The position numbers and the translations under genes were made by a program. The notes beneath the pieces were generated by a model, which saw only the letters and a list, made by a program, of their open reading frames with translations, did no database searches and was not told the origin of the DNA. Positions 1 to 64,000 of a stretch of 64,000 nucleotides of DNA are shown one piece after another (within the stretch, counting starts at the first letter, position 1; each line of letters starts with the position of its first letter). This stretch comes from Mycobacterium gallinarum (lineage in GTDB: Bacteria > Actinomycetota > Actinomycetes > Mycobacteriales > Mycobacteriaceae). The stretch covers positions 992,001 through 1,056,000 of the forward strand of contig NZ_AP022601.1 of the NCBI RefSeq assembly GCF_010726765.1, read 5' to 3'.

Positions 1-2443
1 CCGCATCAGCCATGTCCTGCATGACTTGCGACACCGGGTTGTGGGTGGCGAAGTCGTGACCTGCGAACAAGGCGTCGAAAACTGGCTTGGTAATCAGATG
101 CTGAGATAGCATGCTGATCGCGTCGTCGCGACCGACGGAGTCATTTAGGTTGTCGCGCAAGCCTTTCAGGAACCGATCAAACTGTGCAGTAACCCGAGGG
201 TCGGTGTCGGGCGCGTCGAGGATGGCGTTGATGCGCGTGATCTGGGCGGTGGCGATATCAGCGACATCGGCGGCCCATTGATCCCAGTACACGCGGGTAC
301 CGACCTTGTCGACGATGCGGGTGTAGATGGCTTCTTGCCATTGCGACAGTGAGAACAAGGCCATCTGTGCCGGACCGGCGGCAAGAGTGGTGTCGGTGTC
401 TGGGTCGTCTGCCGTGGGACCGATGTGCGCGCCGAGGAGCCGGTTGCTGCCCTCTCCGCTCTTGGCGTTGCCGCCGGTATTGAGGGCGATGCTGTTGATC
501 ATTGCGTCGAATCGCTCGTCGTGGGAACGAAGCGCGTTGAGGACTTGCCAGACGACTTTGAATCGCACGTTGTCGGCCAGCGCGTCGGCGGGGTCGATGC
601 CGGAAGGCACAGCGACGGGCAGTATGACGTAGCCGTAGTCCTTGCCGGGAGACAGCCGCATGACCCGACCCACGGATTGCACGACGTCAACGATCGACTT
701 GCGGGGATGTAGGAACAGCACCGCATCCAGCGCTGGAACGTCAACACCTTCCGACAGGCAGCGGGCGTTGGTGAGGATGCGGCATTCGCCCTCGGCGACA
801 GGAGATTTGAGCCACGCGAGTTCGGCGTTGCGTTCCAGCGCGTTATAGGTGCCGTCAACGTGGTGAACGTCGCACACCAAGCCACGATTGGTCTCTTCAA
901 CCCGGTGGCCTTCGTTCTCCTGCGCATCGAGCGATTCTTGATATGCCTCCACGACGCGGGGGAATAGGCTGGCGACCTGTTTGGAAGTCGCGATGTCTTG
1001 TGCGAACGCGACCGCCCGCTGCATCGGCGGCTCATTCGGAGCGAAGCTAGGGGTGCCGTCAACGGTGGCGCCAGCGCGTTTAGCCAGTCCGTTCCAGCAG
1101 CCAACGATCCTCGATGCGTCATCCAGGGGCAGTTCGCCGAATGCGGCCATCTGCTGCTGCAAGGGTGCTTTCATCACTGCCTCATCGATGGTCAGCACCA
1201 GAACCTTGTAATCGGTAAGCAAGCCGTTCTCGACAGCGTCACCAAAAGTCAGGTTGTGGAACTCAGGGCCGTATCGCAGCTCGTCGTCCATCGACACCAG
1301 CTCCGCCGAATGCTGGCCGGCTTTGTCCTTGACGGAGTCGCTGTAGATACGTGGAGTGGCCGTCATGTACAGGCGGCGGTCGGCCTTCACGTAGTCGTTG
1401 TCGTGGATACGCACGAAGTTGGACTCATCCTCGCCCGCGAGCGTGATGCCGGTGGTGCGGTGGGCTTCGTCGCAGATCACCAGGTCGAAGTCATCCACGC
1501 CGAGGATCTGCGCCTCAGCCACAGTTGGCAGCGACTGGTAGGTGCTGAAGACGACCGTCAATCCTTTGGCGCGTTTGCGGTGGCTCATCTCGTCGGCGAG
1601 CTTCGTCGGGTTGGTAGTGACCGGAATGGGCACGTCGTGGATGTTGAAGTCCTCAGTGGAACGCAGCCGTCCGACTTTGGTGTCCGAGCACACCGCGAAG
1701 GCCCGCAAATCCAGTTCGCTTTGGGCGGTCCACTCCCGCAGCGACTGACTCAGCAGCGAGATTGATGGAACGAGGAATAACACTCGCGCGCTGCCTTCGG
1801 CATCGGCGGCCATGCGTTCAGCCAGTTTGAGTGCGGTGAAGGTCTTGCCGGTGCCGCAGGCCATGATCAGCTTGCCCCGGTCGTTGCCGATAGCGAACCC
1901 TTTCAAGACGGCCTCGATGGCATCCACCTGGTGAGGCCAGGGCTGCTTCTTTTCGGCGGTGGCCAGCTCGATGGTCAGGTGGCCCTGCGGCCAGGCGATA
2001 TCCCAGTCGATTGGCGACTCGGCAATATCGGCCATGTTGATGCGCTGCACCGGCGTGGTCTGGTCGTTGAGCGCGTCCTCGGCGTTCTTGCCCCACTTGT
2101 CAGTGGTGGAGATGATCACTCGGTTGGTGAACGGCTTCTTGCCCGACGCAGTAAAGAACGAGTCGATGTCGCCCTTGGACAGGGTGTGGGTCGGTTCGTA
2201 GAACTTGCACTGAATGGCGGTGTACTCACCACTGTCGCGTTCGCGGGCCACCAGGTCGACGCCGGTGTCAGTCTTGCCTTTGCGGTCGGGCCAGTCCATC
2301 CATCGCCACACCATGTCGTACTGCTGCGTCAGTGCTGGATCCAACTGGAAGTAGCGCACCATCAACTTCTCGAACAACGTCCCCCGGTCGACATTGGTCG
2401 GCGCTTGCCGCAACACATCGATCACATCGTTGATGGAAGCCAT
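1..2443 (-). CDS. Type ISP restriction-modification enzyme (LlaGI-like), 5' part, truncated by window edge
   Basis: One minus-strand frame appears to stay open from the ATG at 2443 to base 1 (at least 814 codons); the C-terminal methyltransferase and target-recognition parts lie outside. Residues about 20-100 are Mrr-like nuclease: GVD at 61-63 and QCK at 78-80 supply the D...QxK metal site. The ATPase follows: Walker A MACGTGKT near residue 195, DEAH near 325, and helicase motif VI SVGRVMR near 590. This nuclease-then-helicase order is that of single-polypeptide Type ISP enzymes, which recognise, methylate and cut foreign DNA by translocation. The start has AGAGGGG just upstream. The predicted nuclease gene at 2603 lies upstream on the same strand, suggesting one transcription unit. 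Completeness cannot be judged here. Confidence 0.85.
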   Translation of the reverse strand, partial: MASINDVIDVLRQAPTNVDRGTLFEKLMVRYFQLDPALTQQYDMVWRWMDWPDRKGKTDTGVDLVARERDSGEYTAIQCKFYEPTHTLSKGDIDSFFTASGKKPFTNRVIISTTDKWGKNAEDALNDQTTPVQRINMADIAESPIDWDIAWPQGHLTIELATAEKKQPWPHQVDAIEAVLKGFAIGNDRGKLIMACGTGKTFTALKLAERMAADAEGSARVLFLVPSISLLSQSLREWTAQSELDLRAFAVCSDTKVGRLRSTEDFNIHDVPIPVTTNPTKLADEMSHRKRAKGLTVVFSTYQSLPTVAEAQILGVDDFDLVICDEAHRTTGITLAGEDESNFVRIHDNDYVKADRRLYMTATPRIYSDSVKDKAGQHSAELVSMDDELRYGPEFHNLTFGDAVENGLLTDYKVLVLTIDEAVMKAPLQQQMAAFGELPLDDASRIVGCWNGLAKRAGATVDGTPSFAPNEPPMQRAVAFAQDIATSKQVASLFPRVVEAYQESLDAQENEGHRVEETNRGLVCDVHHVDGTYNALERNAELAWLKSPVAEGECRILTNARCLSEGVDVPALDAVLFLHPRKSIVDVVQSVGRVMRLSPGKDYGYVILPVAVPSGIDPADALADNVRFKVVWQVLNALRSHDERFDAMINSIALNTGGNAKSGEGSNRLLGAHIGPTADDPDTDTTLAAGPAQMALFSLSQWQEAIYTRIVDKVGTRVYWDQWAADVADIATAQITRINAILDAPDTDPRVTAQFDRFLKGLRDNLNDSVGRDDAISMLSQHLITKPVFDALFAGHDFATHNPVSQVMQDMADA

Positions 2444-2602
2444 CGTCGATCCCCTCTGAGAATTACGTCCCCCGACTTGGCAGAGTTAGAGAACTCAGCG
2501 TAGTCGGTCGGGCTTGTGACGCGGCGGCGTTTGCAGGGCTAGAGCGGTTTGCTGAGTGGTGCGGCGAAGTGGTAGACGCCCTGTGGCGGTTTAGGCTGGT
2601 GG

Positions 2603-3898
2603 CTATGACTGAATGTCCTCAAGTCTTGGCTCGTCCAGGGCGGCCAGGACCTCGTTAATCGCGTCGTGGACTTCCGCTGTTAATTGGCCCGTGCTGTCCC
2701 GAGCGACTGCGTCGGCGAGTTGCCAGGATCGCGTAACTTGGATGCTTGGGCGGATGTCGAAGTGGTCCATTGGTAGCTTGTTTGCCCACTCGTCGAGGCT
2801 CTCCATCTCGGCTTGAATAGCGTATTTGTGCTCGACTAGCCAGTGTCGAAACTCCGGGTCATTGACGTCTTCGCGTGGTCGGCGTCCAGCGCGGTGGTCA
2901 TGGAAGTCTTTGACCCATTGGCGCACGTATGCCGGACCAGGCACATGCCGTGCTGGATACCATCGTTGAGGGCCGCTCGCCCGCCAGTAGGCGAGGTAAA
3001 GATTGGCGTTTACTTGCCAGGCCGGGTTCTCGGTCAAGGCGATGAGGGCTTCCGCCCTCTCCGGATCGGAGTAGACACGTTTGTACTGGGGAGCGAGTTC
3101 GGCGGGCCACACACTGACGATGAGATTGTCGCCCTCGATGTAGAGGCTCACTCGGTCGAAGGCGACTACCTGGCTGGCCGGAAACTTGACTCCGGCATGA
3201 CCCAAGACATCGCGGACCTCAGCGGAGAACCCGGTCGCCTTCTCCAGGATGGTTCGGAGGCGGCGCAGACGTCTCCCTCGGTTGTCGCCGCAACGCTCGA
3301 GGTCGGTGTAGGGCAGCAGGTCACCGAAGTTCTCTTCCGCATTATTGAAGAAGTCGTTCATGACTTCTTTCTCGGCGGGACCGAGAACCCCTAGTTCCAC
3401 CAAATTCCACCAGCGGTCGAGGAGCTCCTGCCACCTGACAGGCACCCTGCGCTTCTTCTTGGGGGCGATCCCCTTGGTGTTGATGTCTAACGATTGCTGG
3501 TCACTGGCGTTGGCGTAGAGCTTGCTTTCGATCACGACCAAGAGACGTGAGCCGTACTCGATAACACCGTCGTATCGGGCCCTGCGTTCAGAGGCCAGAT
3601 TCGGCTCCTGCGTCTCCACAAGGTTCTCGTGAGGCCCGAGGAAGACGCTGACAAGCTCGGCGAGTTCCGGATCTTCAGCGTCGGGGTCTAGCGGCACCAG
3701 CTTTTCCGTTTGCATCGCGAAGCGCGGACGCGGCAGAGCTGACAGCGGATAACACTTGGCGAGGTCCAAGAACGCTGCATGCGCCAAAGGAACCAGCTTT
3801 AACACAATTAGGGCTGCTCGCGTTAGCTGGTCTTCGTGCTTGGCGTCGCGCTCATACGGACGAAAGATGCTCAGGTGATGCTCCACGTAACCCGACAC
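2603..3898 (-). CDS. predicted PD-(D/E)XK nuclease family protein, defence-island gene
   Basis: 431 aa, no signal peptide or membrane segment. Residues 105-128 carry a PD-(D/E)XK-type core: RYDGVIEYG (D110), a hydrophobic strand, then VVIESK (E124, K126), with Q134-Q135 just after. An N-terminal HEDQLTRAALIVL stretch resembles the helix that opens DUF4420/PDDEXK_4-like proteins. The remaining 290 residues are helical and charged, and I recognise no further domain. It lies 160 bp upstream of the Type ISP gene on the same strand, so it may be co-transcribed with it. A DNA-cleaving defence role is inference. The catalytic triad is seen; the exact family is not certain. Confidence 0.62.
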   Translation of the reverse strand: MSGYVEHHLSIFRPYERDAKHEDQLTRAALIVLKLVPLAHAAFLDLAKCYPLSALPRPRFAMQTEKLVPLDPDAEDPELAELVSVFLGPHENLVETQEPNLASERRARYDGVIEYGSRLLVVIESKLYANASDQQSLDINTKGIAPKKKRRVPVRWQELLDRWWNLVELGVLGPAEKEVMNDFFNNAEENFGDLLPYTDLERCGDNRGRRLRRLRTILEKATGFSAEVRDVLGHAGVKFPASQVVAFDRVSLYIEGDNLIVSVWPAELAPQYKRVYSDPERAEALIALTENPAWQVNANLYLAYWRASGPQRWYPARHVPGPAYVRQWVKDFHDHRAGRRPREDVNDPEFRHWLVEHKYAIQAEMESLDEWANKLPMDHFDIRPSIQVTRSWQLADAVARDSTGQLTAEVHDAINEVLAALDEPRLEDIQS

Positions 3899-3965
3899 TA
3901 GTGTCCGGAGTGGCTGTTAAATGGCTCGAACCGGCGCCACAAACTGCGAATCGGCGGAGTGATCA

Positions 3966-4658
3966 TTGCGAGTGAAACTGAACGAACTGTCTGAGCACGA
4001 GCTCGCTGAGGCGGTGCGAGAGTTCAACGCCAGGTACGGCGAGATGGAGCGGGTCCTATGGTGCCTTTCGGCGCACTCCCGTGCTGCGCTGCTCGACCAC
4101 GATAACGAGGCTCCCGCCGTCGAAGCACTCATATGGACCATCAAGAGCTGGTGGGGCGTTCAAGGCGTTCGCCGCGAAACCAAATCCGCGATGGCAAGAG
4201 CTCTCGTTACCTTGGAGTGGACACCCGAGCTGTTTGGGCCAGTCGACATGCCGCCAGCCGGCGCCGAAGAGTATGCAATCGACCTGGTCGCAACGGTCGT
4301 CCGACAAACCATTGCGATGGGCGTGCAGCGGCGCGAGTATTCCCTCGCCTCCAAGGTGCTCCACTGGCTTTTGCCATGGCGCATCCCTGTTTACGACAGT
4401 TTCGTTCGGTCGAGCCTCGGTATTCCAGAAGTCCGGGATCATCCCGAGGCTTACGCCCACATAGCGGGTGAGCTGGTCCGGGCCGCGCGAAACGTCACCG
4501 CCGCGAACCCGGCATGGGTCGGCTCGCTAGAGCCGCGCGCACCGTTCCGCGCCTTCGACAAATGCCTCTGGTGGTTCGGCGGGGGCAACGCCGCTACTGC
4601 GGTCGAGGTCAGAAGCCCTTGGAAAATAGTTGACGAGCTCGGCTTGGCGCGCTCGTGA
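3966..4658 (+). CDS. hypothetical protein, divergent from the nuclease gene
   Basis: 230 aa from a TTG start chosen because GGAG lies 6 nt upstream (3956-3959); a GTG at 3972 is the alternative. Mostly helical. A central SKVLHWLLPWRIPVYDSFVR stretch (about 137-156) has the SK...P...DS spacing seen in helix-hairpin-helix glycosylase-like folds, but there is no clear HhH-GPD signature, so I do not assign the fold. It is divergently transcribed from the predicted nuclease with 67 bp between starts, suggesting a shared control region and possibly a shared defence role. Confidence 0.55.
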   Translation: MRVKLNELSEHELAEAVREFNARYGEMERVLWCLSAHSRAALLDHDNEAPAVEALIWTIKSWWGVQGVRRETKSAMARALVTLEWTPELFGPVDMPPAGAEEYAIDLVATVVRQTIAMGVQRREYSLASKVLHWLLPWRIPVYDSFVRSSLGIPEVRDHPEAYAHIAGELVRAARNVTAANPAWVGSLEPRAPFRAFDKCLWWFGGGNAATAVEVRSPWKIVDELGLARS

Positions 4659-4965
4659 ACACAGGCGGCCCCTGCGGTTCGAGCGCGCAAGTGCGTACTT
4701 GAAGGGGCGGGGTGCCTCCAAAGTTGTAACGCGTTCACGGCCCCCGAGCCTTCTGGATCCTGTTTTCTACCCCCGCGAACTGCGCAAAAAAGCGCGTTTC
4801 CCCAGCGAAAAGTGAACACCGAGAACGGCGGTGGCGACGCGGAATTTCCGACATTAGCACTGGTGAACGATGTGTTCTGTTGTGACATTGGCGGCGGTTT
4901 GATTACTTGTGGAGTGAACGCCGGGCACATGTTCGCTAGGAGGTGTGTACCAGTAGGGAGGTCGG
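4659..4965. other. intergenic region, 307 bp, with GTGAAC repeats
   Basis: No credible gene. GTGAAC occurs four times (around 4655, 4812, 4863, 4914), and twice a GTTC follows within 5-11 nt, giving GAAC...GTTC pairs just before the HTH gene at 4966. These might be operator half-sites. GCGC-AAAAAA-GCGC at about 4782-4795 is a small hairpin. Confidence 0.3.
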
Positions 4966-5250
4966 GTGCCGAGGGTCTACGACGGTGCTGCGCGGGCGGC
5001 GCGCGATGCGCAGCTGCTGCGGCTCTACCTGGAGGGTCACAGCTACCGCGCCATCGCGGCGCAGCCCGGTCTGAGCCTTTCTCTGCGCGGTGTGGTGAAG
5101 GCGGTGCAGCGGCAGCTGGCCGCCGGGCTCCACCAAGACACCGTGGCGGCTGCCTTCGCTGCGGCGTACCAGGCTGCTTGCGACGGCGACGCACTCGGTG
5201 TACGGGCGCTGCGCCGCCTAGGGGCGAATGCTGGTCTGCCTGATCAGTAA
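4966..5250 (+). CDS. small HTH-like DNA-binding protein
   Basis: 94 aa. The GTG start is preceded by AGGGAGG at a proper distance. Residues 18-50 (LRLYLEGHSYRAIAAQPG followed by a polar recognition-like helix) look like a resolvase/sigma-type helix-turn-helix; the rest is alanine-rich helix. Its 3' end overlaps the convergent membrane protein gene by 7 bp. Function unknown; a regulator of the accessory region is plausible. GAAC/GTTC pairs upstream might be its operator. Confidence 0.5.
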   Translation: MPRVYDGAARAARDAQLLRLYLEGHSYRAIAAQPGLSLSLRGVVKAVQRQLAAGLHQDTVAAAFAAAYQAACDGDALGVRALRRLGANAGLPDQ

Positions 5251-5903
5251 CGACCCTGCAGATCTTGGCGCGCAACGTCGATGATCCGGTTGCACCGCCC
5301 AACCCAGGCGTCGAGATCGACATCAGCCGTGCCGGTCCCAATCTCTTGGACGGCGTTACTGAGCTGCCTCAGGGCCCGGTCATGTTCGGCCTTACGTTGA
5401 GACGCGTCGGTCCGCGACTCGAACTCTTCCGCTCGCCGCGTTCGTGCGAGTGTCCGTTCGGCGTTCTGCATCGTGGTCAAATGCACGGCGTGCGGACGAG
5501 TTAGGTCAGTTATGTGGGCGAGCATGTCATCGACAGCGTCTCGCACCGGTTCGGCTGCGTACGCCACGATGTCGCTGACGCCTTCCTCGTCGCCGAGCGC
5601 CTGCTTGAATCCGTACAGTTCAAGGGTCAGGCGCGCGCGCCAGGAGATGTAGTCGTCCTCTTCGCAGCCGGGCCGCTGCGCTATCTGCGCCTTGCGCTTG
5701 ACGCTGCGGCACGCGGAGATGAGCCTGCGCAACGCATCGCTTTTCGCCTGCCACACGCGGTCCTCGAAGTTCAAGGCTCGCTCATGCTGGCGGTCGTCCC
5801 GCCTCGTGGCCGCGTCGATGCGCTTGGTCCATATTGCGACAGTTGCGGTAGCAAGCACGGAGACGATGGGCACCACAACGGTCCCGAAAGTGGACCAGTC
5901 CAT
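5244..5903 (-). CDS. membrane-anchored coiled-coil hypothetical protein
   Basis: 219 aa. Residues 7-25 (GTVVVPIVSVLATATVAIW) form one N-terminal membrane segment. The remainder is a long, highly charged helical region rich in R, E, D and A, predicted cytoplasmic with coiled-coil character. No enzyme motif is seen. A single-pass anchor plus soluble coiled coil is common in accessory-region proteins, including phage exclusion factors, but nothing here proves such a role. Confidence 0.5.
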   Translation of the reverse strand: MDWSTFGTVVVPIVSVLATATVAIWTKRIDAATRRDDRQHERALNFEDRVWQAKSDALRRLISACRSVKRKAQIAQRPGCEEDDYISWRARLTLELYGFKQALGDEEGVSDIVAYAAEPVRDAVDDMLAHITDLTRPHAVHLTTMQNAERTLARTRRAEEFESRTDASQRKAEHDRALRQLSNAVQEIGTGTADVDLDAWVGRCNRIIDVARQDLQGRY

Positions 5904-5990
5904 GCGCCTGAGACTACGACGGATACATGGAATCCTTATGGGCGGCGTGCCGTCACGCGCGGGGCGGCTGATGCGGCAGCATTAGGGGGC

Positions 5991-6257
5991 ATGTGTGAAA
6001 CCCGAAAGGGCGTCGTCACGGTGCCTAACACGCTCGGCCCCCGCCGCAAGGCGCACGAAGCCACCGCGGCAGCCCTGAAGGATGCCGCCTCGCAGCTGGC
6101 CGACAACGAACAGCTCATCGCCGAGAGCGTGCGCCTCGACGGCACCGGGACGGCCCGTTGGAGTGAGGCGCACGAGGACTACGCCCTCATGGACTTTCCC
6201 TACACCTACACGGTGATGGTGCCGGGCTGCACTGGGTGGAGCAGGCCGGTCACGTAG
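5991..6257 (+). CDS. small hypothetical protein
   Basis: 88 aa if started at ATG 5991; a GTG at 6021 with GAAAGGG upstream would give 78 aa. The sequence has an alanine-rich helix (AHEATAAALKDAASQLADNEQ) and ends in an aromatic segment (DFPYTYTVMVPG). No known domain. It fits between two minus-strand genes and has coding-like GC3, but evidence is limited. Confidence 0.4.
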   Translation: MCETRKGVVTVPNTLGPRRKAHEATAAALKDAASQLADNEQLIAESVRLDGTGTARWSEAHEDYALMDFPYTYTVMVPGCTGWSRPVT

Positions 6258-6271
6258 CGGCACGGCGGCTG

Positions 6272-7000
6272 TCAGTGCTGAGTTAGCGGTACCGCGCGCA
6301 GTTGGCCTGCACGCAACTCTGTGGTCTCAGGTTCGCCCCAGTCGTCAAACCACCACCGCACTAAGTCTCGCTCCCAGCTAGGCACCACGTAGTCATCAGG
6401 CCAAGGGTCGTCGCCGTTGAGGAACTCACCAAAGCGCTGCAGGTAGCGGCAGCTCTCGTCCAGCCATTGGATCTGCTTCAGCGCTTGCACAAGGTCATGC
6501 TCGCTGACGGCGTCGAGCCGCGAATACTGTTGGGACCAGACGTCATCTCGGAAACTCAGCTCGCCGGGCCGCTTATTGCGCTTGCGCGGCTCGCCCGGCT
6601 TGCCGAGGCGCATGAAGGCCATCGCCCGGTTGGGCGGGGGAGAGTCGTTGTCCACCTTGGTGACATATAGCAGATGCGCCAACCTGTGGCGCACGTCGCC
6701 CGCCTGCAAGCATGCCGCCGACCACTCCTCATGGGGCCAGCGGATGTTGTAAATCTCAGCCACTCGCCGGATAGTCGCGGGCAGCTTGTCGGACTTGGCA
6801 GGCGGGCCTTCGCGGCCCACCGCGTGAAAGAACGCCCAGTTCACGTCGGACTTCAAGAGTTCCCACGCGCCCAGCACCTTGAGTGCGAATGCCTCGATCG
6901 AACTGGCGCTGGGCCACCATGCCTCCCGCCGGGCCTCATTGTCAGCAGCTACTCGCTGCTCCAGCTCGGCCAGCCGACGCCTTTGGTCGTCCTCACCCAT
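6272..7000 (-). CDS. hypothetical protein with HEPN-like R-x4-H motif
   Basis: 242 aa from ATG 7000 (start of MGEDDQRRRL). An upstream extension to 7081 is open but runs through an 11-bp tandem repeat and is unlikely coding. The N-terminus is a charged coiled coil (about 1-22), followed by a helical globular part with AFALKVLGAWELLKSDVNWA and a DVRHRLAHLLYV segment. R-H-R-L-A-H satisfies the R-x4-H signature of HEPN ribonucleases, but no other family evidence is visible. It lies directly outside attL of the 10-kb element. Confidence 0.5.
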   Translation of the reverse strand: MGEDDQRRRLAELEQRVAADNEARREAWWPSASSIEAFALKVLGAWELLKSDVNWAFFHAVGREGPPAKSDKLPATIRRVAEIYNIRWPHEEWSAACLQAGDVRHRLAHLLYVTKVDNDSPPPNRAMAFMRLGKPGEPRKRNKRPGELSFRDDVWSQQYSRLDAVSEHDLVQALKQIQWLDESCRYLQRFGEFLNGDDPWPDDYVVPSWERDLVRWWFDDWGEPETTELRAGQLRAVPLTQH

Positions 7001-7126
7001 GCGGCTCAGTATTGCGGGACGCCGCCACGCTTTTAGATAACGCCACGCCATAGCTAGGTATGTGGTGCGTATGTGGTGCAAGCTGCTGCACTCTCCGGTA
7101 AAAACCGGCTGCTACCTGCGTTAATG

Positions 7127-7151
7127 CTGGTGCGCGATACTGGGATTGAAC
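7127..7151. repeat. attL, left 25-bp attachment repeat
   Basis: Starts CTGGTGCGCGATACTGGGAT and is identical over 25 bp to 17129-17153. Here it is only the tRNA-Val 3' fragment, with no tRNA body beyond it. The hairpin CCGGT-AAAA-ACCGG just outside (7095-7108) would serve as a terminator for the uninterrupted tRNA. Confidence 0.9.
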
Positions 7152-7272
7152 TTGTATCCGTGCAACTTCTCCGGTGTGTGTCTGACCAGCTAAAGAAGGC
7201 CTTTGAACTGGCGACACGCTAAACAGTATCCCGTGCACTGGCGTACCCGCAAGTACCCTGCCGTGTACCCTC

Positions 7273-7294
7273 CTATTGCACGTTTATTGCACGG
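7273..7294. repeat. left integrase arm-type site (22-bp repeat)
   Basis: CTATTGCACGTTTATTGCAC and the next two bases recur exactly at 17063-17084. Each copy holds two TATTGCACG units 12 bp apart, the expected layout of tyrosine-integrase arm-binding sites. This copy ends 12 bp before the GTG start of int, so integrase binding could also repress its own promoter (inference). Confidence 0.65.
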
Positions 7295-7306
7295 ATGGGA
7301 GAAACA

Positions 7307-8443
7307 GTGACGCGCGACCGCCGCACGTTCGGCCGTCTACGCAAGCTGCCGTCCGGCCGCTACCAAGCCGCCTACATTGGCCCCGACGACCAACTCCACA
7401 CCGCGCCGCGCACCTTCAGCGCCAAAGTCGATGCCGAAGGCTGGCTCTCAGACAGGCGCAAGGAAATCGACCGAGAATTGTGGAACCCCGGCGCCGGCCA
7501 GGAGACTAAACGCAAACCCGACGCCCTTTTCAAGGACTACGCCCAAACCTGGGTTGAGACCCGCCGCGTCAAGGGACGGCCGCTGCGGCCCCGGACAAAG
7601 GAGCACTACACCAAACTGCTCGAAGGCCACATCTACCCGACGTTCGGTAAGAAACCGCTACGCACGATCACTCCGGAGATGGTGGACAAGTGGTACGCCA
7701 AAGCGGCGCCCGATACACCGACCACGAAGGCCCACGCCTACAGCCTCTTGCGGACTATTTTCGAGTCCGCCCGGACCAGTCGTCAGCGTCTCATCGACGT
7801 GAACCCGTGCATGATCGCCGGGGGCGGAAGCTCTGAGCGGAAGATCAAACCCAAACCGCTTAACGCCATCCAACTCGGGGCGCTTGTGGAGTCGATGCCC
7901 GACAGTTACCGGCTCATGGTGCTATTGGCAACGTGGGCGGCGATGCGTTTCGGTGAATTGGTTGAACTGCGTCGCAAAGACATCGACCTGGACGACGCCG
8001 TCGTGAACATCAGTCGCGCAGCGGTCCGGGTTGATGGGGGATGGGAAGTGGGAAAACCCAAGAGCGATGCGGGGATTCGTATCGTGACGATTCCACCCCA
8101 CATCATCCCCGCAGTCGAGCACCACCTGTCGAAATACGTTGACGCCAAACAAGACTCACTGCTGTTCCCGGCGAAGTCGGGTGGACACTTGCAGCCTTCA
8201 ACCCTGTACCGGCACTTCTACAAGGCCCGGGTCAAGGCTGGCCGACCGGACTTGCGTTGGCACGATCTGAGGCATTCGGGTGCCGTTTTCGCTGCGATGA
8301 CCGGAGCCACGCTCAAGGAACTGATGGACCGGCTGGGGCACAGCACCCCCGCCGCTGCACTGCGGTATCAACATTCAGCCGCGGGCCGAGACAAGCAAAT
8401 CGCCGCCGCCCTCTCGCGGCTTGCGGACGACACGCCGCTGTAG
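7307..8443 (+). CDS. int: tyrosine integrase
   Basis: 378 aa. GTG 7307 is chosen because GGGAG sits 5 nt upstream; ATG 7295 would extend it by four residues into the arm site. N-terminal arm-binding AP2-like region (about 1-60), SAM-like core-binding domain (about 65-160), C-terminal catalytic domain with first Arg in MRFGELVELR, HDLRHSG box, LGHS and Tyr in LRYQHS. It catalyses integration and excision between attP and the tRNA-Val attB. It sits inside attL, as expected for an integrase next to attP. No frameshift is seen; likely functional. Confidence 0.95.
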   Translation: MTRDRRTFGRLRKLPSGRYQAAYIGPDDQLHTAPRTFSAKVDAEGWLSDRRKEIDRELWNPGAGQETKRKPDALFKDYAQTWVETRRVKGRPLRPRTKEHYTKLLEGHIYPTFGKKPLRTITPEMVDKWYAKAAPDTPTTKAHAYSLLRTIFESARTSRQRLIDVNPCMIAGGGSSERKIKPKPLNAIQLGALVESMPDSYRLMVLLATWAAMRFGELVELRRKDIDLDDAVVNISRAAVRVDGGWEVGKPKSDAGIRIVTIPPHIIPAVEHHLSKYVDAKQDSLLFPAKSGGHLQPSTLYRHFYKARVKAGRPDLRWHDLRHSGAVFAAMTGATLKELMDRLGHSTPAAALRYQHSAAGRDKQIAAALSRLADDTPL

Positions 8444-8724
8444 CGAACCGCAGGGAACTCTGCGCCTGTCGTGCTAACTTGAAGGCACTGTTAGGAATCC
8501 GAAAAGGAGACCCGGCAGTCGGCATGGACACTCCGAAAGGGAGGACCTGCGAGGCCGCCAGTTCCGGCGGTTAGCCCGAGACGGGCTAGTGCGCGCGATG
8601 CGCATCTCAAGGGCCGCGCGACGCCAAAGGCCGTAGTCCCTGACTACATATGCCTTGGCGAGGAACGAAATGTCCATCAGCGGCAAATCAGGCTCGGTCC
8701 AAGGTAATTCCTTTGGAGCGAGCC
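8444..8724. other. int-xis intergenic region with hairpins
   Basis: No convincing gene; a 16-codon ORF at 8524-8574 is unsupported. A strong hairpin TAGCCCG-AGA-CGGGCTA lies at 8572-8588, preceded by CCGCC...GGCGG at about 8555-8570. These may terminate int transcription and/or lie in the leader of the early operon that begins with xis. Confidence 0.4.
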
Positions 8725-8922
8725 ATGCCCGAACACCAAACCAATTCTCTCGACATCGCCGCAGCAGCGGTCGAACTCAACGTATCCAAGAAATTCATTC
8801 GCGAACGCATCGCTGACGGCAGCCTGCCGGCGCACCGGCTTAGAGGCTCACGCCTGATCCGGATCACGCGTACGGATCTTGAGGCACTCAAGCAGCCAAT
8901 CCGCGGCGGTGCGGCCGGATGA
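8725..8922 (+). CDS. xis: excisionase family (MerR-type HTH) protein
   Basis: 65 aa. ATG 8725 has GGAG 6 nt upstream. The sequence SLDIAAAAVELNVSKKFIRE... LPAHRLRGSRLIRITRTDLE is the classical excisionase HTH_17 layout: helix-turn-helix, then a wing ending in a basic strand and LEALK. It would bind near the att sites and bias integrase toward excision. First gene of a closely overlapped operon; the next start (ATG 8919) overlaps its stop as ATGA. Confidence 0.85.
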   Translation: MPEHQTNSLDIAAAAVELNVSKKFIRERIADGSLPAHRLRGSRLIRITRTDLEALKQPIRGGAAG

Positions 8923-9188
8923 ATCCAACGAAAAGACCGGGCCCCGCCACAGGAACCCGGCCCCTTCCAAATACCAGTGACACTGATTTTACCCGCCTCC
9001 TAGGCCTTCAGCGCCACGAACCGCTGACAGTCGAGGACCGCGAAGACATCGAACTGCTTATGCGGGCTGCTGCGCGTGGATTCCGCTTGTCGACGAAGTG
9101 TGTCGACTGTGGGCACCCGTTGACGACGCTGGGTTCGATCCGTCGGCACCGCGGGCCGAAATGTCACGCCAGGGTGGTGGCCGAGTGA
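8919..9188 (+). CDS. small zinc-ribbon protein (DUF6011-like)
   Basis: 89 aa. The C-terminal half has CVDCGHPLTTLGSIRRHRGP followed by KCHARV, a C-x2-C...H/C pattern with the S..R..GP.C signature typical of DUF6011-like phage zinc ribbons. The N-terminal 40 residues are proline-rich and probably disordered. ATGA overlap with xis and GTGA overlap with the next gene show translational coupling. Role unknown. Confidence 0.65.
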   Translation: MNPTKRPGPATGTRPLPNTSDTDFTRLLGLQRHEPLTVEDREDIELLMRAAARGFRLSTKCVDCGHPLTTLGSIRRHRGPKCHARVVAE

Positions 9189-9511
9189 CTTACGAACTCG
9201 CGTCACAGCAAGTGAGTTGGGCAGATGTCCACGCATTCGTTCTGCCGAAGCTGAAATTGGTCGGCGATTGGCCCATGCTCGGTTCGCCTGCATGGTGCGG
9301 ACTCGATGATCGGGACCGCGTCAAGTGGGCGAGCGTACTCGATGCGGCCCAGCACTGGGCACTTCGCTTGGAACACGGCCAAATCGTCAGTTGCGAAGCC
9401 TCACATGATGTTTCCTCGGCTGGTGATTGGTTGAAGGTTGCCCGTGATGTGAGGCGGGGCGCCGACTACTTCGCTGCCCGTCCGTGGATGAAGCGGGGGG
9501 CCAACCGATGA
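9185..9511 (+). CDS. DUF2742 protein
   Basis: 108 aa from GTG 9185, which overlaps the previous stop. The sequence QQVSWADVHAFVLPKL, GDWPMLGSPAWCGLDD, AQHWALRLEHGQ and SAGDWLKVARD is a good match to DUF2742, found almost only in mycobacterial phiRv-type prophages and their relatives. Function is unknown; its fixed place before the DUF3631 ATPase suggests a replication or excision accessory role. It is a useful marker that this element belongs to the phiRv family. Confidence 0.75.
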   Translation: MTYELASQQVSWADVHAFVLPKLKLVGDWPMLGSPAWCGLDDRDRVKWASVLDAAQHWALRLEHGQIVSCEASHDVSSAGDWLKVARDVRRGADYFAARPWMKRGANR

Positions 9512-10968
9512 GCACTGATCGTTCCGACGAGCTCGCCGAGTGGTACGCCGAGGAAGACCCAGATCGGGGAGTCGAAGTACTCGACGCGGTCGAAACGTTT
9601 CTGGCTCGGTTCGTCGCCTATCCGAGCGCACACGCGCTAGTCGCACACGTGCTGTGGATCGTCCACTGCTGGTTCATGGATGCGTGGGAGTCGACCCCGC
9701 GCATCGCGTTCCTGTCACCAGAACCCGGCAGCGGAAAATCGCGCGCACTCGAGGTCACTGAACCGTTAGTGCCCCGGCCTGTGCACGCGGTCAACACCAC
9801 GCCCGCATACCTGTTCCGCAAGGTGTCCGACGAGGCAGGCAGGCCGACGATCCTCTACGACGAGATCGACACGGTGTTCGGGCCCAGGGCGAAGGACAAC
9901 GAGGACATCCGCGGAATGCTGAACGCCGGCCACCGAAAAGGCGCGACCGCGGGCCGATGCGTGATGCGGGGCAAGGTCGTCGAAACCGAGGAACTGCCAG
10001 CGTATTGCGCGGTAGCCCTCGCTGGTCTCGATGATCTGCCCGACACCATCATGACTCGATCGGTGATCGTTCGGATGCGTCGCCGCTCACCCGACGAACA
10101 CATTGAGCCATGGCGGCTGCGTGTCAACGGCGGCGAAGCCGAGAAGCTGCGCAACTGGCTGGCCGGTTGGGCGGCTGCTGCAACCGAGCGGCTTACAGGC
10201 GACTTCTGGCCGGACATGCCCACCGAGGTGGCCGACCGTGACGCCGACGTGTGGGAGGCCCTACTGGCAGTCGCCAACCTAGCGGGCGGGGACTGGCCGC
10301 AGCGCGCCCGAGTAGCGGCTGTAGCGCTTGTAGCGGCTTCTCGGCAGCGGACTCCCAGTCTGGGTTTGCTTCTGTTGCGCGACATCAGGACGGCGTTCAC
10401 CGCGGCCGGTCAAGAAGGGCTCACAACCGAGCAGCTTCTCTCGGACCTGAACCGCATGGACGAGTCGCCCTGGTCGACAATCCGCAGAGGTGAATCCCTC
10501 GACAGCCGCGGTTTGTCACAGCGACTGAACAAGTACGGCATCGGTTCCAAGCAGCACGTCGGTGAGCGTGGGGTTCGCGGCTACACCCAAGCGCAGTTCG
10601 AGGATGCCTGGAAGCGCTACCTACCTAGCCCGATGGGACCGGACATATCCGCTACATCCGCTACACCCACTACAGATTCGGCCACGGGAGCAGATGTAGC
10701 AGATGCATCAGGAGATACCCGCGAACTCAATTATGTCGGTGACAACCTGGATAACCGGGTCAACCAACCCCACCGGGTTGAAAGGGACACCCTGCCGCTG
10801 CTCGATGTACCCAAGTCGCACGGTGTAACCGCTGTAACCGATTCAAAAGGTCCGCCGGTCGAATGTTCTAGCTGTGGGCGCGAGATTCCCGACCACATGC
10901 ACGCGGCCCGCGAACGCAGGGTGTGTGGCCGCTGCATTGCGGTCGCTACGGCGAAAGCACAGATATGA
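9508..10968 (+). CDS. DUF3631 helicase-like replication ATPase
   Basis: 486 aa from ATG 9508 (ATGA overlap). P-loop PEPGSGKS near residue 70 and Walker B ILYDEID near 115 mark an AAA-type/SF3-like ATPase; DUF3631 covers roughly 180-360. A Ser/Thr-rich linker (about 375-400) leads to a C-terminal zinc ribbon CSSC...CGRC (residues about 453-477). Such proteins act as replicative helicase/primase partners of small prophages. Being the largest early gene, it probably starts autonomous replication after excision. No primase-polymerase domain is fused, unlike many relatives. Confidence 0.8.
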   Translation: MSTDRSDELAEWYAEEDPDRGVEVLDAVETFLARFVAYPSAHALVAHVLWIVHCWFMDAWESTPRIAFLSPEPGSGKSRALEVTEPLVPRPVHAVNTTPAYLFRKVSDEAGRPTILYDEIDTVFGPRAKDNEDIRGMLNAGHRKGATAGRCVMRGKVVETEELPAYCAVALAGLDDLPDTIMTRSVIVRMRRRSPDEHIEPWRLRVNGGEAEKLRNWLAGWAAAATERLTGDFWPDMPTEVADRDADVWEALLAVANLAGGDWPQRARVAAVALVAASRQRTPSLGLLLLRDIRTAFTAAGQEGLTTEQLLSDLNRMDESPWSTIRRGESLDSRGLSQRLNKYGIGSKQHVGERGVRGYTQAQFEDAWKRYLPSPMGPDISATSATPTTDSATGADVADASGDTRELNYVGDNLDNRVNQPHRVERDTLPLLDVPKSHGVTAVTDSKGPPVECSSCGREIPDHMHAARERRVCGRCIAVATAKAQI

Positions 10969-11255
10969 GCGAGTGGAACGGTCTGGTCAACGCGCTTTTC
11001 GGGATCCCTGATCTTGCCGGCGCGGCCTGCTGGGGCCGATGGGACTTGTTCGACCCGGAGCGTGAACGCGAGCCCGGACAGCAGTCAGAAGACCCGCACG
11101 ACCGACACCAGCTCGCGGTCAGCATCTGCCTGAACGAATGCCCCGTGCTCGATCAATGCCGCGCGTGGGTGGATTCGCTGAAGCCGTCGCAGCGGCCTAT
11201 CGGTGTCATCGCCGGAACGGTTCGCTACCAACACAAAAAGCGGGAGGCGGCATGA
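10965..11255 (+). CDS. WhiB-family [4Fe-4S] regulator, phage type
   Basis: 96 aa. Cysteines lie in AACWGR, then SICLNECPVLDQC, so four Cys for an iron-sulfur cluster; GVIAG replaces the host GVWGG turn, as in phage WhiB proteins, and is followed by a basic tail (RYQHKKREAA). The spacing of the second pair is C-x3-C rather than the usual C-x2-C. ATGA overlap with the DUF3631 gene. Phage WhiBs such as the TM4 protein modulate host WhiB2 targets; whether this does so is unknown. Confidence 0.75.
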   Translation: MSEWNGLVNALFGIPDLAGAACWGRWDLFDPEREREPGQQSEDPHDRHQLAVSICLNECPVLDQCRAWVDSLKPSQRPIGVIAGTVRYQHKKREAA

Positions 11256-11470
11256 CAAGCAAGCAGAACCAGCGGCCATGCGTGCGATGCCATACCGAAA
11301 CCACACGGTCGGCCTCGGGCCTGTGCTTTCAATGCCGGCCCGCACCCACGGTGGAGATCCACGGCGACATGTGCCGCATCGGCGGCGCTTTCGACCTACC
11401 CACAAGCAAGGCCCTTGTCTTGGCGCACCGAATCCTCGATGCGCTCACACCAACAATGAAGGAGCAGTAA
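11252..11470 (+). CDS. small zinc-finger protein
   Basis: 72 aa from ATG 11252 overlapping the whiB stop. CVRCHTE...CFQC (residues about 11-29) is a C-x2-C...C-x2-C knuckle; the rest is a short beta-rich and helical tail (PTSKALVLAHRILDAL). Probably a small nucleic-acid binding or regulatory protein of the early operon; no named family recognised. Confidence 0.6.
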   Translation: MTSKQNQRPCVRCHTETTRSASGLCFQCRPAPTVEIHGDMCRIGGAFDLPTSKALVLAHRILDALTPTMKEQ

Positions 11471-11475
11471 ACAAA

Positions 11476-11760
11476 ATGGACGACATCGACCTGACGGTGC
11501 CACTCGACGGGCACCGCGAACTCAGCGCCGCCGAACAGATGATGCTCGACGACCTGCGCTGGGTCTGGGGGCGACTGCAACAGTTCGGCCCCGAGCTATC
11601 CGAAGCGCGCCGCGAATTCAACGACATCCTCGAACCGTGGACCGCGACTCCGCACATGTATTCCGACGGCACAGTGGTCACGCGCGTGGTGGAGCCGTCG
11701 CACCATCTCTACGCGCCGCCGCACCGCCGCGGAACCGAAAGAGACTCGAATGACGACTGA
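11476..11760 (+). CDS. small hypothetical element protein
   Basis: 94 aa, acidic N-terminus (MDDIDLTVPLDG), a helical middle (MMLDDLRWVWGRLQQFGPEL) and a histidine/arginine-rich C-terminus (HHLYAPPHRRG). No known domain. Starts 5 nt after the previous stop and overlaps the next gene by 11 bp, so it belongs to the same operon. Confidence 0.55.
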   Translation: MDDIDLTVPLDGHRELSAAEQMMLDDLRWVWGRLQQFGPELSEARREFNDILEPWTATPHMYSDGTVVTRVVEPSHHLYAPPHRRGTERDSNDD

Positions 11761-12010
11761 CCGCATGGGATTAGCACTCGCCACCGTATCCCTCATTGAG
11801 AAGCCTGACGACAACGCGGTGGCTGATGCGCTGATGCCCGACAACCTTGACGACACACAAACGATGCTCGCGACGGCTGTCACAGCGGCTCACATGCTCG
11901 CCTCGCAGCTAGCCCTCCACCTCGAGGTTGACCGCGCCGACGTACTCGCGGTCCTACGGCACGACGTGGCCGACTGTTTCCAACAACCGAAGGAGAACAA
12001 CGATGACTGA
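11750..12010 (+). CDS. small hypothetical element protein
   Basis: 86 aa, acidic, two predicted helices (DDTQTMLATAVTAAHMLASQ and VDRADVLAVLRHDVADCFQQ). No recognisable domain. It overlaps both neighbours by 8-11 bp and precedes the scaffold-like gene; the ATG follows CGAATG with no strong ribosome site, so it is probably coupled to upstream translation. Confidence 0.55.
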   Translation: MTTDRMGLALATVSLIEKPDDNAVADALMPDNLDDTQTMLATAVTAAHMLASQLALHLEVDRADVLAVLRHDVADCFQQPKENNDD

Positions 12011-12509
12011 AAACACCACACCTGAAGCCGACGCACCTGGGGCAAATGCCACACCTGAAGCCGACGCAGGTGTAACAAATGTTCCACCTGAGCCCGAGGA
12101 GGAGCGGGCGCCCGAAGACAAGGAGGCGGCGAAATATCGGCGCAGACTTCGCGACACCGAAGCTGAACGCGACCGACTCACCGACAGGTTGACCACCTTG
12201 CAGCGCAGAGAAGTTGAACGCCTCGCCGCCGACCATCTGGCAGATGGTGCCGACCTTTGGCGAGACGGCGCACAACTCGAAGACGTGCTCGACGACGACG
12301 GAGACATCGACGCCGACAAAGTGACCGACCTGGCGCGCACGCTCCTCGAGTCGCATAGGCACTGGCGGAGAAACGCCCCCGCGGCGCCACCCGCATCAAC
12401 GGTGACCGCGAACGGGAAGATCACCGCCGAAGATCCTCAAGTGACGTGGACGGACCTTCTGAAGCAGTCCACGAAAGAGGCTCGCCCACAACGCGTGAAC
12501 CAGCGGTAG
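12003..12509 (+). CDS. putative capsid scaffolding protein
   Basis: 168 aa. A disordered Glu/Ala/Pro N-terminus (two TPEADA repeats, then PEPEEERAPEDKE) is followed by a heptad-like charged coiled coil (KYRRRLRDTEAERDRLTDRL..., residues 43-75) and a short basic C-terminus. Composition, size and position immediately before the major capsid gene are those of phage scaffolds. Since the capsid protein lacks a fused delta domain, a separate scaffold is expected. Assignment rests on context and composition, not on homology. Confidence 0.65.
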   Translation: MTENTTPEADAPGANATPEADAGVTNVPPEPEEERAPEDKEAAKYRRRLRDTEAERDRLTDRLTTLQRREVERLAADHLADGADLWRDGAQLEDVLDDDGDIDADKVTDLARTLLESHRHWRRNAPAAPPASTVTANGKITAEDPQVTWTDLLKQSTKEARPQRVNQR

Positions 12510-12655
12510 AATGGGGTGTGCGGCGGATGCCGAGGCCAGGTGCCCGCATCCGCCCGCACGCCGCCCCTGGTGGGCAACCCGAACAGCCCGTGGCTGTAGG
12601 GAATCCAATCCAACGTGGTCAAGAATTGACCACCTCCACCAGGAGCTAAATCATT

Positions 12656-13504
12656 ATGGCTTTGTACACATCAGGTGGTGCAGGCATCCTCCGTCCCGAG
12701 GAAGTCGGCGCCCTCATCGTTCAACCTGTCCAGCAGGCGAGCGTTGCGTTTCAGATCGCGACGGTCGTCCAAACCGACTCGCACGATTTCCGCATTCCCG
12801 TCATCACGTCGGATACCACGGCACAGTGGACTGCAGAGGGCAGCGACATCACCCCCTCAGATGTCGGTGTGAGTGAGATCAACCTCGTTCCGAAAAAGCT
12901 TGCCGCACTGTCCATCATCTCCAACGAACTCGCGAATGATTCCTCCCCGGCCGCGCAGACCGTTGTAGGGCAGTCCATCGCTCGCGACCTCGCGAAGAAA
13001 GTGGATTCGGCCTTCTTCGGCGACACCGTCGCCAACGGTCCAGCTGGTATCTCGTCGCTGAATGACATCCAATTCGTTGATGCGGACACCATCACCAACG
13101 TGGATCCGTTCTCCGAGGCGCTGTCGAAAGCGGAGAACGTCGGCGCCAACGTCACTGCGTTCGTCGCCAACGCCACCACCGTGCTCGCGTTGTCGAAGCT
13201 GAAGAAGCTGACATCGGGCAGCAATGAGCCACTGCTGCAGCCGGATCCGACGCGGCCCACACGCCGCCAGATCCTCGGCGTTCCGCTCTACTCGGTGCCA
13301 GACACGGTGGTGCCGGCCAACACCGTGTGGGCCGTCGACATGTCCCGCGTGTTTATCGTGCTGCGCCAGGACGTCGAGCTGGCTGTCGACGCGTCACGCT
13401 ACTTCGAAAGCGATCGCCTCGGCATCCGCGCCACCATGCGCGTCGACTTCGGCTTCCCGCATGAGCGGGCCGTCGTCAAGATCGCACCGGAACCCGGCAC
13501 CTAA
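12656..13504 (+). CDS. major capsid protein, HK97 fold
   Basis: 282 aa. Starts MALYTSGGAGILRPEEV, continues with IPVITSDTTAQWTAEGSDIT (E-loop region), ALSIISNELANDS (spine helix start), LGVPLYSVPDTV and ends with RATMRVDFGFPHERAVVKI (P-domain strand); this is the phage_capsid family. With no N-terminal 100-residue delta domain and no protease gene, assembly would use the separate scaffold just upstream. It would form the satellite shell around a genome of about 10 kb, or remodel a helper capsid (inference). Confidence 0.88.
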   Translation: MALYTSGGAGILRPEEVGALIVQPVQQASVAFQIATVVQTDSHDFRIPVITSDTTAQWTAEGSDITPSDVGVSEINLVPKKLAALSIISNELANDSSPAAQTVVGQSIARDLAKKVDSAFFGDTVANGPAGISSLNDIQFVDADTITNVDPFSEALSKAENVGANVTAFVANATTVLALSKLKKLTSGSNEPLLQPDPTRPTRRQILGVPLYSVPDTVVPANTVWAVDMSRVFIVLRQDVELAVDASRYFESDRLGIRATMRVDFGFPHERAVVKIAPEPGT

Positions 13505-13541
13505 TAGGTGGAGGCTCAGCGGGTTCACACCCTCTGAGCCC

Positions 13542-13581
13542 GTGTTCGTGGCCGTCTTACTCCTTTGGCGGCCACGAACAC
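13542..13581. terminator. hairpin terminator after capsid gene
   Basis: A perfect 13-bp stem (GTGTTCGTGGCCG with CGGCCACGAACAC) and 14-nt loop, preceded by a 7-bp hairpin GGCTCAG...CTGAGCC at about 13513-13540. No U-tract follows, common for mycobacterial terminators. Confidence 0.6.
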
Positions 13582-13606
13582 CCGGACCAACAAACGACAG
13601 GCACAC

Positions 13607-14251
13607 ATGGACACCGCTGTCGGCGTCATCGCACACCACACCCGGGCACACCACGCTTCGCAGCTCGCCGAAACCATTGACGCCGAATACATGTCAGTCG
13701 ACGACGGCACCCTCGGCGTCCCCGCCAACCACCGGAAAGTCTGGCAATGGCTGGTCGACAACCACACACCGGGCGCACAGTTCTGCGTCGCACTCGAAGA
13801 CGACGCCCAACCCGTCGCCGGATTCCGCAACCAACTCCACCAAGCCCTCACTGCCTCGCCCACACCCGTCGTCTCCCTCTACCTAGGACGAGGACGACCA
13901 CCGCACTGGCAGACCCGCATCCGCCAAGCCGTCACCAACGCCGACCAGACCGGCGCCCACTGGCTCATCACGGACGTACTCCTCCACGGCGTCGGACTCG
14001 CCATCCGCACCGACCTCGTTCCCTCGATGCTCGACACCACCCAACACAGCAGCCGCCCGATCGACTACGCCATCAGAGACTGGGCCAACGCACACGGACA
14101 CCGCATCGGGTTCTGCTGGCCCAGCCTCGTCGACCACCGCGACCAACCAACGCTCATCGCCCACCCCGACGGTGAGCCACGCACACAACCACGCACAGCG
14201 TGGCGCACCGGAACCCGACACGAATGGACACAGAAACAGGTGAGCCTCTAA
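13607..14251 (+). CDS. GT25-like glycosyltransferase
   Basis: 214 aa from ATG 13607. QLAETIDAEYMSVDDGTLG, then CVALEDDAQPV (residues about 62-72) supplies the EDD metal/nucleotide-sugar motif of glycosyltransferase family 25, followed by HWLITDVLLHGVGLAIRTDL, where the family normally has its acceptor-side glycine loop. Codon use is unusually C-ending and CAC/ACC-rich. Its place between capsid and HNH genes suggests modification of the capsid or of the host surface after induction; the substrate is unknown. Family assignment by motif only. Confidence 0.6.
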   Translation: MDTAVGVIAHHTRAHHASQLAETIDAEYMSVDDGTLGVPANHRKVWQWLVDNHTPGAQFCVALEDDAQPVAGFRNQLHQALTASPTPVVSLYLGRGRPPHWQTRIRQAVTNADQTGAHWLITDVLLHGVGLAIRTDLVPSMLDTTQHSSRPIDYAIRDWANAHGHRIGFCWPSLVDHRDQPTLIAHPDGEPRTQPRTAWRTGTRHEWTQKQVSL

Positions 14252-14607
14252 TGCCCAGAGCCCCACGCCACTGCGGACACCCTGACTGCCTCGCACTGGC
14301 CTACCCACCCAGCAGATACTGCGACGACCACAGCCGCGACAGCATCGGCTGGAACAAGTCGCCGCGCACCGCCAGCTCGACACGCACCAGCACACGGACG
14401 TGGCGCCGCCGCCGAGCCGAAGTACTCCAACGCGACAACCACATGTGCGTCGTACGCGGACCCAACTGCACCGTGACCGCAAGCGAAGTCGACCACGTCA
14501 TCCCGGTCTTCATGGGCGGCGACGATCGACCATCGAACTGCCAATCGGTTTGCGCCAACTGCCACCGCGACCGCACCCAAGCACAGGCAAGAGCGGCACG
14601 CGGATGA
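14251..14607 (+). CDS. HNH endonuclease
   Basis: 118 aa from ATG 14251, sharing one base with the preceding stop. CGHPDCLALAYPPSRYCDDH is a zinc site; RRAEVLQRDNHMCVV, EVDHVIPVFMGGDD and NCQSVCANCHRDRT are the HNH core (DH, N, H) with its CxxC. Small HNH proteins work with terminase in head-packaging of many phages and cf-PICIs, so a role in DNA packaging is likely; the large terminase itself is absent and would come from a helper. Confidence 0.85.
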   Translation: MPRAPRHCGHPDCLALAYPPSRYCDDHSRDSIGWNKSPRTASSTRTSTRTWRRRRAEVLQRDNHMCVVRGPNCTVTASEVDHVIPVFMGGDDRPSNCQSVCANCHRDRTQAQARAARG

Positions 14608-14632
14608 CACCGCGCGCCACTGTGCCTGGTGC

Positions 14633-14664
14633 CACGCCTTCCCGACCCGGGTGGGGAAGGCGTG
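14633..14664. terminator. hairpin after HNH gene
   Basis: An 11-bp stem CACGCCTTCCC / GGGAAGGCGTG (14633-14643 with 14654-14664), 10-nt loop, in the 140-bp gap downstream of the HNH gene. No U-tract; strong GC stem. Confidence 0.5.
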
Positions 14665-14746
14665 CGGGTGCCCTCACGGAAGCCGGTAGGTGCTGCGCAA
14701 AGGGAGTTCCGTACGTAGAAACGCACACTTTTGATAGGAGGAGATG

Positions 14747-15091
14747 ATGGCGAAGTCGCCGGAAGCAAGGAAAATACGCCGTGACCTCGACAAAGAACTC
14801 GAATCGGTGGCCCACGAACGCGGTCACACGCTGGTTTGGAGTGCTCAGGAACAGGCCGTTATCGGGCTGATTTGCGACCAGATCGACCGAAAAGTGGAGA
14901 TTTTCGCCGCTTATGAGGAGTCGTCGGACCCGAAGGTGAAGGTGAAGTTGTCGGGTGAGATGCGGTTGTTGGAGCAGTCGGTCGCTCGGCTGCTGCGACA
15001 GGTGAAGACGGACGTTCCCGGGCCGGAGTCGCAGCGAACTGTCGCGGCGCGGCGGGCTGTGCGGGCACGTTGGGACCGCGGCAGTGCCTAG
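14747..15091 (+). CDS. hypothetical packaging-position protein (possible small terminase-like)
   Basis: 114 aa; ATG 14747 preferred over ATG 14744 since AGGAGG lies about 6 nt upstream. Entirely helical and charged: EARKIRRDLDKELESVAHER, then RLLEQSVARLLRQVKTDVPG and a basic AARRAVRARWDRG tail. Similar small helical proteins occur just before terminase genes in mycobacterial phages. No HTH visible. A terminase-small or packaging-adaptor role is inference from position after HNH. Confidence 0.55.
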   Translation: MAKSPEARKIRRDLDKELESVAHERGHTLVWSAQEQAVIGLICDQIDRKVEIFAAYEESSDPKVKVKLSGEMRLLEQSVARLLRQVKTDVPGPESQRTVAARRAVRARWDRGSA

Positions 15092-15425
15092 GGTCAATCA
15101 GCCGGCCGGGTGGGTTATCCCTGGCCTCTACGAGAACCGAGTGCCATGTCGGCAGAGCGACAAACGGCCCGACCCTCGGTTGTGGCTCGGCTGCCAGGAC
15201 GCCGAGGAGATTGCGCGGCTCGATGCGTTGAAGGCCGAAGCCGAGATTGAGGAAGCCGTCTATAGGGCGGAGGCGGTTGAGCGTGGGGAGCCGTTTGAAT
15301 TGCCGCGCTGGTACGTCGGCGGCAATTTCTTCCCGTTGCCGCGTGACCATCCTTTGCGTGCCCGCGACGTGAGAAGGGTTCGTGTCTACCGCGATGACCG
15401 TGTTGTGCCCGTGTACGACGACTGA
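15084..15425 (+). CDS. hypothetical phage protein
   Basis: 113 aa from GTG 15084, overlapping the previous gene by 8 bp. Begins VNQPAGWVIPGLYENRVPCR with a second Cys in LWLGCQDAEE, then an acidic helix (AEIEEAVYRAEAVERGE) and WYVGGNFFPLPRDHPLRARD. No known domain. Coupled to the upstream gene, so likely part of the same packaging or head module. Confidence 0.5.
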   Translation: MPRVNQPAGWVIPGLYENRVPCRQSDKRPDPRLWLGCQDAEEIARLDALKAEAEIEEAVYRAEAVERGEPFELPRWYVGGNFFPLPRDHPLRARDVRRVRVYRDDRVVPVYDD

Positions 15426-15568
15426 AGACCAAGCGCGCCGTGCTGGCGGCCTGTGTCGTCGGCAGACTGCGCGGCCTCGCCGGGGGGCGCTATGGCGGCG
15501 CGTCAGCTATCGGGGGTGCCGCGCGGTACTAGGGCTGTGGACGAACGAGCACAAAACTGCCACAATGA

Positions 15569-15595
15569 TTATATTGGTCCTGATATAACTATTGC
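15569..15595 (+). promoter_or_regulatory. toxin-antitoxin promoter/operator, leaderless
   Basis: Inverted repeat TTATAT-N8-ATATAA (15569-15588) in an unusually AT-rich patch. Its right half contains a -10 TATAAC (15584-15589) six nt before the toxin GTG, and there is no ribosome site, so a leaderless mRNA with repressor binding over the -10 is predicted. Confidence 0.6.
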
Positions 15596-15931
15596 GTGGA
15601 TGAGTTGCCGCTGAAGCCAATTAAGTGGCTTGGCACCACCCTCGCCGATCTGCGAGCGCAGCGTGACGCAATCCGGTACGAGCTTGGTCATCAAATCTAT
15701 CGGGTGCAGCTTGGTCTGTGGCCCAACGATTTCAAGCCGATGAGCGATGTCGGCGTCGGCGCCTACGAGATAAGGGTGAGGGATGCGGACGGAATTGCGC
15801 GGGTCATGTACGTCGCCAAATTCGGTGATGTGATCCACGTCCTGCATGTTTTCACCAAGAAGGCGCAGAAGACTCCGCAGTCAGACATCGAGAAAGCAAG
15901 AGAGCGTTATAAGGAGGCGAGGAATGGCTAA
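15596..15931 (+). CDS. RelE/HigB-type toxin (Gp49-like)
   Basis: 111 aa from GTG 15596. LADLRAQRDAIRYELGHQIY, GVGAYEIRVRDADGIARVMYVAKFGDVIHVLHVFTKKAQKTP is the phage-derived Gp49/HigB family core: E-x-R strand, then the R-V-x-Y-V and V-L-H-x-F-x-K-K-x-x-K-T-P signature. These are ribosome-dependent mRNA interferases. Toxin-first order and an 8-bp overlap with the HTH antitoxin fit HigBA. All signature residues are intact, so activity is expected. It may stabilise the element or act as an anti-phage module. Confidence 0.85.
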   Translation: MDELPLKPIKWLGTTLADLRAQRDAIRYELGHQIYRVQLGLWPNDFKPMSDVGVGAYEIRVRDADGIARVMYVAKFGDVIHVLHVFTKKAQKTPQSDIEKARERYKEARNG

Positions 15932-16346
15932 CAGCGTGTTCTACGACATCGCGGACGACGCGGGTGAGGCGACCAACCTCACTGCGCGCAGTCTCTTGAT
16001 GATTGCGATAGAGCAGAGAATTCAGGAGAACGGGTGGAAGCAAGCGGAGGCCGCGCGGAGGCTGGGCGTGCAACAACCACGTGTCTCTGACCTTATGAAC
16101 GGCAAGATTGACAAGTTCAGTCTCGATGCACTGGTCAACATGCTGCCGGCGGTGGGGCTGATGGTCACCGTTGGCCCGACCACCGGCAAGCAAGGCCCGG
16201 TCCGTCTCGCGGGTTTAACCGGCGGATTGACGACCACACGAAGAAGTGTGGCAGCCGAGAACGTTCAGACCCCCCGACTCGCGAGGCGCGTACCTGCGGC
16301 GGCGAAGGCGCGTAAGAGTACGGGCGCAAAGGCAGCCAAGAAATAG
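15924..16346 (+). CDS. HigA-like XRE antitoxin with lysine-rich tail
   Basis: 140 aa; ATG 15924 has AAGGAGG upstream. HTH: WKQAEAARRLGVQQPRVSDL followed by MNGKIDKFSLDALVNMLPAVG (residues about 37-78), typical of HTH_37/HigA antitoxins of Gp49 toxins. After residue 90 there is an extra basic tail, VPAAAKARKSTGAKAAKK, recalling the AAK-rich tails of mycobacterial nucleoid proteins; usual relatives end near residue 100. The protein should neutralise the toxin and repress the 15569-15588 operator; the tail may add nonspecific DNA binding. Confidence 0.82.
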   Translation: MANSVFYDIADDAGEATNLTARSLLMIAIEQRIQENGWKQAEAARRLGVQQPRVSDLMNGKIDKFSLDALVNMLPAVGLMVTVGPTTGKQGPVRLAGLTGGLTTTRRSVAAENVQTPRLARRVPAAAKARKSTGAKAAKK

Positions 16347-16389
16347 GTTCGGCCCGCCACTCAAAGTTGGATGGCGGGCCGAACGTTTT
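16347..16389. terminator. strong bidirectional rho-independent terminator
   Basis: A 13-bp perfect stem (GTTCGGCCCGCCA, 16347-16359, with 16372-16384), 12-nt loop, then GTTTT. It begins right at the antitoxin stop and separates the convergent minus-strand gene pair. Confidence 0.88.
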
Positions 16390-16406
16390 GTAGGCGTTGC
16401 GCGGGA

Positions 16407-16715
16407 CTATCCGGTTCTGCTCAATCGGTCCAGCTCAGTTGCGGCTGCGAGCAGTTTCGTCGCGATATCGCGGGCCACGCTGCTGGTCAGCATGTCTTCC
16501 CATGCCACGCCTTCGAGGCGGATGCAGCGTTCCTCGACGGTCCCGTCACGAAGTTGCGTTCCGGAGACGAAGACGCGCGCGGGTGCATCGTTGGTGTATT
16601 GGACTTCAGGGATTGTCCATATCGGGCCGTCGAAGCTTCGGAACTCGTCGGTCTTGCCGACGTCGGCCCAATCCGACACCTCCGTGGCACCGGCGGGCCA
16701 GTCGACCGCGGTCAT
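16407..16715 (-). CDS. small prophage hypothetical, paralogue of the upstream gene
   Basis: 102 aa from ATG 16715, overlapping the upstream stop as ATGA. PARVFVSGTQLRDGTVEERC and VARDIATKLLAAATELDRL align with ARVYAAAIQLADGTVDDGTI and QARELAAALLQTAKEVDGW of the next gene, so the two are tandem duplicates. Beta-rich N-terminal part, C-terminal helix. Similar helix endings (ARxLAxAL...ADELDR) are common in mycobacterial prophage hypotheticals. Function unknown. Confidence 0.6.
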   Translation of the reverse strand: MTAVDWPAGATEVSDWADVGKTDEFRSFDGPIWTIPEVQYTNDAPARVFVSGTQLRDGTVEERCIRLEGVAWEDMLTSSVARDIATKLLAAATELDRLSRTG

Positions 16716-17026
16716 CGGTTGGCCCACCCGTCTACCTCTTTGGCGGTCTGCAGAAGCGCGGCGGCCAGCTCGCGCGCCTGGTCGCTGTTGAGATGTATTC
16801 CGTCCCGTTCGCCGTCGCAGACGTACAGACACGGCGGCTCGATGGTCCCGTCGTCGACGGTGCCGTCCGCGAGCTGAATTGCCGCGGCGTACACGCGGGC
16901 ATCGCTGTCGGTGATTGTGCGGTCGACTCCGAACACCGTCCGATGAGGTGGGGTGCCTTCCCATGGGCAGGCGAAGTCGGTGCCGGGGGGCGGTGAGATC
17001 GCAGGCGATAGGGCTGTGGTGGTCAT
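16712..17026 (-). CDS. small prophage hypothetical, first of duplicated pair
   Basis: 104 aa. ATG 17026 is preferred because GAGAGG lies 9 nt upstream; ATG 17035 would overlap that site. Core TVFGVDRTITDSDARVYAAA, EPPCLYVCDGERDGIHL, then a C-terminal helix SDQARELAAALLQTAKEVDG. Paralogous to the downstream gene. The promoter must lie in 17027-17128, right beside the right arm site, so integrase/excisionase binding could affect its expression. Confidence 0.6.
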   Translation of the reverse strand: MTTTALSPAISPPPGTDFACPWEGTPPHRTVFGVDRTITDSDARVYAAAIQLADGTVDDGTIEPPCLYVCDGERDGIHLNSDQARELAAALLQTAKEVDGWANR

Positions 17027-17062
17027 GCGGTGCATCCTCTCGGGTCGGTACCGACACCGGAG

Positions 17063-17084
17063 CTATTGCACGTTTATTGCACGG
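17063..17084. repeat. right integrase arm-type site (22-bp repeat)
   Basis: Exact copy of 7273-7294 in the same orientation, with two TATTGCACG units, 45 bp inside attR. The left copy is 121 bp inside attL. Confidence 0.65.
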
Positions 17085-17097
17085 CCGCCGATTGGAA

Positions 17098-17117
17098 GTC
17101 AGAAAACCGCTTCTGAC
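17098..17117 (-). terminator. tRNA-Val terminator supplied by the element
   Basis: Stem GTCAGAA / TTCTGAC (7 bp, 6-nt loop), just downstream of tRNA-Val on the minus strand and inside the element. It replaces the original hairpin now displaced to 7095-7108. Confidence 0.5.
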
Positions 17118-17128
17118 CTGCTATCGAA

Positions 17129-17153
17129 CTGGTGCGCGATACTGGGATTGAAC
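17129..17153. repeat. attR, right 25-bp attachment repeat
   Basis: Identical to 7127-7151; it covers the acceptor 3' strand, the CCA and half of the T arm of tRNA-Val(GAC), so integration restores the tRNA. Confidence 0.9.
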
Positions 17154-17204
17154 CAGTGACCTCTTCCGTGTCAGGGAAGCGCTCTCCCGCTGAGCTAATC
17201 GCGC
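17130..17204 (-). tRNA. tRNA-Val (GAC)
   Basis: Minus strand: acceptor GCGCGAT pairs with ATCGCGC, D arm GCTC...GAGC, anticodon stem CTTCC/GGAAG with loop CTGACAC (anticodon GAC), T arm ACTGG TTCAATC CCAGT, discriminator A and encoded CCA. The 3' end is the attachment site of the element. Confidence 0.95.
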
Positions 17205-17220
17205 CGGGAAACCTCGTCGG

Positions 17221-17291
17221 AGGTGGAGACGGGAATCGAACCCGTGTGCACGGCTTTGCAGGCCGTTGCCTCACCACTCGGCCACTCCACC
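17221..17291 (-). tRNA. tRNA-Cys (GCA)
   Basis: Acceptor GGTGGAG/CTCCACC, anticodon loop CTGCAAA giving GCA, T arm CGGGTTCGAATCCCG. CCA is not encoded. It lies 16 bp upstream of tRNA-Val on the same strand, in a Gly-Cys-Val tRNA cluster. Confidence 0.95.
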
Positions 17292-17319
17292 GCGGGGGTT
17301 GATGCCACTGCACCCTTCG

Positions 17320-17392
17320 AGCGGATGACGGGATTCGAACCCGCGACCCTCACCTTGGCAAGGTGATGCGCTACCAACTGCGCTACATCCGC
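17320..17392 (-). tRNA. tRNA-Gly (GCC)
   Basis: Acceptor GCGGATG/CATCCGC, anticodon stem CACCT/AGGTG with loop TGCCA (GCC), T arm GCGGGTTCGAATCCCGT. First gene of the minus-strand tRNA cluster. Confidence 0.95.
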
Positions 17393-17615
17393 ACGCCACG
17401 AACGGCGTGCCGCCCGTCGCGAAGGACGACAATAGTCGACCCGAGCAAGACACCACAAATCCCTTGCTTCGAAACCGTTTGTGTCAACCCAGATGGTAGG
17501 TGTCGCGGGAGAGCGAGAACTCTCCGCGGCACTGAAAATCCAGCAGGTGATGTCCGACGGGGCGCTCGAGCACACGATCGAACCCGCAACGATCTTGTCT
17601 CCGAACGCCAATGCG

Positions 17616-18143
17616 TTAAAACAGCTGGTAGGCCTTGAACGCAAGGGTGAAGCCGTGTCCGGTGTCTTCGTCGCGACACGTGATGCCGGAGTTCGCGCTT
17701 TCGCACCGCAACGGGCCCGCGGTGATCGCCTCGCCGGACGGCAGCACCTCGTCGGGGCCGAACGCGGTGTCACCGGCGCATACGAAGGAGGACGGTTGGC
17801 CGGCGATGATCTCGATCCCTTGTCCGTAGTCGAACTCGCAATCCGCGGGGCGCGGCGGCGACCAGTCCCGGTCGATGATGTCGCAGCGGGCCAGATTTAC
17901 GTCGATCATGCAGGCGACGTTGCCCGTCGGAGAAATGAAGCCGGTGAACGCGAACACCTCTCGGTCCACCGGCTCGGGCTTGGCCGTCGACGTCGGCGGC
18001 GCGGACCGCGGCACGGACGCCTTCGTCGCCACCGAAGAGGATCTTGTGGGCCCAGGGCTGGGGGAGTTGGCGCATCCGGAAAGGACGAGCAGGGCGACCA
18101 CACTGGCAACTGCGGAGGTCGGACGTCTGCCAGGTCGAGCCAC
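17616..18143 (-). CDS. secreted lipoprotein (DUF6636-like)
   Basis: 175 aa from GTG 18143, which places a basic N-terminus (RPGRRP) before a hydrophobic core ending in the lipobox VLSGC (Cys 24). A Pro/Ser/Thr linker follows, then FTGFISPTGNVACMIDVNLA, CDIIDRDW, CEFDYGQG, FVCAGDT, LRCESANSGITC: regularly spaced cysteines of the SPSGN-type domain frequent in mycobacterial secreted proteins. Exported and lipid-anchored; binding partner unknown. Confidence 0.75.
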   Translation of the reverse strand: MARPGRRPTSAVASVVALLVLSGCANSPSPGPTRSSSVATKASVPRSAPPTSTAKPEPVDREVFAFTGFISPTGNVACMIDVNLARCDIIDRDWSPPRPADCEFDYGQGIEIIAGQPSSFVCAGDTAFGPDEVLPSGEAITAGPLRCESANSGITCRDEDTGHGFTLAFKAYQLF

Positions 18144-18282
18144 GGCGCGACGATAGCCCGGCGACGCGGGAGGGGGCGACGAACGGTGAAATGCGGGGAC
18201 ACCCATTGCGAAAAACGAATTCGGGCCGAAAGCCGCGACCGTGCTAATCTTCGACCTCGTTCGACCTTCGGTCGAGCTCCCC

Positions 18283-18357
18283 GGTCTCGTAGCTCAGGGG
18301 GAGAGCGTCCGCCTCACACGCGGAAGGTCACTGGTTCGATCCCAGTCGGGACCACCA
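18283..18357 (+). tRNA. tRNA-Val (CAC)
   Basis: Acceptor GGTCTCG/CGGGACC, D arm GCTC...GAGC, anticodon stem TCCGC/GCGGA with loop CTCACAC (CAC), T arm ACTGG TTCGATC CCAGT, encoded CCA. Unlike the GAC gene it is not occupied by an element. Confidence 0.95.
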
Positions 18358-18424
18358 CCACTTCGCTGCGCTTCGCAGCCGCCGTGACGAACTGCTACCC
18401 GGCCCGAAACCATACGATCGCCAG

Positions 18425-18733
18425 GTGGGCGAACCGACGATCACCGACGACGGGCGCTACATCGTCATCAACGGGCGCCGGTGGCGAGCAACCGACCCGC
18501 TGATACCGGACGGGCGGCGGGCCGAGCTGGTGCAGATTCTGATGGCGTGGCGCCGCGAGGTGCGCCGAACCAAGGGAACCACCGAGGAATTGGCGGCCCG
18601 GGCGGGTGTGCAGGCCGCGAAGGTTGCATTGGGTGAGCGCGGCTCTCCGCCATGGTGGGAGCAGGATGACGAAGGCCGCCGCGCACGGTGGCAGGCCGAG
18701 GTGCCGGCGCCTGGCGTCCGAGATCGCGAGTAA
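18425..18733 (+). CDS. conserved mycobacterial hypothetical protein
   Basis: 102 aa from GTG 18425. TITDDGRYIVINGRRWRATDP, then RAELVQILMAWRREVR and AAKVALGERGSPPWWE: a small basic protein with a short beta hairpin followed by helices, seen widely in actinobacteria and sometimes annotated as a biopolymer transporter, without experimental basis. Directly follows tRNA-Val(CAC) by 67 bp. Function unknown. Confidence 0.65.
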   Translation: MGEPTITDDGRYIVINGRRWRATDPLIPDGRRAELVQILMAWRREVRRTKGTTEELAARAGVQAAKVALGERGSPPWWEQDDEGRRARWQAEVPAPGVRDRE

Positions 18734-18749
18734 CAAGCGACACGCGCAG

Positions 18750-19052
18750 CTAGCGGCGTCGCCGCCAGACCACGAATCCCACCGCCAGCACGCCGATCAC
18801 CGCGACCGCGGCGATCGGCACCGTTCGGTTCGGATTGTCGGTGACGGTGTGCCGCACGGCGTCGGCCCTCTCGACGACCTGTTCCTTGGTCTCCGTCGCC
18901 TTCTCTTTGGCGCGCGCTTTGACGTTGAGCTTGTCGGCCAGGGCCTCCACGGTTTCGCCGAGTTCCTTGCGCGTCTGCTCGACATCAGCCTCGATGTCTT
19001 CGATACCCGCGTCGGGACCTGGCTCGGGACGATTGGGGTCAGGTGCTGCCAT
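18750..19052 (-). CDS. DUF3618 membrane protein
   Basis: 100 aa. Residues 16-70 are an amphipathic coiled coil starting GIEDIEADVEQTRKELGETV, the DUF3618 signature; residues 76-95 (TVPIAAVAVIGVLAVGFVVW) are one C-terminal membrane segment followed by RRRR. Overlaps the upstream holin-X-type gene by 14 bp. Such pairs occur throughout mycobacteria and are thought to organise the membrane; role unproven. Confidence 0.8.
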   Translation of the reverse strand: MAAPDPNRPEPGPDAGIEDIEADVEQTRKELGETVEALADKLNVKARAKEKATETKEQVVERADAVRHTVTDNPNRTVPIAAVAVIGVLAVGFVVWRRRR

Positions 19053-19449
19053 GGCGTGCTTCCTTCACTTCCTCGATGTCGGCTTTCACGGTTTCGACCG
19101 TCTTCGGCGCTGCCGGGGTGACCTCGCCCGCCTCGCGTTTACCGACCAGAGCCGCGACGCCTGCGACGACGAACAGCAGTGCTGCGACGATGACCGCTGC
19201 GGCCCACACCGGCAAAACCAACGCCAGCGCGGCCACCGCCGCGCCGATCAGGGTCATAAAGCCCAGGAGGGCCAGCACACCTGCGAGGCTGAAAAGCCCG
19301 GCACCGATACCGGCGTGCTTTGCTGACTCTTGGAATTCCTTCTGCGCCAACCGCAACTCGTCGCGGATCAACCGCGAAGTCTGCGCCGACAACTGGCTCA
19401 ACAACTCGCCGGTCGACGCGTCCGCAGCGGGTTTGGATTCAACTGTCAT
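19039..19449 (-). CDS. phage holin family / DUF1469 membrane protein
   Basis: 136 aa. STGELLSQLSAQTSRLIRDE then two long membrane segments (about 50-80 and 86-108): this is the actinobacterial Holin-X superfamily III (DUF1469). Despite the name it is chromosomal and paired with DUF3618, so it is not a lysis gene of the nearby element, which is 2 kb away beyond the tRNAs. ATG 19449 has AAGGAG upstream. Confidence 0.8.
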   Translation of the reverse strand: MTVESKPAADASTGELLSQLSAQTSRLIRDELRLAQKEFQESAKHAGIGAGLFSLAGVLALLGFMTLIGAAVAALALVLPVWAAAVIVAALLFVVAGVAALVGKREAGEVTPAAPKTVETVKADIEEVKEARHGST

Positions 19450-19807
19450 GGTCCGGCTCCTTTCTCGCTCGATCCCACAGGCATGCCCGCGCGTGCGGCT
19501 TTGAAACGCCTACCTATTGCTTGCTGGCGGCAGGACACGCTTCGGGCACAGAACGATCACCACAGCATCTCGGTATCAGTGGCCAAACCTCAACGGGCGC
19601 AGTAATTCCGGTGCCAAGCGTCGCCGAACATCACCGTTTGGAAGTACTACGTCACCATTTGGATACGGCACGGTGCGGCGTGTCCCGCCGGCGTCCTTCG
19701 TACAGATAATTGACGAGGTCGTCCAACGACGGCCCTGGTACGGCACGGGTTGTGCTGCTCCACGTGAATGCGGAATGTCAGAGTGCGAATGAAGGAGTCG
19801 ATGGGCG
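19450..19807. other. intergenic region, 358 bp
   Basis: No gene supported. It separates divergent genes and must hold promoters for the DUF1469 gene and the Pro-rich secreted protein. A direct repeat TCACC(G/A)TTTGGA occurs at about 19630 and 19650. Confidence 0.4.
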
Positions 19808-20287
19808 ATGGCGATCTTTGATCGATTCGACCTCAAAGTAATTGCTGTCGGGGGGTTGTGTGGCGTCGCTATTGCGTTGAGCCCCGGCGTTGCGGCAGCT
19901 GGCGGCTACGAATGCCTGCAGACGTCGGCAGGTGAGGCCGGTCCGGTTCCCGCAGCTCCCGTAGCTGGCGCAGCACCCGCGTGCGCTCCAGTCACCGAGA
20001 TGGCAGGCGTACCGATGGCCCTCCCCGGGCCTCCACTGGCGCCGCCGATAGTTCCCCCGCCGCTGGTTCCGCCGGTCGTCCCCCCGCTGGTACCACCGGT
20101 GGTTCCGCCGTTGGCTCCACCGGTGCCGATCGCTCCGATCGGAGCGCCGATAGCGGCGGGTGCTCCACTCGCGCCGCTGACCACCATGGGCGGTGCGGCC
20201 GGCGGTAAAGGTGAGTCGACCGGTCCGGCGCCGGCCGGAGCGCCGGTGGCCGGTCAGCCAATCGCGCCTGGCCCCACCGGGCACTGA
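19808..20287 (+). CDS. secreted proline-rich repeat protein
   Basis: 159 aa from ATG 19808 with AAGGAG upstream. Signal peptide: charged start, hydrophobic VIAVGGLCGVAIALSPGVAA, cleavage after AAA near residue 31. The mature part has C36 and C59 only, then a low-complexity run of PP[LIV][VA]PP units (about 75-105) and Ala/Gly/Pro-rich tail. An exported cell-wall-associated protein of unknown function. Followed by a strong terminator. Confidence 0.7.
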   Translation: MAIFDRFDLKVIAVGGLCGVAIALSPGVAAAGGYECLQTSAGEAGPVPAAPVAGAAPACAPVTEMAGVPMALPGPPLAPPIVPPPLVPPVVPPLVPPVVPPLAPPVPIAPIGAPIAAGAPLAPLTTMGGAAGGKGESTGPAPAGAPVAGQPIAPGPTGH

Positions 20288-20302
20288 CTCTGCAATTCAG
20301 CG

Positions 20303-20339
20303 ACGACCCGCCCCCCGCGTGGGGGCGGGTCGTTGTTTT
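20303..20339 (+). terminator. rho-independent terminator
   Basis: Perfect 12-bp stem ACGACCCGCCCC / GGGGCGGGTCGT with 7-nt loop and TTGTTTT tract, directly after the Pro-rich secreted protein gene. Confidence 0.9.
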
Positions 20340-20603
20340 GCATGCTCATCAGAATGCGTGGTGCACCGCCTGCTGTGCATGAATCCACTGCTAGCCAGCG
20401 GGTCTGTGCACATCCTCGGGCGGTCAGCGCCGTCGGTCACCGGAAGCGTGGTCTGCTATATCTTCGATTGTCATGTGACGCTTCGGAATCCATCTCAGGG
20501 TCCAGCGTGACACGGCATAGAGCGTCACGCGCCGATAAGCCCTCATGGTCGAGGAGTTATCCCGGCGTTGGTGCGCCTACAACAATCCGAACGCGAAGAC
20601 TCG
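20340..20603. other. intergenic region without recognisable gene
   Basis: Between the terminator and the stop of the convergent L,D-transpeptidase gene. I see no ORF with support, no repeat and no RNA-gene signature. Confidence 0.4.
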
Positions 20604-21437
20604 TCAGCCGGTTATTGTCCGGGGGACTTCGATGCTGTTCTCTCGCACGATGATCGGATCACCGACGTTGACAGTGTTGAAGTACCACTCGGCGTCCTCG
20701 GTACTCAGTCCGATACAGCCGTGGCTGACATTCTCGTAACCCATTGAATTGACAGCCCACGGGGCTGAATGGACGAAGAGGCCGCGCTGGGTGAAGCGCA
20801 CGGCATATTCCACGTCGAGCAGATAGCCGTCGGGGGAGTCGACGGGGATGCCGACGCTGCTCGAATCCATCATCACGTCGCGTTCCTTGCCCAGAACGGC
20901 GAAGGTGCCGACAGGCGTCGGATACTTCTCCCTACCCATCGAGGCGGGGAACACGCCCGGTTCTCCCCAGCGGGGCCGGTGATGGGGCGACGGAAGTTGA
21001 GGTGCGTCTACGCCGTCGACCGTGACGGTGAAGGTATGGTCCGAAATGTTGGCAACGCCGATGACGGCGGGCCCGGTCCTGAAAGTCGTGGTGGCCAGAC
21101 CGCCGCGCATCGTCAGCGACACGGTGCTGTGCGCCGGCCAAAACCCATCCGGAACCCACTGCACCACAGTGCTTTCCAGCCATTCGTACGTACCGGTCAT
21201 GGCAGGCGTCGACTCGATGTTGAGGGTGCGCTCGGTTGCGCGCCGGTCGGCAACCGGCGTCTTGAACGTCACCACGACGGGGTGGGCGATACCCACGACC
21301 GCGTCTGTTGCGGGCTGCACCGACGCGATGGCGGGTCGATACGACTGGCTGGCCGCCGAGCTCGACGCGGTCGGCCCCGCAACCACGCTCGCAGTCGTCA
21401 CGACTGCGGCAAGAAAACACCGAACAACCCCACGCAT
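20604..21437 (-). CDS. L,D-transpeptidase (YkuD domain)
   Basis: 277 aa. Signal peptide in residues 1-28 ending ASS/SAA; Ig-like beta domain (about 35-120); YkuD catalytic domain (about 130-265) with LFVHSAPWAVNSMGYENVSH followed by GCIGLS: His, Ser-His-Gly-Cys active site intact. It forms 3-3 meso-DAP cross-links in peptidoglycan in the periplasm, the main cross-link type in mycobacteria. One Ig domain suggests an Ldt of the shorter class; I do not assign an Ldt number. Confidence 0.9.
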   Translation of the reverse strand: MRGVVRCFLAAVVTTASVVAGPTASSSAASQSYRPAIASVQPATDAVVGIAHPVVVTFKTPVADRRATERTLNIESTPAMTGTYEWLESTVVQWVPDGFWPAHSTVSLTMRGGLATTTFRTGPAVIGVANISDHTFTVTVDGVDAPQLPSPHHRPRWGEPGVFPASMGREKYPTPVGTFAVLGKERDVMMDSSSVGIPVDSPDGYLLDVEYAVRFTQRGLFVHSAPWAVNSMGYENVSHGCIGLSTEDAEWYFNTVNVGDPIIVRENSIEVPRTITG

Positions 21438-21683
21438 GGCTTCCGATTCCTGTTGAAATTACAACCTTGTCAATTAGTGATCGTAGGGCTGTCAAGGCAA
21501 TTCGAAGCTCAGGCCCGCCTTCGCAATTCGGTCACCGGTTCGTCACGCTTGCGCAACGGCGAGCAGACCGAGCAAACTACGAGGGGAATTGATGGGCAAA
21601 GTCGCACAACGGGTTTCGATCGGCCGCTGCCGATCCGATCGACTGAGACCTTCCCGCGACGACACCGAGACGGTACTGCGACG

Positions 21684-22388
21684 TTACTCGGCGGCGGTTT
21701 TGTCGGCTACGAGTTCGGTGGCGACCCTGATCAGCGGCACATTGGAATCCTGAGACAACTTGCGCAGCAGTTCGAACGCCTGCACCGCGTCGACGGCGTA
21801 ACGCTCCATGATCATGCCCTTGGCCTGACCGATGACGTCGCGGCTGGACAACGCCCTCTTGAACTGTTCGTCGCGGCGCGCCGAGTTCCAGGCGACCGAT
21901 GAGTGCGCGGCGAAGACCATTCCGATGTTGCGCGATTCGCTGTCGAAGACGTTCGGCTCCTCGCTGTAGACGTTGAGGGCCCCCATCGTCTCGCCGGCGA
22001 TGAACAACTGGAACGCCATGATCGACTTGATCGGTGTCTCGGCGAGCGCGTCCTGCCGGTAGAGCGGAAAACGATCGTCGGTCTCGAGGTTGGCGACGTG
22101 GACGGTCTTTTCCTCCCACGCCGCCGTGAGGCACGGGCCCTCTTGATGCCGCTGCTGGATCTTGTCCAACAACATCGGATAGATGTGTGTCGCCGCCGGG
22201 GTGTCGATGTGCTTGCCATTGCGCGTGACGGTGATGCCCGCATACTGCGCGCCAGGAATCTCCACGGCGGCGTGCTCGGCCAGCTCGGCGACCACCGTGT
22301 CGGAGTCCGCATCCGGGCGGCCGTGCAGGCTCTGGACGAGCTCAGCAATACGCAGGTGGGTCGCTTCTACCTGGGTTGGATTGTTCAA
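21684..22388 (-). CDS. GAF-ANTAR RNA-binding antiterminator regulator
   Basis: 234 aa. GAF sensor domain about 20-165 (AGITVTRNGKHIDTPAATH, FQLFIAGETMGALNVYSEE); ANTAR domain about 170-228 (ALSSRDVIGQAKGMIMERYA, then AFELLRKLSQDSNVPLIRVA), which binds paired hexanucleotide hairpins in mRNA leaders to prevent termination. Mycobacterial homologues bind c-di-GMP and control lipid-droplet genes. The ligand here is unknown. Stand-alone gene. Confidence 0.88.
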   Translation of the reverse strand: MNNPTQVEATHLRIAELVQSLHGRPDADSDTVVAELAEHAAVEIPGAQYAGITVTRNGKHIDTPAATHIYPMLLDKIQQRHQEGPCLTAAWEEKTVHVANLETDDRFPLYRQDALAETPIKSIMAFQLFIAGETMGALNVYSEEPNVFDSESRNIGMVFAAHSSVAWNSARRDEQFKRALSSRDVIGQAKGMIMERYAVDAVQAFELLRKLSQDSNVPLIRVATELVADKTAAE

Positions 22389-22471
22389 CGTTCACCGTCC
22401 GCACACTTGATGGGTTTTACCAGATTACGCGTGGTGGACGCGCCGGGTGACAGCGATCGCCAGGCCGGGTG

Positions 22472-22969
22472 TCACAGGGCATGCAAATAGCGCGTCGTGA
22501 CGGCTGCCTGCACCAGCGACGTGACAGGCGATGCCAGCCGGCTCCACCACGTGGCGTGTCGGGAGAAGGCCGTGACCACGGCGAACACCGTCTCGGTGGC
22601 GGCGTCGTAGCGGACGAGGAACAGCTCCTCGCCGGACTCAGGGTGGCCGGGCAACGTGCCGTATGCGAAACCCCGGCGATCGGGTTCGTCTACGACGTAG
22701 ACGACCCGGCACGGCGCCTGCACCGGCCCCAGGCCCACGATCACCTCCGAGCCCACAGCGGCGACGTCCGTCGTCGCCTGGACCTTGACGCCGGCGCCGC
22801 GCAACATCCCCCACCTCATCCCGCGAGCTGCGGCGTCGTCGAACCGCTGGCGGCCGCGGCCGATCACCGCCGTCTTCTGCACGTGGTGGTATCCCGCGGG
22901 CAGTGGTCCTGCGGTGGCACCGACTTCTGAATAGGTCAACGGCAGGGCGGGAAGATCGCTCAGTTTCAT
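22472..22969 (-). CDS. DUF1990 family protein
   Basis: 165 aa, ATG 22969. LTYSEVGAT, LPAGYHHVQKTAVIGRGRQRF, AARGMRWGMLRGAGV, GFAYGTLPGHPESGEELFLV is the DUF1990 signature, a START-like small domain of plants and actinobacteria. Probably cytoplasmic; ligand and function unknown. Divergent from the aldo-keto reductase gene with a 76-bp promoter region between. Confidence 0.8.
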   Translation of the reverse strand: MKLSDLPALPLTYSEVGATAGPLPAGYHHVQKTAVIGRGRQRFDDAAARGMRWGMLRGAGVKVQATTDVAAVGSEVIVGLGPVQAPCRVVYVVDEPDRRGFAYGTLPGHPESGEELFLVRYDAATETVFAVVTAFSRHATWWSRLASPVTSLVQAAVTTRYLHAL

Positions 22970-23045
22970 TGCGGCCAGACGCTATCGCTCGGGGTGGGCG
23001 CACGCGCCAGCCGGGGATTAACAATCGCGGCGTACGGTGCCAAAC

Positions 23046-23894
23046 ATGACCACCTTCAACGTCGGCGGTGACCTCACCGTCAATCGTCTGGGATTCGGCG
23101 CGATGCGTCTGACGGGCAAGGGCGTATGGGGTCCGCCCGACGATCGCGACGAATGCATCCGCGTGCTGCGCCGCCTTGTCGAGCTCGGCGTGAACTTCAT
23201 CGATACCGCCGACTCCTACGGTCCGTACGTGTCCGAGGAGCTGATCAAGGAAGCGCTGCACCCGTACCCGGACGGGCTCGTCGTCGCGACCAAGGCCGGT
23301 CTGCTGCGCACCGGACCCGACGAATGGCCTGTTCTCGGCTTCCCGGCGTACCTGCGCCAGGAATGCGAGATGAGCCTGCGTCGCCTCGGCGTAGACACCA
23401 TCGACCTCTTTCAGCTGCACCGCATCGACGACAAGTTCCCCGCCGAGGATCAGGTGGGCGAATTGGTGAAGCTGCAGCAGGAGGGCAAGATCCGCCACAT
23501 CGGGCTGTCCGAGGTGAACGTCGACCAGCTCGCAGCCGCCCAGAAGGTCGCGACGATCGCGTCGGTACAGAACATGTACAACCTCACGGTCCGATCCGCC
23601 GAACCCGTCCTCGACGCGTGCGCGTCCCAGAACATCGGCTTCATTCCGTGGTTCCCGCTGGCTGCCGGGCCGCTGGCCGCGGCCGACGGTCCGCTGCAAC
23701 GCATCGCGGCCGATCACGATGCGACGGCGTCGCAACTCGCACTGGCCTGGCTGCTCAAGCGGTCGCCAGTGATGTTGCCCATCCCCGGCACGTCAAAGGT
23801 CGCCCATCTCGAGGAGAACGTTGCGGCCGCCGGTATCGAACTGTCCGACGAGGAGTTCGAGACGCTCAGCGAAGCCGGGTCTGCTTCCGCCTGA
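23046..23894 (+). CDS. aldo-keto reductase
   Basis: 282 aa from ATG 23046; GTG 23037 would add three residues. TIM-barrel AKR with catalytic D ([16 protein letters not shown]), K (VATKAG) and H (LFQLHRIDD); C-terminal [24 protein letters not shown] binds NADPH. It reduces small aldehydes or ketones; substrate not predictable. Followed after 47 bp by a thioesterase gene, possibly co-transcribed. Confidence 0.9.
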
Positions 23895-23941
23895 CCCAGG
23901 CAATCCGGCCTGGGCGTGAGCCAGGCAATACGGTGGTCTGT

Positions 23942-24571
23942 GTGACGACCGATCATTCCTCGGGTGAACACCCCGGCGGCGGATTCAATCCGCCGGTCCC
24001 GACCACCAAGGGTGGACCCGACTACGGCCGGTTCGTCGACGCCGTCCGCACCCTGCAGGACCACGCCCGCGCCGCCGACGCGCCCGACGACGTGATCACC
24101 GAGGCCGCCGCCCTCGTCGAGAAGGTCACCCAACTGCTGGCGCCCTATTACGCCGACGAGTGGGCCTCGCCATCGGGGCGACGCATGGACCTGCCCAACC
24201 GCGGCAACCTGCTCGCGATCCCCCTGGACCTGCACAAGACAGATGACGGGCGGATCGAGGGCACGGCGAGGTTCCGTCGCTTCCACCTCGGCCGCAACGG
24301 CGCCGCACACGGTGGCGCGGTCGCGCAGCTCTTCGACGGGCTGCTGGGATACACCGCGTTCACGCTCAGCGGCAGCCGAGCCCAGCGCACCGCGTTCCTG
24401 CATGTCGACTATCGCAAGATCGCGCTTGTCGAGAAGGAGTTCGGAGTCGACGCCCGAATCGACGACATCGTCGATCGCAAGATCTTCGTGTCCGGCCGGC
24501 TGCTGGACGGCGACGACGTGCTCGCCGAATCGCACGCGCTCTTCGTGAAGCTGAAGCCGGGCCAGCCGTGA
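23942..24571 (+). CDS. PaaI-type hotdog thioesterase
   Basis: 209 aa from GTG 23942. An N-terminal extension of about 80 residues precedes the hotdog fold; GRNGAAHGGAVAQLFDGLLG carries the HGG...D motif of the PaaI/acyl-CoA thioesterase family, then AFLHVDYRKIALVEKEF and DGDDVLAESHALFVKL. Hydrolyses acyl-CoA thioesters; natural substrate unknown. Its stop overlaps the GTG of the next gene. Confidence 0.85.
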   Translation: MTTDHSSGEHPGGGFNPPVPTTKGGPDYGRFVDAVRTLQDHARAADAPDDVITEAAALVEKVTQLLAPYYADEWASPSGRRMDLPNRGNLLAIPLDLHKTDDGRIEGTARFRRFHLGRNGAAHGGAVAQLFDGLLGYTAFTLSGSRAQRTAFLHVDYRKIALVEKEFGVDARIDDIVDRKIFVSGRLLDGDDVLAESHALFVKLKPGQP

Positions 24572-25002
24572 AGCAGGACGAAGAGGAACAGCCCAGCCGC
24601 GTCCGTCGGTGGGCGCGTTACCGCGATCGGCTCCGCGAACGTCCCAGAATCGAGTTCTTCTACCGCATCGGGGTTGGAATCGTCGGCCTGGCGGTCTTCG
24701 CCGTCGGCATCGTCGCCATCCCTTACCCGGGACCGGGTTGGGCGATTCTGTTCGTCGGACTCGGCATTCTGGCCACTGAATTCGAGTGGGCACGACGGCT
24801 GCTGGCCTACGCGAAGGAGCGCTACGACAAGGTCATGGACTGGTTCCAGGCGCGACACTGGTCCATTCAGGTCCTCGGCGGCATCTTCACGGCGCTGGTG
24901 GTCGCGGGCACCCTGTGGCTGCTGGGCGCGGCGGACTGGACCGCCGAACTCTTCGGCTTCGATTGGCGCTGGCTGAACAGTCCTATTGGCCTGGGGTCTT
25001 GA
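24568..25002 (+). CDS. TIGR02611/PGPGW family membrane protein
   Basis: 144 aa from GTG 24568 (GTGA overlap). Charged N-terminus, membrane segment about 33-55, the PGPGWAILFVGLGILATEFE signature (residues about 53-72), amphipathic helix YAKERYDKVMDWF and a second membrane segment about 103-124. Conserved small inner-membrane protein of actinobacteria lying just before thrS; function unknown. Confidence 0.85.
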   Translation: MKQDEEEQPSRVRRWARYRDRLRERPRIEFFYRIGVGIVGLAVFAVGIVAIPYPGPGWAILFVGLGILATEFEWARRLLAYAKERYDKVMDWFQARHWSIQVLGGIFTALVVAGTLWLLGAADWTAELFGFDWRWLNSPIGLGS

Positions 25003-25063
25003 GGACAAGCACCGATAGCATGGTCGCGTTCGACCACAGCCCCGACCAATTGGAGACATCCCG

Positions 25064-27118
25064 ATGAGCGCCGCCGTCAGCCCCGCCCTAGCAGCCCCTA
25101 TCCGGGTCGCTGCCGGGACCACCGCGGGTGCCGCTGTGCGAGACGCGGGCCTGCCGGGTCGGGGTGATCCAGCCGCCGTGGTCGTGGTGCGCGACCCCGA
25201 CGGGCGGTTGCGCGACCTGTCGTGGGCTCCCGACGTCGACGTCGACGTCATCCCGGTCGCCGCCGATACCGACGACGGCCGCAGCGTCATCCGCCACTCC
25301 GCCGCCCACGTGCTGGCCCAGGCTGTGCAGGAGATCTTCCCCGAGGCCAAGCTCGGCATCGGTCCCCCCGTCACCGACGGCTTCTACTACGACTTCGACG
25401 TCCCACGCGCATTCACCCCCGAGGATCTCGAATCGCTGGAAAAGCGGATGCGCCAGATCGTCAAGGAAGGGCAGCTCTTCTCACGCCGGGTCTACGAGTC
25501 CAAAGAGCAAGCGCGCCAGGAACTTGCGAACGAGCCGTACAAGCTCGAGCTCATCGAGGACAAGTCCGGTGACCCCGACGTGATGGAGGTCGGAGGCGAC
25601 GAGCTGACCGCGTACGACAATCTCAATCCCCGTACCCGCGAACGGGAGTGGGGTGATCTGTGCCGCGGCCCGCACATTCCGACGACGCGTTACATTCCGG
25701 CGTTCAAGCTCACCCGCAGCTCGGCGGCCTACTGGCGGGGAAACCAGAACAACGCCAGCCTGCAACGCATCTACGGAACGGCGTGGGAGTCGCAGGAAGC
25801 CCTTGACCGCCACCTGGAGTTCATCGAGGAGGCGCAGCGCCGCGACCACCGCAAGCTCGGTGTGGAGTTGGACCTGTTCAGCTTCCCCGACGAAATCGGT
25901 TCGGGGCTGGCGGTTTTCCACCCCAAGGGCGGCATCATCCGCCGAGAGCTCGAGGAATACTCACGCCGCAAGCACATCGAGGCAGGCTACGAATTCGTCA
26001 ACACCCCGCATATCACCAAGGAACAGCTCTACATCACCTCGGGGCACCTCGAGTGGTACGCCGACGGCATGTATCCCCCAATGCACATGGACGCCGAGTT
26101 CGACGAGGACGGCACGCTGCGCAAGCCGGGGCAGGACTACTACCTCAAGCCGATGAACTGCCCTATGCACCACCTGATCTTCCGGTCACGCGGACGGTCG
26201 TATCGGGAACTTCCGTTGCGGCTCTTCGAATTCGGCTCGGTGTACCGCTACGAGAAGTCCGGTGTGGTGCACGGCCTGACCCGGGTGCGTGGCATGACTC
26301 AGGACGACGCGCACATCTACACCACCCGTGAGCAGATGCGTGACGAGCTGGCGTCGCTGCTTCGGTTCGTGCTCGACCTGCTCGCCGACTACGGACTGAA
26401 TGACTTCTATCTGGAGCTCTCGACGAAGGACCCGGAGAAGTACGTCGGCTCCGACGAGGACTGGGACGAGGCCACCGAGACGCTGCGTGAGGTCGCCGAG
26501 GCCTCCGGTCTGCACCTGGTGCCCGACCCCGGTGGGGCCGCGTTCTACGGACCCAAGATCTCCGTCCAGGTCAAGGACGCGCTGGGCAGAAGCTGGCAGA
26601 TGTCGACCATCCAGCTCGACTTCACCATGCCCGACCGCTTCGAGCTGGAATACACCGCGGCAGACGGCACCCGCAAGCGTCCGGTGCTCATTCACCGTGC
26701 GTTGTTCGGCTCGATCGAGCGGTTCTTCGGTGTCCTCACCGAGCATTACGCCGGCGCTTTCCCGGCGTGGCTGGCCCCCGTGCAGGTGGTCGGCATCCCC
26801 GTCGCCGACGATCACATCCCGTACCTCAATGGCCTTGCGAATCAGCTGAAGATGGCCGGTATCAGGGCCGAGGTCGACGCCAGTGACGACCGGATGGCCA
26901 AGAAGATCGTGAACCACACCAATCAGAAGGTGCCGTTCATGCTCGTGGCCGGTGACCGTGACATCGAAGCCAACGCGGTCAGCTTCCGCTTCGGTGACCG
27001 TACGCAGATCAACGGTGTGCCACGCGACGAGGCGGTGGCGGCCATCGCCAAGTGGATCGAAAGCCGGGAAAACGCCGCTCCGACAGCCGAACTGGTCAAG
27101 GTGGGCGCTCAGCCGTGA
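25064..27118 (+). CDS. thrS: threonyl-tRNA synthetase
   Basis: 684 aa, ATG 25064. N-terminal TGS domain (about 1-75), editing domain with [10 protein letters not shown] and CRGPHIPTT metal-site residues, class II catalytic core with zinc ligands in MNCPMHH, DAHIY and [11 protein letters not shown], motif 2 RYEKSG and C-terminal anticodon-binding domain (about 580-670). Charges tRNA-Thr with threonine and clears mischarged serine. Length and motifs are normal. Its stop overlaps the HIT gene start, opening the phosphatidylinositol mannoside operon as in other mycobacteria. Confidence 0.98.
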
Positions 27119-27693
27119 CACGTGACGAGCGTCAGCACGAAGAGCGGGACGACGAGCACAGAATCGTCGACCACGGCGTCGGCGAGCCTGATCACCTGCA
27201 ACGGCTGTGGACCCCGCACAGGATGAGCTACATCGCCGAGTCCCCGTTTCGGCGCAACAGTTCCGATCCGTCGGCGCCGTTCACCGACATCCCGAAGATG
27301 GCCGACGAGGACGGGTTGATGGTGGCGCGCGGCGAGCTTGTCTACGTGGTACTGAACCTGTACCCGTACAACCCGGGACATCTCATGGTCGTCCCGTACC
27401 GCCGGGTATCCGAGCTCGAGGACCTCACCGACGCGGAGAGCGCGGAACTGATGGCGTTCACCCAGAAGGCGATCCGTGTCATCAAGAGTGTGTCCAACCC
27501 GATGGGCTTCAACGTCGGACTGAACCTCGGCAAGGTCTCGGGCGGGTCGCTGGCCGAGCATCTGCACATGCACGTGGTGCCGCGTTGGATCGGCGACGCG
27601 AACTTCATCACCATCATCGGCGGCGCGAAGGTGGTCCCTCAGCTGCTGAGCGAAACGCGTGAACTGCTGGCGACGGAGTGGGCGAAGCAGTAA
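27115..27693 (+). CDS. HIT-family Ap4A phosphorylase-like protein
   Basis: 192 aa from GTG 27115 (GTGA overlap with thrS). N-terminal 30 residues are charged; the HIT domain runs about 40-185 with [31 protein letters not shown] and the [10 protein letters not shown] triad. Orthologue by position and sequence of Rv2613c, known as a diadenosine tetraphosphate phosphorylase. It converts Ap4A, a by-product of tRNA synthetases, to ADP and ATP; being next to thrS makes functional sense. Confidence 0.9.
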
Positions 27694-28394
27694 TGAGCAA
27701 TCTGTACCTGATGACGCGTGCGGCATACGAGAAGCTCTCTCGGCCGCTTGCCAAGGTCGCGCTGCGCGCCGGGCTCACCCCCGACAGCATCACCATCCTC
27801 GGCACCGCGGGCACGGTGTTGGGCGCACTCACCCTGTTCCCGATCGGCCAGCTGTGGTGGGGCGCTTTCACCGTCTGGATCTTCGTACTCGCCGACATGC
27901 TCGACGGTGCCATGGCGCGTCAGCGGGGCGGCGGGACGCGTTTCGGCGCGGTCCTCGACGCCACCTGTGACCGGATCGGCGACGGTGCGATCTTCTGTGG
28001 CCTGTTGTGGTGGGTGGCGTTCGGTATGCAGAGCACGTCCCTCGTCGTGGCCACGTTGATCTGTCTCGTTACCTCGCAGGTGATCTCGTACATCAAGGCG
28101 CGCGCCGAGGCCAGCGGGTTGTCCGCCGAAGGCGGCATGATCGAGCGGCCAGAACGCCTGATCATCGTGCTGCTGGGTGCCGGGCTCTCAGGCCTGTTCG
28201 GCATTCCCTGGCTGTTGCATGTCGCGATGTGGGTGCTCGCGGTGCTGAGCCTCGTCACCCTGGGTCAGCGCGTGCACAGCGTGCGCACGTCACCTGGAGC
28301 GATGGACCGGCTGCCGCAGCCCGACAGCGCTACCGGTGAAGAACCGGAGACGTCGGGACACCAGCCGACCGGTGGACCCGGGGATGAGTCATGA
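27693..28394 (+). CDS. pgsA: phosphatidylinositol phosphate synthase
   Basis: 233 aa; ATG 27693 overlaps the previous stop (TAATG). The CDP-alcohol phosphotransferase motif D-x2-DG-x2-AR-x8-G-x3-D-x3-D is complete in DMLDGAMARQRGGGTRFGAV followed by LDATCDR. Several membrane helices. In mycobacteria PgsA1 condenses CDP-diacylglycerol with inositol 3-phosphate to give phosphatidylinositol phosphate, the lipid anchor for PIMs. An acidic C-tail (about 205-233) is likely cytosolic. Confidence 0.95.
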   Translation: MSNLYLMTRAAYEKLSRPLAKVALRAGLTPDSITILGTAGTVLGALTLFPIGQLWWGAFTVWIFVLADMLDGAMARQRGGGTRFGAVLDATCDRIGDGAIFCGLLWWVAFGMQSTSLVVATLICLVTSQVISYIKARAEASGLSAEGGMIERPERLIIVLLGAGLSGLFGIPWLLHVAMWVLAVLSLVTLGQRVHSVRTSPGAMDRLPQPDSATGEEPETSGHQPTGGPGDES

Positions 28395-29323
28395 CGGCGC
28401 CCCTGTGGGAGCTGGGCAACTCGCTGAGCGGCAGGTTCGCCGACTGGGGATATGCTGCTGGCTGGCGGGTCGTTCGTGCGATGCCGGAAGTGTTGGCGCG
28501 CAACGCCTTCGGTGCCGGCGCGTACTACGCCGCACGTGGCGGTGGACCTGAACAACTACGCAAAAACCTCGCCCGCGTGATCGGTGTAGCGCCCGAGCGT
28601 GTGCCCGACGGGCTCATGCACGCGTCACTTGCTTCCTATGCCCGGTACTGGCGCGAGGCATTCCGGCTGCCCACGATGGACCTGGCGGCGGTCGCCCGCC
28701 GGCTCGACGAAGTGAGCCTCGGAACGCACCGGCCTCAAGCCGCGTTGGACGCGGGCCGCGGCGGGATCCTGGCGCTGCCGCACAGCGGCAACTGGGACAT
28801 GGCGGGCGTCTGGCTCGTCCAGAAACACGGCACCTTCTCCACGGTCGCCGAGCGGCTGAAGCCCGAATCGTTGTACCGTCGCTTCATCGAGTACCGAGAA
28901 AGCCTTGGCTTCGAGGTGTTTCCGGCGTCCGGCGGCGAGCGCCCACCGTTCGAGTTGCTTGCCGAGCGGCTGCGCGAGAACAAGCTCGTCTGCCTGATGT
29001 CCGACCGCGACCTCACCCGGTCCGGAGTCGAGGTCGACTTCTTCGGCGAAGCCACCCGCCTGCCCGCCGGACCGGCCAAATTGGCGATCACCACCGGCGC
29101 CCACCTGATTCCGGCGCACGTCTATTACGACGGCGACGACTGCGTCATCGACCTCCAGGAGCCGCTCGACACCAGCTCGAACGACGTCACCGCCGTCACC
29201 CAGGCGTTGGCGAATCGGTTCGAGCACAACATCGCCGCGCATCCGGCCGACTGGCACATGATGCAGCCGCAGTGGCTGGCCGACCTCTCCGACGAGCGGC
29301 GCGCCAAACTCGAGGCGATCTGA
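28391..29323 (+). CDS. patA: PIM acyltransferase
   Basis: 310 aa, ATG 28391 overlapping pgsA by 4 bp. LpxL/HtrB-type acyltransferase with catalytic HSGNWD (H-x4-D) near residue 130, then KPESLYRRFIEYRESLGFEV and CLMSDRDLTRSGVEVDFFGE. PatA moves palmitate from palmitoyl-CoA to the mannose of PIM1/PIM2 on the cytosolic side of the membrane. Gene order pgsA-patA-pimA is the conserved PIM operon. Confidence 0.95.
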   Translation: MTAPLWELGNSLSGRFADWGYAAGWRVVRAMPEVLARNAFGAGAYYAARGGGPEQLRKNLARVIGVAPERVPDGLMHASLASYARYWREAFRLPTMDLAAVARRLDEVSLGTHRPQAALDAGRGGILALPHSGNWDMAGVWLVQKHGTFSTVAERLKPESLYRRFIEYRESLGFEVFPASGGERPPFELLAERLRENKLVCLMSDRDLTRSGVEVDFFGEATRLPAGPAKLAITTGAHLIPAHVYYDGDDCVIDLQEPLDTSSNDVTAVTQALANRFEHNIAAHPADWHMMQPQWLADLSDERRAKLEAI

Positions 29324-30516
29324 TGCGCATCGGCATGGTCTGCCCCTACTCGTTCGACGTGCCGGGCGGCGTGCAGTCGCATGTGTTGCAGCTAGCCGAG
29401 GTGATGCACGACCGCGGCCACGTGGTCAGCGTGCTGGCACCGACGTCGTCTCGAGCACAAGGTTCGCTGCCCGACTACGTGGTGTCGGGCGGTAAGGCGG
29501 TGCCGATCCCGTACAACGGATCGGTGGCGCGGCTGCGTTTCGGCCCGGCGACCCACCGCATGGTCAAGAAGTGGCTCGCGCAGGGCGAATTCGACGTGTT
29601 GCATCTGCACGAGCCCAATGCGCCGAGTCTTTCGATGCTGGCACTGAACATCGCCGAAGGTCCTATCGTCGCCACCTTTCACACCTCGACCACGAAGTCG
29701 TTGACGCTCAGTGTGTTCGAGCCGTTTCTGCGGCCGATGCACGAGAAGATCGTCGGCCGCATCGCGGTGTCGGACCTGGCGCGACGCTGGCAGATGGAGT
29801 CGCTCGGCAGCGATGCCGTCGAGATACCGAACGGGCTGGACGTCGATTCGTTCGCGTCGGCGCCGGCGATGGACGGCTACCCGCGCGCAGGCAAGTCAGT
29901 CCTGTTCCTGGGGCGGTTTGACGAGCCCCGTAAGGGCATGGCCGTGCTGCTGCGGGCCTTGCCGCGCCTCGTCGAGCGGTTCGGCGACATCGAGATCCTG
30001 ATCGTCGGCCGCGGCGAAGAGGAGGAGCTGCGTCGCTCGGCAGGCAAACTCGCGAAGCATCTGCGGTTCCTGGGCCAGGTCGACGACGCCGCGAAGGCCT
30101 CGGCGCTTCGCAGTGCGGACGTGTACTGCGCGCCCAACACGGGGGGAGAGAGCTTCGGCATCGTGCTCGTCGAGGCGATGGCCGCGGGTACTGCCGTGGT
30201 GGCCAGCGACCTCGACGCGTTCCGCCGCGTGTTGGTGGACGGGACCGCGGGCCGGCTGGTGCCGGTCGACGACCCGGCCGAATTGGCGGCAGGACTGATC
30301 GAGGTACTGGAGGACGACGACGTCCGGGCGCGTTACGTCCAGACGGCTGCCGAGGTGGTACGCCGCTATGACTGGTCGGTTGTGGCGCGACAGATCATGC
30401 GTGTCTACGAGACCGTCGCCGGGGCGGGAGCGAAGGTTCGGGTGGCGGGAACGGCGAGCGCTGCGGCGGGCACCGGGCTCGCGAGTACCAGGGGAAAGGC
30501 CAGGGGTTTTAGGTGA
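29323..30516 (+). CDS. pimA: phosphatidylinositol alpha-mannosyltransferase
   Basis: 397 aa from ATG 29323 (TGATG). GT4 GT-B enzyme: MRIGMVCPYSFDVPGGVQSH (GGV phosphate loop), LHLHEPNAPSLSML, VLFLGRFDEPRKGM, and PNTGGESFGIVLVEAMAAGT with the E-x7-E motif binding GDP-mannose. Adds the first mannose to phosphatidylinositol, an essential step for PIM, LM and LAM. The C-terminal 30 residues (Ala/Gly-rich) are a typical variable tail. Confidence 0.96.
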   Translation: MRIGMVCPYSFDVPGGVQSHVLQLAEVMHDRGHVVSVLAPTSSRAQGSLPDYVVSGGKAVPIPYNGSVARLRFGPATHRMVKKWLAQGEFDVLHLHEPNAPSLSMLALNIAEGPIVATFHTSTTKSLTLSVFEPFLRPMHEKIVGRIAVSDLARRWQMESLGSDAVEIPNGLDVDSFASAPAMDGYPRAGKSVLFLGRFDEPRKGMAVLLRALPRLVERFGDIEILIVGRGEEEELRRSAGKLAKHLRFLGQVDDAAKASALRSADVYCAPNTGGESFGIVLVEAMAAGTAVVASDLDAFRRVLVDGTAGRLVPVDDPAELAAGLIEVLEDDDVRARYVQTAAEVVRRYDWSVVARQIMRVYETVAGAGAKVRVAGTASAAAGTGLASTRGKARGFR

Positions 30517-31544
30517 TCACTTGGATCCTCGTGATCGCGCTGGCGCTGCTTCTCGTGGTGCTGCTGTTGGTGGGCGCCTGGGCCTTTCAAACCGCCAACC
30601 GGCTGGACCGGTTGCACGTGCGCTCCGACCTCTCCTGGCAGGCCCTGGACGGCGCGCTGGCGCGGCGGGCCGTGGTGGCTCGTGCGGTGGCTGTCGACGC
30701 CTACGGGGGCGCGCCGGCGGGCAAGCGACTGGCAGCGCTGGCCGACGCGGCCGAGCGTGCCCCACGGCAGCGGCGTGAGGCGGCCGAGAACGAGCTGTCC
30801 GCGGCGTTGGCGATGGTCGAGCCGTCGTCGCTCCCGCACGCGCTGGTCGCCGAGCTGGCCGACGCCGAGGCGCGGGTCCTGTTGGCTCGTCGATTTCACA
30901 ACGACGCTGTCCGCGATACCCTCGCTCTGCGTGAGCGCCCCGCGGTCAGGCTGCTGCGGCTCGGTGGAACCGCGCCGCTACCAACCTATTTCGAGATCGC
31001 CGAGCGTGCGACGGCATCCGATGAGATGGTGCCCGCGCCCGACCAGCGAGTGTCAGCGCGCGTCGTCCTGCTCGACCGCGACGGGGCGGTATTGCTGTTT
31101 CGCGGATCCGATCCCGCCGTCGCCGACGCACCGATCTGGTGGTTCACGGTCGGCGGCGCCGTCGAGCCGGGGGAGGCGCTCGCCGACGCCGCCGCGCGGG
31201 AGATCGCCGAAGAGACCGGCCTGCGGGTCAGCTCCGCCGATCTGATCGGGCCGGTGTGGCGCCGGGGCGCGGTCTTCGAGTTCAACGGCGTGCTCATCCG
31301 CAGCGAGGAGAAGTTCTTCGTCTACCGGACCGACCGTTTCGAACCGTCGACAACCGGTCACAACGACCTCGAGCGGCGCACGATTCATGGTCACCGGTGG
31401 TGCGATGAGACAATGATTGCCGAGCTGGTCGCCAAGGGCGAGACCGTATATCCGTTGCAGTTGGGTGAGCTCCTCGGCGAAGCGACGAACTTGGCCGATC
31501 ACCCGGTTGAAATGGCGCGGAGGCAGTTGCAATCGATCCGTTGA
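30513..31544 (+). CDS. membrane-anchored Nudix hydrolase
   Basis: 343 aa from GTG 30513 (overlaps pimA stop). Residues 1-25 form an N-terminal membrane anchor ([20 protein letters not shown]), then a helical region with Ala-rich coiled coil to about 165, then the Nudix domain with box [18 protein letters not shown] (G-x5-E-x7-REUxEExGU complete). Orthologue of Rv2609c in the PIM operon. Hydrolyses a nucleoside-diphosphate-linked compound at the inner membrane; substrate unknown, GDP-sugar clean-up is a guess. Confidence 0.88.
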
Positions 31545-31611
31545 TCTGCGGATTCTTTTGTATTTGCGGCCCTCATTAGACTGGATCAGTAGCGATTCGG
31601 AGGAGATAGCA

Positions 31612-32520
31612 GTGGATACCGCACCTAACGGGTCGGTGACCCAAACCGGAACCGCCCGGGTCAAGCGCGGGATGGCGGAGATGCTCAAGGGCGGCGTCAT
31701 CATGGACGTGGTCACCCCCGAGCAGGCCCGCATCGCCGAGGGAGCCGGCGCGGTCGCCGTCATGGCGCTCGAGCGGGTGCCCGCTGACATCCGGGCCCAG
31801 GGCGGGGTCGCGCGGATGAGCGATCCCGATCTGATCGAGGGGATCATCGAAGCGGTGACCATCCCGGTGATGGCCAAGGTGCGTATCGGGCATTTCGTCG
31901 AGGCGCAGATCTTGCAGAGCCTGGGTGTCGACTACATCGACGAATCCGAGGTGCTCACTCCCGCCGACTACACCCACCATGTCGACAAGTGGAAGTTCAC
32001 CGTGCCGTTCGTGTGCGGTGCGACCAACCTGGGGGAGGCGTTGCGCCGCATCACCGAGGGCGCCGCGATGATCCGCTCCAAGGGTGAGGCCGGCACCGGA
32101 GATGTGTCCAACGCGACCACCCACATGCGCGCGATCGGCGGTGAGATCCGTCGCCTCACGTCGCTGTCAGAGGACGAGTTGTTCGTGGCGGCAAAGGAAT
32201 TGCAGGCGCCCTACGATCTTGTCGTCGAGGTGGCGCGGGCAGGCAAGTTGCCGGTCACGCTGTTCACCGCCGGCGGTATCGCGACCCCGGCCGACGCGGC
32301 GATGATGATGCAGCTCGGCGCCGAGGGAGTGTTCGTCGGTTCGGGCATCTTCAAGTCCGGGGATCCGGCCGGTCGCGCCGCCGCGATCGTGAAGGCCACC
32401 ACTTTCTACGACGACCCCGACGTGCTGGCGAAGGTGTCGCGCGGCTTGGGTGAGGCCATGGTCGGTATCAACGTGGAGGATGTCGCGGCCCCGCACCGGC
32501 TCGCCGAACGCGGCTGGTAG
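31612..32520 (+). CDS. pdxS: pyridoxal 5'-phosphate synthase, PdxS subunit
   Basis: 302 aa from GTG 31612 with AGGAGA 5 nt upstream. TIM barrel with active lysines in [13 protein letters not shown] and the phosphate loop [14 protein letters not shown]. Combines ribose 5-phosphate, glyceraldehyde 3-phosphate and ammonia into PLP; ammonia comes from PdxT, encoded two genes downstream. The intervening tesB is conserved in mycobacteria. Confidence 0.97.
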
Positions 32521-32564
32521 AAACCATCCGATGAGCCGTTTCCGCGAAGAGCAACGATAACCGC

Positions 32565-33401
32565 ATGTCGATCGAACAGATCCTTGATCTCGAGCAACTC
32601 GAGGTCAACATCTATCGCGGCACGATGTGGAGCCCCGAGTCGGGATTCCTGCAGCGCACGTTCGGTGGCCATGTGGCCGGCCAATCGCTGGTGTCCGCCG
32701 TCCGCACGGTCAACCCCGAGTTCCAGGTGCATTCGTTGCACGGCTACTTCCTGCGGCCGGGAGATGCGACGGCGCCGACGGTGTACATCGTCGAGCGGTT
32801 GCGTGATGGCGGTTCTTTCGTGACGCGTCGCGTCAACGCGATCCAGCACGGCGAGAACATCTTCTCGATGTCGGCGTCGTTCCAGACCGATCAGAGCGGC
32901 ATCGAGCATCAGGACGCGGTGCCGTCGGCGGCGCCGCCTGACGATCTGCCCGCGCTATCGGACATCAAGGCATTCGACGACGCGGGGTTCAAACAGTTCG
33001 CGGAGTGGGACGTGCGAATCGTGCCGCAGGACAAGCTGACCCGCCTACCCGGCAAGGCGTCACAGCAGCAGGTGTGGTTCCGCCACCGCGATCCGCTGCC
33101 CGACGACTACGTCTTGCACATCTGCGCGCTGGCCTACATGAGCGACCTCACGCTGCTCGGGTCGGCGCAGGTGCATCACGCCGACGAGCGCGGACATCTG
33201 ATGGTCGCATCGCTGGATCATGCGATGTGGTTCATGCGTCAGTTCCGCGCTGACGAATGGCTGCTGTACGACCAGTCGTCGCCGTCGGCGTCGGGCGGCC
33301 GTTCGCTGTGTCAGGGCAAGATCTTCAACCAGGACGGTGAGATGGTGGCGGCGGTGATGCAGGAGGGTCTCACCCGCTACAAGCGCGACTTCACGCCGTG
33401 A
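32565..33401 (+). CDS. tesB: acyl-CoA thioesterase II
   Basis: 278 aa. Double hotdog Tes[16 protein letters not shown] and [12 protein letters not shown] in the first half; [20 protein letters not shown] and [20 protein letters not shown] (catalytic D in SLDHAMWF) in the second. Hydrolyses medium and long acyl-CoAs. Overlaps pdxT by 4 bp, so it is translated with the PLP synthase genes although metabolically unrelated. Confidence 0.93.
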
Positions 33402-33982
33402 GCACCCCGCATGTCGGCGTGCTGGCGCTCCAGGGCGACACACGCGAACATCTTGCTGCGTTGCGTGCCGCGGGTGCCGAGGCCTCGACCGTCCGCCGGT
33501 TGCGCGAACTGGAATCCGTTGACGCGCTGGTGATCCCCGGCGGGGAGTCCACCACGATGAGTCATCTGCTTCGGGAGTTCGAGCTGCTCGAACCACTGCG
33601 CGCGAGGTTGGCCGACGGTATGCCTGCCTACGGGTCGTGCGCGGGCATGATTTTGCTTGCCACCGAGATCTTGGACGCCGGCACCGCCGGGCGTGACGCA
33701 ACGCCGTTGAAGGCGATCGATATGACGGTGCGACGCAACGCGTTTGGTCGTCAGGTGGATTCGTTCGAGGGTGATATCGACTTCACGGGTCTCGACGAGC
33801 CCGTGCACGCGGTGTTCATTCGGGCGCCGTGGGTCGAGCGCGTCGGCCCGGATGTCGAGGTGTTGGGGCAGGCGGCAGGCCATATCGTCGCGGTGCGTCA
33901 GGGCAAGATGCTCGCGACGTCGTTTCACCCGGAGGTGACCGGCGACCGTCGCATCCACAAACTCTTCGTCGGCTTACTGTGA
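33398..33982 (+). CDS. pdxT: pyridoxal 5'-phosphate synthase glutaminase, PdxT subunit
   Basis: 194 aa from GTG 33398. Class I glutamine amidotransferase: [13 protein letters not shown] (oxyanion loop), [10 protein letters not shown] with nucleophile Cys near 79, and SFHPEVTGD with His/Glu of the triad. Supplies ammonia to PdxS. Ends 52 bp before a convergent acyl-CoA dehydrogenase gene; a GGCGCGC...GCGCGCC inverted repeat lies in that gap. Confidence 0.96.
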
Positions 33983-34033
33983 ATCGGGCGCGCATAGCAA
34001 CCGTAGCGGTCGATACGCGCGCCGAATTCGCAA

Positions 34034-35245
34034 TCAGCGGATAGGCAGACCCGTCACTGCGCGACCGATGACCAGCCGCTGAATCTCGCTGGTGCCCTCG
34101 AAGATGGTGAAGATCTTGGCGTCGCGATGCATCCGCTCGACCGGATATTCACGCGTATAGCCATTGCCGCCGAGGATCTGGATCGCCTCGTCGGTAACGT
34201 AGACGGCGGTTTCGCTCGCGACAAGCTTTGCCATCGAGCCCTCGGCGTTCTCGAACGGTTTGCCGTTACGGGCCATCCAGCCCGCCCGCCACACGAGCAG
34301 GCGCGCAGCGTCGATGCGAGCTTTCATGTCGGCCAATTTGAATGCGATGGCCTGGAATTCGCCGATCTTGCGGCCGAACTGCTCACGCTGCAATGCGTAG
34401 TCCAGCGCGTACTCATATGCCGCACGGGCCACGCCGACCGCCATCGCGCCGACTGTGGGGCGGGTGCGCTCGAAGGTGGCCATTGCGGCCTGCCCTTTCG
34501 AACGCTTGCCCTCGCGGACTTTCGCGATCCGCTCCTCGAATTTCTCTCTGCCACCGATGATCAGGCGGCCGGGGATGCGGACATCGTCCAGCACCACCTC
34601 GGCGGTGTGCGATGCCCTGATGCCGTGCTTGAGAAATTTCTGGCCCTGCCGGAATCCGGGGGTGTTGGGCGGGATGATGAACGACGCCTGACCGCGGCTG
34701 CCCAGCTCGGGATACACCGACGCGACGACGATATGCACCTCGGCGATGCCGCCGTTGGTCGCCCACGTCTTCGTGCCGTTGAGCACCCATTCGTCGGTTG
34801 CCTCGTCGTAGCGTGCGCGCGTCAAGATCGCGCCGACATCCGAGCCGGCGCCCGGCTCCGACGAACAGAAGGAACCGACCTTGGGGTCGTCGACTGTGCC
34901 GAACATCTGTGGCAAGAACTCGGCGATCTGCTCGGGCGTCCCGCCGCCGGCCAGCGATGCGGCCGCCAGGCCGGTGCCGAGGATCGACAGTGCGATTCCC
35001 GCGTCGCCCCAGAACATCTCCTCGAACGCGACGAGCATGCCAAGGCCGGACGGTTCGCCCGCCTGCTCGGCGAAGAACTCCATCGAGTAAACGCCGACCT
35101 TTGCGGCCTCCTGGATGATCGGCCACGGTGTCTCTTCGCGCTCATCCCATTCGGCGGCGGCCGGCCGGATCACGTCGGTGGCAAATTCGTGGACCCAGTC
35201 GCGAATGTGGACGAGGTCGGCTGACAGTTCGAGGTCGAACGACAT
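34034..35245 (-). CDS. acyl-CoA dehydrogenase
   Basis: 403 aa, ATG 35245. FAD-binding signature [33 protein letters not shown], the C-terminal [20 protein letters not shown] and [15 protein letters not shown]; normal length. First step of beta-oxidation of an acyl-CoA; chain specificity not predictable. No ribosome site: a 26-bp perfect palindrome ends 3 nt before the start and contains a -10-like TAAGAT, suggesting a leaderless, repressor-controlled mRNA. Confidence 0.92.
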
Positions 35246-35248
35246 ACC

Positions 35249-35274
35249 TGTATCTTACTCCGGAGTAAGATACA
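35249..35274 (-). promoter_or_regulatory. 26-bp perfect palindromic operator at acyl-CoA dehydrogenase promoter
   Basis: TGTATCTTACTCC is followed by its exact reverse complement. On the minus strand TAAGAT (TANNNT -10) lies six nt before the ATG at 35245, so the palindrome covers the -10. A TetR-family operator is likely; no regulator gene is adjacent. A terminator is the alternative but it lacks a U-tract. Confidence 0.7.
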
Positions 35275-35304
35275 GCGAAAGACGTGTGTGTTCGACCTAA
35301 CACC

Positions 35305-37023
35305 TCAGCCCTGGACCGACAGCACCAGCCGAGACGCGGACGACACCGTATTCAAGCTGCTGGTTCCCACACTCGCGTGCCGAAAATTCATGATCACGGG
35401 GGTGTTCGGGTCCTGATCGTCACTGGTGAGGGTAAGTCGGATGCGATCCCCGGCAGCGAAGCGGCGGGCGTTGGGCACCAACGGAATCCGATACTCGACC
35501 TCTTCGCCGATCGGCACCGGGATGAACCGCCGGCACGGCAGCGCCGGTGCTCCCGGGCGGCTTGCGTCTTCGTCCACGTCGCGCAGGCTCGCCCTGAGCC
35601 ATCCGGCCGTCACCTCGCTGGTGGTTCCGTCGGCGGCGACGTGCTCGAGCGTCGCTATCCACGCCGTATCGAAGGCGGTGGCCGACGCGACGAGGCGCAG
35701 TTCCGCATCGCCGACGACATCGATCGTCGCGGTCAGCGGCGCGCTGGTCCATCTCAGCTGCGAAGGAGGGTCGATGGGGCTGGCCTTCGCCCGGTTGAGG
35801 CCCGCGCCGAGGGTGAGGTACTCCCGGCGACCGGGCGTGCCTTCTGCGGTATCGAGCGTCCCGTCGGCGCGCAGCGCGAATTCAGTGAGAGACGTCGCGG
35901 CGGGCGGCCATTGGTCGGCGGTGTGCCAGCCTTCGGCGCCGGGCAGCACGTATCGGATCGGCGATCCGTCCATGACGCCGGTGTCGTATCCCTTGAGCCA
36001 ATGGTCGTACCACGCCAGTGCCTCGTGATGGAGGCTTTCCCATGGCCAGGTGAGGCCGAACGGCCCGAGCAGCGCCATCCGGACATTCGGGTTGTCCGCC
36101 AACGCTTCCCATGCGGCGAAGGTCGACGGCAGGTGTAACGGCACGTTCTCCCAGTCGCAACCCAGATATACCGGGATGTCGATGTTCTTCAAGAGCGGTA
36201 ACAGGTTTCGCGCCTCCCACCAGTCATCGCGCACCGGATGCTTGACGACGGTGTCCAGCCACAGGTCGTCCCACGGATGGGGGCTGTGCGGCAGCTTCAG
36301 CAGCGCGCGCATCATCGTCACCGCGGCCTCACCGTTCATGGTCGCGAACTTGCGATGCAGGGGCGGCGCGTTGAGCACCTTGCGCGCCAGGGCGATTGCG
36401 GGGTTGCGGCGCCAGAAGCCGTCGCTGCGATCAGATGTCAGACCCATCATCGACAGGAATGGCGTGATGAAGGACGTGCTGACCAGGCCGTGGTGGGCGG
36501 CAGCCTCGTACAGATCCGCGGTGACTGCGACGGGGAAGATCGCCTTGAGATGCGGTGGCTTCTCAACGGCCGCTTCGAGTTGGGTCATCGCGAAGTAGCT
36601 GATGCCGATCATCCCGACGTTGCCGTCACACCAGGGTTGGGCGGCGGCCCATTCGACGAGGTCGTACATGTCCTGGCGTTCCTGCGGGTCGAAGAATGCA
36701 AAGGTGCCCCCGGACCCGCCAGTCCCGCGAACGTTCGCGATCACGTGGACGTATCCGCGCGATACCCAGAAGTCGGTGGCGCCGGCCTCGATGAACCCTG
36801 CGGGCGCACCGAAGTCCTGCATCTGACGCGGATAGGGCGACGCGGCGATCAGCGCCGGGTACTTGCCGTCCGCCTTGGGGCGGTGGACGTCGGCCAGCAG
36901 GGTCACGCCGTCGCGCATCGGCACCTGGGTGTTGTCGTCGTTGCGGATCTCGAACTGCGGCCGGCTGAGGTTCCGGTAGTCACGCCCGGTGGTCTGCGGC
37001 CCGTTGAGGTGGCGCTCGGTCAT
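35305..37023 (-). CDS. CocE/NonD family hydrolase (X-Pro dipeptidyl-peptidase S15 type)
   Basis: 572 aa from ATG 37023; GTG 37032 would run into the operator. S15 alpha/beta hydrolase: MRDGVTLLADVHRPKADGKY, YVHVIANVRGTGGSGG, nucleophile Ser in VGMIGISYFAMTQ, and the C-terminal jelly-roll typical of CocE (about 410-570). Hydrolyses an ester or amide; substrate unknown. Divergent from a tetR gene with a shared 44-bp palindrome, so it is the probable target of that repressor. Leaderless: TAGCGT lies 7 nt before the ATG. Confidence 0.88.
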   Translation of the reverse strand: MTERHLNGPQTTGRDYRNLSRPQFEIRNDDNTQVPMRDGVTLLADVHRPKADGKYPALIAASPYPRQMQDFGAPAGFIEAGATDFWVSRGYVHVIANVRGTGGSGGTFAFFDPQERQDMYDLVEWAAAQPWCDGNVGMIGISYFAMTQLEAAVEKPPHLKAIFPVAVTADLYEAAAHHGLVSTSFITPFLSMMGLTSDRSDGFWRRNPAIALARKVLNAPPLHRKFATMNGEAAVTMMRALLKLPHSPHPWDDLWLDTVVKHPVRDDWWEARNLLPLLKNIDIPVYLGCDWENVPLHLPSTFAAWEALADNPNVRMALLGPFGLTWPWESLHHEALAWYDHWLKGYDTGVMDGSPIRYVLPGAEGWHTADQWPPAATSLTEFALRADGTLDTAEGTPGRREYLTLGAGLNRAKASPIDPPSQLRWTSAPLTATIDVVGDAELRLVASATAFDTAWIATLEHVAADGTTSEVTAGWLRASLRDVDEDASRPGAPALPCRRFIPVPIGEEVEYRIPLVPNARRFAAGDRIRLTLTSDDQDPNTPVIMNFRHASVGTSSLNTVSSASRLVLSVQG

Positions 37024-37024
37024 G

Positions 37025-37078
37025 AGTTTCACGCTACGTTGAAACTAGTCTCAACGCAACGTGAAACTTTGCTAGGCT
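37025..37078. promoter_or_regulatory. divergent leaderless promoters with 44-bp TetR operator
   Basis: Outer arms AGTTTCACG (37025-37033) and CGTGAAACT (37060-37068) and inner arms CGTTGA/TCAACG (37037-37056) share the centre 37046.5; about 38 of 44 bases are symmetric. TAGCGT (minus, 37036-37031) is 7 nt from the hydrolase ATG; TAGGCT (37073-37078) is 7 nt from the tetR GTG. Confidence 0.75.
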
Positions 37079-37085
37079 GTCGACC

Positions 37086-37682
37086 GTGCCGAAGAACGCA
37101 CCGCCCGGACCCCGCGACGAGCGGGGGGTGCTGTCCGCGCGCATCCTCGCGGCCGCCCGAGAGGAATTCGCCCAGCACGGGTGGGCCGGCACGACGATCA
37201 GGGCCGTGGCGAGGGCGGCCGACGTCGACCCCGCGCTCGTGTATCACTACTTCGGCTCCAAGGAGGCGCTGCTCGACGCCTCGACCAACCCGCCGCAGCG
37301 CTGGTTGGAGAGCGTCGCCAACACGTGGGCCACGCCCGTGGACGAGTTGGGTGCCGCGCTGCTGCGGCTGATGCTGGGTGCGTGGGCCGACGAGGAGATC
37401 GGCCCCGTGCTGCGCGCCGTTCTGCTCACCGCCGCCCACGACGAGGCAACGCGCGAGAAGTTGCGCCGAGTCGTCGAGAGCAGCCTCATGGGGGTCTCGC
37501 AGCTCGGTGTCGACGAGCGGGATCGCCTGGTGCGCAGCGGTCTGATCTCCTCGCAGATCATGGGGTTGGCGATGATGCGGTTCGTCTGGAAGATCGAACC
37601 GGTCGCGTCCATGGCCGACGACGAACTCGTCGCCGCGGTCGCGCCGAATCTGCAGCAATACGTCCAGGGGGACCTCACGTGA
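37086..37682 (+). CDS. TetR-family repressor
   Basis: 198 aa from GTG 37086. N-terminal HTH: ILAAAREEFAQHGWAGTTIR, AVARAADVDPALVYHYFGSK (residues about 20-60), C-terminal ligand domain of the TetR_C_33-like actinobacterial type. It should bind the 44-bp palindrome just upstream and control itself and the divergent hydrolase. Its stop overlaps the next gene (GTGA). Confidence 0.9.
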   Translation: MPKNAPPGPRDERGVLSARILAAAREEFAQHGWAGTTIRAVARAADVDPALVYHYFGSKEALLDASTNPPQRWLESVANTWATPVDELGAALLRLMLGAWADEEIGPVLRAVLLTAAHDEATREKLRRVVESSLMGVSQLGVDERDRLVRSGLISSQIMGLAMMRFVWKIEPVASMADDELVAAVAPNLQQYVQGDLT

Positions 37683-38116
37683 CGATGGTCGAGCTCGAAC
37701 CGCAACCACGAATCGACACGATCGTGCGCCTACCTCACGGCGGAGAGGCCAGGCGCACCGAATACGTCGGCACAGCGTGGTTCGACGGCAAGCCGCTCAT
37801 CAATGGGTTGACCCTGCAACGCTCTCCGCACGCCCCGCGGGGCTTCCGCCGCACCTCGTTCGAGTCAACGTTCTTCGTGCCGGACAGCCTGCCGTATGAC
37901 CGCGGCGCGCTCGGCGACGCGGTGCTCAGCGCCTCGGTCGTATTGCGCGGCTCCGGGGGCGAATCGAGCGCCATCGTCGATGCCACTGCGGCATTCGCCG
38001 ACGATCCCTCGGGTTCACCGACCTGGATTCAGCTGGCGCTGCGGGCGAACATCGGCTGGCCGGCAGGCATCGGCTACCGCGTCGTCGCGCTCACCCCTCC
38101 CGACGCGGTTCGATAG
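37679..38116 (+). CDS. conserved hypothetical protein coupled to tetR
   Basis: 145 aa from GTG 37679, overlapping the tetR stop. Beta-rich: EYVGTAWFDGKPLINGLTLQ, RRTSFESTFFVPDSLPY, DATAAFADDPSGSPTWIQLA. No signal peptide or known enzyme motif. Possibly a small beta-barrel ligand binder of the regulated unit; function unknown. Confidence 0.6.
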   Translation: MTMVELEPQPRIDTIVRLPHGGEARRTEYVGTAWFDGKPLINGLTLQRSPHAPRGFRRTSFESTFFVPDSLPYDRGALGDAVLSASVVLRGSGGESSAIVDATAAFADDPSGSPTWIQLALRANIGWPAGIGYRVVALTPPDAVR

Positions 38117-38186
38117 GGCGCAAACGTCCACGTAGACTCGTCGGTCGAAGCTTGAGCACGACTGTTAGGAAGCGGGTAGTACACGC

Positions 38187-38945
38187 ATGAGCGGCCATTC
38201 CAAGTGGGCGACCACAAAGCACAAGAAGGCCGTCATCGACGCACGCCGCGGCAAGAACTTCGCGAAACTGATCAAGAACGTCGAAGTGGCCGCGCGAGTC
38301 GGCGGCGGTGACCCTGCCGGGAACCCGACGCTCTACGACGCGATCCAGAAGGCGAAGAAATCGTCGGTCCCGAACGACAACATCGAGCGCGCCCGCAAGC
38401 GCGGCGCCGGGGAAGAAGCCGGTGGCGCCGATTACCAGAACATCACCTACGAGGGCTACGGGCCCAACGGTGTCGCGGTGCTGGTCGAGTGCCTCACCGA
38501 CAACCGCAACCGCGCGGCGGGCGAGGTGCGCGTCGCGATGACCCGCAACGGCGGCAACATGGCCGATCCGGGTTCGGTGGCCTATCTGTTCTCCCGCAAG
38601 GGCGTCGTGACCCTGGAGAAGAACGGTCAGACCGAGGATGACGTGCTGACCGCCGTGCTCGAAGCCGGCGCCGAAGAGATCAACGACCTCGATGACAGCT
38701 TCGAGATCATCTGCGAACCAACCGATCTCGTCGCCGTCCGTACCGCGCTACAGGAGGCTGGCATCGACTACGAGTCCGCGGAGGCCAGCTTCCAGCCGTC
38801 GGTGACGGTGCCGGTCGACCTCGACGGCGCACGCAAGGTGCTCAAGCTCGTCGACGCGCTCGAAGACAGCGACGACGTCCAGGATGTCTTCACCAACATG
38901 GACATTCCCGACGACGTCGCGGCTCAACTCGACGACGAGGGATAG
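38187..38945 (+). CDS. yebC: YebC/TACO1 family translation factor
   Basis: 252 aa, ATG 38187. Begins [20 protein letters not shown] and continues [40 protein letters not shown], the YebC signature; normal length. Annotated widely as a transcription regulator, but recent work places the family on ribosomes, easing translation of difficult proline motifs. In mycobacteria it sits between the pdxT and ruvC regions. Confidence 0.95.
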
Positions 38946-38950
38946 TCGCG

Positions 38951-39778
38951 TCAGCCCTTGAGGAACTCGCCGATTGCCCGGGCGGTTTCCTCGGGCTGAT
39001 CGAGCATGATCAGTACCTTGGCATCGTCGACGTAACGCAAAGTGCCACCGGTCAATTCGGCCAAGGCCTCAGCGTGCGCGACGGGCATCACACGATTGCG
39101 GCTCCACAGCACCAGCACGTCGCCCGAGAAGTCCGCGAGCCGGTTGGTCGCGCGCACGAGCGAGGACTTGTCGAACCTGGTCCGTGCGTACTTGAGCAGG
39201 TCGCGGCGAATCCGCACGTCGGCGATTCCCGGATTCGTCCACGCCTCGATGATGTGCTGGGGGATGGGCTTGGCGGCCATCATGCCGAAGAGGAAGAAGC
39301 GGCGACGGAGCCAGCCGATGCGCAACTGCTGCATCGCCATCTTGACGGTCCCGGTGGTGCGAGTGCCGACCCAGGTGACCTTGCCGGGGAACCCGGGAGG
39401 GAAGTTGTCATACGCCTCTGACGGGCAGATCACGAGTCGGGCGATGCGTTTGTCGCGCCCGACGTCGGTGAGGAACAGCGGACCGCCCCAGTCGGACACC
39501 ACGAGCGTGACGTCGGTGAGATCCAGTGCGTCGAGGAAATCGGCGGCGACGTCGACCATGCCGGGCATCGTGAGATCGGCATCGTCGCGCATCGGGATGC
39601 GGTGCCCGCCGATCGGCAGCACCGGCAGCAGGTAGCGGTAGCCGGCCGGCAGGTGCGGTAGGGCGAGGTCCCACTGTGTGTCGTTCATCAGCAGACCGTG
39701 CAACAGCACGACCGGCGGGCCGTCCGGGTCGCCTTCCTCGCGGTATTCGATGGTCCCGGAAGGCAGGAGGATTTCCAT
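38951..39778 (-). CDS. alpha/beta hydrolase
   Basis: 275 aa from ATG 39778 with AGAGGA upstream. VVLLHGLLMNDTQWD (oxyanion HG), LVVSDWGGPLF: the nucleophile-elbow position is an Asp (SDWGG), as in haloalkane dehalogenase/epoxide hydrolase-like members. C-terminal VLVLWSRNRVMP and AKVLIMLDQPEE lack a canonical GH near the end, so activity is uncertain. Divergent from a tetR gene with shared operators. Confidence 0.82.
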   Translation of the reverse strand: MEILLPSGTIEYREEGDPDGPPVVLLHGLLMNDTQWDLALPHLPAGYRYLLPVLPIGGHRIPMRDDADLTMPGMVDVAADFLDALDLTDVTLVVSDWGGPLFLTDVGRDKRIARLVICPSEAYDNFPPGFPGKVTWVGTRTTGTVKMAMQQLRIGWLRRRFFLFGMMAAKPIPQHIIEAWTNPGIADVRIRRDLLKYARTRFDKSSLVRATNRLADFSGDVLVLWSRNRVMPVAHAEALAELTGGTLRYVDDAKVLIMLDQPEETARAIGEFLKG

Positions 39779-39793
39779 CTCTATTCCTCTCAT

Positions 39794-39824
39794 TAGAATC
39801 TTGATTCTAGAACGTATGCTCTAG
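39794..39824. promoter_or_regulatory. two overlapping palindromes, TetR operator
   Basis: TAGAATC-TT-GATTCTA (39794-39809, perfect) overlaps CTAGA-N8-TCTAG (39807-39824). They lie between divergent hydrolase and tetR genes and are AT-rich against the background. Confidence 0.7.
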
Positions 39825-39844
39825 TCTGTCCGCAGGAGGCGTCA

Positions 39845-40468
39845 ATGGCAAGATCCACGCGCGAATCGATCCTCACCGCCGCCGCGGAGCTGATGCGGCA
39901 CCGCGGGTACGCGGCGGTGGGCATGAAAGACATCGCCCAGGCCTCGGGTGCGCCGATCGGCTCGCTGTACCACCACTTCCGCGGCGGCAAGGTGCAGATC
40001 GCGCGTGAAGCGCTGATCAACGCGGGAGCGGCGTACGGGCTACTCATCCCGACGCTCATCGACGAATACAACGACCTCGGCCAGGCGTTCGAGGGCGTCT
40101 TTGCCCAGGCCGCGCAGGACATGGCCGCGACAGGGTTCGCGAATATGTGCCCGGTCGCCAGCGTCGCCGCTGAGGTGGCCGACACCGTCGAAGAACTGCG
40201 CGAGACCTCAGCCGCGGTGTTCCGGGGCTGGATCGACGGCGGTGCCGCCTACTTTGCCGCCCGCGGTCTGGCGCCACAGTTGGCGCGCGAGGTGACCTTG
40301 GCGCTCATCGGCGCATTGGAGGGCGCGTTCGTGTTGGCGCGGACGATGCGCGATACCGCGCCGCTGCTGGCCGCGGGCGCGACGCTGGGCCCGCAATACC
40401 GGGGCATCGCCTTGGCCGAGCCGGCTCAGCGGCTGCCGTTGGAGGACCGGGCGAACTCGTCGTCGTAG
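39845..40468 (+). CDS. TetR/AcrR-family repressor
   Basis: 207 aa; ATG 39845 preceded by AGGAGG. HTH: ESILTAAAELMRHRGYAAVG then MKDIAQASGAPIGSLYHHFR (residues 6-45), with LmrA/YxaF-like C-terminal domain (ANMCPVASVAAEVADTVEE). Likely represses itself and the divergent hydrolase through 39794-39824. Its last 43 bp overlap the convergent mscS-type gene. Confidence 0.9.
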   Translation: MARSTRESILTAAAELMRHRGYAAVGMKDIAQASGAPIGSLYHHFRGGKVQIAREALINAGAAYGLLIPTLIDEYNDLGQAFEGVFAQAAQDMAATGFANMCPVASVAAEVADTVEELRETSAAVFRGWIDGGAAYFAARGLAPQLAREVTLALIGALEGAFVLARTMRDTAPLLAAGATLGPQYRGIALAEPAQRLPLEDRANSSS

Positions 40469-41649
40469 TCGGCGTGCTCATCGAAAGCCCTGGCGCGTTC
40501 CTCGGCTTCGGGGCTGCCCGAGAACATGCCGGACGCCACTCGAGGCGTCGCGCCGTCTTCGTCGCTGCGCTTGCGTGGTTCAGTGGGCGCGGCGGGTTCG
40601 ATGCGCTGGGTCGGCAGCACCTGCCGATGCTGAACCCAATCCACCATGCCCTCGCGCACATTGCACCGGAGGTCGAACAGCGCGCCGGCGTTCGGGGCGC
40701 TGACCACGATTCGTACCCGCACCATGCCGCCCACGGCGTCGGTCACCTGCAGGACGCCACGCCTGCCGTCCCACAACTCACTCTCTGCGAGCAGCCGGTC
40801 CAGTTCGGCACGCATGTCGTCGAACGGCACGGAGAAGTCCACGTCGAACTCGACGCTGCCCATGATCTCGGTGTCGCTGCGGGTCCAGTTCTCGAACGGT
40901 TCCGTCGTGAAGTACGTCGACGGCAGCACGAGGCGGCGCTCGTCCCAGAGGCGCACCACGACGTAACTCAGGGTGATCTCCTCGACGCGACCCCACCATT
41001 GGCCGTTCTCGAGTTGGACGACGTCGCCGACGCGGATGGCGCCGGAGAACGCGATCTGCATACCTGCGAACACCGCGCCGAGAGAGGTTTGCGCCGCCAG
41101 ACCCGCGACGACGGACAGGACGCCGGCCGACGCGAACACCGTGGTCCCGATATCGGAGAACGCCGGGAACGTCATCAGTACCGCGGCGCCGCCGAAGACC
41201 ACCACGATGGCGATCGCGAGCCTGCGCAGGACCGTGACCTGCGTGCGAACCCGTCGCCAGCGGCGATCGGCGTCGGAGATCTGCTCACCGCCACCGCCGA
41301 ATCTGGCGATCATGCGCCGTTCCGCGACCCGGACGAGGCCGGTGAGCAGCCAGGTCACCCCCAGGATCAGCAGGATCACCAGCGAATGGTCGACCATCCT
41401 GCGCCAGGAGTCGGCCGGATCCGACGTCCGCTGCACCGAGATGGACGCCGCAGCGACCATCAGCGTGAACCGCACCGGCATCCGCGTGAGTTCGGCGACG
41501 TCGCAGAGCATGGCACTACGGCGACCGATGCGGCCCAGCGCCCAGGTCAGCACCACTCCCAACAGGTACGCGGCGACCATGGCGCCTGCGGCCCACGCGA
41601 AGGTGACGGCGAGATTTGTTGCGGTTTCCAGTTCGTTCTCGTCGGGCAT
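40426..41649 (-). CDS. mechanosensitive ion channel family protein
   Basis: 407 aa. Membrane segments near 15-35, 55-75, 92-112 and 145-165, then pore helix AGVLSVVAGLAAQTSLGAVF and AGMQIAFSGAIRVGDVVQLE, the MscS signature, with the cytoplasmic beta domain (RVEEITLSYVVVRLWDERRL). Residues 355-407 are a disordered acidic tail. Releases solutes on osmotic downshock or acts as a gated channel. Encoded alone, convergent with tetR. Confidence 0.9.
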   Translation of the reverse strand: MPDENELETATNLAVTFAWAAGAMVAAYLLGVVLTWALGRIGRRSAMLCDVAELTRMPVRFTLMVAAASISVQRTSDPADSWRRMVDHSLVILLILGVTWLLTGLVRVAERRMIARFGGGGEQISDADRRWRRVRTQVTVLRRLAIAIVVVFGGAAVLMTFPAFSDIGTTVFASAGVLSVVAGLAAQTSLGAVFAGMQIAFSGAIRVGDVVQLENGQWWGRVEEITLSYVVVRLWDERRLVLPSTYFTTEPFENWTRSDTEIMGSVEFDVDFSVPFDDMRAELDRLLAESELWDGRRGVLQVTDAVGGMVRVRIVVSAPNAGALFDLRCNVREGMVDWVQHRQVLPTQRIEPAAPTEPRKRSDEDGATPRVASGMFSGSPEAEERARAFDEHADYDDEFARSSNGSR

Positions 41650-41789
41650 TGGGTGAGATCAGCTCCACTGAGTCGAGGTCGGGTCTCTTCGCGACGGTAG
41701 CGTCGCGCACCGGCGTCGTCACATCGACGCGTCGCGATTTGCCGCGTTGAACGCGCGGAATACCCGGTCCTGCAAGGAAAATAATCGAC

Positions 41790-42098
41790 GTGGCAGTTCT
41801 CACAGACCCCAACGGCACCGTCTGGTCGATCAACCGGCGGATGTGGCCGTTTCCGGGCGACGCGCTTGACCTCACGTTCGGCATGTTCGAGGTGCTCATC
41901 GGCATCGTGTTCGCGCTGCTGTGGCCCTTCTGGTTGCTGGCCAAGTTCTGCGGTGTGCGGTGGGTGATCACCGTCGAGCGCAACGGCCATCAGGTGGGCC
42001 GGGAGCTCGTGCGCGGATGGAACGGGTCCAAGCGCCGCGTCGACGAGATCGCACGCGAGGTCGCTTCCGGCGGCCGTTCAGGGCACATGGTGATCTAG
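41790..42098 (+). CDS. conserved small membrane-associated protein
   Basis: 102 aa from GTG 41790. One hydrophobic segment (MFEVLIGIVFALLWPFWLLA, residues about 31-50) between an N-terminal DPNGTVWSINRRMWPFPGD and a basic C-terminus (RGWNGSKRRVDEIAREVASG). Conserved mycobacterial type; function unknown. 130 bp upstream of ruvC. Confidence 0.65.
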   Translation: MAVLTDPNGTVWSINRRMWPFPGDALDLTFGMFEVLIGIVFALLWPFWLLAKFCGVRWVITVERNGHQVGRELVRGWNGSKRRVDEIAREVASGGRSGHMVI

Positions 42099-42188
42099 CC
42101 GTGCACGACGCCTCGATTCTCCGCTGCGCCGGGCAGTCCACCCGGTGATGGGGGCGTGTCGAGACCCTGAGGTGTCCGCTGCCGACGC

Positions 42189-42212
42189 TAAGCTCTTCGA
42201 ACAGGTGTTCAC
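42189..42212 (+). promoter_or_regulatory. ruvCAB promoter with LexA SOS box
   Basis: TCGAAC-AGGT-GTTCAC (42197-42212) matches the mycobacterial LexA consensus TCGAAC-N4-GTTCGA except for the G. TAAGCT at 42189-42194 is a -10. LexA bound here would cover the transcription start, so ruvCAB is predicted DNA-damage inducible. Confidence 0.8.
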
Positions 42213-42229
42213 AGGCAAGGAGCTGCCAC

Positions 42230-42796
42230 GTGCGGGTGATGGGTGTCGACCCTGGGTTGACGCGGTGCGGGCTGTCCGTCATCGAGGGCGGCACCGGGCG
42301 GCGCGTCATCGCGCTGGACGTCGACGTCGTCCGCACCCCGTCCGACGAGCCGCTGCACCGCCGGTTGCTCACCATCAGCGACACCGTCGAGTACTGGATG
42401 GACACCCACCGCCCCGACGTCATCGCGATCGAGCGCGTCTTCGCCAACCAGAACGCGAACACAGCGATGGGCACCGCGCAGGCCGGCGGTGTCATTGCGC
42501 TTGCCGCCGCCAGGCGCGACATCGACGTGTATTTCCACACACCCAGCGAGGTGAAGGCCGCCGTCACCGGAAACGGGCGGGCCGATAAGGCGCAGGTCAC
42601 CACGATGGTCACCAAAATCCTTGCCCTACAGGCGAAGCCGACGCCCGCCGACGCGGCCGACGCGCTGGCATTGGCGATCTGTCATTGCTGGCGGGCTCCG
42701 ATGATCGCGCGAATGGCCGCGGCCGAGGCCATGGCAGCCGAGCAGCAACGCAAGTACCAGGCCACGATCAAGGCGAAGGCAAAGGCGGCACGATGA
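42230..42796 (+). CDS. ruvC: Holliday junction resolvase RuvC
   Basis: 188 aa from GTG 42230 with AAGGAG upstream. [19 protein letters not shown] (catalytic D), [20 protein letters not shown] (catalytic E), and [13 protein letters not shown] (final Asp pair). Dimeric endonuclease that cuts Holliday junctions symmetrically. First gene of ruvCAB; overlaps ruvA by 4 bp. The C-terminus is extended with Lys/Ala, usual in mycobacteria. Confidence 0.97.
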
Positions 42797-43380
42797 TTGC
42801 ATCCGTTCGCGGAGAGGTCCTCGACATAGCTCTCGATCACGTTGTCATCGAGGCTGCGGGTGTCGGATACAAAGTGATGGCGACGCCGACCACGCTGGCG
42901 ACGCTGCACCGCGGCGACGAAGCCCGGCTCATCACCGCGATGATCGTGCGCGAGGATTCGATGACGCTGTACGGCTTTTCCGACGCCGACGCCCGCAACC
43001 TGTTTCTGACGCTGCTCGCGGTGTCCGGTATCGGGCCAAGCATCGCGCTGGGCGCACTGGCGATGTACGACGGACCCACGCTGCGCCGTGCCATCGCCGA
43101 CGCCGACATCACCGCGCTGACCCGGATCCCGAAGGTCGGCAAGAAGACCGCCGAGCTGATGGCGCTGAGCCTGCGCGACAAGATGGGGGCCAACACACCG
43201 TCCGGCGCCCCCGCGATGAACGGACATGCCGTGCGCGGCCCCGTCGTCGAAGCGCTTGTCGGCCTTGGCTTTGCGCTCAAGCAGGCCGAAGAGGCCACCG
43301 ACAAGGTGCTCGCCAATGACCCGGAAGCCAGCACCACCAGTGCGCTGCGCCTGGCGCTGTCCATGTTGGGTAAGAAGTGA
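42793..43380 (+). CDS. ruvA: Holliday junction DNA helicase subunit RuvA
   Basis: 195 aa from ATG 42793 (ATGA). [22 protein letters not shown] domain, two helix-hairpin-helix motifs ([26 protein letters not shown]), and C-terminal three-helix domain ([15 protein letters not shown]) that contacts RuvB. Binds the junction and loads RuvB. Confidence 0.97.
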
Positions 43381-44447
43381 GCGGTCGCTTCGAGGACGCG
43401 GAACCCGGCGACACCGCCGACAGGGAGGTGTCGGCCGCCTTGACTGTCGGCGAGGGGGACATCGACGCCAGTCTGCGGCCGCGATCGCTCGGTGAGTTCA
43501 TCGGTCAGCCCCGCGTCCGCGAGCAGCTGCAGCTGGTTCTCGAGGGCGCGAAGAACCGCGGTGGCACGCCGGATCACATCCTGCTGTCCGGCCCGCCGGG
43601 GCTGGGCAAGACCTCGCTGGCGATGATCATCGCCGCCGAGCTCGGAACCTCGCTGCGGGTCACCTCCGGACCCGCGCTGGAACGGGCGGGCGACCTGGCG
43701 GCCATGCTGTCGAATCTCGTCGAGCACGACGTGCTGTTCATCGACGAGATACACCGCATCGCCAGGCCCGCCGAGGAAATGCTGTACCTCGCGATGGAGG
43801 ACTTTCGCGTCGATGTCGTGGTCGGCAAGGGGCCGGGTGCCACCTCCATTCCGCTCGAGGTCGCGCCGTTCACCCTCGTCGGCGCCACGACCCGTTCGGG
43901 GGCGCTGACAGGTCCGCTGCGTGACAGGTTCGGCTTCACCGCGCACATGGACTTCTACGAACCGGCGGAACTCGAGAGGGTGCTGACGCGGTCGGCCGGC
44001 ATCCTCGGTATCGAACTCCAGAGCGACGCGGGTGCCGAAGTCGCGCGGCGCTCGCGCGGGACTCCGCGTATCGCCAACCGGTTGTTGCGACGGGTACGCG
44101 ACTTCGCCGAAGTACGCGCCGACGGTGTCATCACCCGTGACATCGCGAAGTCCGCGCTGGCGGTGTACGACGTCGACGAGCTGGGGTTGGACCGCCTCGA
44201 CCGGGCCGTATTGTCCGCACTCACACGTAGTTTCGGTGGTGGCCCCGTCGGGGTGTCGACGCTGGCGGTCGCGGTGGGGGAGGAAGCCACGACGGTCGAG
44301 GAGGTGTGCGAGCCGTTCCTGGTGCGTGCCGGCATGATCGCCCGCACGCCGCGCGGGCGCGTCGCCACCGCACAGGCCTGGACCCATCTCGGAATGACAC
44401 CCCCGGCCGGAGCGACCGGTTTCGGGCAGCCCGGCCTGTTCGAATAG
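43377..44447 (+). CDS. ruvB: Holliday junction DNA helicase RuvB
   Basis: 356 aa from GTG 43377. Walker [15 protein letters not shown], Walker [11 protein letters not shown], sensor 1 GATTRSGAL, arginine finger GPLRDRFGF, winged helix C-terminus ([17 protein letters not shown]). Hexameric AAA+ motor for branch migration. Start overlaps ruvA stop. Length normal for the family. Confidence 0.97.
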
Positions 44448-44458
44448 GAGGCAGTGAC

Positions 44459-44845
44459 ATGGGGTTCGCGGGACTCTTCTTCGCCGCTCTGGCGGCCTTG
44501 CTGCACGTCTACATCTGGGTGATGGAGTCACTGACGTGGACCTCCAAGCGCACCAGAGCAACCTTCGGCATCACCGAGGAGGAGGCGCTGGCCACCAAGG
44601 AGATGGCGTTCAACCAGGGTTTCTACAACCTGTTTCTGGCGATCGTCACCGTGACGGGCATCGTCATCGGCGGACTCGGCCACAACTACATCGGCCTCGC
44701 GCTGATCTTCGCCGGCACCGGTTCCATGCTTGCCGCGGCGGTGGTGCTGCTGCTGTCCTCTCCCGATAAGGCGCGCGCCGCTGTGACACAAGGAATCCTG
44801 CCGTTGATCGCGATCATCCTGCTCATCATCGGGCTGACGCTATAG
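44459..44845 (+). CDS. DUF1304 membrane protein
   Basis: 128 aa; ATG 44459, 11 nt after the ruvB stop, with GGAGG upstream. Four membrane segments; [20 protein letters not shown] then [20 protein letters not shown] is the DUF1304 signature. Possibly cotranscribed with ruvCAB. Its end overlaps car by 6 bp on the other strand. Function unknown. Confidence 0.88.
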
Positions 44846-47800
44846 CAGACCCAACAGCTGCAGGTCGGTGATGTACTTGACGATGATCTCGGCCGTGACG
44901 TGTGGAATGTCCTTATCCGGGCCGATTTTCGCGTCCTGCACCGCGGCGCGGAATCGGTCGGTCGTCGCGAACGAACCGAGAAGCGGCCTGGCGGGCTGCG
45001 CGTAACTGTGGAGCAACGGCAACAGCGAGGCCTGACGCTGGCGGTCTGGTAGGCCCCGCATGCTCATCTCGAACCGCTGCAGCCACTGGCCGTAGTCCGC
45101 GACCCGGTCGATCGGATACCCGGCATCGACCAGCCAGTCCACGAACTCGTCGAGACCGACACCGTCGTCGTGCGGGTTCATCACGTGGAAGGTCTCGAAC
45201 CCGTGGATGTGGTGTGCCCCTAGCGTGGAGATCGCGTCGGCGATGAAATCGACTGGTAGACCGTCGTAGTGGGCCCGCTGCCGATGGCCCGCGGCGTCCA
45301 GTTCGTAGAACGAACCCGGTGCGATACCGGTAGCCACCAGGCTGAGCATCAGTCGGGTGAACATATCGGGCACGTTGAGCTGGCCGGCGTATTTCGGCTC
45401 CGCGAGGATCATGTCGCACCGGAACACCTGGACCGGCAGACCGCTCAGATCGTGCGCTTCGCGCAGCAGCACCTCGCCCGCCCACTTGCTGTTTCCGTAG
45501 CCGTTGGCGTAGTTGTCGTTGACCACGCGTGTCGCGCTGCTCTGGCGCAGGTCGGCGTCTTCGACAAATGCCGTCGGTTCGATCTGATCGCCGACACCGA
45601 CGGTCGACAGGTACACAAACGGCTTCAACTTCGTGGTCAGCGCCAGCCGGATGAGTTCCGCGGTGCCGACGACGTTGGGACCGAACAACTGGTCGTAGGG
45701 CAGGACGTGGTTGACCAGTGCGGCCGGATCCACGATCAGGTCGACGGTGTCGGCGAGCCGCTGCCAGGTCGTTTCGTCGAGCCCGAGCCCGAGTTCGCCT
45801 TTGTCGCCCGCAAGCACCTCCAAATGCCCTGCAGCCAAACGCCGGTAGTGATCGAGCAAGGCGGGATCGCCGCTGTCGAAGGTTTCGTCCAGGCGCTGCC
45901 GCGCCGTCGCGTCGTCCTTGGCGCGAACCAGAGTGATCACCTTGCCGCCGACGAGGCTCATCCGTTCCAGCCAGTCCAGTGCGAGGTAGCGGCCGAGGAA
46001 ACCGGTCGCGCCCGTCAGCAGCACGGTGCGTACCTCCTGGCTGGGGTAGGGCAGTGCCGGCGCGTTCGCCAGGGTGTGGGCATCGAGGAACTTGCCCAGC
46101 GTCAGATCGCGGGCGTGGATCTCGTTGGCTCCGCGCCCGTGGACGGACGCGAACGTCGGACGGGTGCTACCGGATCGTTCTGTTTCGATGTACTCGGCCA
46201 GCGCCGCTAGGTCGTTGGCGGGGCTGACGATCACGCCCACCGGAACCTCGACAAAGAAGATCTCGCGTAGCAGGTTGGCAAAAGTCAACGCCGACAACGA
46301 ATCCCCGCCCAGATCTGTGAAGTGTGCATCGGGTGACAAGTCCGAAGCCGCGCTGCCCAACAGCGCAGCGGCCGCCCGAGTGACGGTCTCGATCACCGGC
46401 CGAGTCGCGCCGCCTTGCCGCAGCTCGCGCAGCTCGGCCGCCTGACCCTGAGTCAGATCCTCGTACAGTTCCTCCAGCTGCGGGCCGTAGATCTCCTTCA
46501 GCTTGGGTCGTGCCAGCTTGCGAATGCCGGTCAGCAGACCGTTCTCGAGCGTGAACGCCGTTGTCTCCAAGATGAAGTCGCGCGGCACCTCGAACGACTG
46601 GAGATCTGCCTCCTTGGCGACATCAGCCAGCGACTCGCTGATCAGTACGCGCAATTCGGACGTGTCGTGCTGGGACAACGCCTCGGGTGTCGGCACGATA
46701 ACGGCCAACAAGTAGGGGCGGGCGCTGTTGCCGTAGATGTAGATCTGCCGCACCAGCGGGCTGGTTTCGAAGACCGCTTCCAGCTTGGAGGCGGTGACGA
46801 ACTCGCCTTGGGACAGTTTGAGCACGAAGTTGCGCCGATCGACGTACTGCAGTCGATCCGGCCCGAGCTCGGCCACGACGTCGCCGGTTCGGTAGAAGCC
46901 CTCCTCGTCGAACACCTCGGCGGTGACTTCGGGACGCCGGTAGTACCCGGGAAACATGTTGACGGTCTTGAGCAGCAGTTCGCCTCGGGGATGAGGACGA
47001 TCGGTGCTGAAGTAGCCGAGATCGGGGACATCCGCGAGCTTGTAGTCGATGACAGGGGGCCTCTTGATCTGCCCGTTGAGCAGGACTCCGCCGGCCTCGG
47101 TCGAGCCGTAGCCGTCGAGCAGATCCAGGTCCAGGAACGACTCGACCCACGCCTTGAGGTCCGAAGACGTTGGCGCCGATCCGGTGACCGCGGTCAGGTA
47201 GCGGTCGCCGAGCACCGCCGCGCGCACATCCGCGAGAAACTCGGCGTCCGACTTGGTGTCGGTGCCTTCAGATGCATGACGGTCGAGCTGGCTGCGCACC
47301 TCCGCGGACAGCATGTCCCAGACGCGGGGGACAAATGACAGCTGCGTGGGTCGCACCAGGGCCAGGTCGTCGAGGAAGGTCGACAGGTCGCTCTTGGCCG
47401 CGAAATACGCGGTGCCTCCGTGGGATAGCGCACCGAAGAGGCCCGATCGACCCATGACATGGCTCATCGGCATGAAGCTCAGCACGATCGACGGTTCCGC
47501 GCTGTCGGCCCAGCCCCAGCTCGCCGGCCGCCACAACTTCCCGGTCATATTCCGGGTGTAGATGGCGCCCTTCGGCACACCGGTGCTGCCGGACGTGTAG
47601 ATCAGGAGTGCCATATCGTCGGCCTCACGATGGGCGGCAGGCCTGGCGGGCAACGTCTTTCCGCGCTCCAACGCATCCTGCAAGGTCTCCACCACGACCG
47701 TGCTATTGGCGTCGGCGAGCCGTGCGCGCAGGGCATCGTACGCATCGCGGTGGTCGGTGATCTCCGGGTCGTAGTCGAAGACAACGAGGCTGGACGGCGC

Positions 47801-48334
47801 GTAGCCCGTCAGGACGAGTTCGGCTGCGTCATCGAGGTAGTCGATGCTCGACGCGATAACGGCAGGCTCGGTTTCGGCGACGATGGGTCGCAGCGCCGTC
47901 AAGGGAGCGCTTGTCTGAAGTGGCACCGCGATGGCGCCCAACGGAATGGTTGCGACATCGATGACCGTGTAGTCGATGCTGCCGAATCCCAGAATCGCCA
48001 CGCGGTCACCCGGATGCACATCGGTGAGGGCCCTGGTCAACGAGCTGATGCGGTCGTCCAGTTCGTGATACGTGATGGTGTTGTAGTGGGGCAGAAGCTT
48101 GGCGGAGGTGCGACCCCGACGGTCTTCTACGTAGTCGACGGCGCGCTCCCCGAGGGCGGGACGGTCGGCGTAGGCCTCCAACACGGTTCGCACGACGGCA
48201 TCCAGCGACAGCTCGGGATTCTCGATTGCCTGGCTGACGGCCGGATCGGGTTTGGCCGCGGCGAACTGGGGGTCGGTGGCGGTTAGGTCTGCGATGCGTC
48301 GCGCGAGGCGCTCTTCACGAGTATCAGTGGACAT
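44840..48334 (-). CDS. car: carboxylic acid reductase (FadD9-type)
   Basis: 1164 aa from ATG 48334 ([13 protein letters not shown]). Adenylation domain about 100-640 with [16 protein letters not shown] and GYGSTEAGG; carrier domain with phosphopantetheine Ser in LGGDSLSAL near 680; reductase domain from about 760 with [23 protein letters not shown] loop and YxxxK in [15 protein letters not shown]. Reduces carboxylic acids to aldehydes using ATP and NADPH; a phosphopantetheinyl transferase is needed and is not encoded here. Position next to ruvCAB matches fadD9 (Rv2590). Confidence 0.96.
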
Positions 48335-48575
48335 CGAGGAACCCTTCGATAACACAAATGATTTGGTCGGGCGCTTCGTCGAGCCCACTAGTAGAAATAT
48401 CGTTAGCAAAGCTAAAGCTATTCCGTCAGCTTGCTGGTAGTTGCCTGTGAGCGGCAGGTGATTGCAGGTGAGGCGGTTGCGTCGCCCCGGTGGCTTTCAT
48501 CACAGCCTCGACGAGGCGCTGCTTTTGACCCGGTGCAGCGGATTACGGCGCTCGCCGTTCGGGTATTCCACGCCC

Positions 48576-49211
48576 ATGACTGATACGCGAGTTCGGACCC
48601 GTGGCGGACGCCTGAAGATGCAGCGCAGCCGCGGTGCAATGAGCGGATTGCTCCTGATTCTGCTGGGCGCGTTCGGTGCGCTCATCCCGTTCGTCGGACC
48701 GTACTTCGACTTCGCGTTCAGCCCGGACACGGCGTGGGCGTGGACGGATGCGCGCGGATGGCTGCAGGTGCTGCCCGGCGCAGTCGCCGTCGTCGGCGGT
48801 CTGCTGCTGCTGGTTTCCCGTAACCGCGCGACGGCGATGCTCGGCGCGTGGCTTGGTGCAATCGCAGGCGTGTGGTTCATCGTCGGCCGCGCGTCGGCGG
48901 GACTGCTGGGCATCGGTGACGCGGGCGCCCCCGTGGCGGCGACGGAGGCCAAGTCCGTGGCGCTGGAACTGGCGTACTTCTACGGCCTCGGCGCGCTGAT
49001 CGTGTTCGTGGCCGCAGCGGCCGTGGGTCGCATCTCTGTTCGCAGTGTGCGAGACGTCGAGTACGTCGACACGCCGGTTGCTGAGACCGTGCAGCCGCAG
49101 CCCGCGTTCTCGGACTCCGATGAGGTCACCGAGATCCAGCCGACGGGCACTGACACCGGCCGACACCGCGGCTGGCGTGGTGCATTCGGCAAGCGCACCG
49201 CCGTCCACTAA
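48576..49211 (+). CDS. conserved mycobacterial membrane protein
   Basis: 211 aa from ATG 48576 (MTDTRVRTRGGRLKMQRSRG). Four membrane segments: about 22-44, 66-86, 90-112 and 128-150; a C-terminal cytoplasmic tail of 55 residues, acidic then basic. The pattern (WAWTDARGWLQVLPGAVAVV, RATAMLGAWLGAIAGVWFIV) matches a mycobacterial family of unknown function. Ends just before the GGGGCCCC tandem repeat. Confidence 0.7.
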   Translation: MTDTRVRTRGGRLKMQRSRGAMSGLLLILLGAFGALIPFVGPYFDFAFSPDTAWAWTDARGWLQVLPGAVAVVGGLLLLVSRNRATAMLGAWLGAIAGVWFIVGRASAGLLGIGDAGAPVAATEAKSVALELAYFYGLGALIVFVAAAAVGRISVRSVRDVEYVDTPVAETVQPQPAFSDSDEVTEIQPTGTDTGRHRGWRGAFGKRTAVH

Positions 49212-49223
49212 CTTTGTCGAAAT

Positions 49224-49319
49224 GGGGCCCCTACTTCGTGGGGCCCCATTTTCGTGGGGCCCCTACTTCGTGGGGCCCCTACTTCGTGGGGCCCCTACTT
49301 CGTGGGGGCCCTATTTCGT
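49224..49319. repeat. 16-bp tandem repeat, six copies
   Basis: Unit GGGGCCCCTACTTCGT: copies 1, 3, 4 and 5 identical; copy 2 has ATTTTCGT, copy 6 is GGGGGCCCTATTTCGT. Every unit carries the self-complementary GGGGCCCC. Copy 6 encodes the last residues (Thr-Lys-stop) of the convergent LuxR gene. May act as a bidirectional terminator; copy number is expected to vary. Confidence 0.92.
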
Positions 49320-52300
49320 GGCGGACAGTTGCCGCGCCGCCTCCTGTGCCAGTTGCACGCGGGAGGTCAGGCCGAGCTTGTTGTAGACATGACGCAAGTG
49401 CGACTGCACTGTGCGCGGCGACACGAAGAGGCGAGTGGCGATGTCCTTATTGGGGATGCCGTCGGCAACTAGGCGTACAACGTCGAGTTCGGTGGGCGTG
49501 AGCGAAGCCCATCCGGTGGACGGGCGCTTGCGCTCACCGCGACCACGCTGTGCGTAAGCGATCGCTTCCTCGGTCGACAGCGAGGCCCCCTCGGCCCATG
49601 CGGCATCGAAGTCGTCGTCACTCAGCATGTTTCGAAGTGACACGACCACCGACTCGTGATGGCCTTCGTACACCTTGAAGAGCGGGAGCTCCAAGCGCTC
49701 CCTCATGGCGTGTGCGGATCCAAGCAGTCGTGCTGCGTGACGGGAACTGTCGGCGTTGTGTGCCAGCTCTGCCAAACACTCGAGATAGTCGGGAACGCAT
49801 ACGTATGCGCCCATTGGCGCGGCGATTGCCAAGCCGTCATACACATCGGCCGCGGCCAGCTCCCGGTTGCCCTCCGCGATATGGATGCGGGCGCGCTCCG
49901 CCAGTCCGAGACACAAGAACATTCCCGTGGTCCCGGACACGGCCTCGTCAGCCCATTGCCGTGCCCGGACCTTCTCGCCACATACGAGAGCTGCTTTCGC
50001 CGCCCACATCAGGTTGGCCTTCTCTATGGCGGAGTTCGTCACACTGCGAAGGGCCACCTCGCCGGCCTGCAGTGCTGCAGCGGCGTCGCCTGCCGCCAAC
50101 TCGGCCCAAATGACCACCAGGTAGGCGTTCTGGACGAGGAAGCCGAGCTCGGCGCAGGCTTCGAGCGTTTCAGCGGCCGTCGTTCGCGCTCCATCCGTGT
50201 CGCCGTGCCACGCCAGTGCGAATCCGAGACAAATCAGTCCCGCGACCCTGGACATCACGTCGTGCGCAACCGTGGCCTGTTGGACCATGTCTCGGTATTG
50301 AGCCACCGCGGTAACCACCTCACCGCGGCCCATATTCGCCCACGCAAGATACATAAGGCACTGTCGTGCGTTGAAGTCGTCACCAAGCGCGGTCGCCAGG
50401 TCGTGGCCTTCCTGGGCCAGCGATTGAGCTGTCTCGACGTTGCCCTCGATCATCGCTCCGTAGGCCTGTCGCCCCAATATCTGGCACAGTCGCCAGGAAT
50501 CTCCCAATTCCCGAGCGAGGTAGGCCGCCTCAGCGAAATACGGGCGCGCAACCCCGGCGTCGTGAGCAGTTATGCAGGCGCATGCGGTGAGCACCCGACA
50601 CAACAATGCGGGGTCGTTGACGTCGCGTGCGACCGCCAACGCTTGCATTGTCGGCGCCACCATGTCAGCGACGTCCACCCATGAGCTCAAAACGGCTTTA
50701 TCCGCTATGGCTCTCGCCCATATCGCCGGTTCGACCGATTCACCCGCGGCCCCAGCGGCATCCAGCCAAGCGATCCCTTCTGAAACGCGGCCGCGCATGA
50801 GCCATAGGGGCTGGAGGGCCGATGCCAGCCCCAATGCCTTTGCAAAGTCACCGGTTTCTAGACTCCATGTGAAGGCAGCCCGCAAGTTATCGACCTCTTT
50901 CACAGCTTGTGTTACTCGGTGCTCGTAGCCACCGGTAGTGGATGCGTCCAGTTGGTCAGCCATCTCAGAGAAATGATCACGGTGCCGTCCGCGAACTTCG
51001 TCGGCCTCCCCAGACTCGCCAAGTTTTTCGAGCGCGTACTGGCGTACGGTTTCCAGCAGCCGATACCGCGTTCTGCCATCTAGGTTTTCGGCGACGACCA
51101 GGGACTTGTCGACGAGCAGGCTGAGCTGGTCGAGCACCTGGAAGCGCTCCACTTCGGTGACGCCTGCCACAGCCTGGGCAGCGTCGAGATCGAATCCGCC
51201 CATGAATACCGCTAGGCGGCGGAACAGGATTCGTTCATGTTCGGTGAGCAACGCGTGCGACCAGTCCACCGAGGCTCGTAACGTCTGTTGTCGCCGTACT
51301 GCCGTTCTGGCACCGCCGGTGAGGAGGCGGAACCGGTCGTGCAAGCTGTCGACGATCTCATCGAGCGACAGTGCCCGTACCCGCGCGGCGGCCAGTTCGA
51401 TGGCTAGCGGCATGCCGTCGAGGCGGCGGCAGATATCGGTGACCGTATCTGAATTCGCATCGGTGACCGCGAAATCGGGCCGGGCCCGGCGGGCGCGGTC
51501 GGTGAACAACTCGACGGCCTCGTCGGTCAGCGATAAGGACGGAACTTGCCAATTCACCTCGCCCGCCACCATCAGAGGCTCGCGGCTTGTCGCCAGAATT
51601 GTCACCCGAGAGCAGCTGGCGAGCACATGGTTGACCAGCTCCGCGCTGGCCTGCAACAGGTGCTCGCAGTTGTCGAATACCAGCAGCAGCTGACGGTCCC
51701 GAATGGCACGAAGTAGCGTCTCGGTGATCGATCGGCCCGGTTGGTCTGGCAGCCCGAGCGCGCGAGCAACAGTAAGCGGCACCAGGTCTGGATGGGTGAT
51801 CGGAGCCAGGTCGGCGTAGCAGATGCCATCGGAAAACTGGCTGCCTGTGTGACGGGCGACTTCGATCGCTAGACGTGTCTTGCCGGCCCCGCCTGCACCG
51901 GTCAGAGTTACCAGGCGCTCTGCGACCAGGGAGCTGCTGATCTCTCTGATCTGAGCGGCACGGCCGACGAAGCTGGTCAGTTGGGCCGGGAGGTTATGAC
52001 TCGCAACGAGATCCGCCGTCCGCAGCGGCGGGAAGTCGTTGCGCAGGTCGGGATGGCACAGCTGTACAACCCGCATAGGGCGGGGCAGGTCACGCAAGGG
52101 ATGGCGGCCCAGATCGTTCAACCATGCGGCGTCGGGGAGTTGGTCCTCGACCATTTCCTCGGTTGCGCCGGAGATGACGGTTTGGCCCCCGTGCGCCAGA
52201 TCCCGTAACCGGGCAGTCTTGTTGATCGTTGTGCCCGCATAGTTGCCTTCGTCACGCAGCTGCACATCCCCGGTGTGAACTCCGATGCGCAGCTTGATCG

Positions 52301-52589
52301 GCGCCAAATCCGCTCGTTGCAGTTCGAGCGCGCATGCCACTGCGTCACCGGCCCGGGCGAATGCGGCGACGAAGCTGTCGCCCTCACCCTGTTCGACGGG
52401 GCGTACCCCGCCGTGCTCGGCGATGAGCGCTGACGCCATCTGATTCATTCGTGCGATGGCGCCCGTCATCGCCTCCGGCTGGTTGTCCCACAACTGAGTT
52501 GAGCCCTCGACATCGGCAAGCAGCAGCGTCACCGTGCCGGTCGGCAGCAGCTCGGCCATGTCCACGTCGCTCCACTCAGTCGCGCTCAT
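49311..52589 (-). CDS. nucleotide cyclase-NB-ARC-TPR-LuxR giant regulator
   Basis: 1092 aa. Class III cyclase homology domain about 12-175 with metal Asp in [13 protein letters not shown] and [10 protein letters not shown] and N-x3-R in INKTARL; AAA/NB-ARC ATPase from about 230 ([27 protein letters not shown]); TPR-like helices about 540-990; C-terminal Lux[24 protein letters not shown] then [20 protein letters not shown]. Mycobacteria carry several such proteins (Rv0386, Rv1358, Rv2488c type). The input signal is unknown. The stop codon lies in the last repeat copy. Confidence 0.9.
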
Positions 52590-52820
52590 GGTCCCAGCAT
52601 CGGCCGGTGGCTAGGGCCGAAACATCCGCTTTAGGGCGCATTTGTCGGACATTCACCTGCGGCTTCAGGGTGACATCGCCCCTGGGCGTGTCGAATCCGG
52701 CGCTTGTCGGCCGCGTGATTTGCGCCTCGATCCCGTCAGATCTACGCCTCGCGGCGGATGATCTGTAGTTGGGCAAATCAGACAGTGGAGTCGTCCCGAT
52801 CAACCGACGAGGAGGCCGAC

Positions 52821-53105
52821 GTGACCACCGCCAGTACCCGCCAAGCCACCACCGCCGCCGTGTGCGAAGCGCTCGGCGTGCCCCGCAAGGATTGGCCCCT
52901 GTTCTACCGCTGGGCCGCGACGCTGTTGACGCCGAAGGCCGCAGACACGCTGCACCAATACGTCGACGTCATGATCGCCGAACGGTGCCGTCGGCCTGCC
53001 GACGATCTCATCAGCAGGCTGATCGACCTCGAGGTCGACGGTGAGGAATTGACCGTCGACGACATACGCAATTTCGTGGCCGATCTGGTGGCCGGGGCCC
53101 GCTAG
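52821..53105 (+). pseudogene. cytochrome P450 remnant
   Basis: 94 aa from GTG 52821 with GAGGAGG upstream. CEALGVPRKDWPLFYRWAAT, YVDVMIAERCRRPADDLISR and LIDLEVDGEELTVDDIRNFV align with the region just before the I helix of actinobacterial P450s. It ends FVADLVAGAR-stop exactly where the AGxxT oxygen-binding motif should follow; the ExxR and heme Cys parts are missing, and upstream helices are absent. Either a decayed gene or a captured fragment; a translated short protein is possible because the ribosome site is good. Confidence 0.7.
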
Positions 53106-53566
53106 CTACGCGAGTCCTTCGGATCGAGCTCATCGAGCAGTCGCTGCATCGTCCGCGTCATCTGCGCGAAGTTCCTAGGTCCGACGAGTTCCGACCACCG
53201 GCCCTCGATGTCGACGACGCGGCCTCCGGCGTCCGCCATCAACGCCTGACCCCGTTTCGTCAGGTCGATGAGTTTGGCTCGTCCGTCGGCGGGGTCTGGT
53301 CGACGGATCAGATAACCCAGATCGACGAGATCGTTGACCAACTCCGACGCCGCGGCCAGGCTCAGCTGCGCTCGGTCGGCCAGCTCGGTGAGCCGAATAC
53401 CGCCCATCCGGATATTGCCGAAGATCTGGAAGTGGACCTCGCGGACGTCGCCGTACCCGGCCTCCGCGCGTGGCGCGGCGAGGTCGTCACGAAACTCTCG
53501 TAACAACCTGACCAGCAGCTGCCCGATTGCCAGGCGATCGGGCGCCGGATCTCTTGACGCGGCCAT
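53102..53566 (-). CDS. MarR-family regulator
   Basis: 154 aa from ATG 53566 (MAASRDPAPDRLAIG). Winged helix: RLTELADRAQLSLAAASELV, NDLVDLGYLIRRPDPADGRA (residues about 58-100), with dimerisation helices at both ends. The DGRA wing is canonical. Divergent from an alpha/beta hydrolase gene; the palindromes at 53590-53609 between them are the likely operator. Its 3' end touches the P450 remnant. Confidence 0.88.
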   Translation of the reverse strand: MAASRDPAPDRLAIGQLLVRLLREFRDDLAAPRAEAGYGDVREVHFQIFGNIRMGGIRLTELADRAQLSLAAASELVNDLVDLGYLIRRPDPADGRAKLIDLTKRGQALMADAGGRVVDIEGRWSELVGPRNFAQMTRTMQRLLDELDPKDSRS

Positions 53567-53589
53567 AGGCTGTGAGGATACTACGGATA

Positions 53590-53609
53590 CCGAAGTTTCG
53601 GATTCCGAA
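53590..53609. promoter_or_regulatory. MarR operator candidate
   Basis: CCGAAGTTTCGG (53590-53601) overlaps TTCGGATTCCGAA (53597-53609). These interleaved palindromes lie in the 60-bp gap between the divergent marR and hydrolase genes. Confidence 0.6.
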
Positions 53610-53626
53610 GTAAATGGAGCAGTGCG

Positions 53627-54454
53627 ATGATCACCCCGAGTGCGAATTTCGTCAGCACCGACCTCGGCCGGCTTTACGTCCGACGCAGCGGCACGGGCCC
53701 GCCGGTCGTGTTGTGGCACAGCCTTTTCGTCGATTCGCGATCCTGGGGGCCATTGGCAGATGCCTTGGCCCAGGACCGCACGGTGTACAGCATTGACGGG
53801 CCGTCACACGGGAAAAGCGGGGCCGTGCGGCACGATTTCACGTTCGCCGAAGTCGTTGTCGCCGCCGAACAGGCGCTCGACCGTCTAGATCTGACCGAAC
53901 CCGTCGACTGGGTGGGCAACGCGTGGGGAGGTCACGTCGGCATTCGGCTAGCCACCGGATCGCGACTGCGGACGTTGACCACCATCGGCACGCCGGTACA
54001 GGGGTTCAATCTGCGCGAGAAGTTCACGATGGCGTGGCCGCTCGTCCATCTCTACCGGTTCACCGGGCCCAGCGGGTTCATCATGAAGCAGCTGTTCGAC
54101 TCTTTGCTCGGGGCGGAATCGATCGCCGCACAGCCGGAGCTGGCGGAGACCGTCATGGCGTCATTCCGCGACGCTGACCGCAAGGCCATGTTCCACGCGA
54201 TGCGGTCGATGATGCTGAAGCGCAACGGTATCGAGGATCTACTGCCGCGAATCAAGGTGCCAACCCTCGTGATGCCCGTGCGCGACGACATCACGGGCTG
54301 GCGGCCCGACGAGGCCCGCCAAACCTGTGCCGTCATACCGAACTGCCGTGTCGAGGCGGTCGCGGGCACCGGCCACATCTCACCGCTGCTGATCGACCGC
54401 GACCGAGTCCTTCAGTCCATCACCGAGCTCTGGGCTTCGGTCGCCGCGAAGTAG
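53627..54454 (+). CDS. alpha/beta hydrolase under MarR control
   Basis: 275 aa from ATG 53627. VVLWHSLFVDSRSWGPLADA (oxyanion H), SIDGPSHGKSG, nucleophile region WVGNAWGGHVGI where Ser is replaced by Ala (G-N-A-W-G-G), Asp in MPVRDDITGW and His in GTGHISPLL. The Ser-to-Ala change at the elbow suggests non-hydrolytic or ligand-binding function unless another residue serves. Divergent from marR. Confidence 0.82.
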   Translation: MITPSANFVSTDLGRLYVRRSGTGPPVVLWHSLFVDSRSWGPLADALAQDRTVYSIDGPSHGKSGAVRHDFTFAEVVVAAEQALDRLDLTEPVDWVGNAWGGHVGIRLATGSRLRTLTTIGTPVQGFNLREKFTMAWPLVHLYRFTGPSGFIMKQLFDSLLGAESIAAQPELAETVMASFRDADRKAMFHAMRSMMLKRNGIEDLLPRIKVPTLVMPVRDDITGWRPDEARQTCAVIPNCRVEAVAGTGHISPLLIDRDRVLQSITELWASVAAK

Positions 54455-54467
54455 GGCTTTGTTTCGC

Positions 54468-54496
54468 GTCTGCATCGCTATCGACGAAATGCAGAC
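54468..54496. terminator. hairpin between convergent genes
   Basis: GTCTGCAT (54468-54475) pairs with ATGCAGAC (54489-54496), extended on both sides by CGC/GCG. It lies between the hydrolase and the aldehyde dehydrogenase ends. Confidence 0.5.
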
Positions 54497-54562
54497 CGCG
54501 TCTCGCATTTTCGCTGCAAAACGTCGAAAGCGATGAGGTGTCGATAGCCGGCGGCGCAGAGG

Positions 54563-55996
54563 CTAGCCGGTGAAGGCCATGACGTGCTTGATGCGCGTGT
54601 AGTCCTCGAAGCCGTACATCGACAGGTCCTTGCCGTGGCCCGACGACTTGTACCCGCCGTGCGGCATCTCGGCGACCAGCGGGATATGCGTGTTGATCCA
54701 CACGCATCCGAAGTCCAGCGCCGCGGATACCCGCAGTGCTCGCGACACGTCCTTCGTCCACACCGATGACGCCAGGCCGTATTCGGTTCCGTTGGCCCAC
54801 GCGATCGCCTCGTCCTCGTCGGAGAACGACTGCACCGTGATCACCGGGCCGAAGATCTCCTGCTGCACCAGTCGGTCGTCCTGGCGAAGGCCGCCGATGA
54901 CCGTCGGCGCGACGTAGAATCCCTTGTCGCCCTGGCGTTCTCCACCCGCGGCCACATTCGCGTGCGACGGCACATCGGTGAAGAACGACAGCACCCGCTC
55001 CATCTGGTTGACGTTGTTGACCGGCGGCACCCACGCGTCCTCGTCGTCGGAGGCCTTTCCGAACGTCGTCGTGGCGCCGCGCGCCTGCTCGGCGAGCGCA
55101 TCGGTCAGGTCCGACGCCACCTTGGACGTCGCGAGCACGCGGGTTGCCGCCGTGCAGTCCTGGCCCGCGTTGAAGTATCCGGCCGTCGCGATTCCCTCTG
55201 CGGCGCTGGCGATGTCGCTGTCATCGAACACGATCACCGGCGCCTTGCCGCCCAGCTCCAGGTGCGTGCGCTTCAAGTGCCCGCCCGCACTCACGGCGAC
55301 CGCGCGGCCCGCGGCCACCGAGCCCGTGATCGACACCATCTCGGGCGTCGGATGCGCAACCACCGCAGCACCGGTGTTCCGGTCGCCGCACACGACGTTC
55401 AGCACACCCGGCGGGAAGTGCTTGGCCGCGATCTCGGCGAGCATGACGGTTGTGACGGGGGTGGTGTCGCTGGGTTTGATGACGACCGTGTTGCCCGCGG
55501 CGATGGCCGGACAGAACTTCCAGATCGCCATCATCATGGGGTAGTTCCACGGTGATACCTGGCCGATCACACCGACCGGCTCGCGACGAATCCACGACGT
55601 GTGGTTCTCCATGTACTCGCCGGCGGACTTGCCCTCCAACATCCGTGCCGCACCGGCGAAGAAGCGAATCTGGTCGACCATCGGCGGAATCTCTTCGGCC
55701 GTGGTGACATGGTTCGGCTTCCCCGTGTTACGGCCCTCGGCCTCCACGAGTGCCTGGGCGTTGCGCTCGACGTCGTCAGCGAAATCGAGCAGCGCTTTCT
55801 GGCGGTTGGACGGTGTCGTGCGCTTCCAGTCCTTGAATGCCTTCGACGCAGCGGCATACGCGTTGTCGATGTCGGCCTCGTTGCAGATGGGCGCGGTGGC
55901 GTACTCCTCGCCGGTGCTCGGATCGACCAGCGGCATCGTGGCGCCGCTGACGGAGTCGACGAGTTCGCCGCCGATGAAATTCTGGACCTTGGTCAC
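54563..55996 (-). CDS. gamma-aminobutyraldehyde/succinate-semialdehyde-type aldehyde dehydrogenase
   Basis: 477 aa from GTG 55996 ([14 protein letters not shown]). [34 protein letters not shown] (general base Glu), [12 protein letters not shown] (nucleophile Cys), [12 protein letters not shown]: a complete NAD-dependent ALDH of the gamma-aminobutyraldehyde/betaine class. It follows gabT by 19 bp, so it is co-expressed and probably oxidises an aldehyde from polyamine or GABA breakdown to feed the TCA cycle. Confidence 0.92.
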
Positions 55997-56015
55997 AGCG
56001 TGAACTTCCTTTCGG

Positions 56016-57356
56016 TTAAAGATCTTTGAGGACAAGGGCGAGGACGTCGAGACCTTCGTTGAGTAGGTCGTCGCTGATGGTCAATGGAGGCAGGAACCGC
56101 AGGACATTTCCGAATGTGCCGCAGGACAACACGATCACGCCCGCGGCGTGGCAGCCGCCGCACAGCGCTTTGGTCAGATCGGCGTCGGGCTCGGTGGTGC
56201 CGGACTTCACCAGCTCCATCGCGATCATGGCGCCGCGGCCCCGGACGTCGCCGATTCGGTCGTCCTCGGCCTGCAGTCGCCCGAGCCGGTCCTTCATCAG
56301 CGCCTCGATCTGCTGCGCCCGCTCAACGAGCCCGTCGGCCTCGATGGTCTCAATGGTCGCCAGCGCCGCCGCGCACGCGACCGGATTTCCGCCGTAGGTG
56401 CCGCCGAGCCCACTGACGTGGGGTGCGTCCATGATTTCGGCGCGTCCGGTCACCGCGGACAGCGGCATGCCGTCGGCGATGCCCTTGGCGGTAACGATGA
56501 GATCGGGTTCGATGCCTTCGTGTTCGCACGCGAACATGGCCCCGGTGCGGGCGAACCCGGTCTGCACCTCGTCGGCGATGAACACGACGTTGTTCTTCCG
56601 ACACCAATCCAGCAGCGCGGGCAGGAAGCCGTCGGCGGGCACGATGAACCCGCCCTCACCCTGGATGGGTTCGATGATGACCGCGGCCAGGTTGTCGGCA
56701 CCGACTTGCTTGTCCATCACGGTGATGGCGCGCTTGGCCGCAAGCTCACCGTCGGTGGCCATTTCCTTGCCGAATTCCGCGTCGCGGAACGGATACGACA
56801 GCGGTGCTCGGTAGATCTCCGGCGCGAACGGGCCAAAGCCGTGCTTGTAGGGCATCGACTTCGCGGTCAACGCCATGGTCAGGTTGGTCCGCCCGTGATA
56901 CGCGTGGTCGAACGACACCACCGCCGATTTCCGGGTGTAGGTTCGCGCGACCTTGATCGCGTTCTCCACCGCTTCGGAGCCCGAGTTGAACAGTGCCGAC
57001 CGCTTGTCTCCGCTGCCGGGCGTGAGCCGGTTGAGTTGCTCGGCGACCGCGACGTATCCCTCGTATGGCGTGATCATGAAACATGTGTGGGTGAATCTCG
57101 CGGCCTGATCCTGCACTGCCGCCACGACGGCCGGCGACGAGTTTCCAATGGTGGTCACCGCGATGCCCGACCCCAGATCGATGAGTCGATTGCCGTCGAC
57201 ATCCTCGACGATGCCGCCGAATGCGCGCGACGCGTACACGGGCATCGTGTTGCCTACCGCCCGGGACACCGCGGCGGCCTTCCTGTCGATCAGCGCTTGT
57301 GAAAGCGGGCCGGGTATCTCGGTGGCGAGATATCGGCTCTGCTCGACGGTACTCAA
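56016..57356 (-). CDS. gabT: 4-aminobutyrate aminotransferase
   Basis: 446 aa from TTG 57356, chosen because AGGAGG lies 6 nt upstream. Class III PLP aminotransferase: [62 protein letters not shown], and [20 protein letters not shown] with the PLP lysine. Transfers the GABA amino group to 2-oxoglutarate giving succinate semialdehyde. Operon with the ALDH downstream. Position next to yajC-secDF matches Rv2589. Confidence 0.95.
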
Positions 57357-57501
57357 ATCCGCCTCCTGACGTAGATTCGGCGCACGACGCGCCGCGGTTC
57401 GAGCCTAGTCGGGAGCGCACCGATCCGATTGAAAACTCTGGGAGCTTCTAGCGGAATCGTCGGTCATCACTGATCGGGGCAACGGATTTCGTCGCCATCG
57501 C

Positions 57502-57915
57502 TCAGTCGCGGTCGTGATGGCACACCGCTTCGAGCATCAGCCCCCAGGGGTCGAGCCAGAACGTCGCGAAATAGGGCGGGGGATACTGCGGAAACACCTG
57601 CGGCCGGTGCAGGACCTCGCCGCCGAATCGTGGGATCAACGTCGCGGCGACGAGTTCGTGAACGTCGCGCACCAGGGATCGGGATCGCATCATGAAAGCC
57701 AGATGCTGAAGGCCGGTCCGGTGCCGCGAGTATCGCGAGGTCTCGGCCGACGGATAGAAGAACAGATATGTGCCCGGCTCGCCGCCCGCGGGACGATAGG
57801 CGAACTCGTCGGATGCCGTGAGGAACTCGTCGAATCCCAGCAGCGGCATGACCGCGTCGTAGTAGGTCTTGGCGGCGCCGAGATCGGGAACATTGATGCC
57901 GAGGTGCCCGAGCAC
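57502..57915 (-). CDS. VOC (glyoxalase/bleomycin resistance) protein
   Basis: 137 aa. LGHLGINVPDLGAAKTYYDA, then TGLQHLAFMMRSR and FWLDPWGLMLEAVCH: two beta-alpha-beta-beta-beta units with metal-site His (6 and about 70) and Glu (about 131). Small single-domain VOC enzyme; substrate unknown. Stand-alone gene, with a 140-bp gap to divergent yajC. Confidence 0.85.
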   Translation of the reverse strand: MLGHLGINVPDLGAAKTYYDAVMPLLGFDEFLTASDEFAYRPAGGEPGTYLFFYPSAETSRYSRHRTGLQHLAFMMRSRSLVRDVHELVAATLIPRFGGEVLHRPQVFPQYPPPYFATFWLDPWGLMLEAVCHHDRD

Positions 57916-58054
57916 TACAGGACGCTAACACTGCGCCGGGGCGACGGGGGCCTCGGTCATCTGCGGCCGCAATGGCACACTGGTCACTGACGAAGCGCCT
58001 GACCTGCCGGTCTGCGCTGTGACACCGAGACCGATACGAAAGACAGTTGCTGCC

Positions 58055-58387
58055 ATGGATCTGGTCATCTTCCTGCCGCTCATCATCATCATGGGTGCGT
58101 TCATGTTCTTCGCGTCGCGCCGCCAGAAGAAGGCGATGCAGGCGACCATCGATCTGCACGAATCGCTGCAGATCGGGGATCGCATCCACACCACGTCCGG
58201 CTTGGAAGGCACGATCACCGGAATTCACGACGACTCCATCGACCTGGAGATCGCTCCCGGCGTGGTCACGACATGGATGAAGCTGGCCGTGCGCGACAAG
58301 ATCACCGATGATGACGATTTCGAGGACGTCGAAGACGAGGAATCGACGGCGACCGAAATCACCGAAAGCCCGAACACCAAGGACTGA
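58055..58387 (+). CDS. yajC: preprotein translocase subunit YajC
   Basis: 110 aa from ATG 58055. N-terminal membrane helix (LVIFLPLIIIMGAFMFFAS), RRQKKAMQ basic anchor, then LQIGDRIHTTSGLEGTITGI and a soluble beta domain ending in an acidic tail. Accessory of SecDF in the inner membrane. Precedes secD by 72 bp. Confidence 0.93.
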   Translation: MDLVIFLPLIIIMGAFMFFASRRQKKAMQATIDLHESLQIGDRIHTTSGLEGTITGIHDDSIDLEIAPGVVTTWMKLAVRDKITDDDDFEDVEDEESTATEITESPNTKD

Positions 58388-58459
58388 GGGCTGACTACTC
58401 AGCCTGAGCACGTACCCTTTGCGGTGCTGACGAACTGATCTCGAGGAGACCCTAGAAAC

Positions 58460-60280
58460 GTGGCATCGCCTTCGACGCCGGTGCACCCTGCCCGCTACCT
58501 TGCGCTCTTTCTGGTACTGCTGGTCGGCGCATACCTGCTGGTGTTCCTGACGGGGGACAAGAAGGCCGAGCCGAAGCTCGGCATCGATCTGCAGGGCGGC
58601 ACCCGTGTAACGCTCACCGCTCGCACGCCGGACGGCTCCCGTCCCACCCGTGACGCCCTCAACCAGGCACAGACGATCATCAACGATCGCGTCAACGGTC
58701 TGGGTGTGTCGGGGTCCGAAGTCATCATCGACGGCGACAACCTCGTCATCACCGTTCCGGGTAACGAGAGCAGCGAGGCCCGCAACCTCGGCCAGACGGC
58801 ACGGCTGTACATCCGGCCGGTGATTCACGCGATGCCGTCCGCCGCGGCACAGCCACAGCAGCCGCCCACCGAGGAACCACAGGGAACCCCTCCGGGTGCA
58901 CCCGGCGCACCAGGAGCCATCCCCGGACTACCTGGCGCTCCAGGGGCGCCAGGTGCGCCGGGCGCCCAGGTGCTTCCCCCGGGCGCGGGCGAGCAGCCGG
59001 CAGCACCGCCCGCCCAGTCGCCCGCGCCGCAACCGCGTCCGTACCCGGTGGAGCCGCCGGCCCAGCCCGCACCCGAGCCGCCAGCGCCGCCGCAACCGAC
59101 GCCACCGCCGGGACAGGAGCCGGCACCGGCTCCCGGGACGCAGGCGCCCGCGCCGCCACCTGACGACGTCCCGCTTTCGCAGCGCATCGCCGACGAGAAG
59201 GAACTGCGCCAGAGCAGCGATCAGCAGATCCAGATCCTGGCGCTGCAGTTCCAGGCCACCCGCTGCGGCGAGGACGATGTGCTGGCCGGTAACGACGATC
59301 CGAACCTGCCGCTGGTCACGTGCTCGCAGGACGGCAACGAGGTCTACCTGCTGGACAAGTCGATCATCAGCGGTGAGCAGATCGAGAACGCGAGCTCGGG
59401 CTTCGACCAGCAGCAAGGCATCTACCTCGTCGACGTCCAGTTCAAGGGCGACGCCACCAAGATCTGGGCGGACTTCACCGCCGCCAACGTCGGCACCCAG
59501 ACCGCGTTCGTGCTGGACTCCCAGGTGGTCAGTGCCCCCGAGATTCGCGAGCCGATTCCCGGCGGTCGTACCCAGATCAGCGGTCAGTTCACCGAGCAGA
59601 CGGCGCGTGAGCTCGCCAACGTGCTGAAGTACGGTTCGCTGCCGCTGTCGTTCGAGTCGTCGGAGGCTGAAACCGTTTCCGCGACCTTGGGTTTGACGTC
59701 GCTGCGGGCGGGCTTGATCGCGGGAGCGGTCGGTCTGGCCCTGGTGCTGCTCTATTCGCTCCTCTACTACCGGGTGTTGGGCGTGCTGATCGCGCTGTCG
59801 CTGGTCGCTTCGGGCGCAATGGTCTACGCGATCCTCGTGCTCCTCGGCAGATACATCGGATACACGCTCGACCTGGCCGGTATCGCGGGTTTGATCATCG
59901 GTATAGGTATGACGGCAGACTCGTTCGTGGTGTTCTTCGAACGCATCAAAGACGAGATACGCGACGGTCGCTCGTTCCGTTCGGCGGTGCCCCGTGGTTG
60001 GAACAGAGCGCGTAAGACGATTCTGTCCGGCAACGCGGTCACGTTCCTGGCTGCCGCCGTCCTGTATGTGCTGGCGGTCGGCCAAGTGAAGGGGTTCGCG
60101 TTTACCTTGGGCCTGACGACCATCCTCGACGTGGTGGTGGTGTTCCTGGTGACGTGGCCGATCGTCTACATCGCGTCGAAGTCGCCGACCATGGCGAAGC
60201 CGAAGCTCAACGGTCTCGGCGCGGTGCAGCAGATCGCCCGCGAACGCCGCGCGGCCGCACACGTGACGGGACGGGGGTAG
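58460..60280 (+). CDS. secD: protein translocase subunit SecD
   Basis: 606 aa from GTG 58460. First membrane helix about 12-32, [15 protein letters not shown] (P1 head), and six membrane helices in total, with [20 protein letters not shown] (proton-relay D in TM4 region). Between about residues 130 and 240 lies a Pro/Gly/Ala-rich insertion: [20 protein letters not shown] then a PAP/PPA run, about 105 residues, in the periplasmic domain. Actinobacterial SecDs have such inserts. With SecF uses the proton gradient to drive protein export. Confidence 0.95.
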
Positions 60281-60284
60281 CGAC

Positions 60285-61562
60285 ATGGCCGCCAGGCATA
60301 AAGACAAAGACGTCGACGACGTGTTGACCGAAGCCGTCGAGGCGCCCGACCTCGAGAGCGAGACGCCGCGACACGGGTTCTTCACCCGGCTCTACACCGG
60401 CACCGGCGCATTCGAGGTCGTCGGCAAGCGCAAGCTGTGGTTCACGATCAGCGGATTGATCGTCGCCGTGTGCGTCCTGAGCATGGTGATCCGCGGCTTC
60501 ACCTTCGGCATCGACTTCGAGGGTGGCACGAAGGTGTCCATGCCGGCGCAGACCGCCAGCGGCACCGCCACCACCCAGCAGGTCGAGGACGTCTTCAACG
60601 AAGCGTTGGGCAAGCCAGCCGACGCCGTGGTGATCGTCGGCAGCGGCGATTCGGCCACCGTGCAGATTCGCTCGGAGACGCTGGACAACGAAGAGATCGA
60701 GAAGCTGCGCACCGCGTTGTTCGACGCGTTCCAGCCGCGCGGCCCCGACGGCCAGCCGGACAAGAACGCCATCAGCGACTCCGCGGTGTCGGAGACCTGG
60801 GGCGGTCAGATCACCGAGAAGGCGCTCATCGCCCTCGTCGTGTTCCTCGCGCTGGCCGCCGTCTACATCACCGTGCGATACGAGCGCTACATGGCCGTCG
60901 CCGCGTTGGCAACGCTGGTGTTCGACCTGGTCGTCACCGCCGGCATCTATTCCATCGTCGGATTCGAGGTCACGCCCGCGACGGTCATCGGGCTGCTGAC
61001 CATTCTCGGTTTCTCGCTCTACGACACCGTGATCGTGTTCGACAAGGTCGAGGAGAACACCCACGGATTCGAGCACACCACCCGCCGGACGTTCGCGGAG
61101 CACGCCAACCTGGCGGTCAACCAAACCTTCATGCGGTCGATCAACACCAGCGTGATCTCGGTGCTGCCGATTCTGGCGCTGATGGTGATCGCGGTCTGGC
61201 TGCTGGGCGTCGGCACCCTGATGGACCTGGCGCTCGTCCAGCTGGTCGGTGTGATCGTCGGTACGTATTCGTCGATCTATTTCGCCACGCCGCTGCTCGT
61301 GACGCTGCGGGAGCGCACCACGCTGGTGCGCAACCACACCCGCCGGGTGCTGAACCGCCGCAAGGGAAGTGCCGCGAAACTTTCGGACTCCGGCGAGGAC
61401 GTCGTCGAGGAGAGTGCGGCGCCGACGAAGTCGGCTGTGTCGTCGCAGGCGACGAGCACCACTCCGCCACCGGACAAGCCGGCGCCCGGCGCGCGGCCGG
61501 TTCGGCCGACGGGCAGCCGAGCCGGACGACCGTCGGGTAAGCGCGACGCCCGGCGGCGGTAG
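60285..61562 (+). CDS. secF: protein translocase subunit SecF
   Basis: 425 aa, ATG 60285. Six membrane helices with ISGLIVAVCVLSMVIRGFTF, GIDFEGGTKVSMPA (head), TVIGLLTILGFSLYDTVIVF and DKVEEN (SecF signature). The C-terminal 80 residues are a disordered basic/Pro tail. 4 bp after secD; encoded with YajC-SecD as one complex. Confidence 0.96.
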   Translation: MAARHKDKDVDDVLTEAVEAPDLESETPRHGFFTRLYTGTGAFEVVGKRKLWFTISGLIVAVCVLSMVIRGFTFGIDFEGGTKVSMPAQTASGTATTQQVEDVFNEALGKPADAVVIVGSGDSATVQIRSETLDNEEIEKLRTALFDAFQPRGPDGQPDKNAISDSAVSETWGGQITEKALIALVVFLALAAVYITVRYERYMAVAALATLVFDLVVTAGIYSIVGFEVTPATVIGLLTILGFSLYDTVIVFDKVEENTHGFEHTTRRTFAEHANLAVNQTFMRSINTSVISVLPILALMVIAVWLLGVGTLMDLALVQLVGVIVGTYSSIYFATPLLVTLRERTTLVRNHTRRVLNRRKGSAAKLSDSGEDVVEESAAPTKSAVSSQATSTTPPPDKPAPGARPVRPTGSRAGRPSGKRDARRR

Positions 61563-61567
61563 CCGAG

Positions 61568-63220
61568 ATGATCGCATGGAGCCGGCGCGTGGCTGCTCTG
61601 GTGGCCGCACTGACGGTCGGCGCTGCGGGCCTGTCGGCGTGTTCGCGTGGCCCGGCCGCCAGCATCGACTTCGCGGTGGACGGCATGCTGACGACCTACA
61701 ACACCAATACGGTGGCCGGTGCGGCATCCGGTGGTCCGCAGGCGTTCGCGCGGGTCCTGACGGGTTTCAACTACCACGGTCCTGACGGCCAGATCGTCGG
61801 CGATCACGACTTCGGCAAGATCTCGGTCGTCGGCCGCGCGCCGTTGATCCTCGACTACGAGATCAACGCCGCCGCGGTGTACTCCGACGGCAAGCCGATC
61901 ACGTGCGACGACATGGTGCTGGCGTGGGCGTCACAGTCGGGACGGTTTCCCGGGTTCGATGCCGCCAGCCGTGCCGGGTACACCGACATCGCGTCCGTCG
62001 ACTGCGCTCCGGGCCAGAAGAAGGCGCGGGTTTCCTTCGCACAGGACCGCGCGTTCGTCGACTATGGCCAGCTGTTCGCCGCGACGTCGATGATGCCGTC
62101 GCACGTGCTCGCCGATGAGCTGGGGCTGCCCGACGGCGGCGTCACCACCGCGATCACGAACAACGACGCGCCGGCGGTCGACCGAATTGCCAAGGCGTGG
62201 AACACCACCTGGAACCTGACGCCGGATATCGACATCAAGAAGTTCCCGTCCTCGGGGCCGTACAAGCTCGATTCGGTGACCGACGAAGGCGCCGTCGCGC
62301 TCGTCGCCAACGACAAGTGGTGGGGGGCCGCGCCGGTCACGTCCAGGATCACCGTGTGGCCACGTGGCGCCGACATCCAGGACCGCATCAACCAGGGCGC
62401 CTACGACGTCGTCGACGTGGCGGCTGGTTCGTCGGGCACGCTGAACCTGCCCGACGATTACGTGAGGACCGACGCCCCGTCCGCGGGCATCGAACAGCTC
62501 ATCTTCGCCCCCCAGGGCCCGATGTCGCAGCCGCCGGAGCGGCGCGCGCTCGCACACTGCACTCCGCGCGACATCATTGCCCGCAACGCCCAGGTTCCCA
62601 TTGCGAACGCGCGGCTGAACCCCGTCACCGAGGACGCGTACAGCGCCGCCGAAAGCGCCGTCGAGGGCGGCAGGTTCACCGTCGCCAATCCCGAGGCGGC
62701 GCGGGCCGCGATCAACGGACGGCCCTTGACCGTCCGCATCGGATACCAGAGCCCCAACGCCCGGCTCGCCGCAACGGTCGGCACCATCGCCAAGGCGTGC
62801 GCGCCTGCGGGCATCACGGTGCAGGATGTCGCCACCAACGAAACGGGCCCGCTCACTTTGCGCAACAACGAGATCGACGTCCTGCTCGCCAGCACGGGTG
62901 GCGCGGCGGGCAGCGGATCGTCGGGGTCCAACGCCATGGACGCCTACGATCTGCATTCGGCCAACGGCAACAATCTGTCCCGCTATTCCAACGAGCGCGT
63001 CGACGGCATCATCGCGGCGCTCGCGGTGACGTCGGACCCCAAGGAGCTGTCCCGGCTGCTCGGGGAAGGCGGATCGATCCTCTGGACTGACATGCCGACC
63101 ATTCCGCTCTATCGTCAGCAGCGGACCGTACTCACGTCGAAAGACATGTACGCGGTAAGTAGCAGTCCTACTCGATGGGGCGCGGGATGGAACATGGATC
63201 GTTGGGCTCTGGGCGGGTGA
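61568..63220 (+). CDS. peptide ABC transporter substrate-binding lipoprotein (DppA/OppA-type)
   Basis: 550 aa, ATG 61568. Signal peptide and lipobox LSAC (Cys near 25), then SBP_bac_5 domain: [40 protein letters not shown]. Orthologue by position of Rv2585c. Binds peptides or another ligand outside the membrane; no permease genes are adjacent, so it works with a distant transporter or has a sensing role. GTG of apt overlaps its stop. Confidence 0.9.
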
Positions 63221-63747
63221 CGGATCAGGACATCTCGATGCTCGTCGCGTCGCTGATGAGGGAGGTGCCCGATTTTCCCGAGCCTGGTATCCAGTTCAAG
63301 GATCTGACCCCCCTGCTGGCCGACGCGCACGGCCTGGCCAAGGTCACCGACGCTCTGGCGGAGACCGCGGAGGGCGCCGACCTGGTGGCGGGTATCGACG
63401 CGCGCGGCTTCTTGCTGGGCGCCGCGGTCGCATTGCGGCTCGGGATCGGGGTCCTGGCGGTGCGTAAGGGCGGCAAGCTGCCACCGCCAGTGCACAGCGA
63501 GACCTACCAGCTGGAGTACGGCTCGGCGACGCTGGAGTTGCCTGCCGACGGCATTGACCTCGACGGGCGCAGGGTCGTCATCATCGACGACGTTCTCGCC
63601 ACCGGCGGCACGATGGCCGCGACGGAGAAGCTGCTTCGGCGCTGCGGTGCGATGGTCCCGGCCGCCGCCGTTGTGCTCGAACTTTCGGCGCTGAGCGGGC
63701 GTGAGGTGCTCGAACCGCTGCCTGTGACGTCGCTGCTGATGATCTGA
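63217..63747 (+). CDS. apt: adenine phosphoribosyltransferase
   Basis: 176 aa from GTG 63217 (GTGA overlap). [20 protein letters not shown], then [20 protein letters not shown], and the PRPP loop [16 protein letters not shown]. Makes AMP from adenine and PRPP. Placement between the DppA-like gene and relA is the standard mycobacterial order. Confidence 0.97.
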
Positions 63748-63819
63748 GTCGTATTCTCGAAGTCTGAGCGTTTCGAAAACGCGCGATGACCGCGCGTGTT
63801 GAGCAGGCGGGAGGTGACC

Positions 63820-64000
63820 ATGGCTTCGGACGGAGAAGCTCCCGGCACGGGCCAGGCCGTGCAGTCGCCCCCGAATGCGCAGATGACCGAGACGCAGCCG
63901 ATGGAGATTCCCAAGGCGGATTCCGCGAAGGCGGCAACGAGTGCCTCGCGCCGGGTGCGGGCCCGACTGGCGCGCCGAATGACGGCACAGCGCAGCACCC
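63820..64000 (+). CDS. relA: bifunctional (p)ppGpp synthase/hydrolase, N-terminal fragment
   Basis: The frame is open from ATG 63820 (GGGAGG upstream) to the edge, 60 codons. After a Pro/Glu-rich start, TSASRRVRARLARRMTAQRS matches the conserved N-terminal stretch of mycobacterial Rel. The HD hydrolase and synthetase domains lie beyond the window. Follows apt, as in other mycobacteria. GTG 63814 is an alternative start. Confidence 0.9.
   Translation, partial: MASDGEAPGTGQAVQSPPNAQMTETQPMEIPKADSAKAATSASRRVRARLARRMTAQRST

Follow-up and report, generated by a model that had tools for sequence, protein, structure and literature searches.

A mycobacterial tRNA-Val island with its own capsid gene and no recognised portal or large terminase: a probable helper-dependent satellite

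The 10.0-kb element described here is probably an integrated and apparently intact PICI-like satellite that depends on a helper phage and builds a small head of its own. It carries genes for its own shell but none recognised for a DNA motor or a tail, and therefore probably spreads with parts borrowed from infecting viruses; the evidence is best accounted for by a satellite that encodes a capsid and needs a helper. The presence of islands of this general kind in mycobacteria had been suspected before. New are a capsid branch free of terminase and portal, a block composed of a glycosyltransferase (GT) gene, an HNH gene, a gap and a small terminase (TerS)-like gene, an array of three islands, and a link to a series of M. 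aichiense phage records. As described in the literature compared, satellites have either no capsid gene or a whole head kit. If the present reading is true, the element would be a working intermediate, and an HK97-type shell would be able to accept a foreign portal and motor.

Within the window (the whole 64-kb stretch of DNA that was analysed), the element lies between two 25-bp repeats without a mismatch, at the 3' end of tRNA-Val(gac), in agreement with a previous sequence-only reading (Table 1). The identity of these repeats was not extendable beyond 25 bp and they occurred twice in the window. Inside both ends lie 22-bp arms, each with two TATTGCACG motifs. The att core preceded all 19 related integrases and, for 12 of them, a second core was situated at a distance of 9.4-14.1 kb. 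The tRNA-Val loci of 29 relatives, and the host's own, were also compared with the sequence flanking the array on its left. No clean empty site was found among these loci, because the one long match, in L132 (71% over 663 bases), stopped about 650 bp before the tRNA and three further relatives displayed short matches only. Profile matches bore out the integrase, excisionase, probable replication ATPase, capsid, HNH and toxin-antitoxin genes proposed by the same reading. The P-loop of the DUF3631 protein was assigned by eye, and its role as a replication ATPase is presumed. The ORF of the excisionase-like gene opens at 8650, its start at 8725 having been picked by eye, and that of the HNH gene opens at 14200.

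Table 1. Features of the element and its surroundings (positions in the window)
Feature	Position	Strand	Evidence or remark
Neighbouring island B (16.2 kb), right part	1..7126	.	att cores G000:C1:982907 and 999127
attL core, 25 bp	7127..7151	.	identical to 17129-17153
22-bp arm, probable integrase arm site (putative role)	7273..7294	+	identical copy at 17063-17084
Tyrosine integrase, 382 aa	7295..8443	+	PF00589 E 1.7e-19
Excisionase-like HTH protein	8725..8922	+	PF12728 (HTH_17) E 8.1e-9; phrog_66 E 6.3e-6
DUF6011 protein	8919..9188	+	PF19474 E 2e-7
DUF2742 protein	9185..9511	+	PF10888 E 1.6e-29
DUF3631 protein, probable replication ATPase	9508..10968	+	PF12307 E 6.2e-56
WhiB-like regulator	10965..11255	+	phrog_9926 E 3.7e-6; PF02467 E 1.2e-4, just below family cut-off
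Scaffold-like protein	12003..12509	+	phrog_4708 E 0.0067 (weak alone)
HK97-type major capsid, 282 aa	12656..13504	+	PF05065 E 5.2e-36; TIGR01554 E 1.7e-43
Phage glycosyltransferase	13607..14251	+	phrog_854 E 3.5e-79; 52.5% over 204 aa to Che8 gp110
HNH nuclease	14251..14607	+	PF01844 E 1e-8; 53.8% over 117 aa to prophiGD22-1 gp85
136-bp gap, purely positional cos candidate	14608..14743	.	
Probable small terminase (TerS-like), 115 aa	14744..15091	+	hhalign, gene position
Protein following TerS genes	15087..15425	+	also after TerS-type genes in L052, L063
HigB-type toxin (Gp49-type)	15596..15931	+	PF05973 E 4e-24
HigA-type antitoxin (HTH_37)	15924..16346	+	PF13744 E 3.6e-23
Small right-end protein, 102 aa	16407..16715	-	64% in L097, 32% in L102; no family
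22-bp arm, second copy	17063..17084	+	
attR core, 25 bp, 3' end of tRNA-Val	17129..17153	.	identical to 7127-7151
Intact tRNA-Val(gac), attB gene	17130..17204	-	

Four profile families were searched at E<=1e-5, two for the large terminase (phrog_9, phrog_2) and two for the portal (phrog_104, PF05133), and none had a match in the element or anywhere in the 6.3-Mb genome, as the previous reading had anticipated for the element. The host thus holds no resident helper of the families covered by these terminase and portal profiles, and the helper must therefore be external. A scan of 20 ORFs detected no family of portals, large terminases, proteases, tail or lysis proteins, nor any of head maturation proteases or connectors. 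The claim that all other structural and lysis genes are lacking held for these families and was slightly too strong, owing to the GT and the probable TerS. Likeness to capsid-forming PICIs (cf-PICIs) had also been claimed; it extended to an own major capsid and an HNH endonuclease, but not to the definition of these islands by an own large terminase and portal, neither of which was found in the genome. Judged by gene content, the element is not a cf-PICI, because large terminase and portal were both searched for and neither was found. Neither the GT nor the likely TerS nor the tandem arrangement of islands had been noticed in the sequence-only reading.

The capsid protein aligned to positions 109-383 of the 385 positions of TIGR01554, the N-terminal part of the model being missing, and a capsid search of the genome contigs led to one locus. 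The weak profile match of the scaffold-like protein, also proposed previously, was backed by a homologue adjoining the capsid gene in 24 of 29 related loci. In a capsid tree built without the capsids of TM4, Giles and Che8, the element's capsid fell within a branch of 38 rows having neither terminase nor portal nearby, with moderate support (84/90). Likewise, of 40 capsid loci examined over 20 kb, 39 had neither large terminase nor portal nearby, this set covering all but 78 of the 118 other capsid places (77 after L158). This capsid branch is under purifying selection (dN/dS of 0.19-0.27 for the element's capsid versus its four nearest relatives). L009, which has an internal stop, and others were left out of the 11-row capsid alignment.

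The order of GT, HNH, 136-bp gap and TerS matches that of phages with their genome ends in the corresponding gap. Che8 and prophiGD22-1 display the same GT-HNH-cos-TerS order, with 48-52% for GT and, for prophiGD22-1, 54% for HNH; unlike the element, they are full phages, their capsids have no detectable similarity to that of the element and their TerS is of a different kind. The relative of the GT in Che8, gp110, is a capsid glycosyltransferase. As for the gap, it occupies the same place as the 132-bp gap with the phiGD22-1 genome ends, and it is a candidate cos region by position only, because its alignment with the prophiGD22-1 cos gap was not beyond chance (random sequences were as good in 29 of 500 global and 74 of 500 local alignments) and its DNA fold was ordinary (z -1.05). 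A short resemblance to the Che8 genome-end junction is not put forward as evidence. The HNH part of the nuclease also matched phrog_4581 ("terminase small subunit", E 7.9e-10). Alignment of the TerS-like protein with a satellite TerS set by hhalign gave 74.5%, versus at most 1.6% for 30 shuffles; it had no family match, and tblastn of this protein and one homologue against phages gave none either. A Foldseek search with its model was set aside (best E 0.65 in PDB, 0.18 in BFVD), the four-helix model being too generic. In L153, the HNH and TerS genes are repeated in a way resembling an assembly fault, and this locus serves as extra positional evidence only.

We infer excision, an own head, the identity of the helper and the roles of GT and TerS as follows. 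Integrase and excisionase would move the element into and out of tRNA-Val(gac), and the DUF3631 and DUF2742 genes would replicate it as soon as a helper phage has become active. The element's own scaffold and HK97-type capsid would form a small head with room for about 10 kb, and the phage-type GT may mark this capsid. The TerS-like protein and the HNH nuclease would present the element's DNA to the large terminase of the helper, from which portal, motor and tail would also come. It is unlikely that capsid and scaffold instead co-assemble with the helper capsid, resizing or poisoning it, and that the DNA enters a resized helper head. In favour of this reading, no portal was found in the element itself, and SaPI switchers, in the account consulted, do target helper capsid assembly (PMC12409344). 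However, no known switcher amounts to a full HK97-type capsid plus scaffold, the scaffold and capsid genes are kept as a pair in most related loci, and no similarity of the capsid to those of Che8 or prophiGD22-1 was found.

Three islands stand here in tandem; the element is the one nearest the tRNA, and the middle island carries a different capsid. Four of the 12 complete islands are cf-PICI-like (TerL, portal, capsid) with the same site and related integrases. Array and common site show that islands with differing subsets of virion genes have come to a single attachment site. The cf-PICI-like islands may also speak for a decayed prophage or cf-PICI that lost portal, terminase and tail and is no longer mobile, a reading of even lower probability: the capsids of cf-PICI islands at this site are far from the element's capsid in the tree, and the exact att repeats and arms, the open genes, the capsid dN/dS of 0.19-0.27 and the 38-row branch all argue against it. 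That the capsid was domesticated as a host shell or for defence, and not for DNA, is highly improbable, for although the island B capsid is likewise without a recognised terminase or portal near it, the best matches are phage capsid families, the scaffold, HNH and TerS-like genes suggest DNA packaging and the capsid gene travels with integrases.

Starting from a helper-dependent satellite with its own head, a bolder proposal can be made tentatively, which we consider somewhat short of probable. The element may represent distinct shell-only satellites, a lasting capsid lineage devoid of portal, large terminase and tail, which makes a complete shell by means of an own scaffold and couples it to a portal, a motor and a tail supplied by an unrelated phage, while an own TerS and HNH redirect packaging at an own cos; this member would have taken its GT-HNH block from phages of the Che8/prophiGD22-1 type and may sugar its own shell.

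The presumed agreement with phiRv2 concerns the tRNA-Val site and the general architecture only. SaPIs and classical PICIs have in common with the element an integrase, an excisionase and a replication gene, as well as TerS redirection in some cases. They are described as resizing the helper capsid via small proteins, whereas the element encodes a capsid (PMC12409344, PMC10690885). The described cf-PICIs and MulchRoom/MiniFlayer share an own capsid, scaffold and HNH with the element and need a helper for tails, but carry a large terminase and a portal, none of which was found here (PMC10690885). The satellite status of phiRv-type elements, which the previous reading called unsettled, is an idea that had been published before: Abad et al. 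(2023) reported candidate mycobacterial PICIs, including phiRv1 and phiRv2, with an integrase and a major capsid gene, their helper-dependent mobility being undemonstrated in that account (PMC10654092). The element fits these integrase-plus-capsid candidates from Mycobacterium by its integrase and major capsid (PF00589, PF05065) and its tRNA site, and some of them have scaffold, terminase or helicase genes (PMC10654092). It differs from them, as described, by its GT-HNH-TerS-like genes; in the section on these candidates, neither a glycosyltransferase nor a tandem array nor a class lacking terminase is described (PMC10654092).

The best capsid matches among 50,697 phage records were twelve M. 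aichiense "phages" of about 11 kb (OR387110-OR387121), whose capsids are 35-36% identical to that of the element. These records resemble the element in size and by their related capsid, and Alyssa1 also by a scaffold and a small terminase. In the two of the twelve that were examined, neither portal nor large terminase is listed; they differ by a serine integrase, a head-tail adaptor, a stopper and a tape measure, and have no annotated GT. The existence of such small phage records with related capsids suggests packaging. The element also offers a concrete clue to the possible movement of phiRv-type mycobacterial islands, in small heads as these records suggest. A search for the helper of these records with the left-end 100 bases of Alyssa1 gave nine matching records, all from M. 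aichiense and Alyssa1 included.

The candidate satellite (hereafter the element) measures 10,002 bp from core to core and lies in a 6.3-Mb genome, of which the window represents G000:C1:992001-1056000. Each end carries one copy of a perfectly matching 25-bp repeat, whose right copy forms the 3' end of an intact tRNA-Val(gac), and identical 22-bp arms are found just internal to both ends. Gene direction is mostly uniform, with a single reverse gene at the right end, and two of the scanned ORFs, the integrase (382 aa) and the DUF3631 protein, are the sole ones above 290 aa. Phage matches of the window's genes were largely mycobacterial and Mycolicibacterium palauense carries a relative of the capsid, so that the host is probably a mycobacterium. 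The sequence-only reading had described an element devoid of portal and large terminase (TerL), and this description held in the profile search it had named as the test, within the families used: neither the TerL profiles (phrog_9, phrog_2) nor the portal profiles (phrog_104, PF05133) produced a match at E<=1e-5 across the whole 6.3-Mb genome. As controls, phrog_9 recovered all four large terminases of phages TM4, Che8 and Giles and of locus L071, and phrog_104 recovered three of the four portals, that of Giles belonging to phrog_113 instead. No resident helper phage was found in the genome by the same TerL and portal families.

The element is a candidate mobile satellite. Section 9 of Abad et al. 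(2023) treats Mycobacterium regions with an integrase and a capsid as candidate PICIs and places phiRv1/2 among them; according to that text, induction of these candidates by phages was not demonstrated. The element, having both genes, is a member of this group, whereas it is not a capsid-forming PICI (cf-PICI) under the definition stated in PMC10690885. A literature search, covering the best-ranked titles for larger results and few subscription papers, returned none that treats capsid satellites lacking terminase and portal as a class.

The capsid probably belongs to a maintained lineage and is not a wreck. Homologues were searched in 396 genomes of the genus (own genome counted) and occupied, at E<=1e-20, 119 places in 93 genomes. 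The 20-kb surroundings of 40 of the 118 other places were fetched; the choice rested mostly on how similar the capsid was and how long the contig, and took no account of neighbouring genes. TerL and portal were both found near the capsid in one of these 40 loci (L071, 37% identity), as well as in L158, a 41st locus added later (capsid 41%); in L036, L037, L052 and L053 the contig stops soon beside the capsid, which makes their absence weaker. A tree of 51 capsids contained a single branch of 38, moderately supported (bootstrap 84, SH-aLRT 90) and comprising the window, L034 to L069 and viral contig L151. No TerL or portal was found near these 38 capsids, L151 neighbours being tested by tblastn only. 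All eight TerL- or portal-bearing rows fell outside the branch, together with five rows bearing neither (L070, L072, L073 and two M. aichiense capsids). Against its four nearest relatives, the capsid showed dN/dS values of 0.19 to 0.27 (dS about 1, by simple counting).

The window's capsid was compared with 50,697 phage records, and its best matches (35-36%) were twelve entries, each 10.9 to 11.1 kb long, whose host is M. aichiense. Full annotations of two of them, Alyssa1 and Anya (L003, L004; OR387110, OR387111), list neither portal nor large terminase, and both have their own scaffold, capsid, adaptor, stopper and short tape measure. The Alyssa1 gene labelled terminase is a small subunit by profile (E 9.5e-16). 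Ten Alyssa1 proteins were scanned: seven could be assigned clearly to phage families (TerS, adaptor, head closure, replication, scaffold, capsid, tape measure) and three had none or a weak match. We read these records as packaged satellites, which the records do not say themselves; no paper on them was found in the literature search. The chromosomal island L070 carries an adaptor, stopper and integrase of the same types at 57-61%. Upstream of its position 11394, ahead of TerS, lies a candidate cos, a stretch that on inspection by eye is similar to the M. aichiense records where their ends are joined.

The 115-residue TerS-like protein, which matched no named family, is a probable small terminase. 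Alignment by hhalign of seven of its relatives with seven satellite TerS-type proteins reached a probability of 74.5% and a score of 34.7, against maxima of 1.6% and 17.5 in 30 column shuffles. This score agrees with the gene's position behind HNH and with a shared next gene. The gene behind HNH in L151 is a TerS of the M. aichiense kind (29%, E 4e-5); L153 has one HNH copy ahead of a protein judged by eye to be this same TerS, and another ahead of the window's kind. Likewise, homologues of the next gene follow the M. aichiense-kind TerS in L052 (28%, E 2e-4) and the window-kind gene in L063 (37%). For the TerS-like protein, dN/dS against four relatives was 0.3 to 0.5 (dS 0.9 to 1.6). Its AlphaFold2 model was all helix (pLDDT 79.6), and a structure search with it gave no telling match. 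It is worth adding that HNH and TerS genes recur nearly unchanged within L153:7743-13883, a single viral contig, likely through misassembly.

The glycosyltransferase (GT)-HNH part of the element looks like a borrowed phage block. The right end of Che8 carries glycosyltransferase gp110, gp111 and HNH gp112 before the genome end, and its left end starts with TerS gp1. The corresponding stretch of prophiGD22-1 runs from a glycosyltransferase through two small genes and HNH to a gap of 132 bp, after which come TerS, TerL, portal, scaffold and capsid; in the phage form, phiGD22-1, the genome ends lie 51 bp past HNH and 81 bp ahead of TerS. In the window, GT and HNH are followed by 136 bp and the TerS-like gene. 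The GT shares 52% identity with Che8 gp110 and 48% with prophiGD22-1 gp82; HNH shares 54% with prophiGD22-1 gp85 but only 27% with Che8 gp112. No kinship was detectable between the TerS of either phage and the TerS-like protein, and the 136-bp and 132-bp gaps aligned no better than by chance; the window's gap is a candidate cos region by position. According to PMC12363180, citing Freeman 2023, gp110 is essential for capsid glycosylation; the literature search, within the scope defined for it, showed no title about a satellite-borne glycosyltransferase.

Loci L151 to L153 (capsid 73%) have HNH soon after the capsid and gave no GT match, and because of this the GT would most simply be a gain in the element's lineage. 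GT homologues occurred in 7 of 396 genomes (own genome counted). One of these, G136, hosts a second capsid and GT island beside tRNA-Pro, with a different integrase, excisionase-like, ATPase-like and scaffold-like genes (by eye) and a WhiB-like gene. The GT adjoins a capsid different from the window's (phrog_10 E 4e-20), and tblastn with phage TerL and portal proteins found neither in this island. By our reading, capsid and GT were joined at least twice in such islands.

Features of the element, its tandem array and the G136 island (window coordinates unless prefixed)
Feature	Coordinates	Strand	Size	Content
Tandem array	G000:C1:976451-1009153 (right part 1-17153)			three islands at tRNA-Val(gac)
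att cores	G000:C1:976451 and 982907 (23 inner bases exact), 999127, 1009129
Island A			6.5 kb	integrase, WhiB-like gene
Island B	1-7126 (right part)		16.2 kb	integrase, excisionase-like gene, capsid, restriction enzyme, PDC-S11 candidate
Island B genes	1-2443, continuing left; L096:12304-14513	minus		restriction enzyme, PDC-S11 defence candidate, second HK97-type capsid
Element, left part	from 7127			integrase, excisionase-like, DUF6011, DUF2742, DUF3631, WhiB-like, small ORFs
Element, right part	to 17153			scaffold-like, capsid, GT, HNH, TerS-like, unknown, HigB, HigA, reverse gene
GT	13607-14251
HNH	14251-14607
TerS-like	14744-15091
Next gene	15087-15425
G136 island	L155:8879-15752			capsid, GT

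The 19 closest integrases were surveyed with 14-15 kb fetched each, allowing at most one mismatch in the core. The att core stood directly ahead of the integrase in all 19 loci, and in 12 of them the core recurred within the fetched sequence, 9.4 to 14.1 kb further on. Four of these 12 islands (L099, L102, L105, L107; 10.4-13.2 kb) carried a portal, a capsid and a member of a single terminase cluster (in three of the four it was labelled via Che8 TerL), and look like cf-PICIs. Another, the 9.8-kb island L114 at the tRNA-Val site, encodes a homologue of the Che8 tape measure (47%), and no capsid was labelled in it. The other seven had no labelled virion gene except a TerS-like gene (L097) and HNH (L103, L109); nine proteins of L097 were also run against profiles, and none matched a capsid. 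With different head kits behind related integrases at one site, integrase and head modules are shuffled, which speaks for exchange.

In the window's own genome, an integrase lies behind each of the first three cores of the array, the first two being 58% and 65% identical to the window's own, which is the third. The capsid of island B, the left neighbour, is HK97-type (PF05065, E 1.2e-16) and different from the element's; its restriction enzyme of 1635 residues was assigned to Type IIG by PADLOC and to Type_ISP_C by Pfam. The element is tRNA-proximal and therefore probably the latest arrival. A further integrase or att core was seen past the first island in L105 and L114, and L130 shows a pair of cores at a spacing of 1.4 kb; arrays of this kind may be common.
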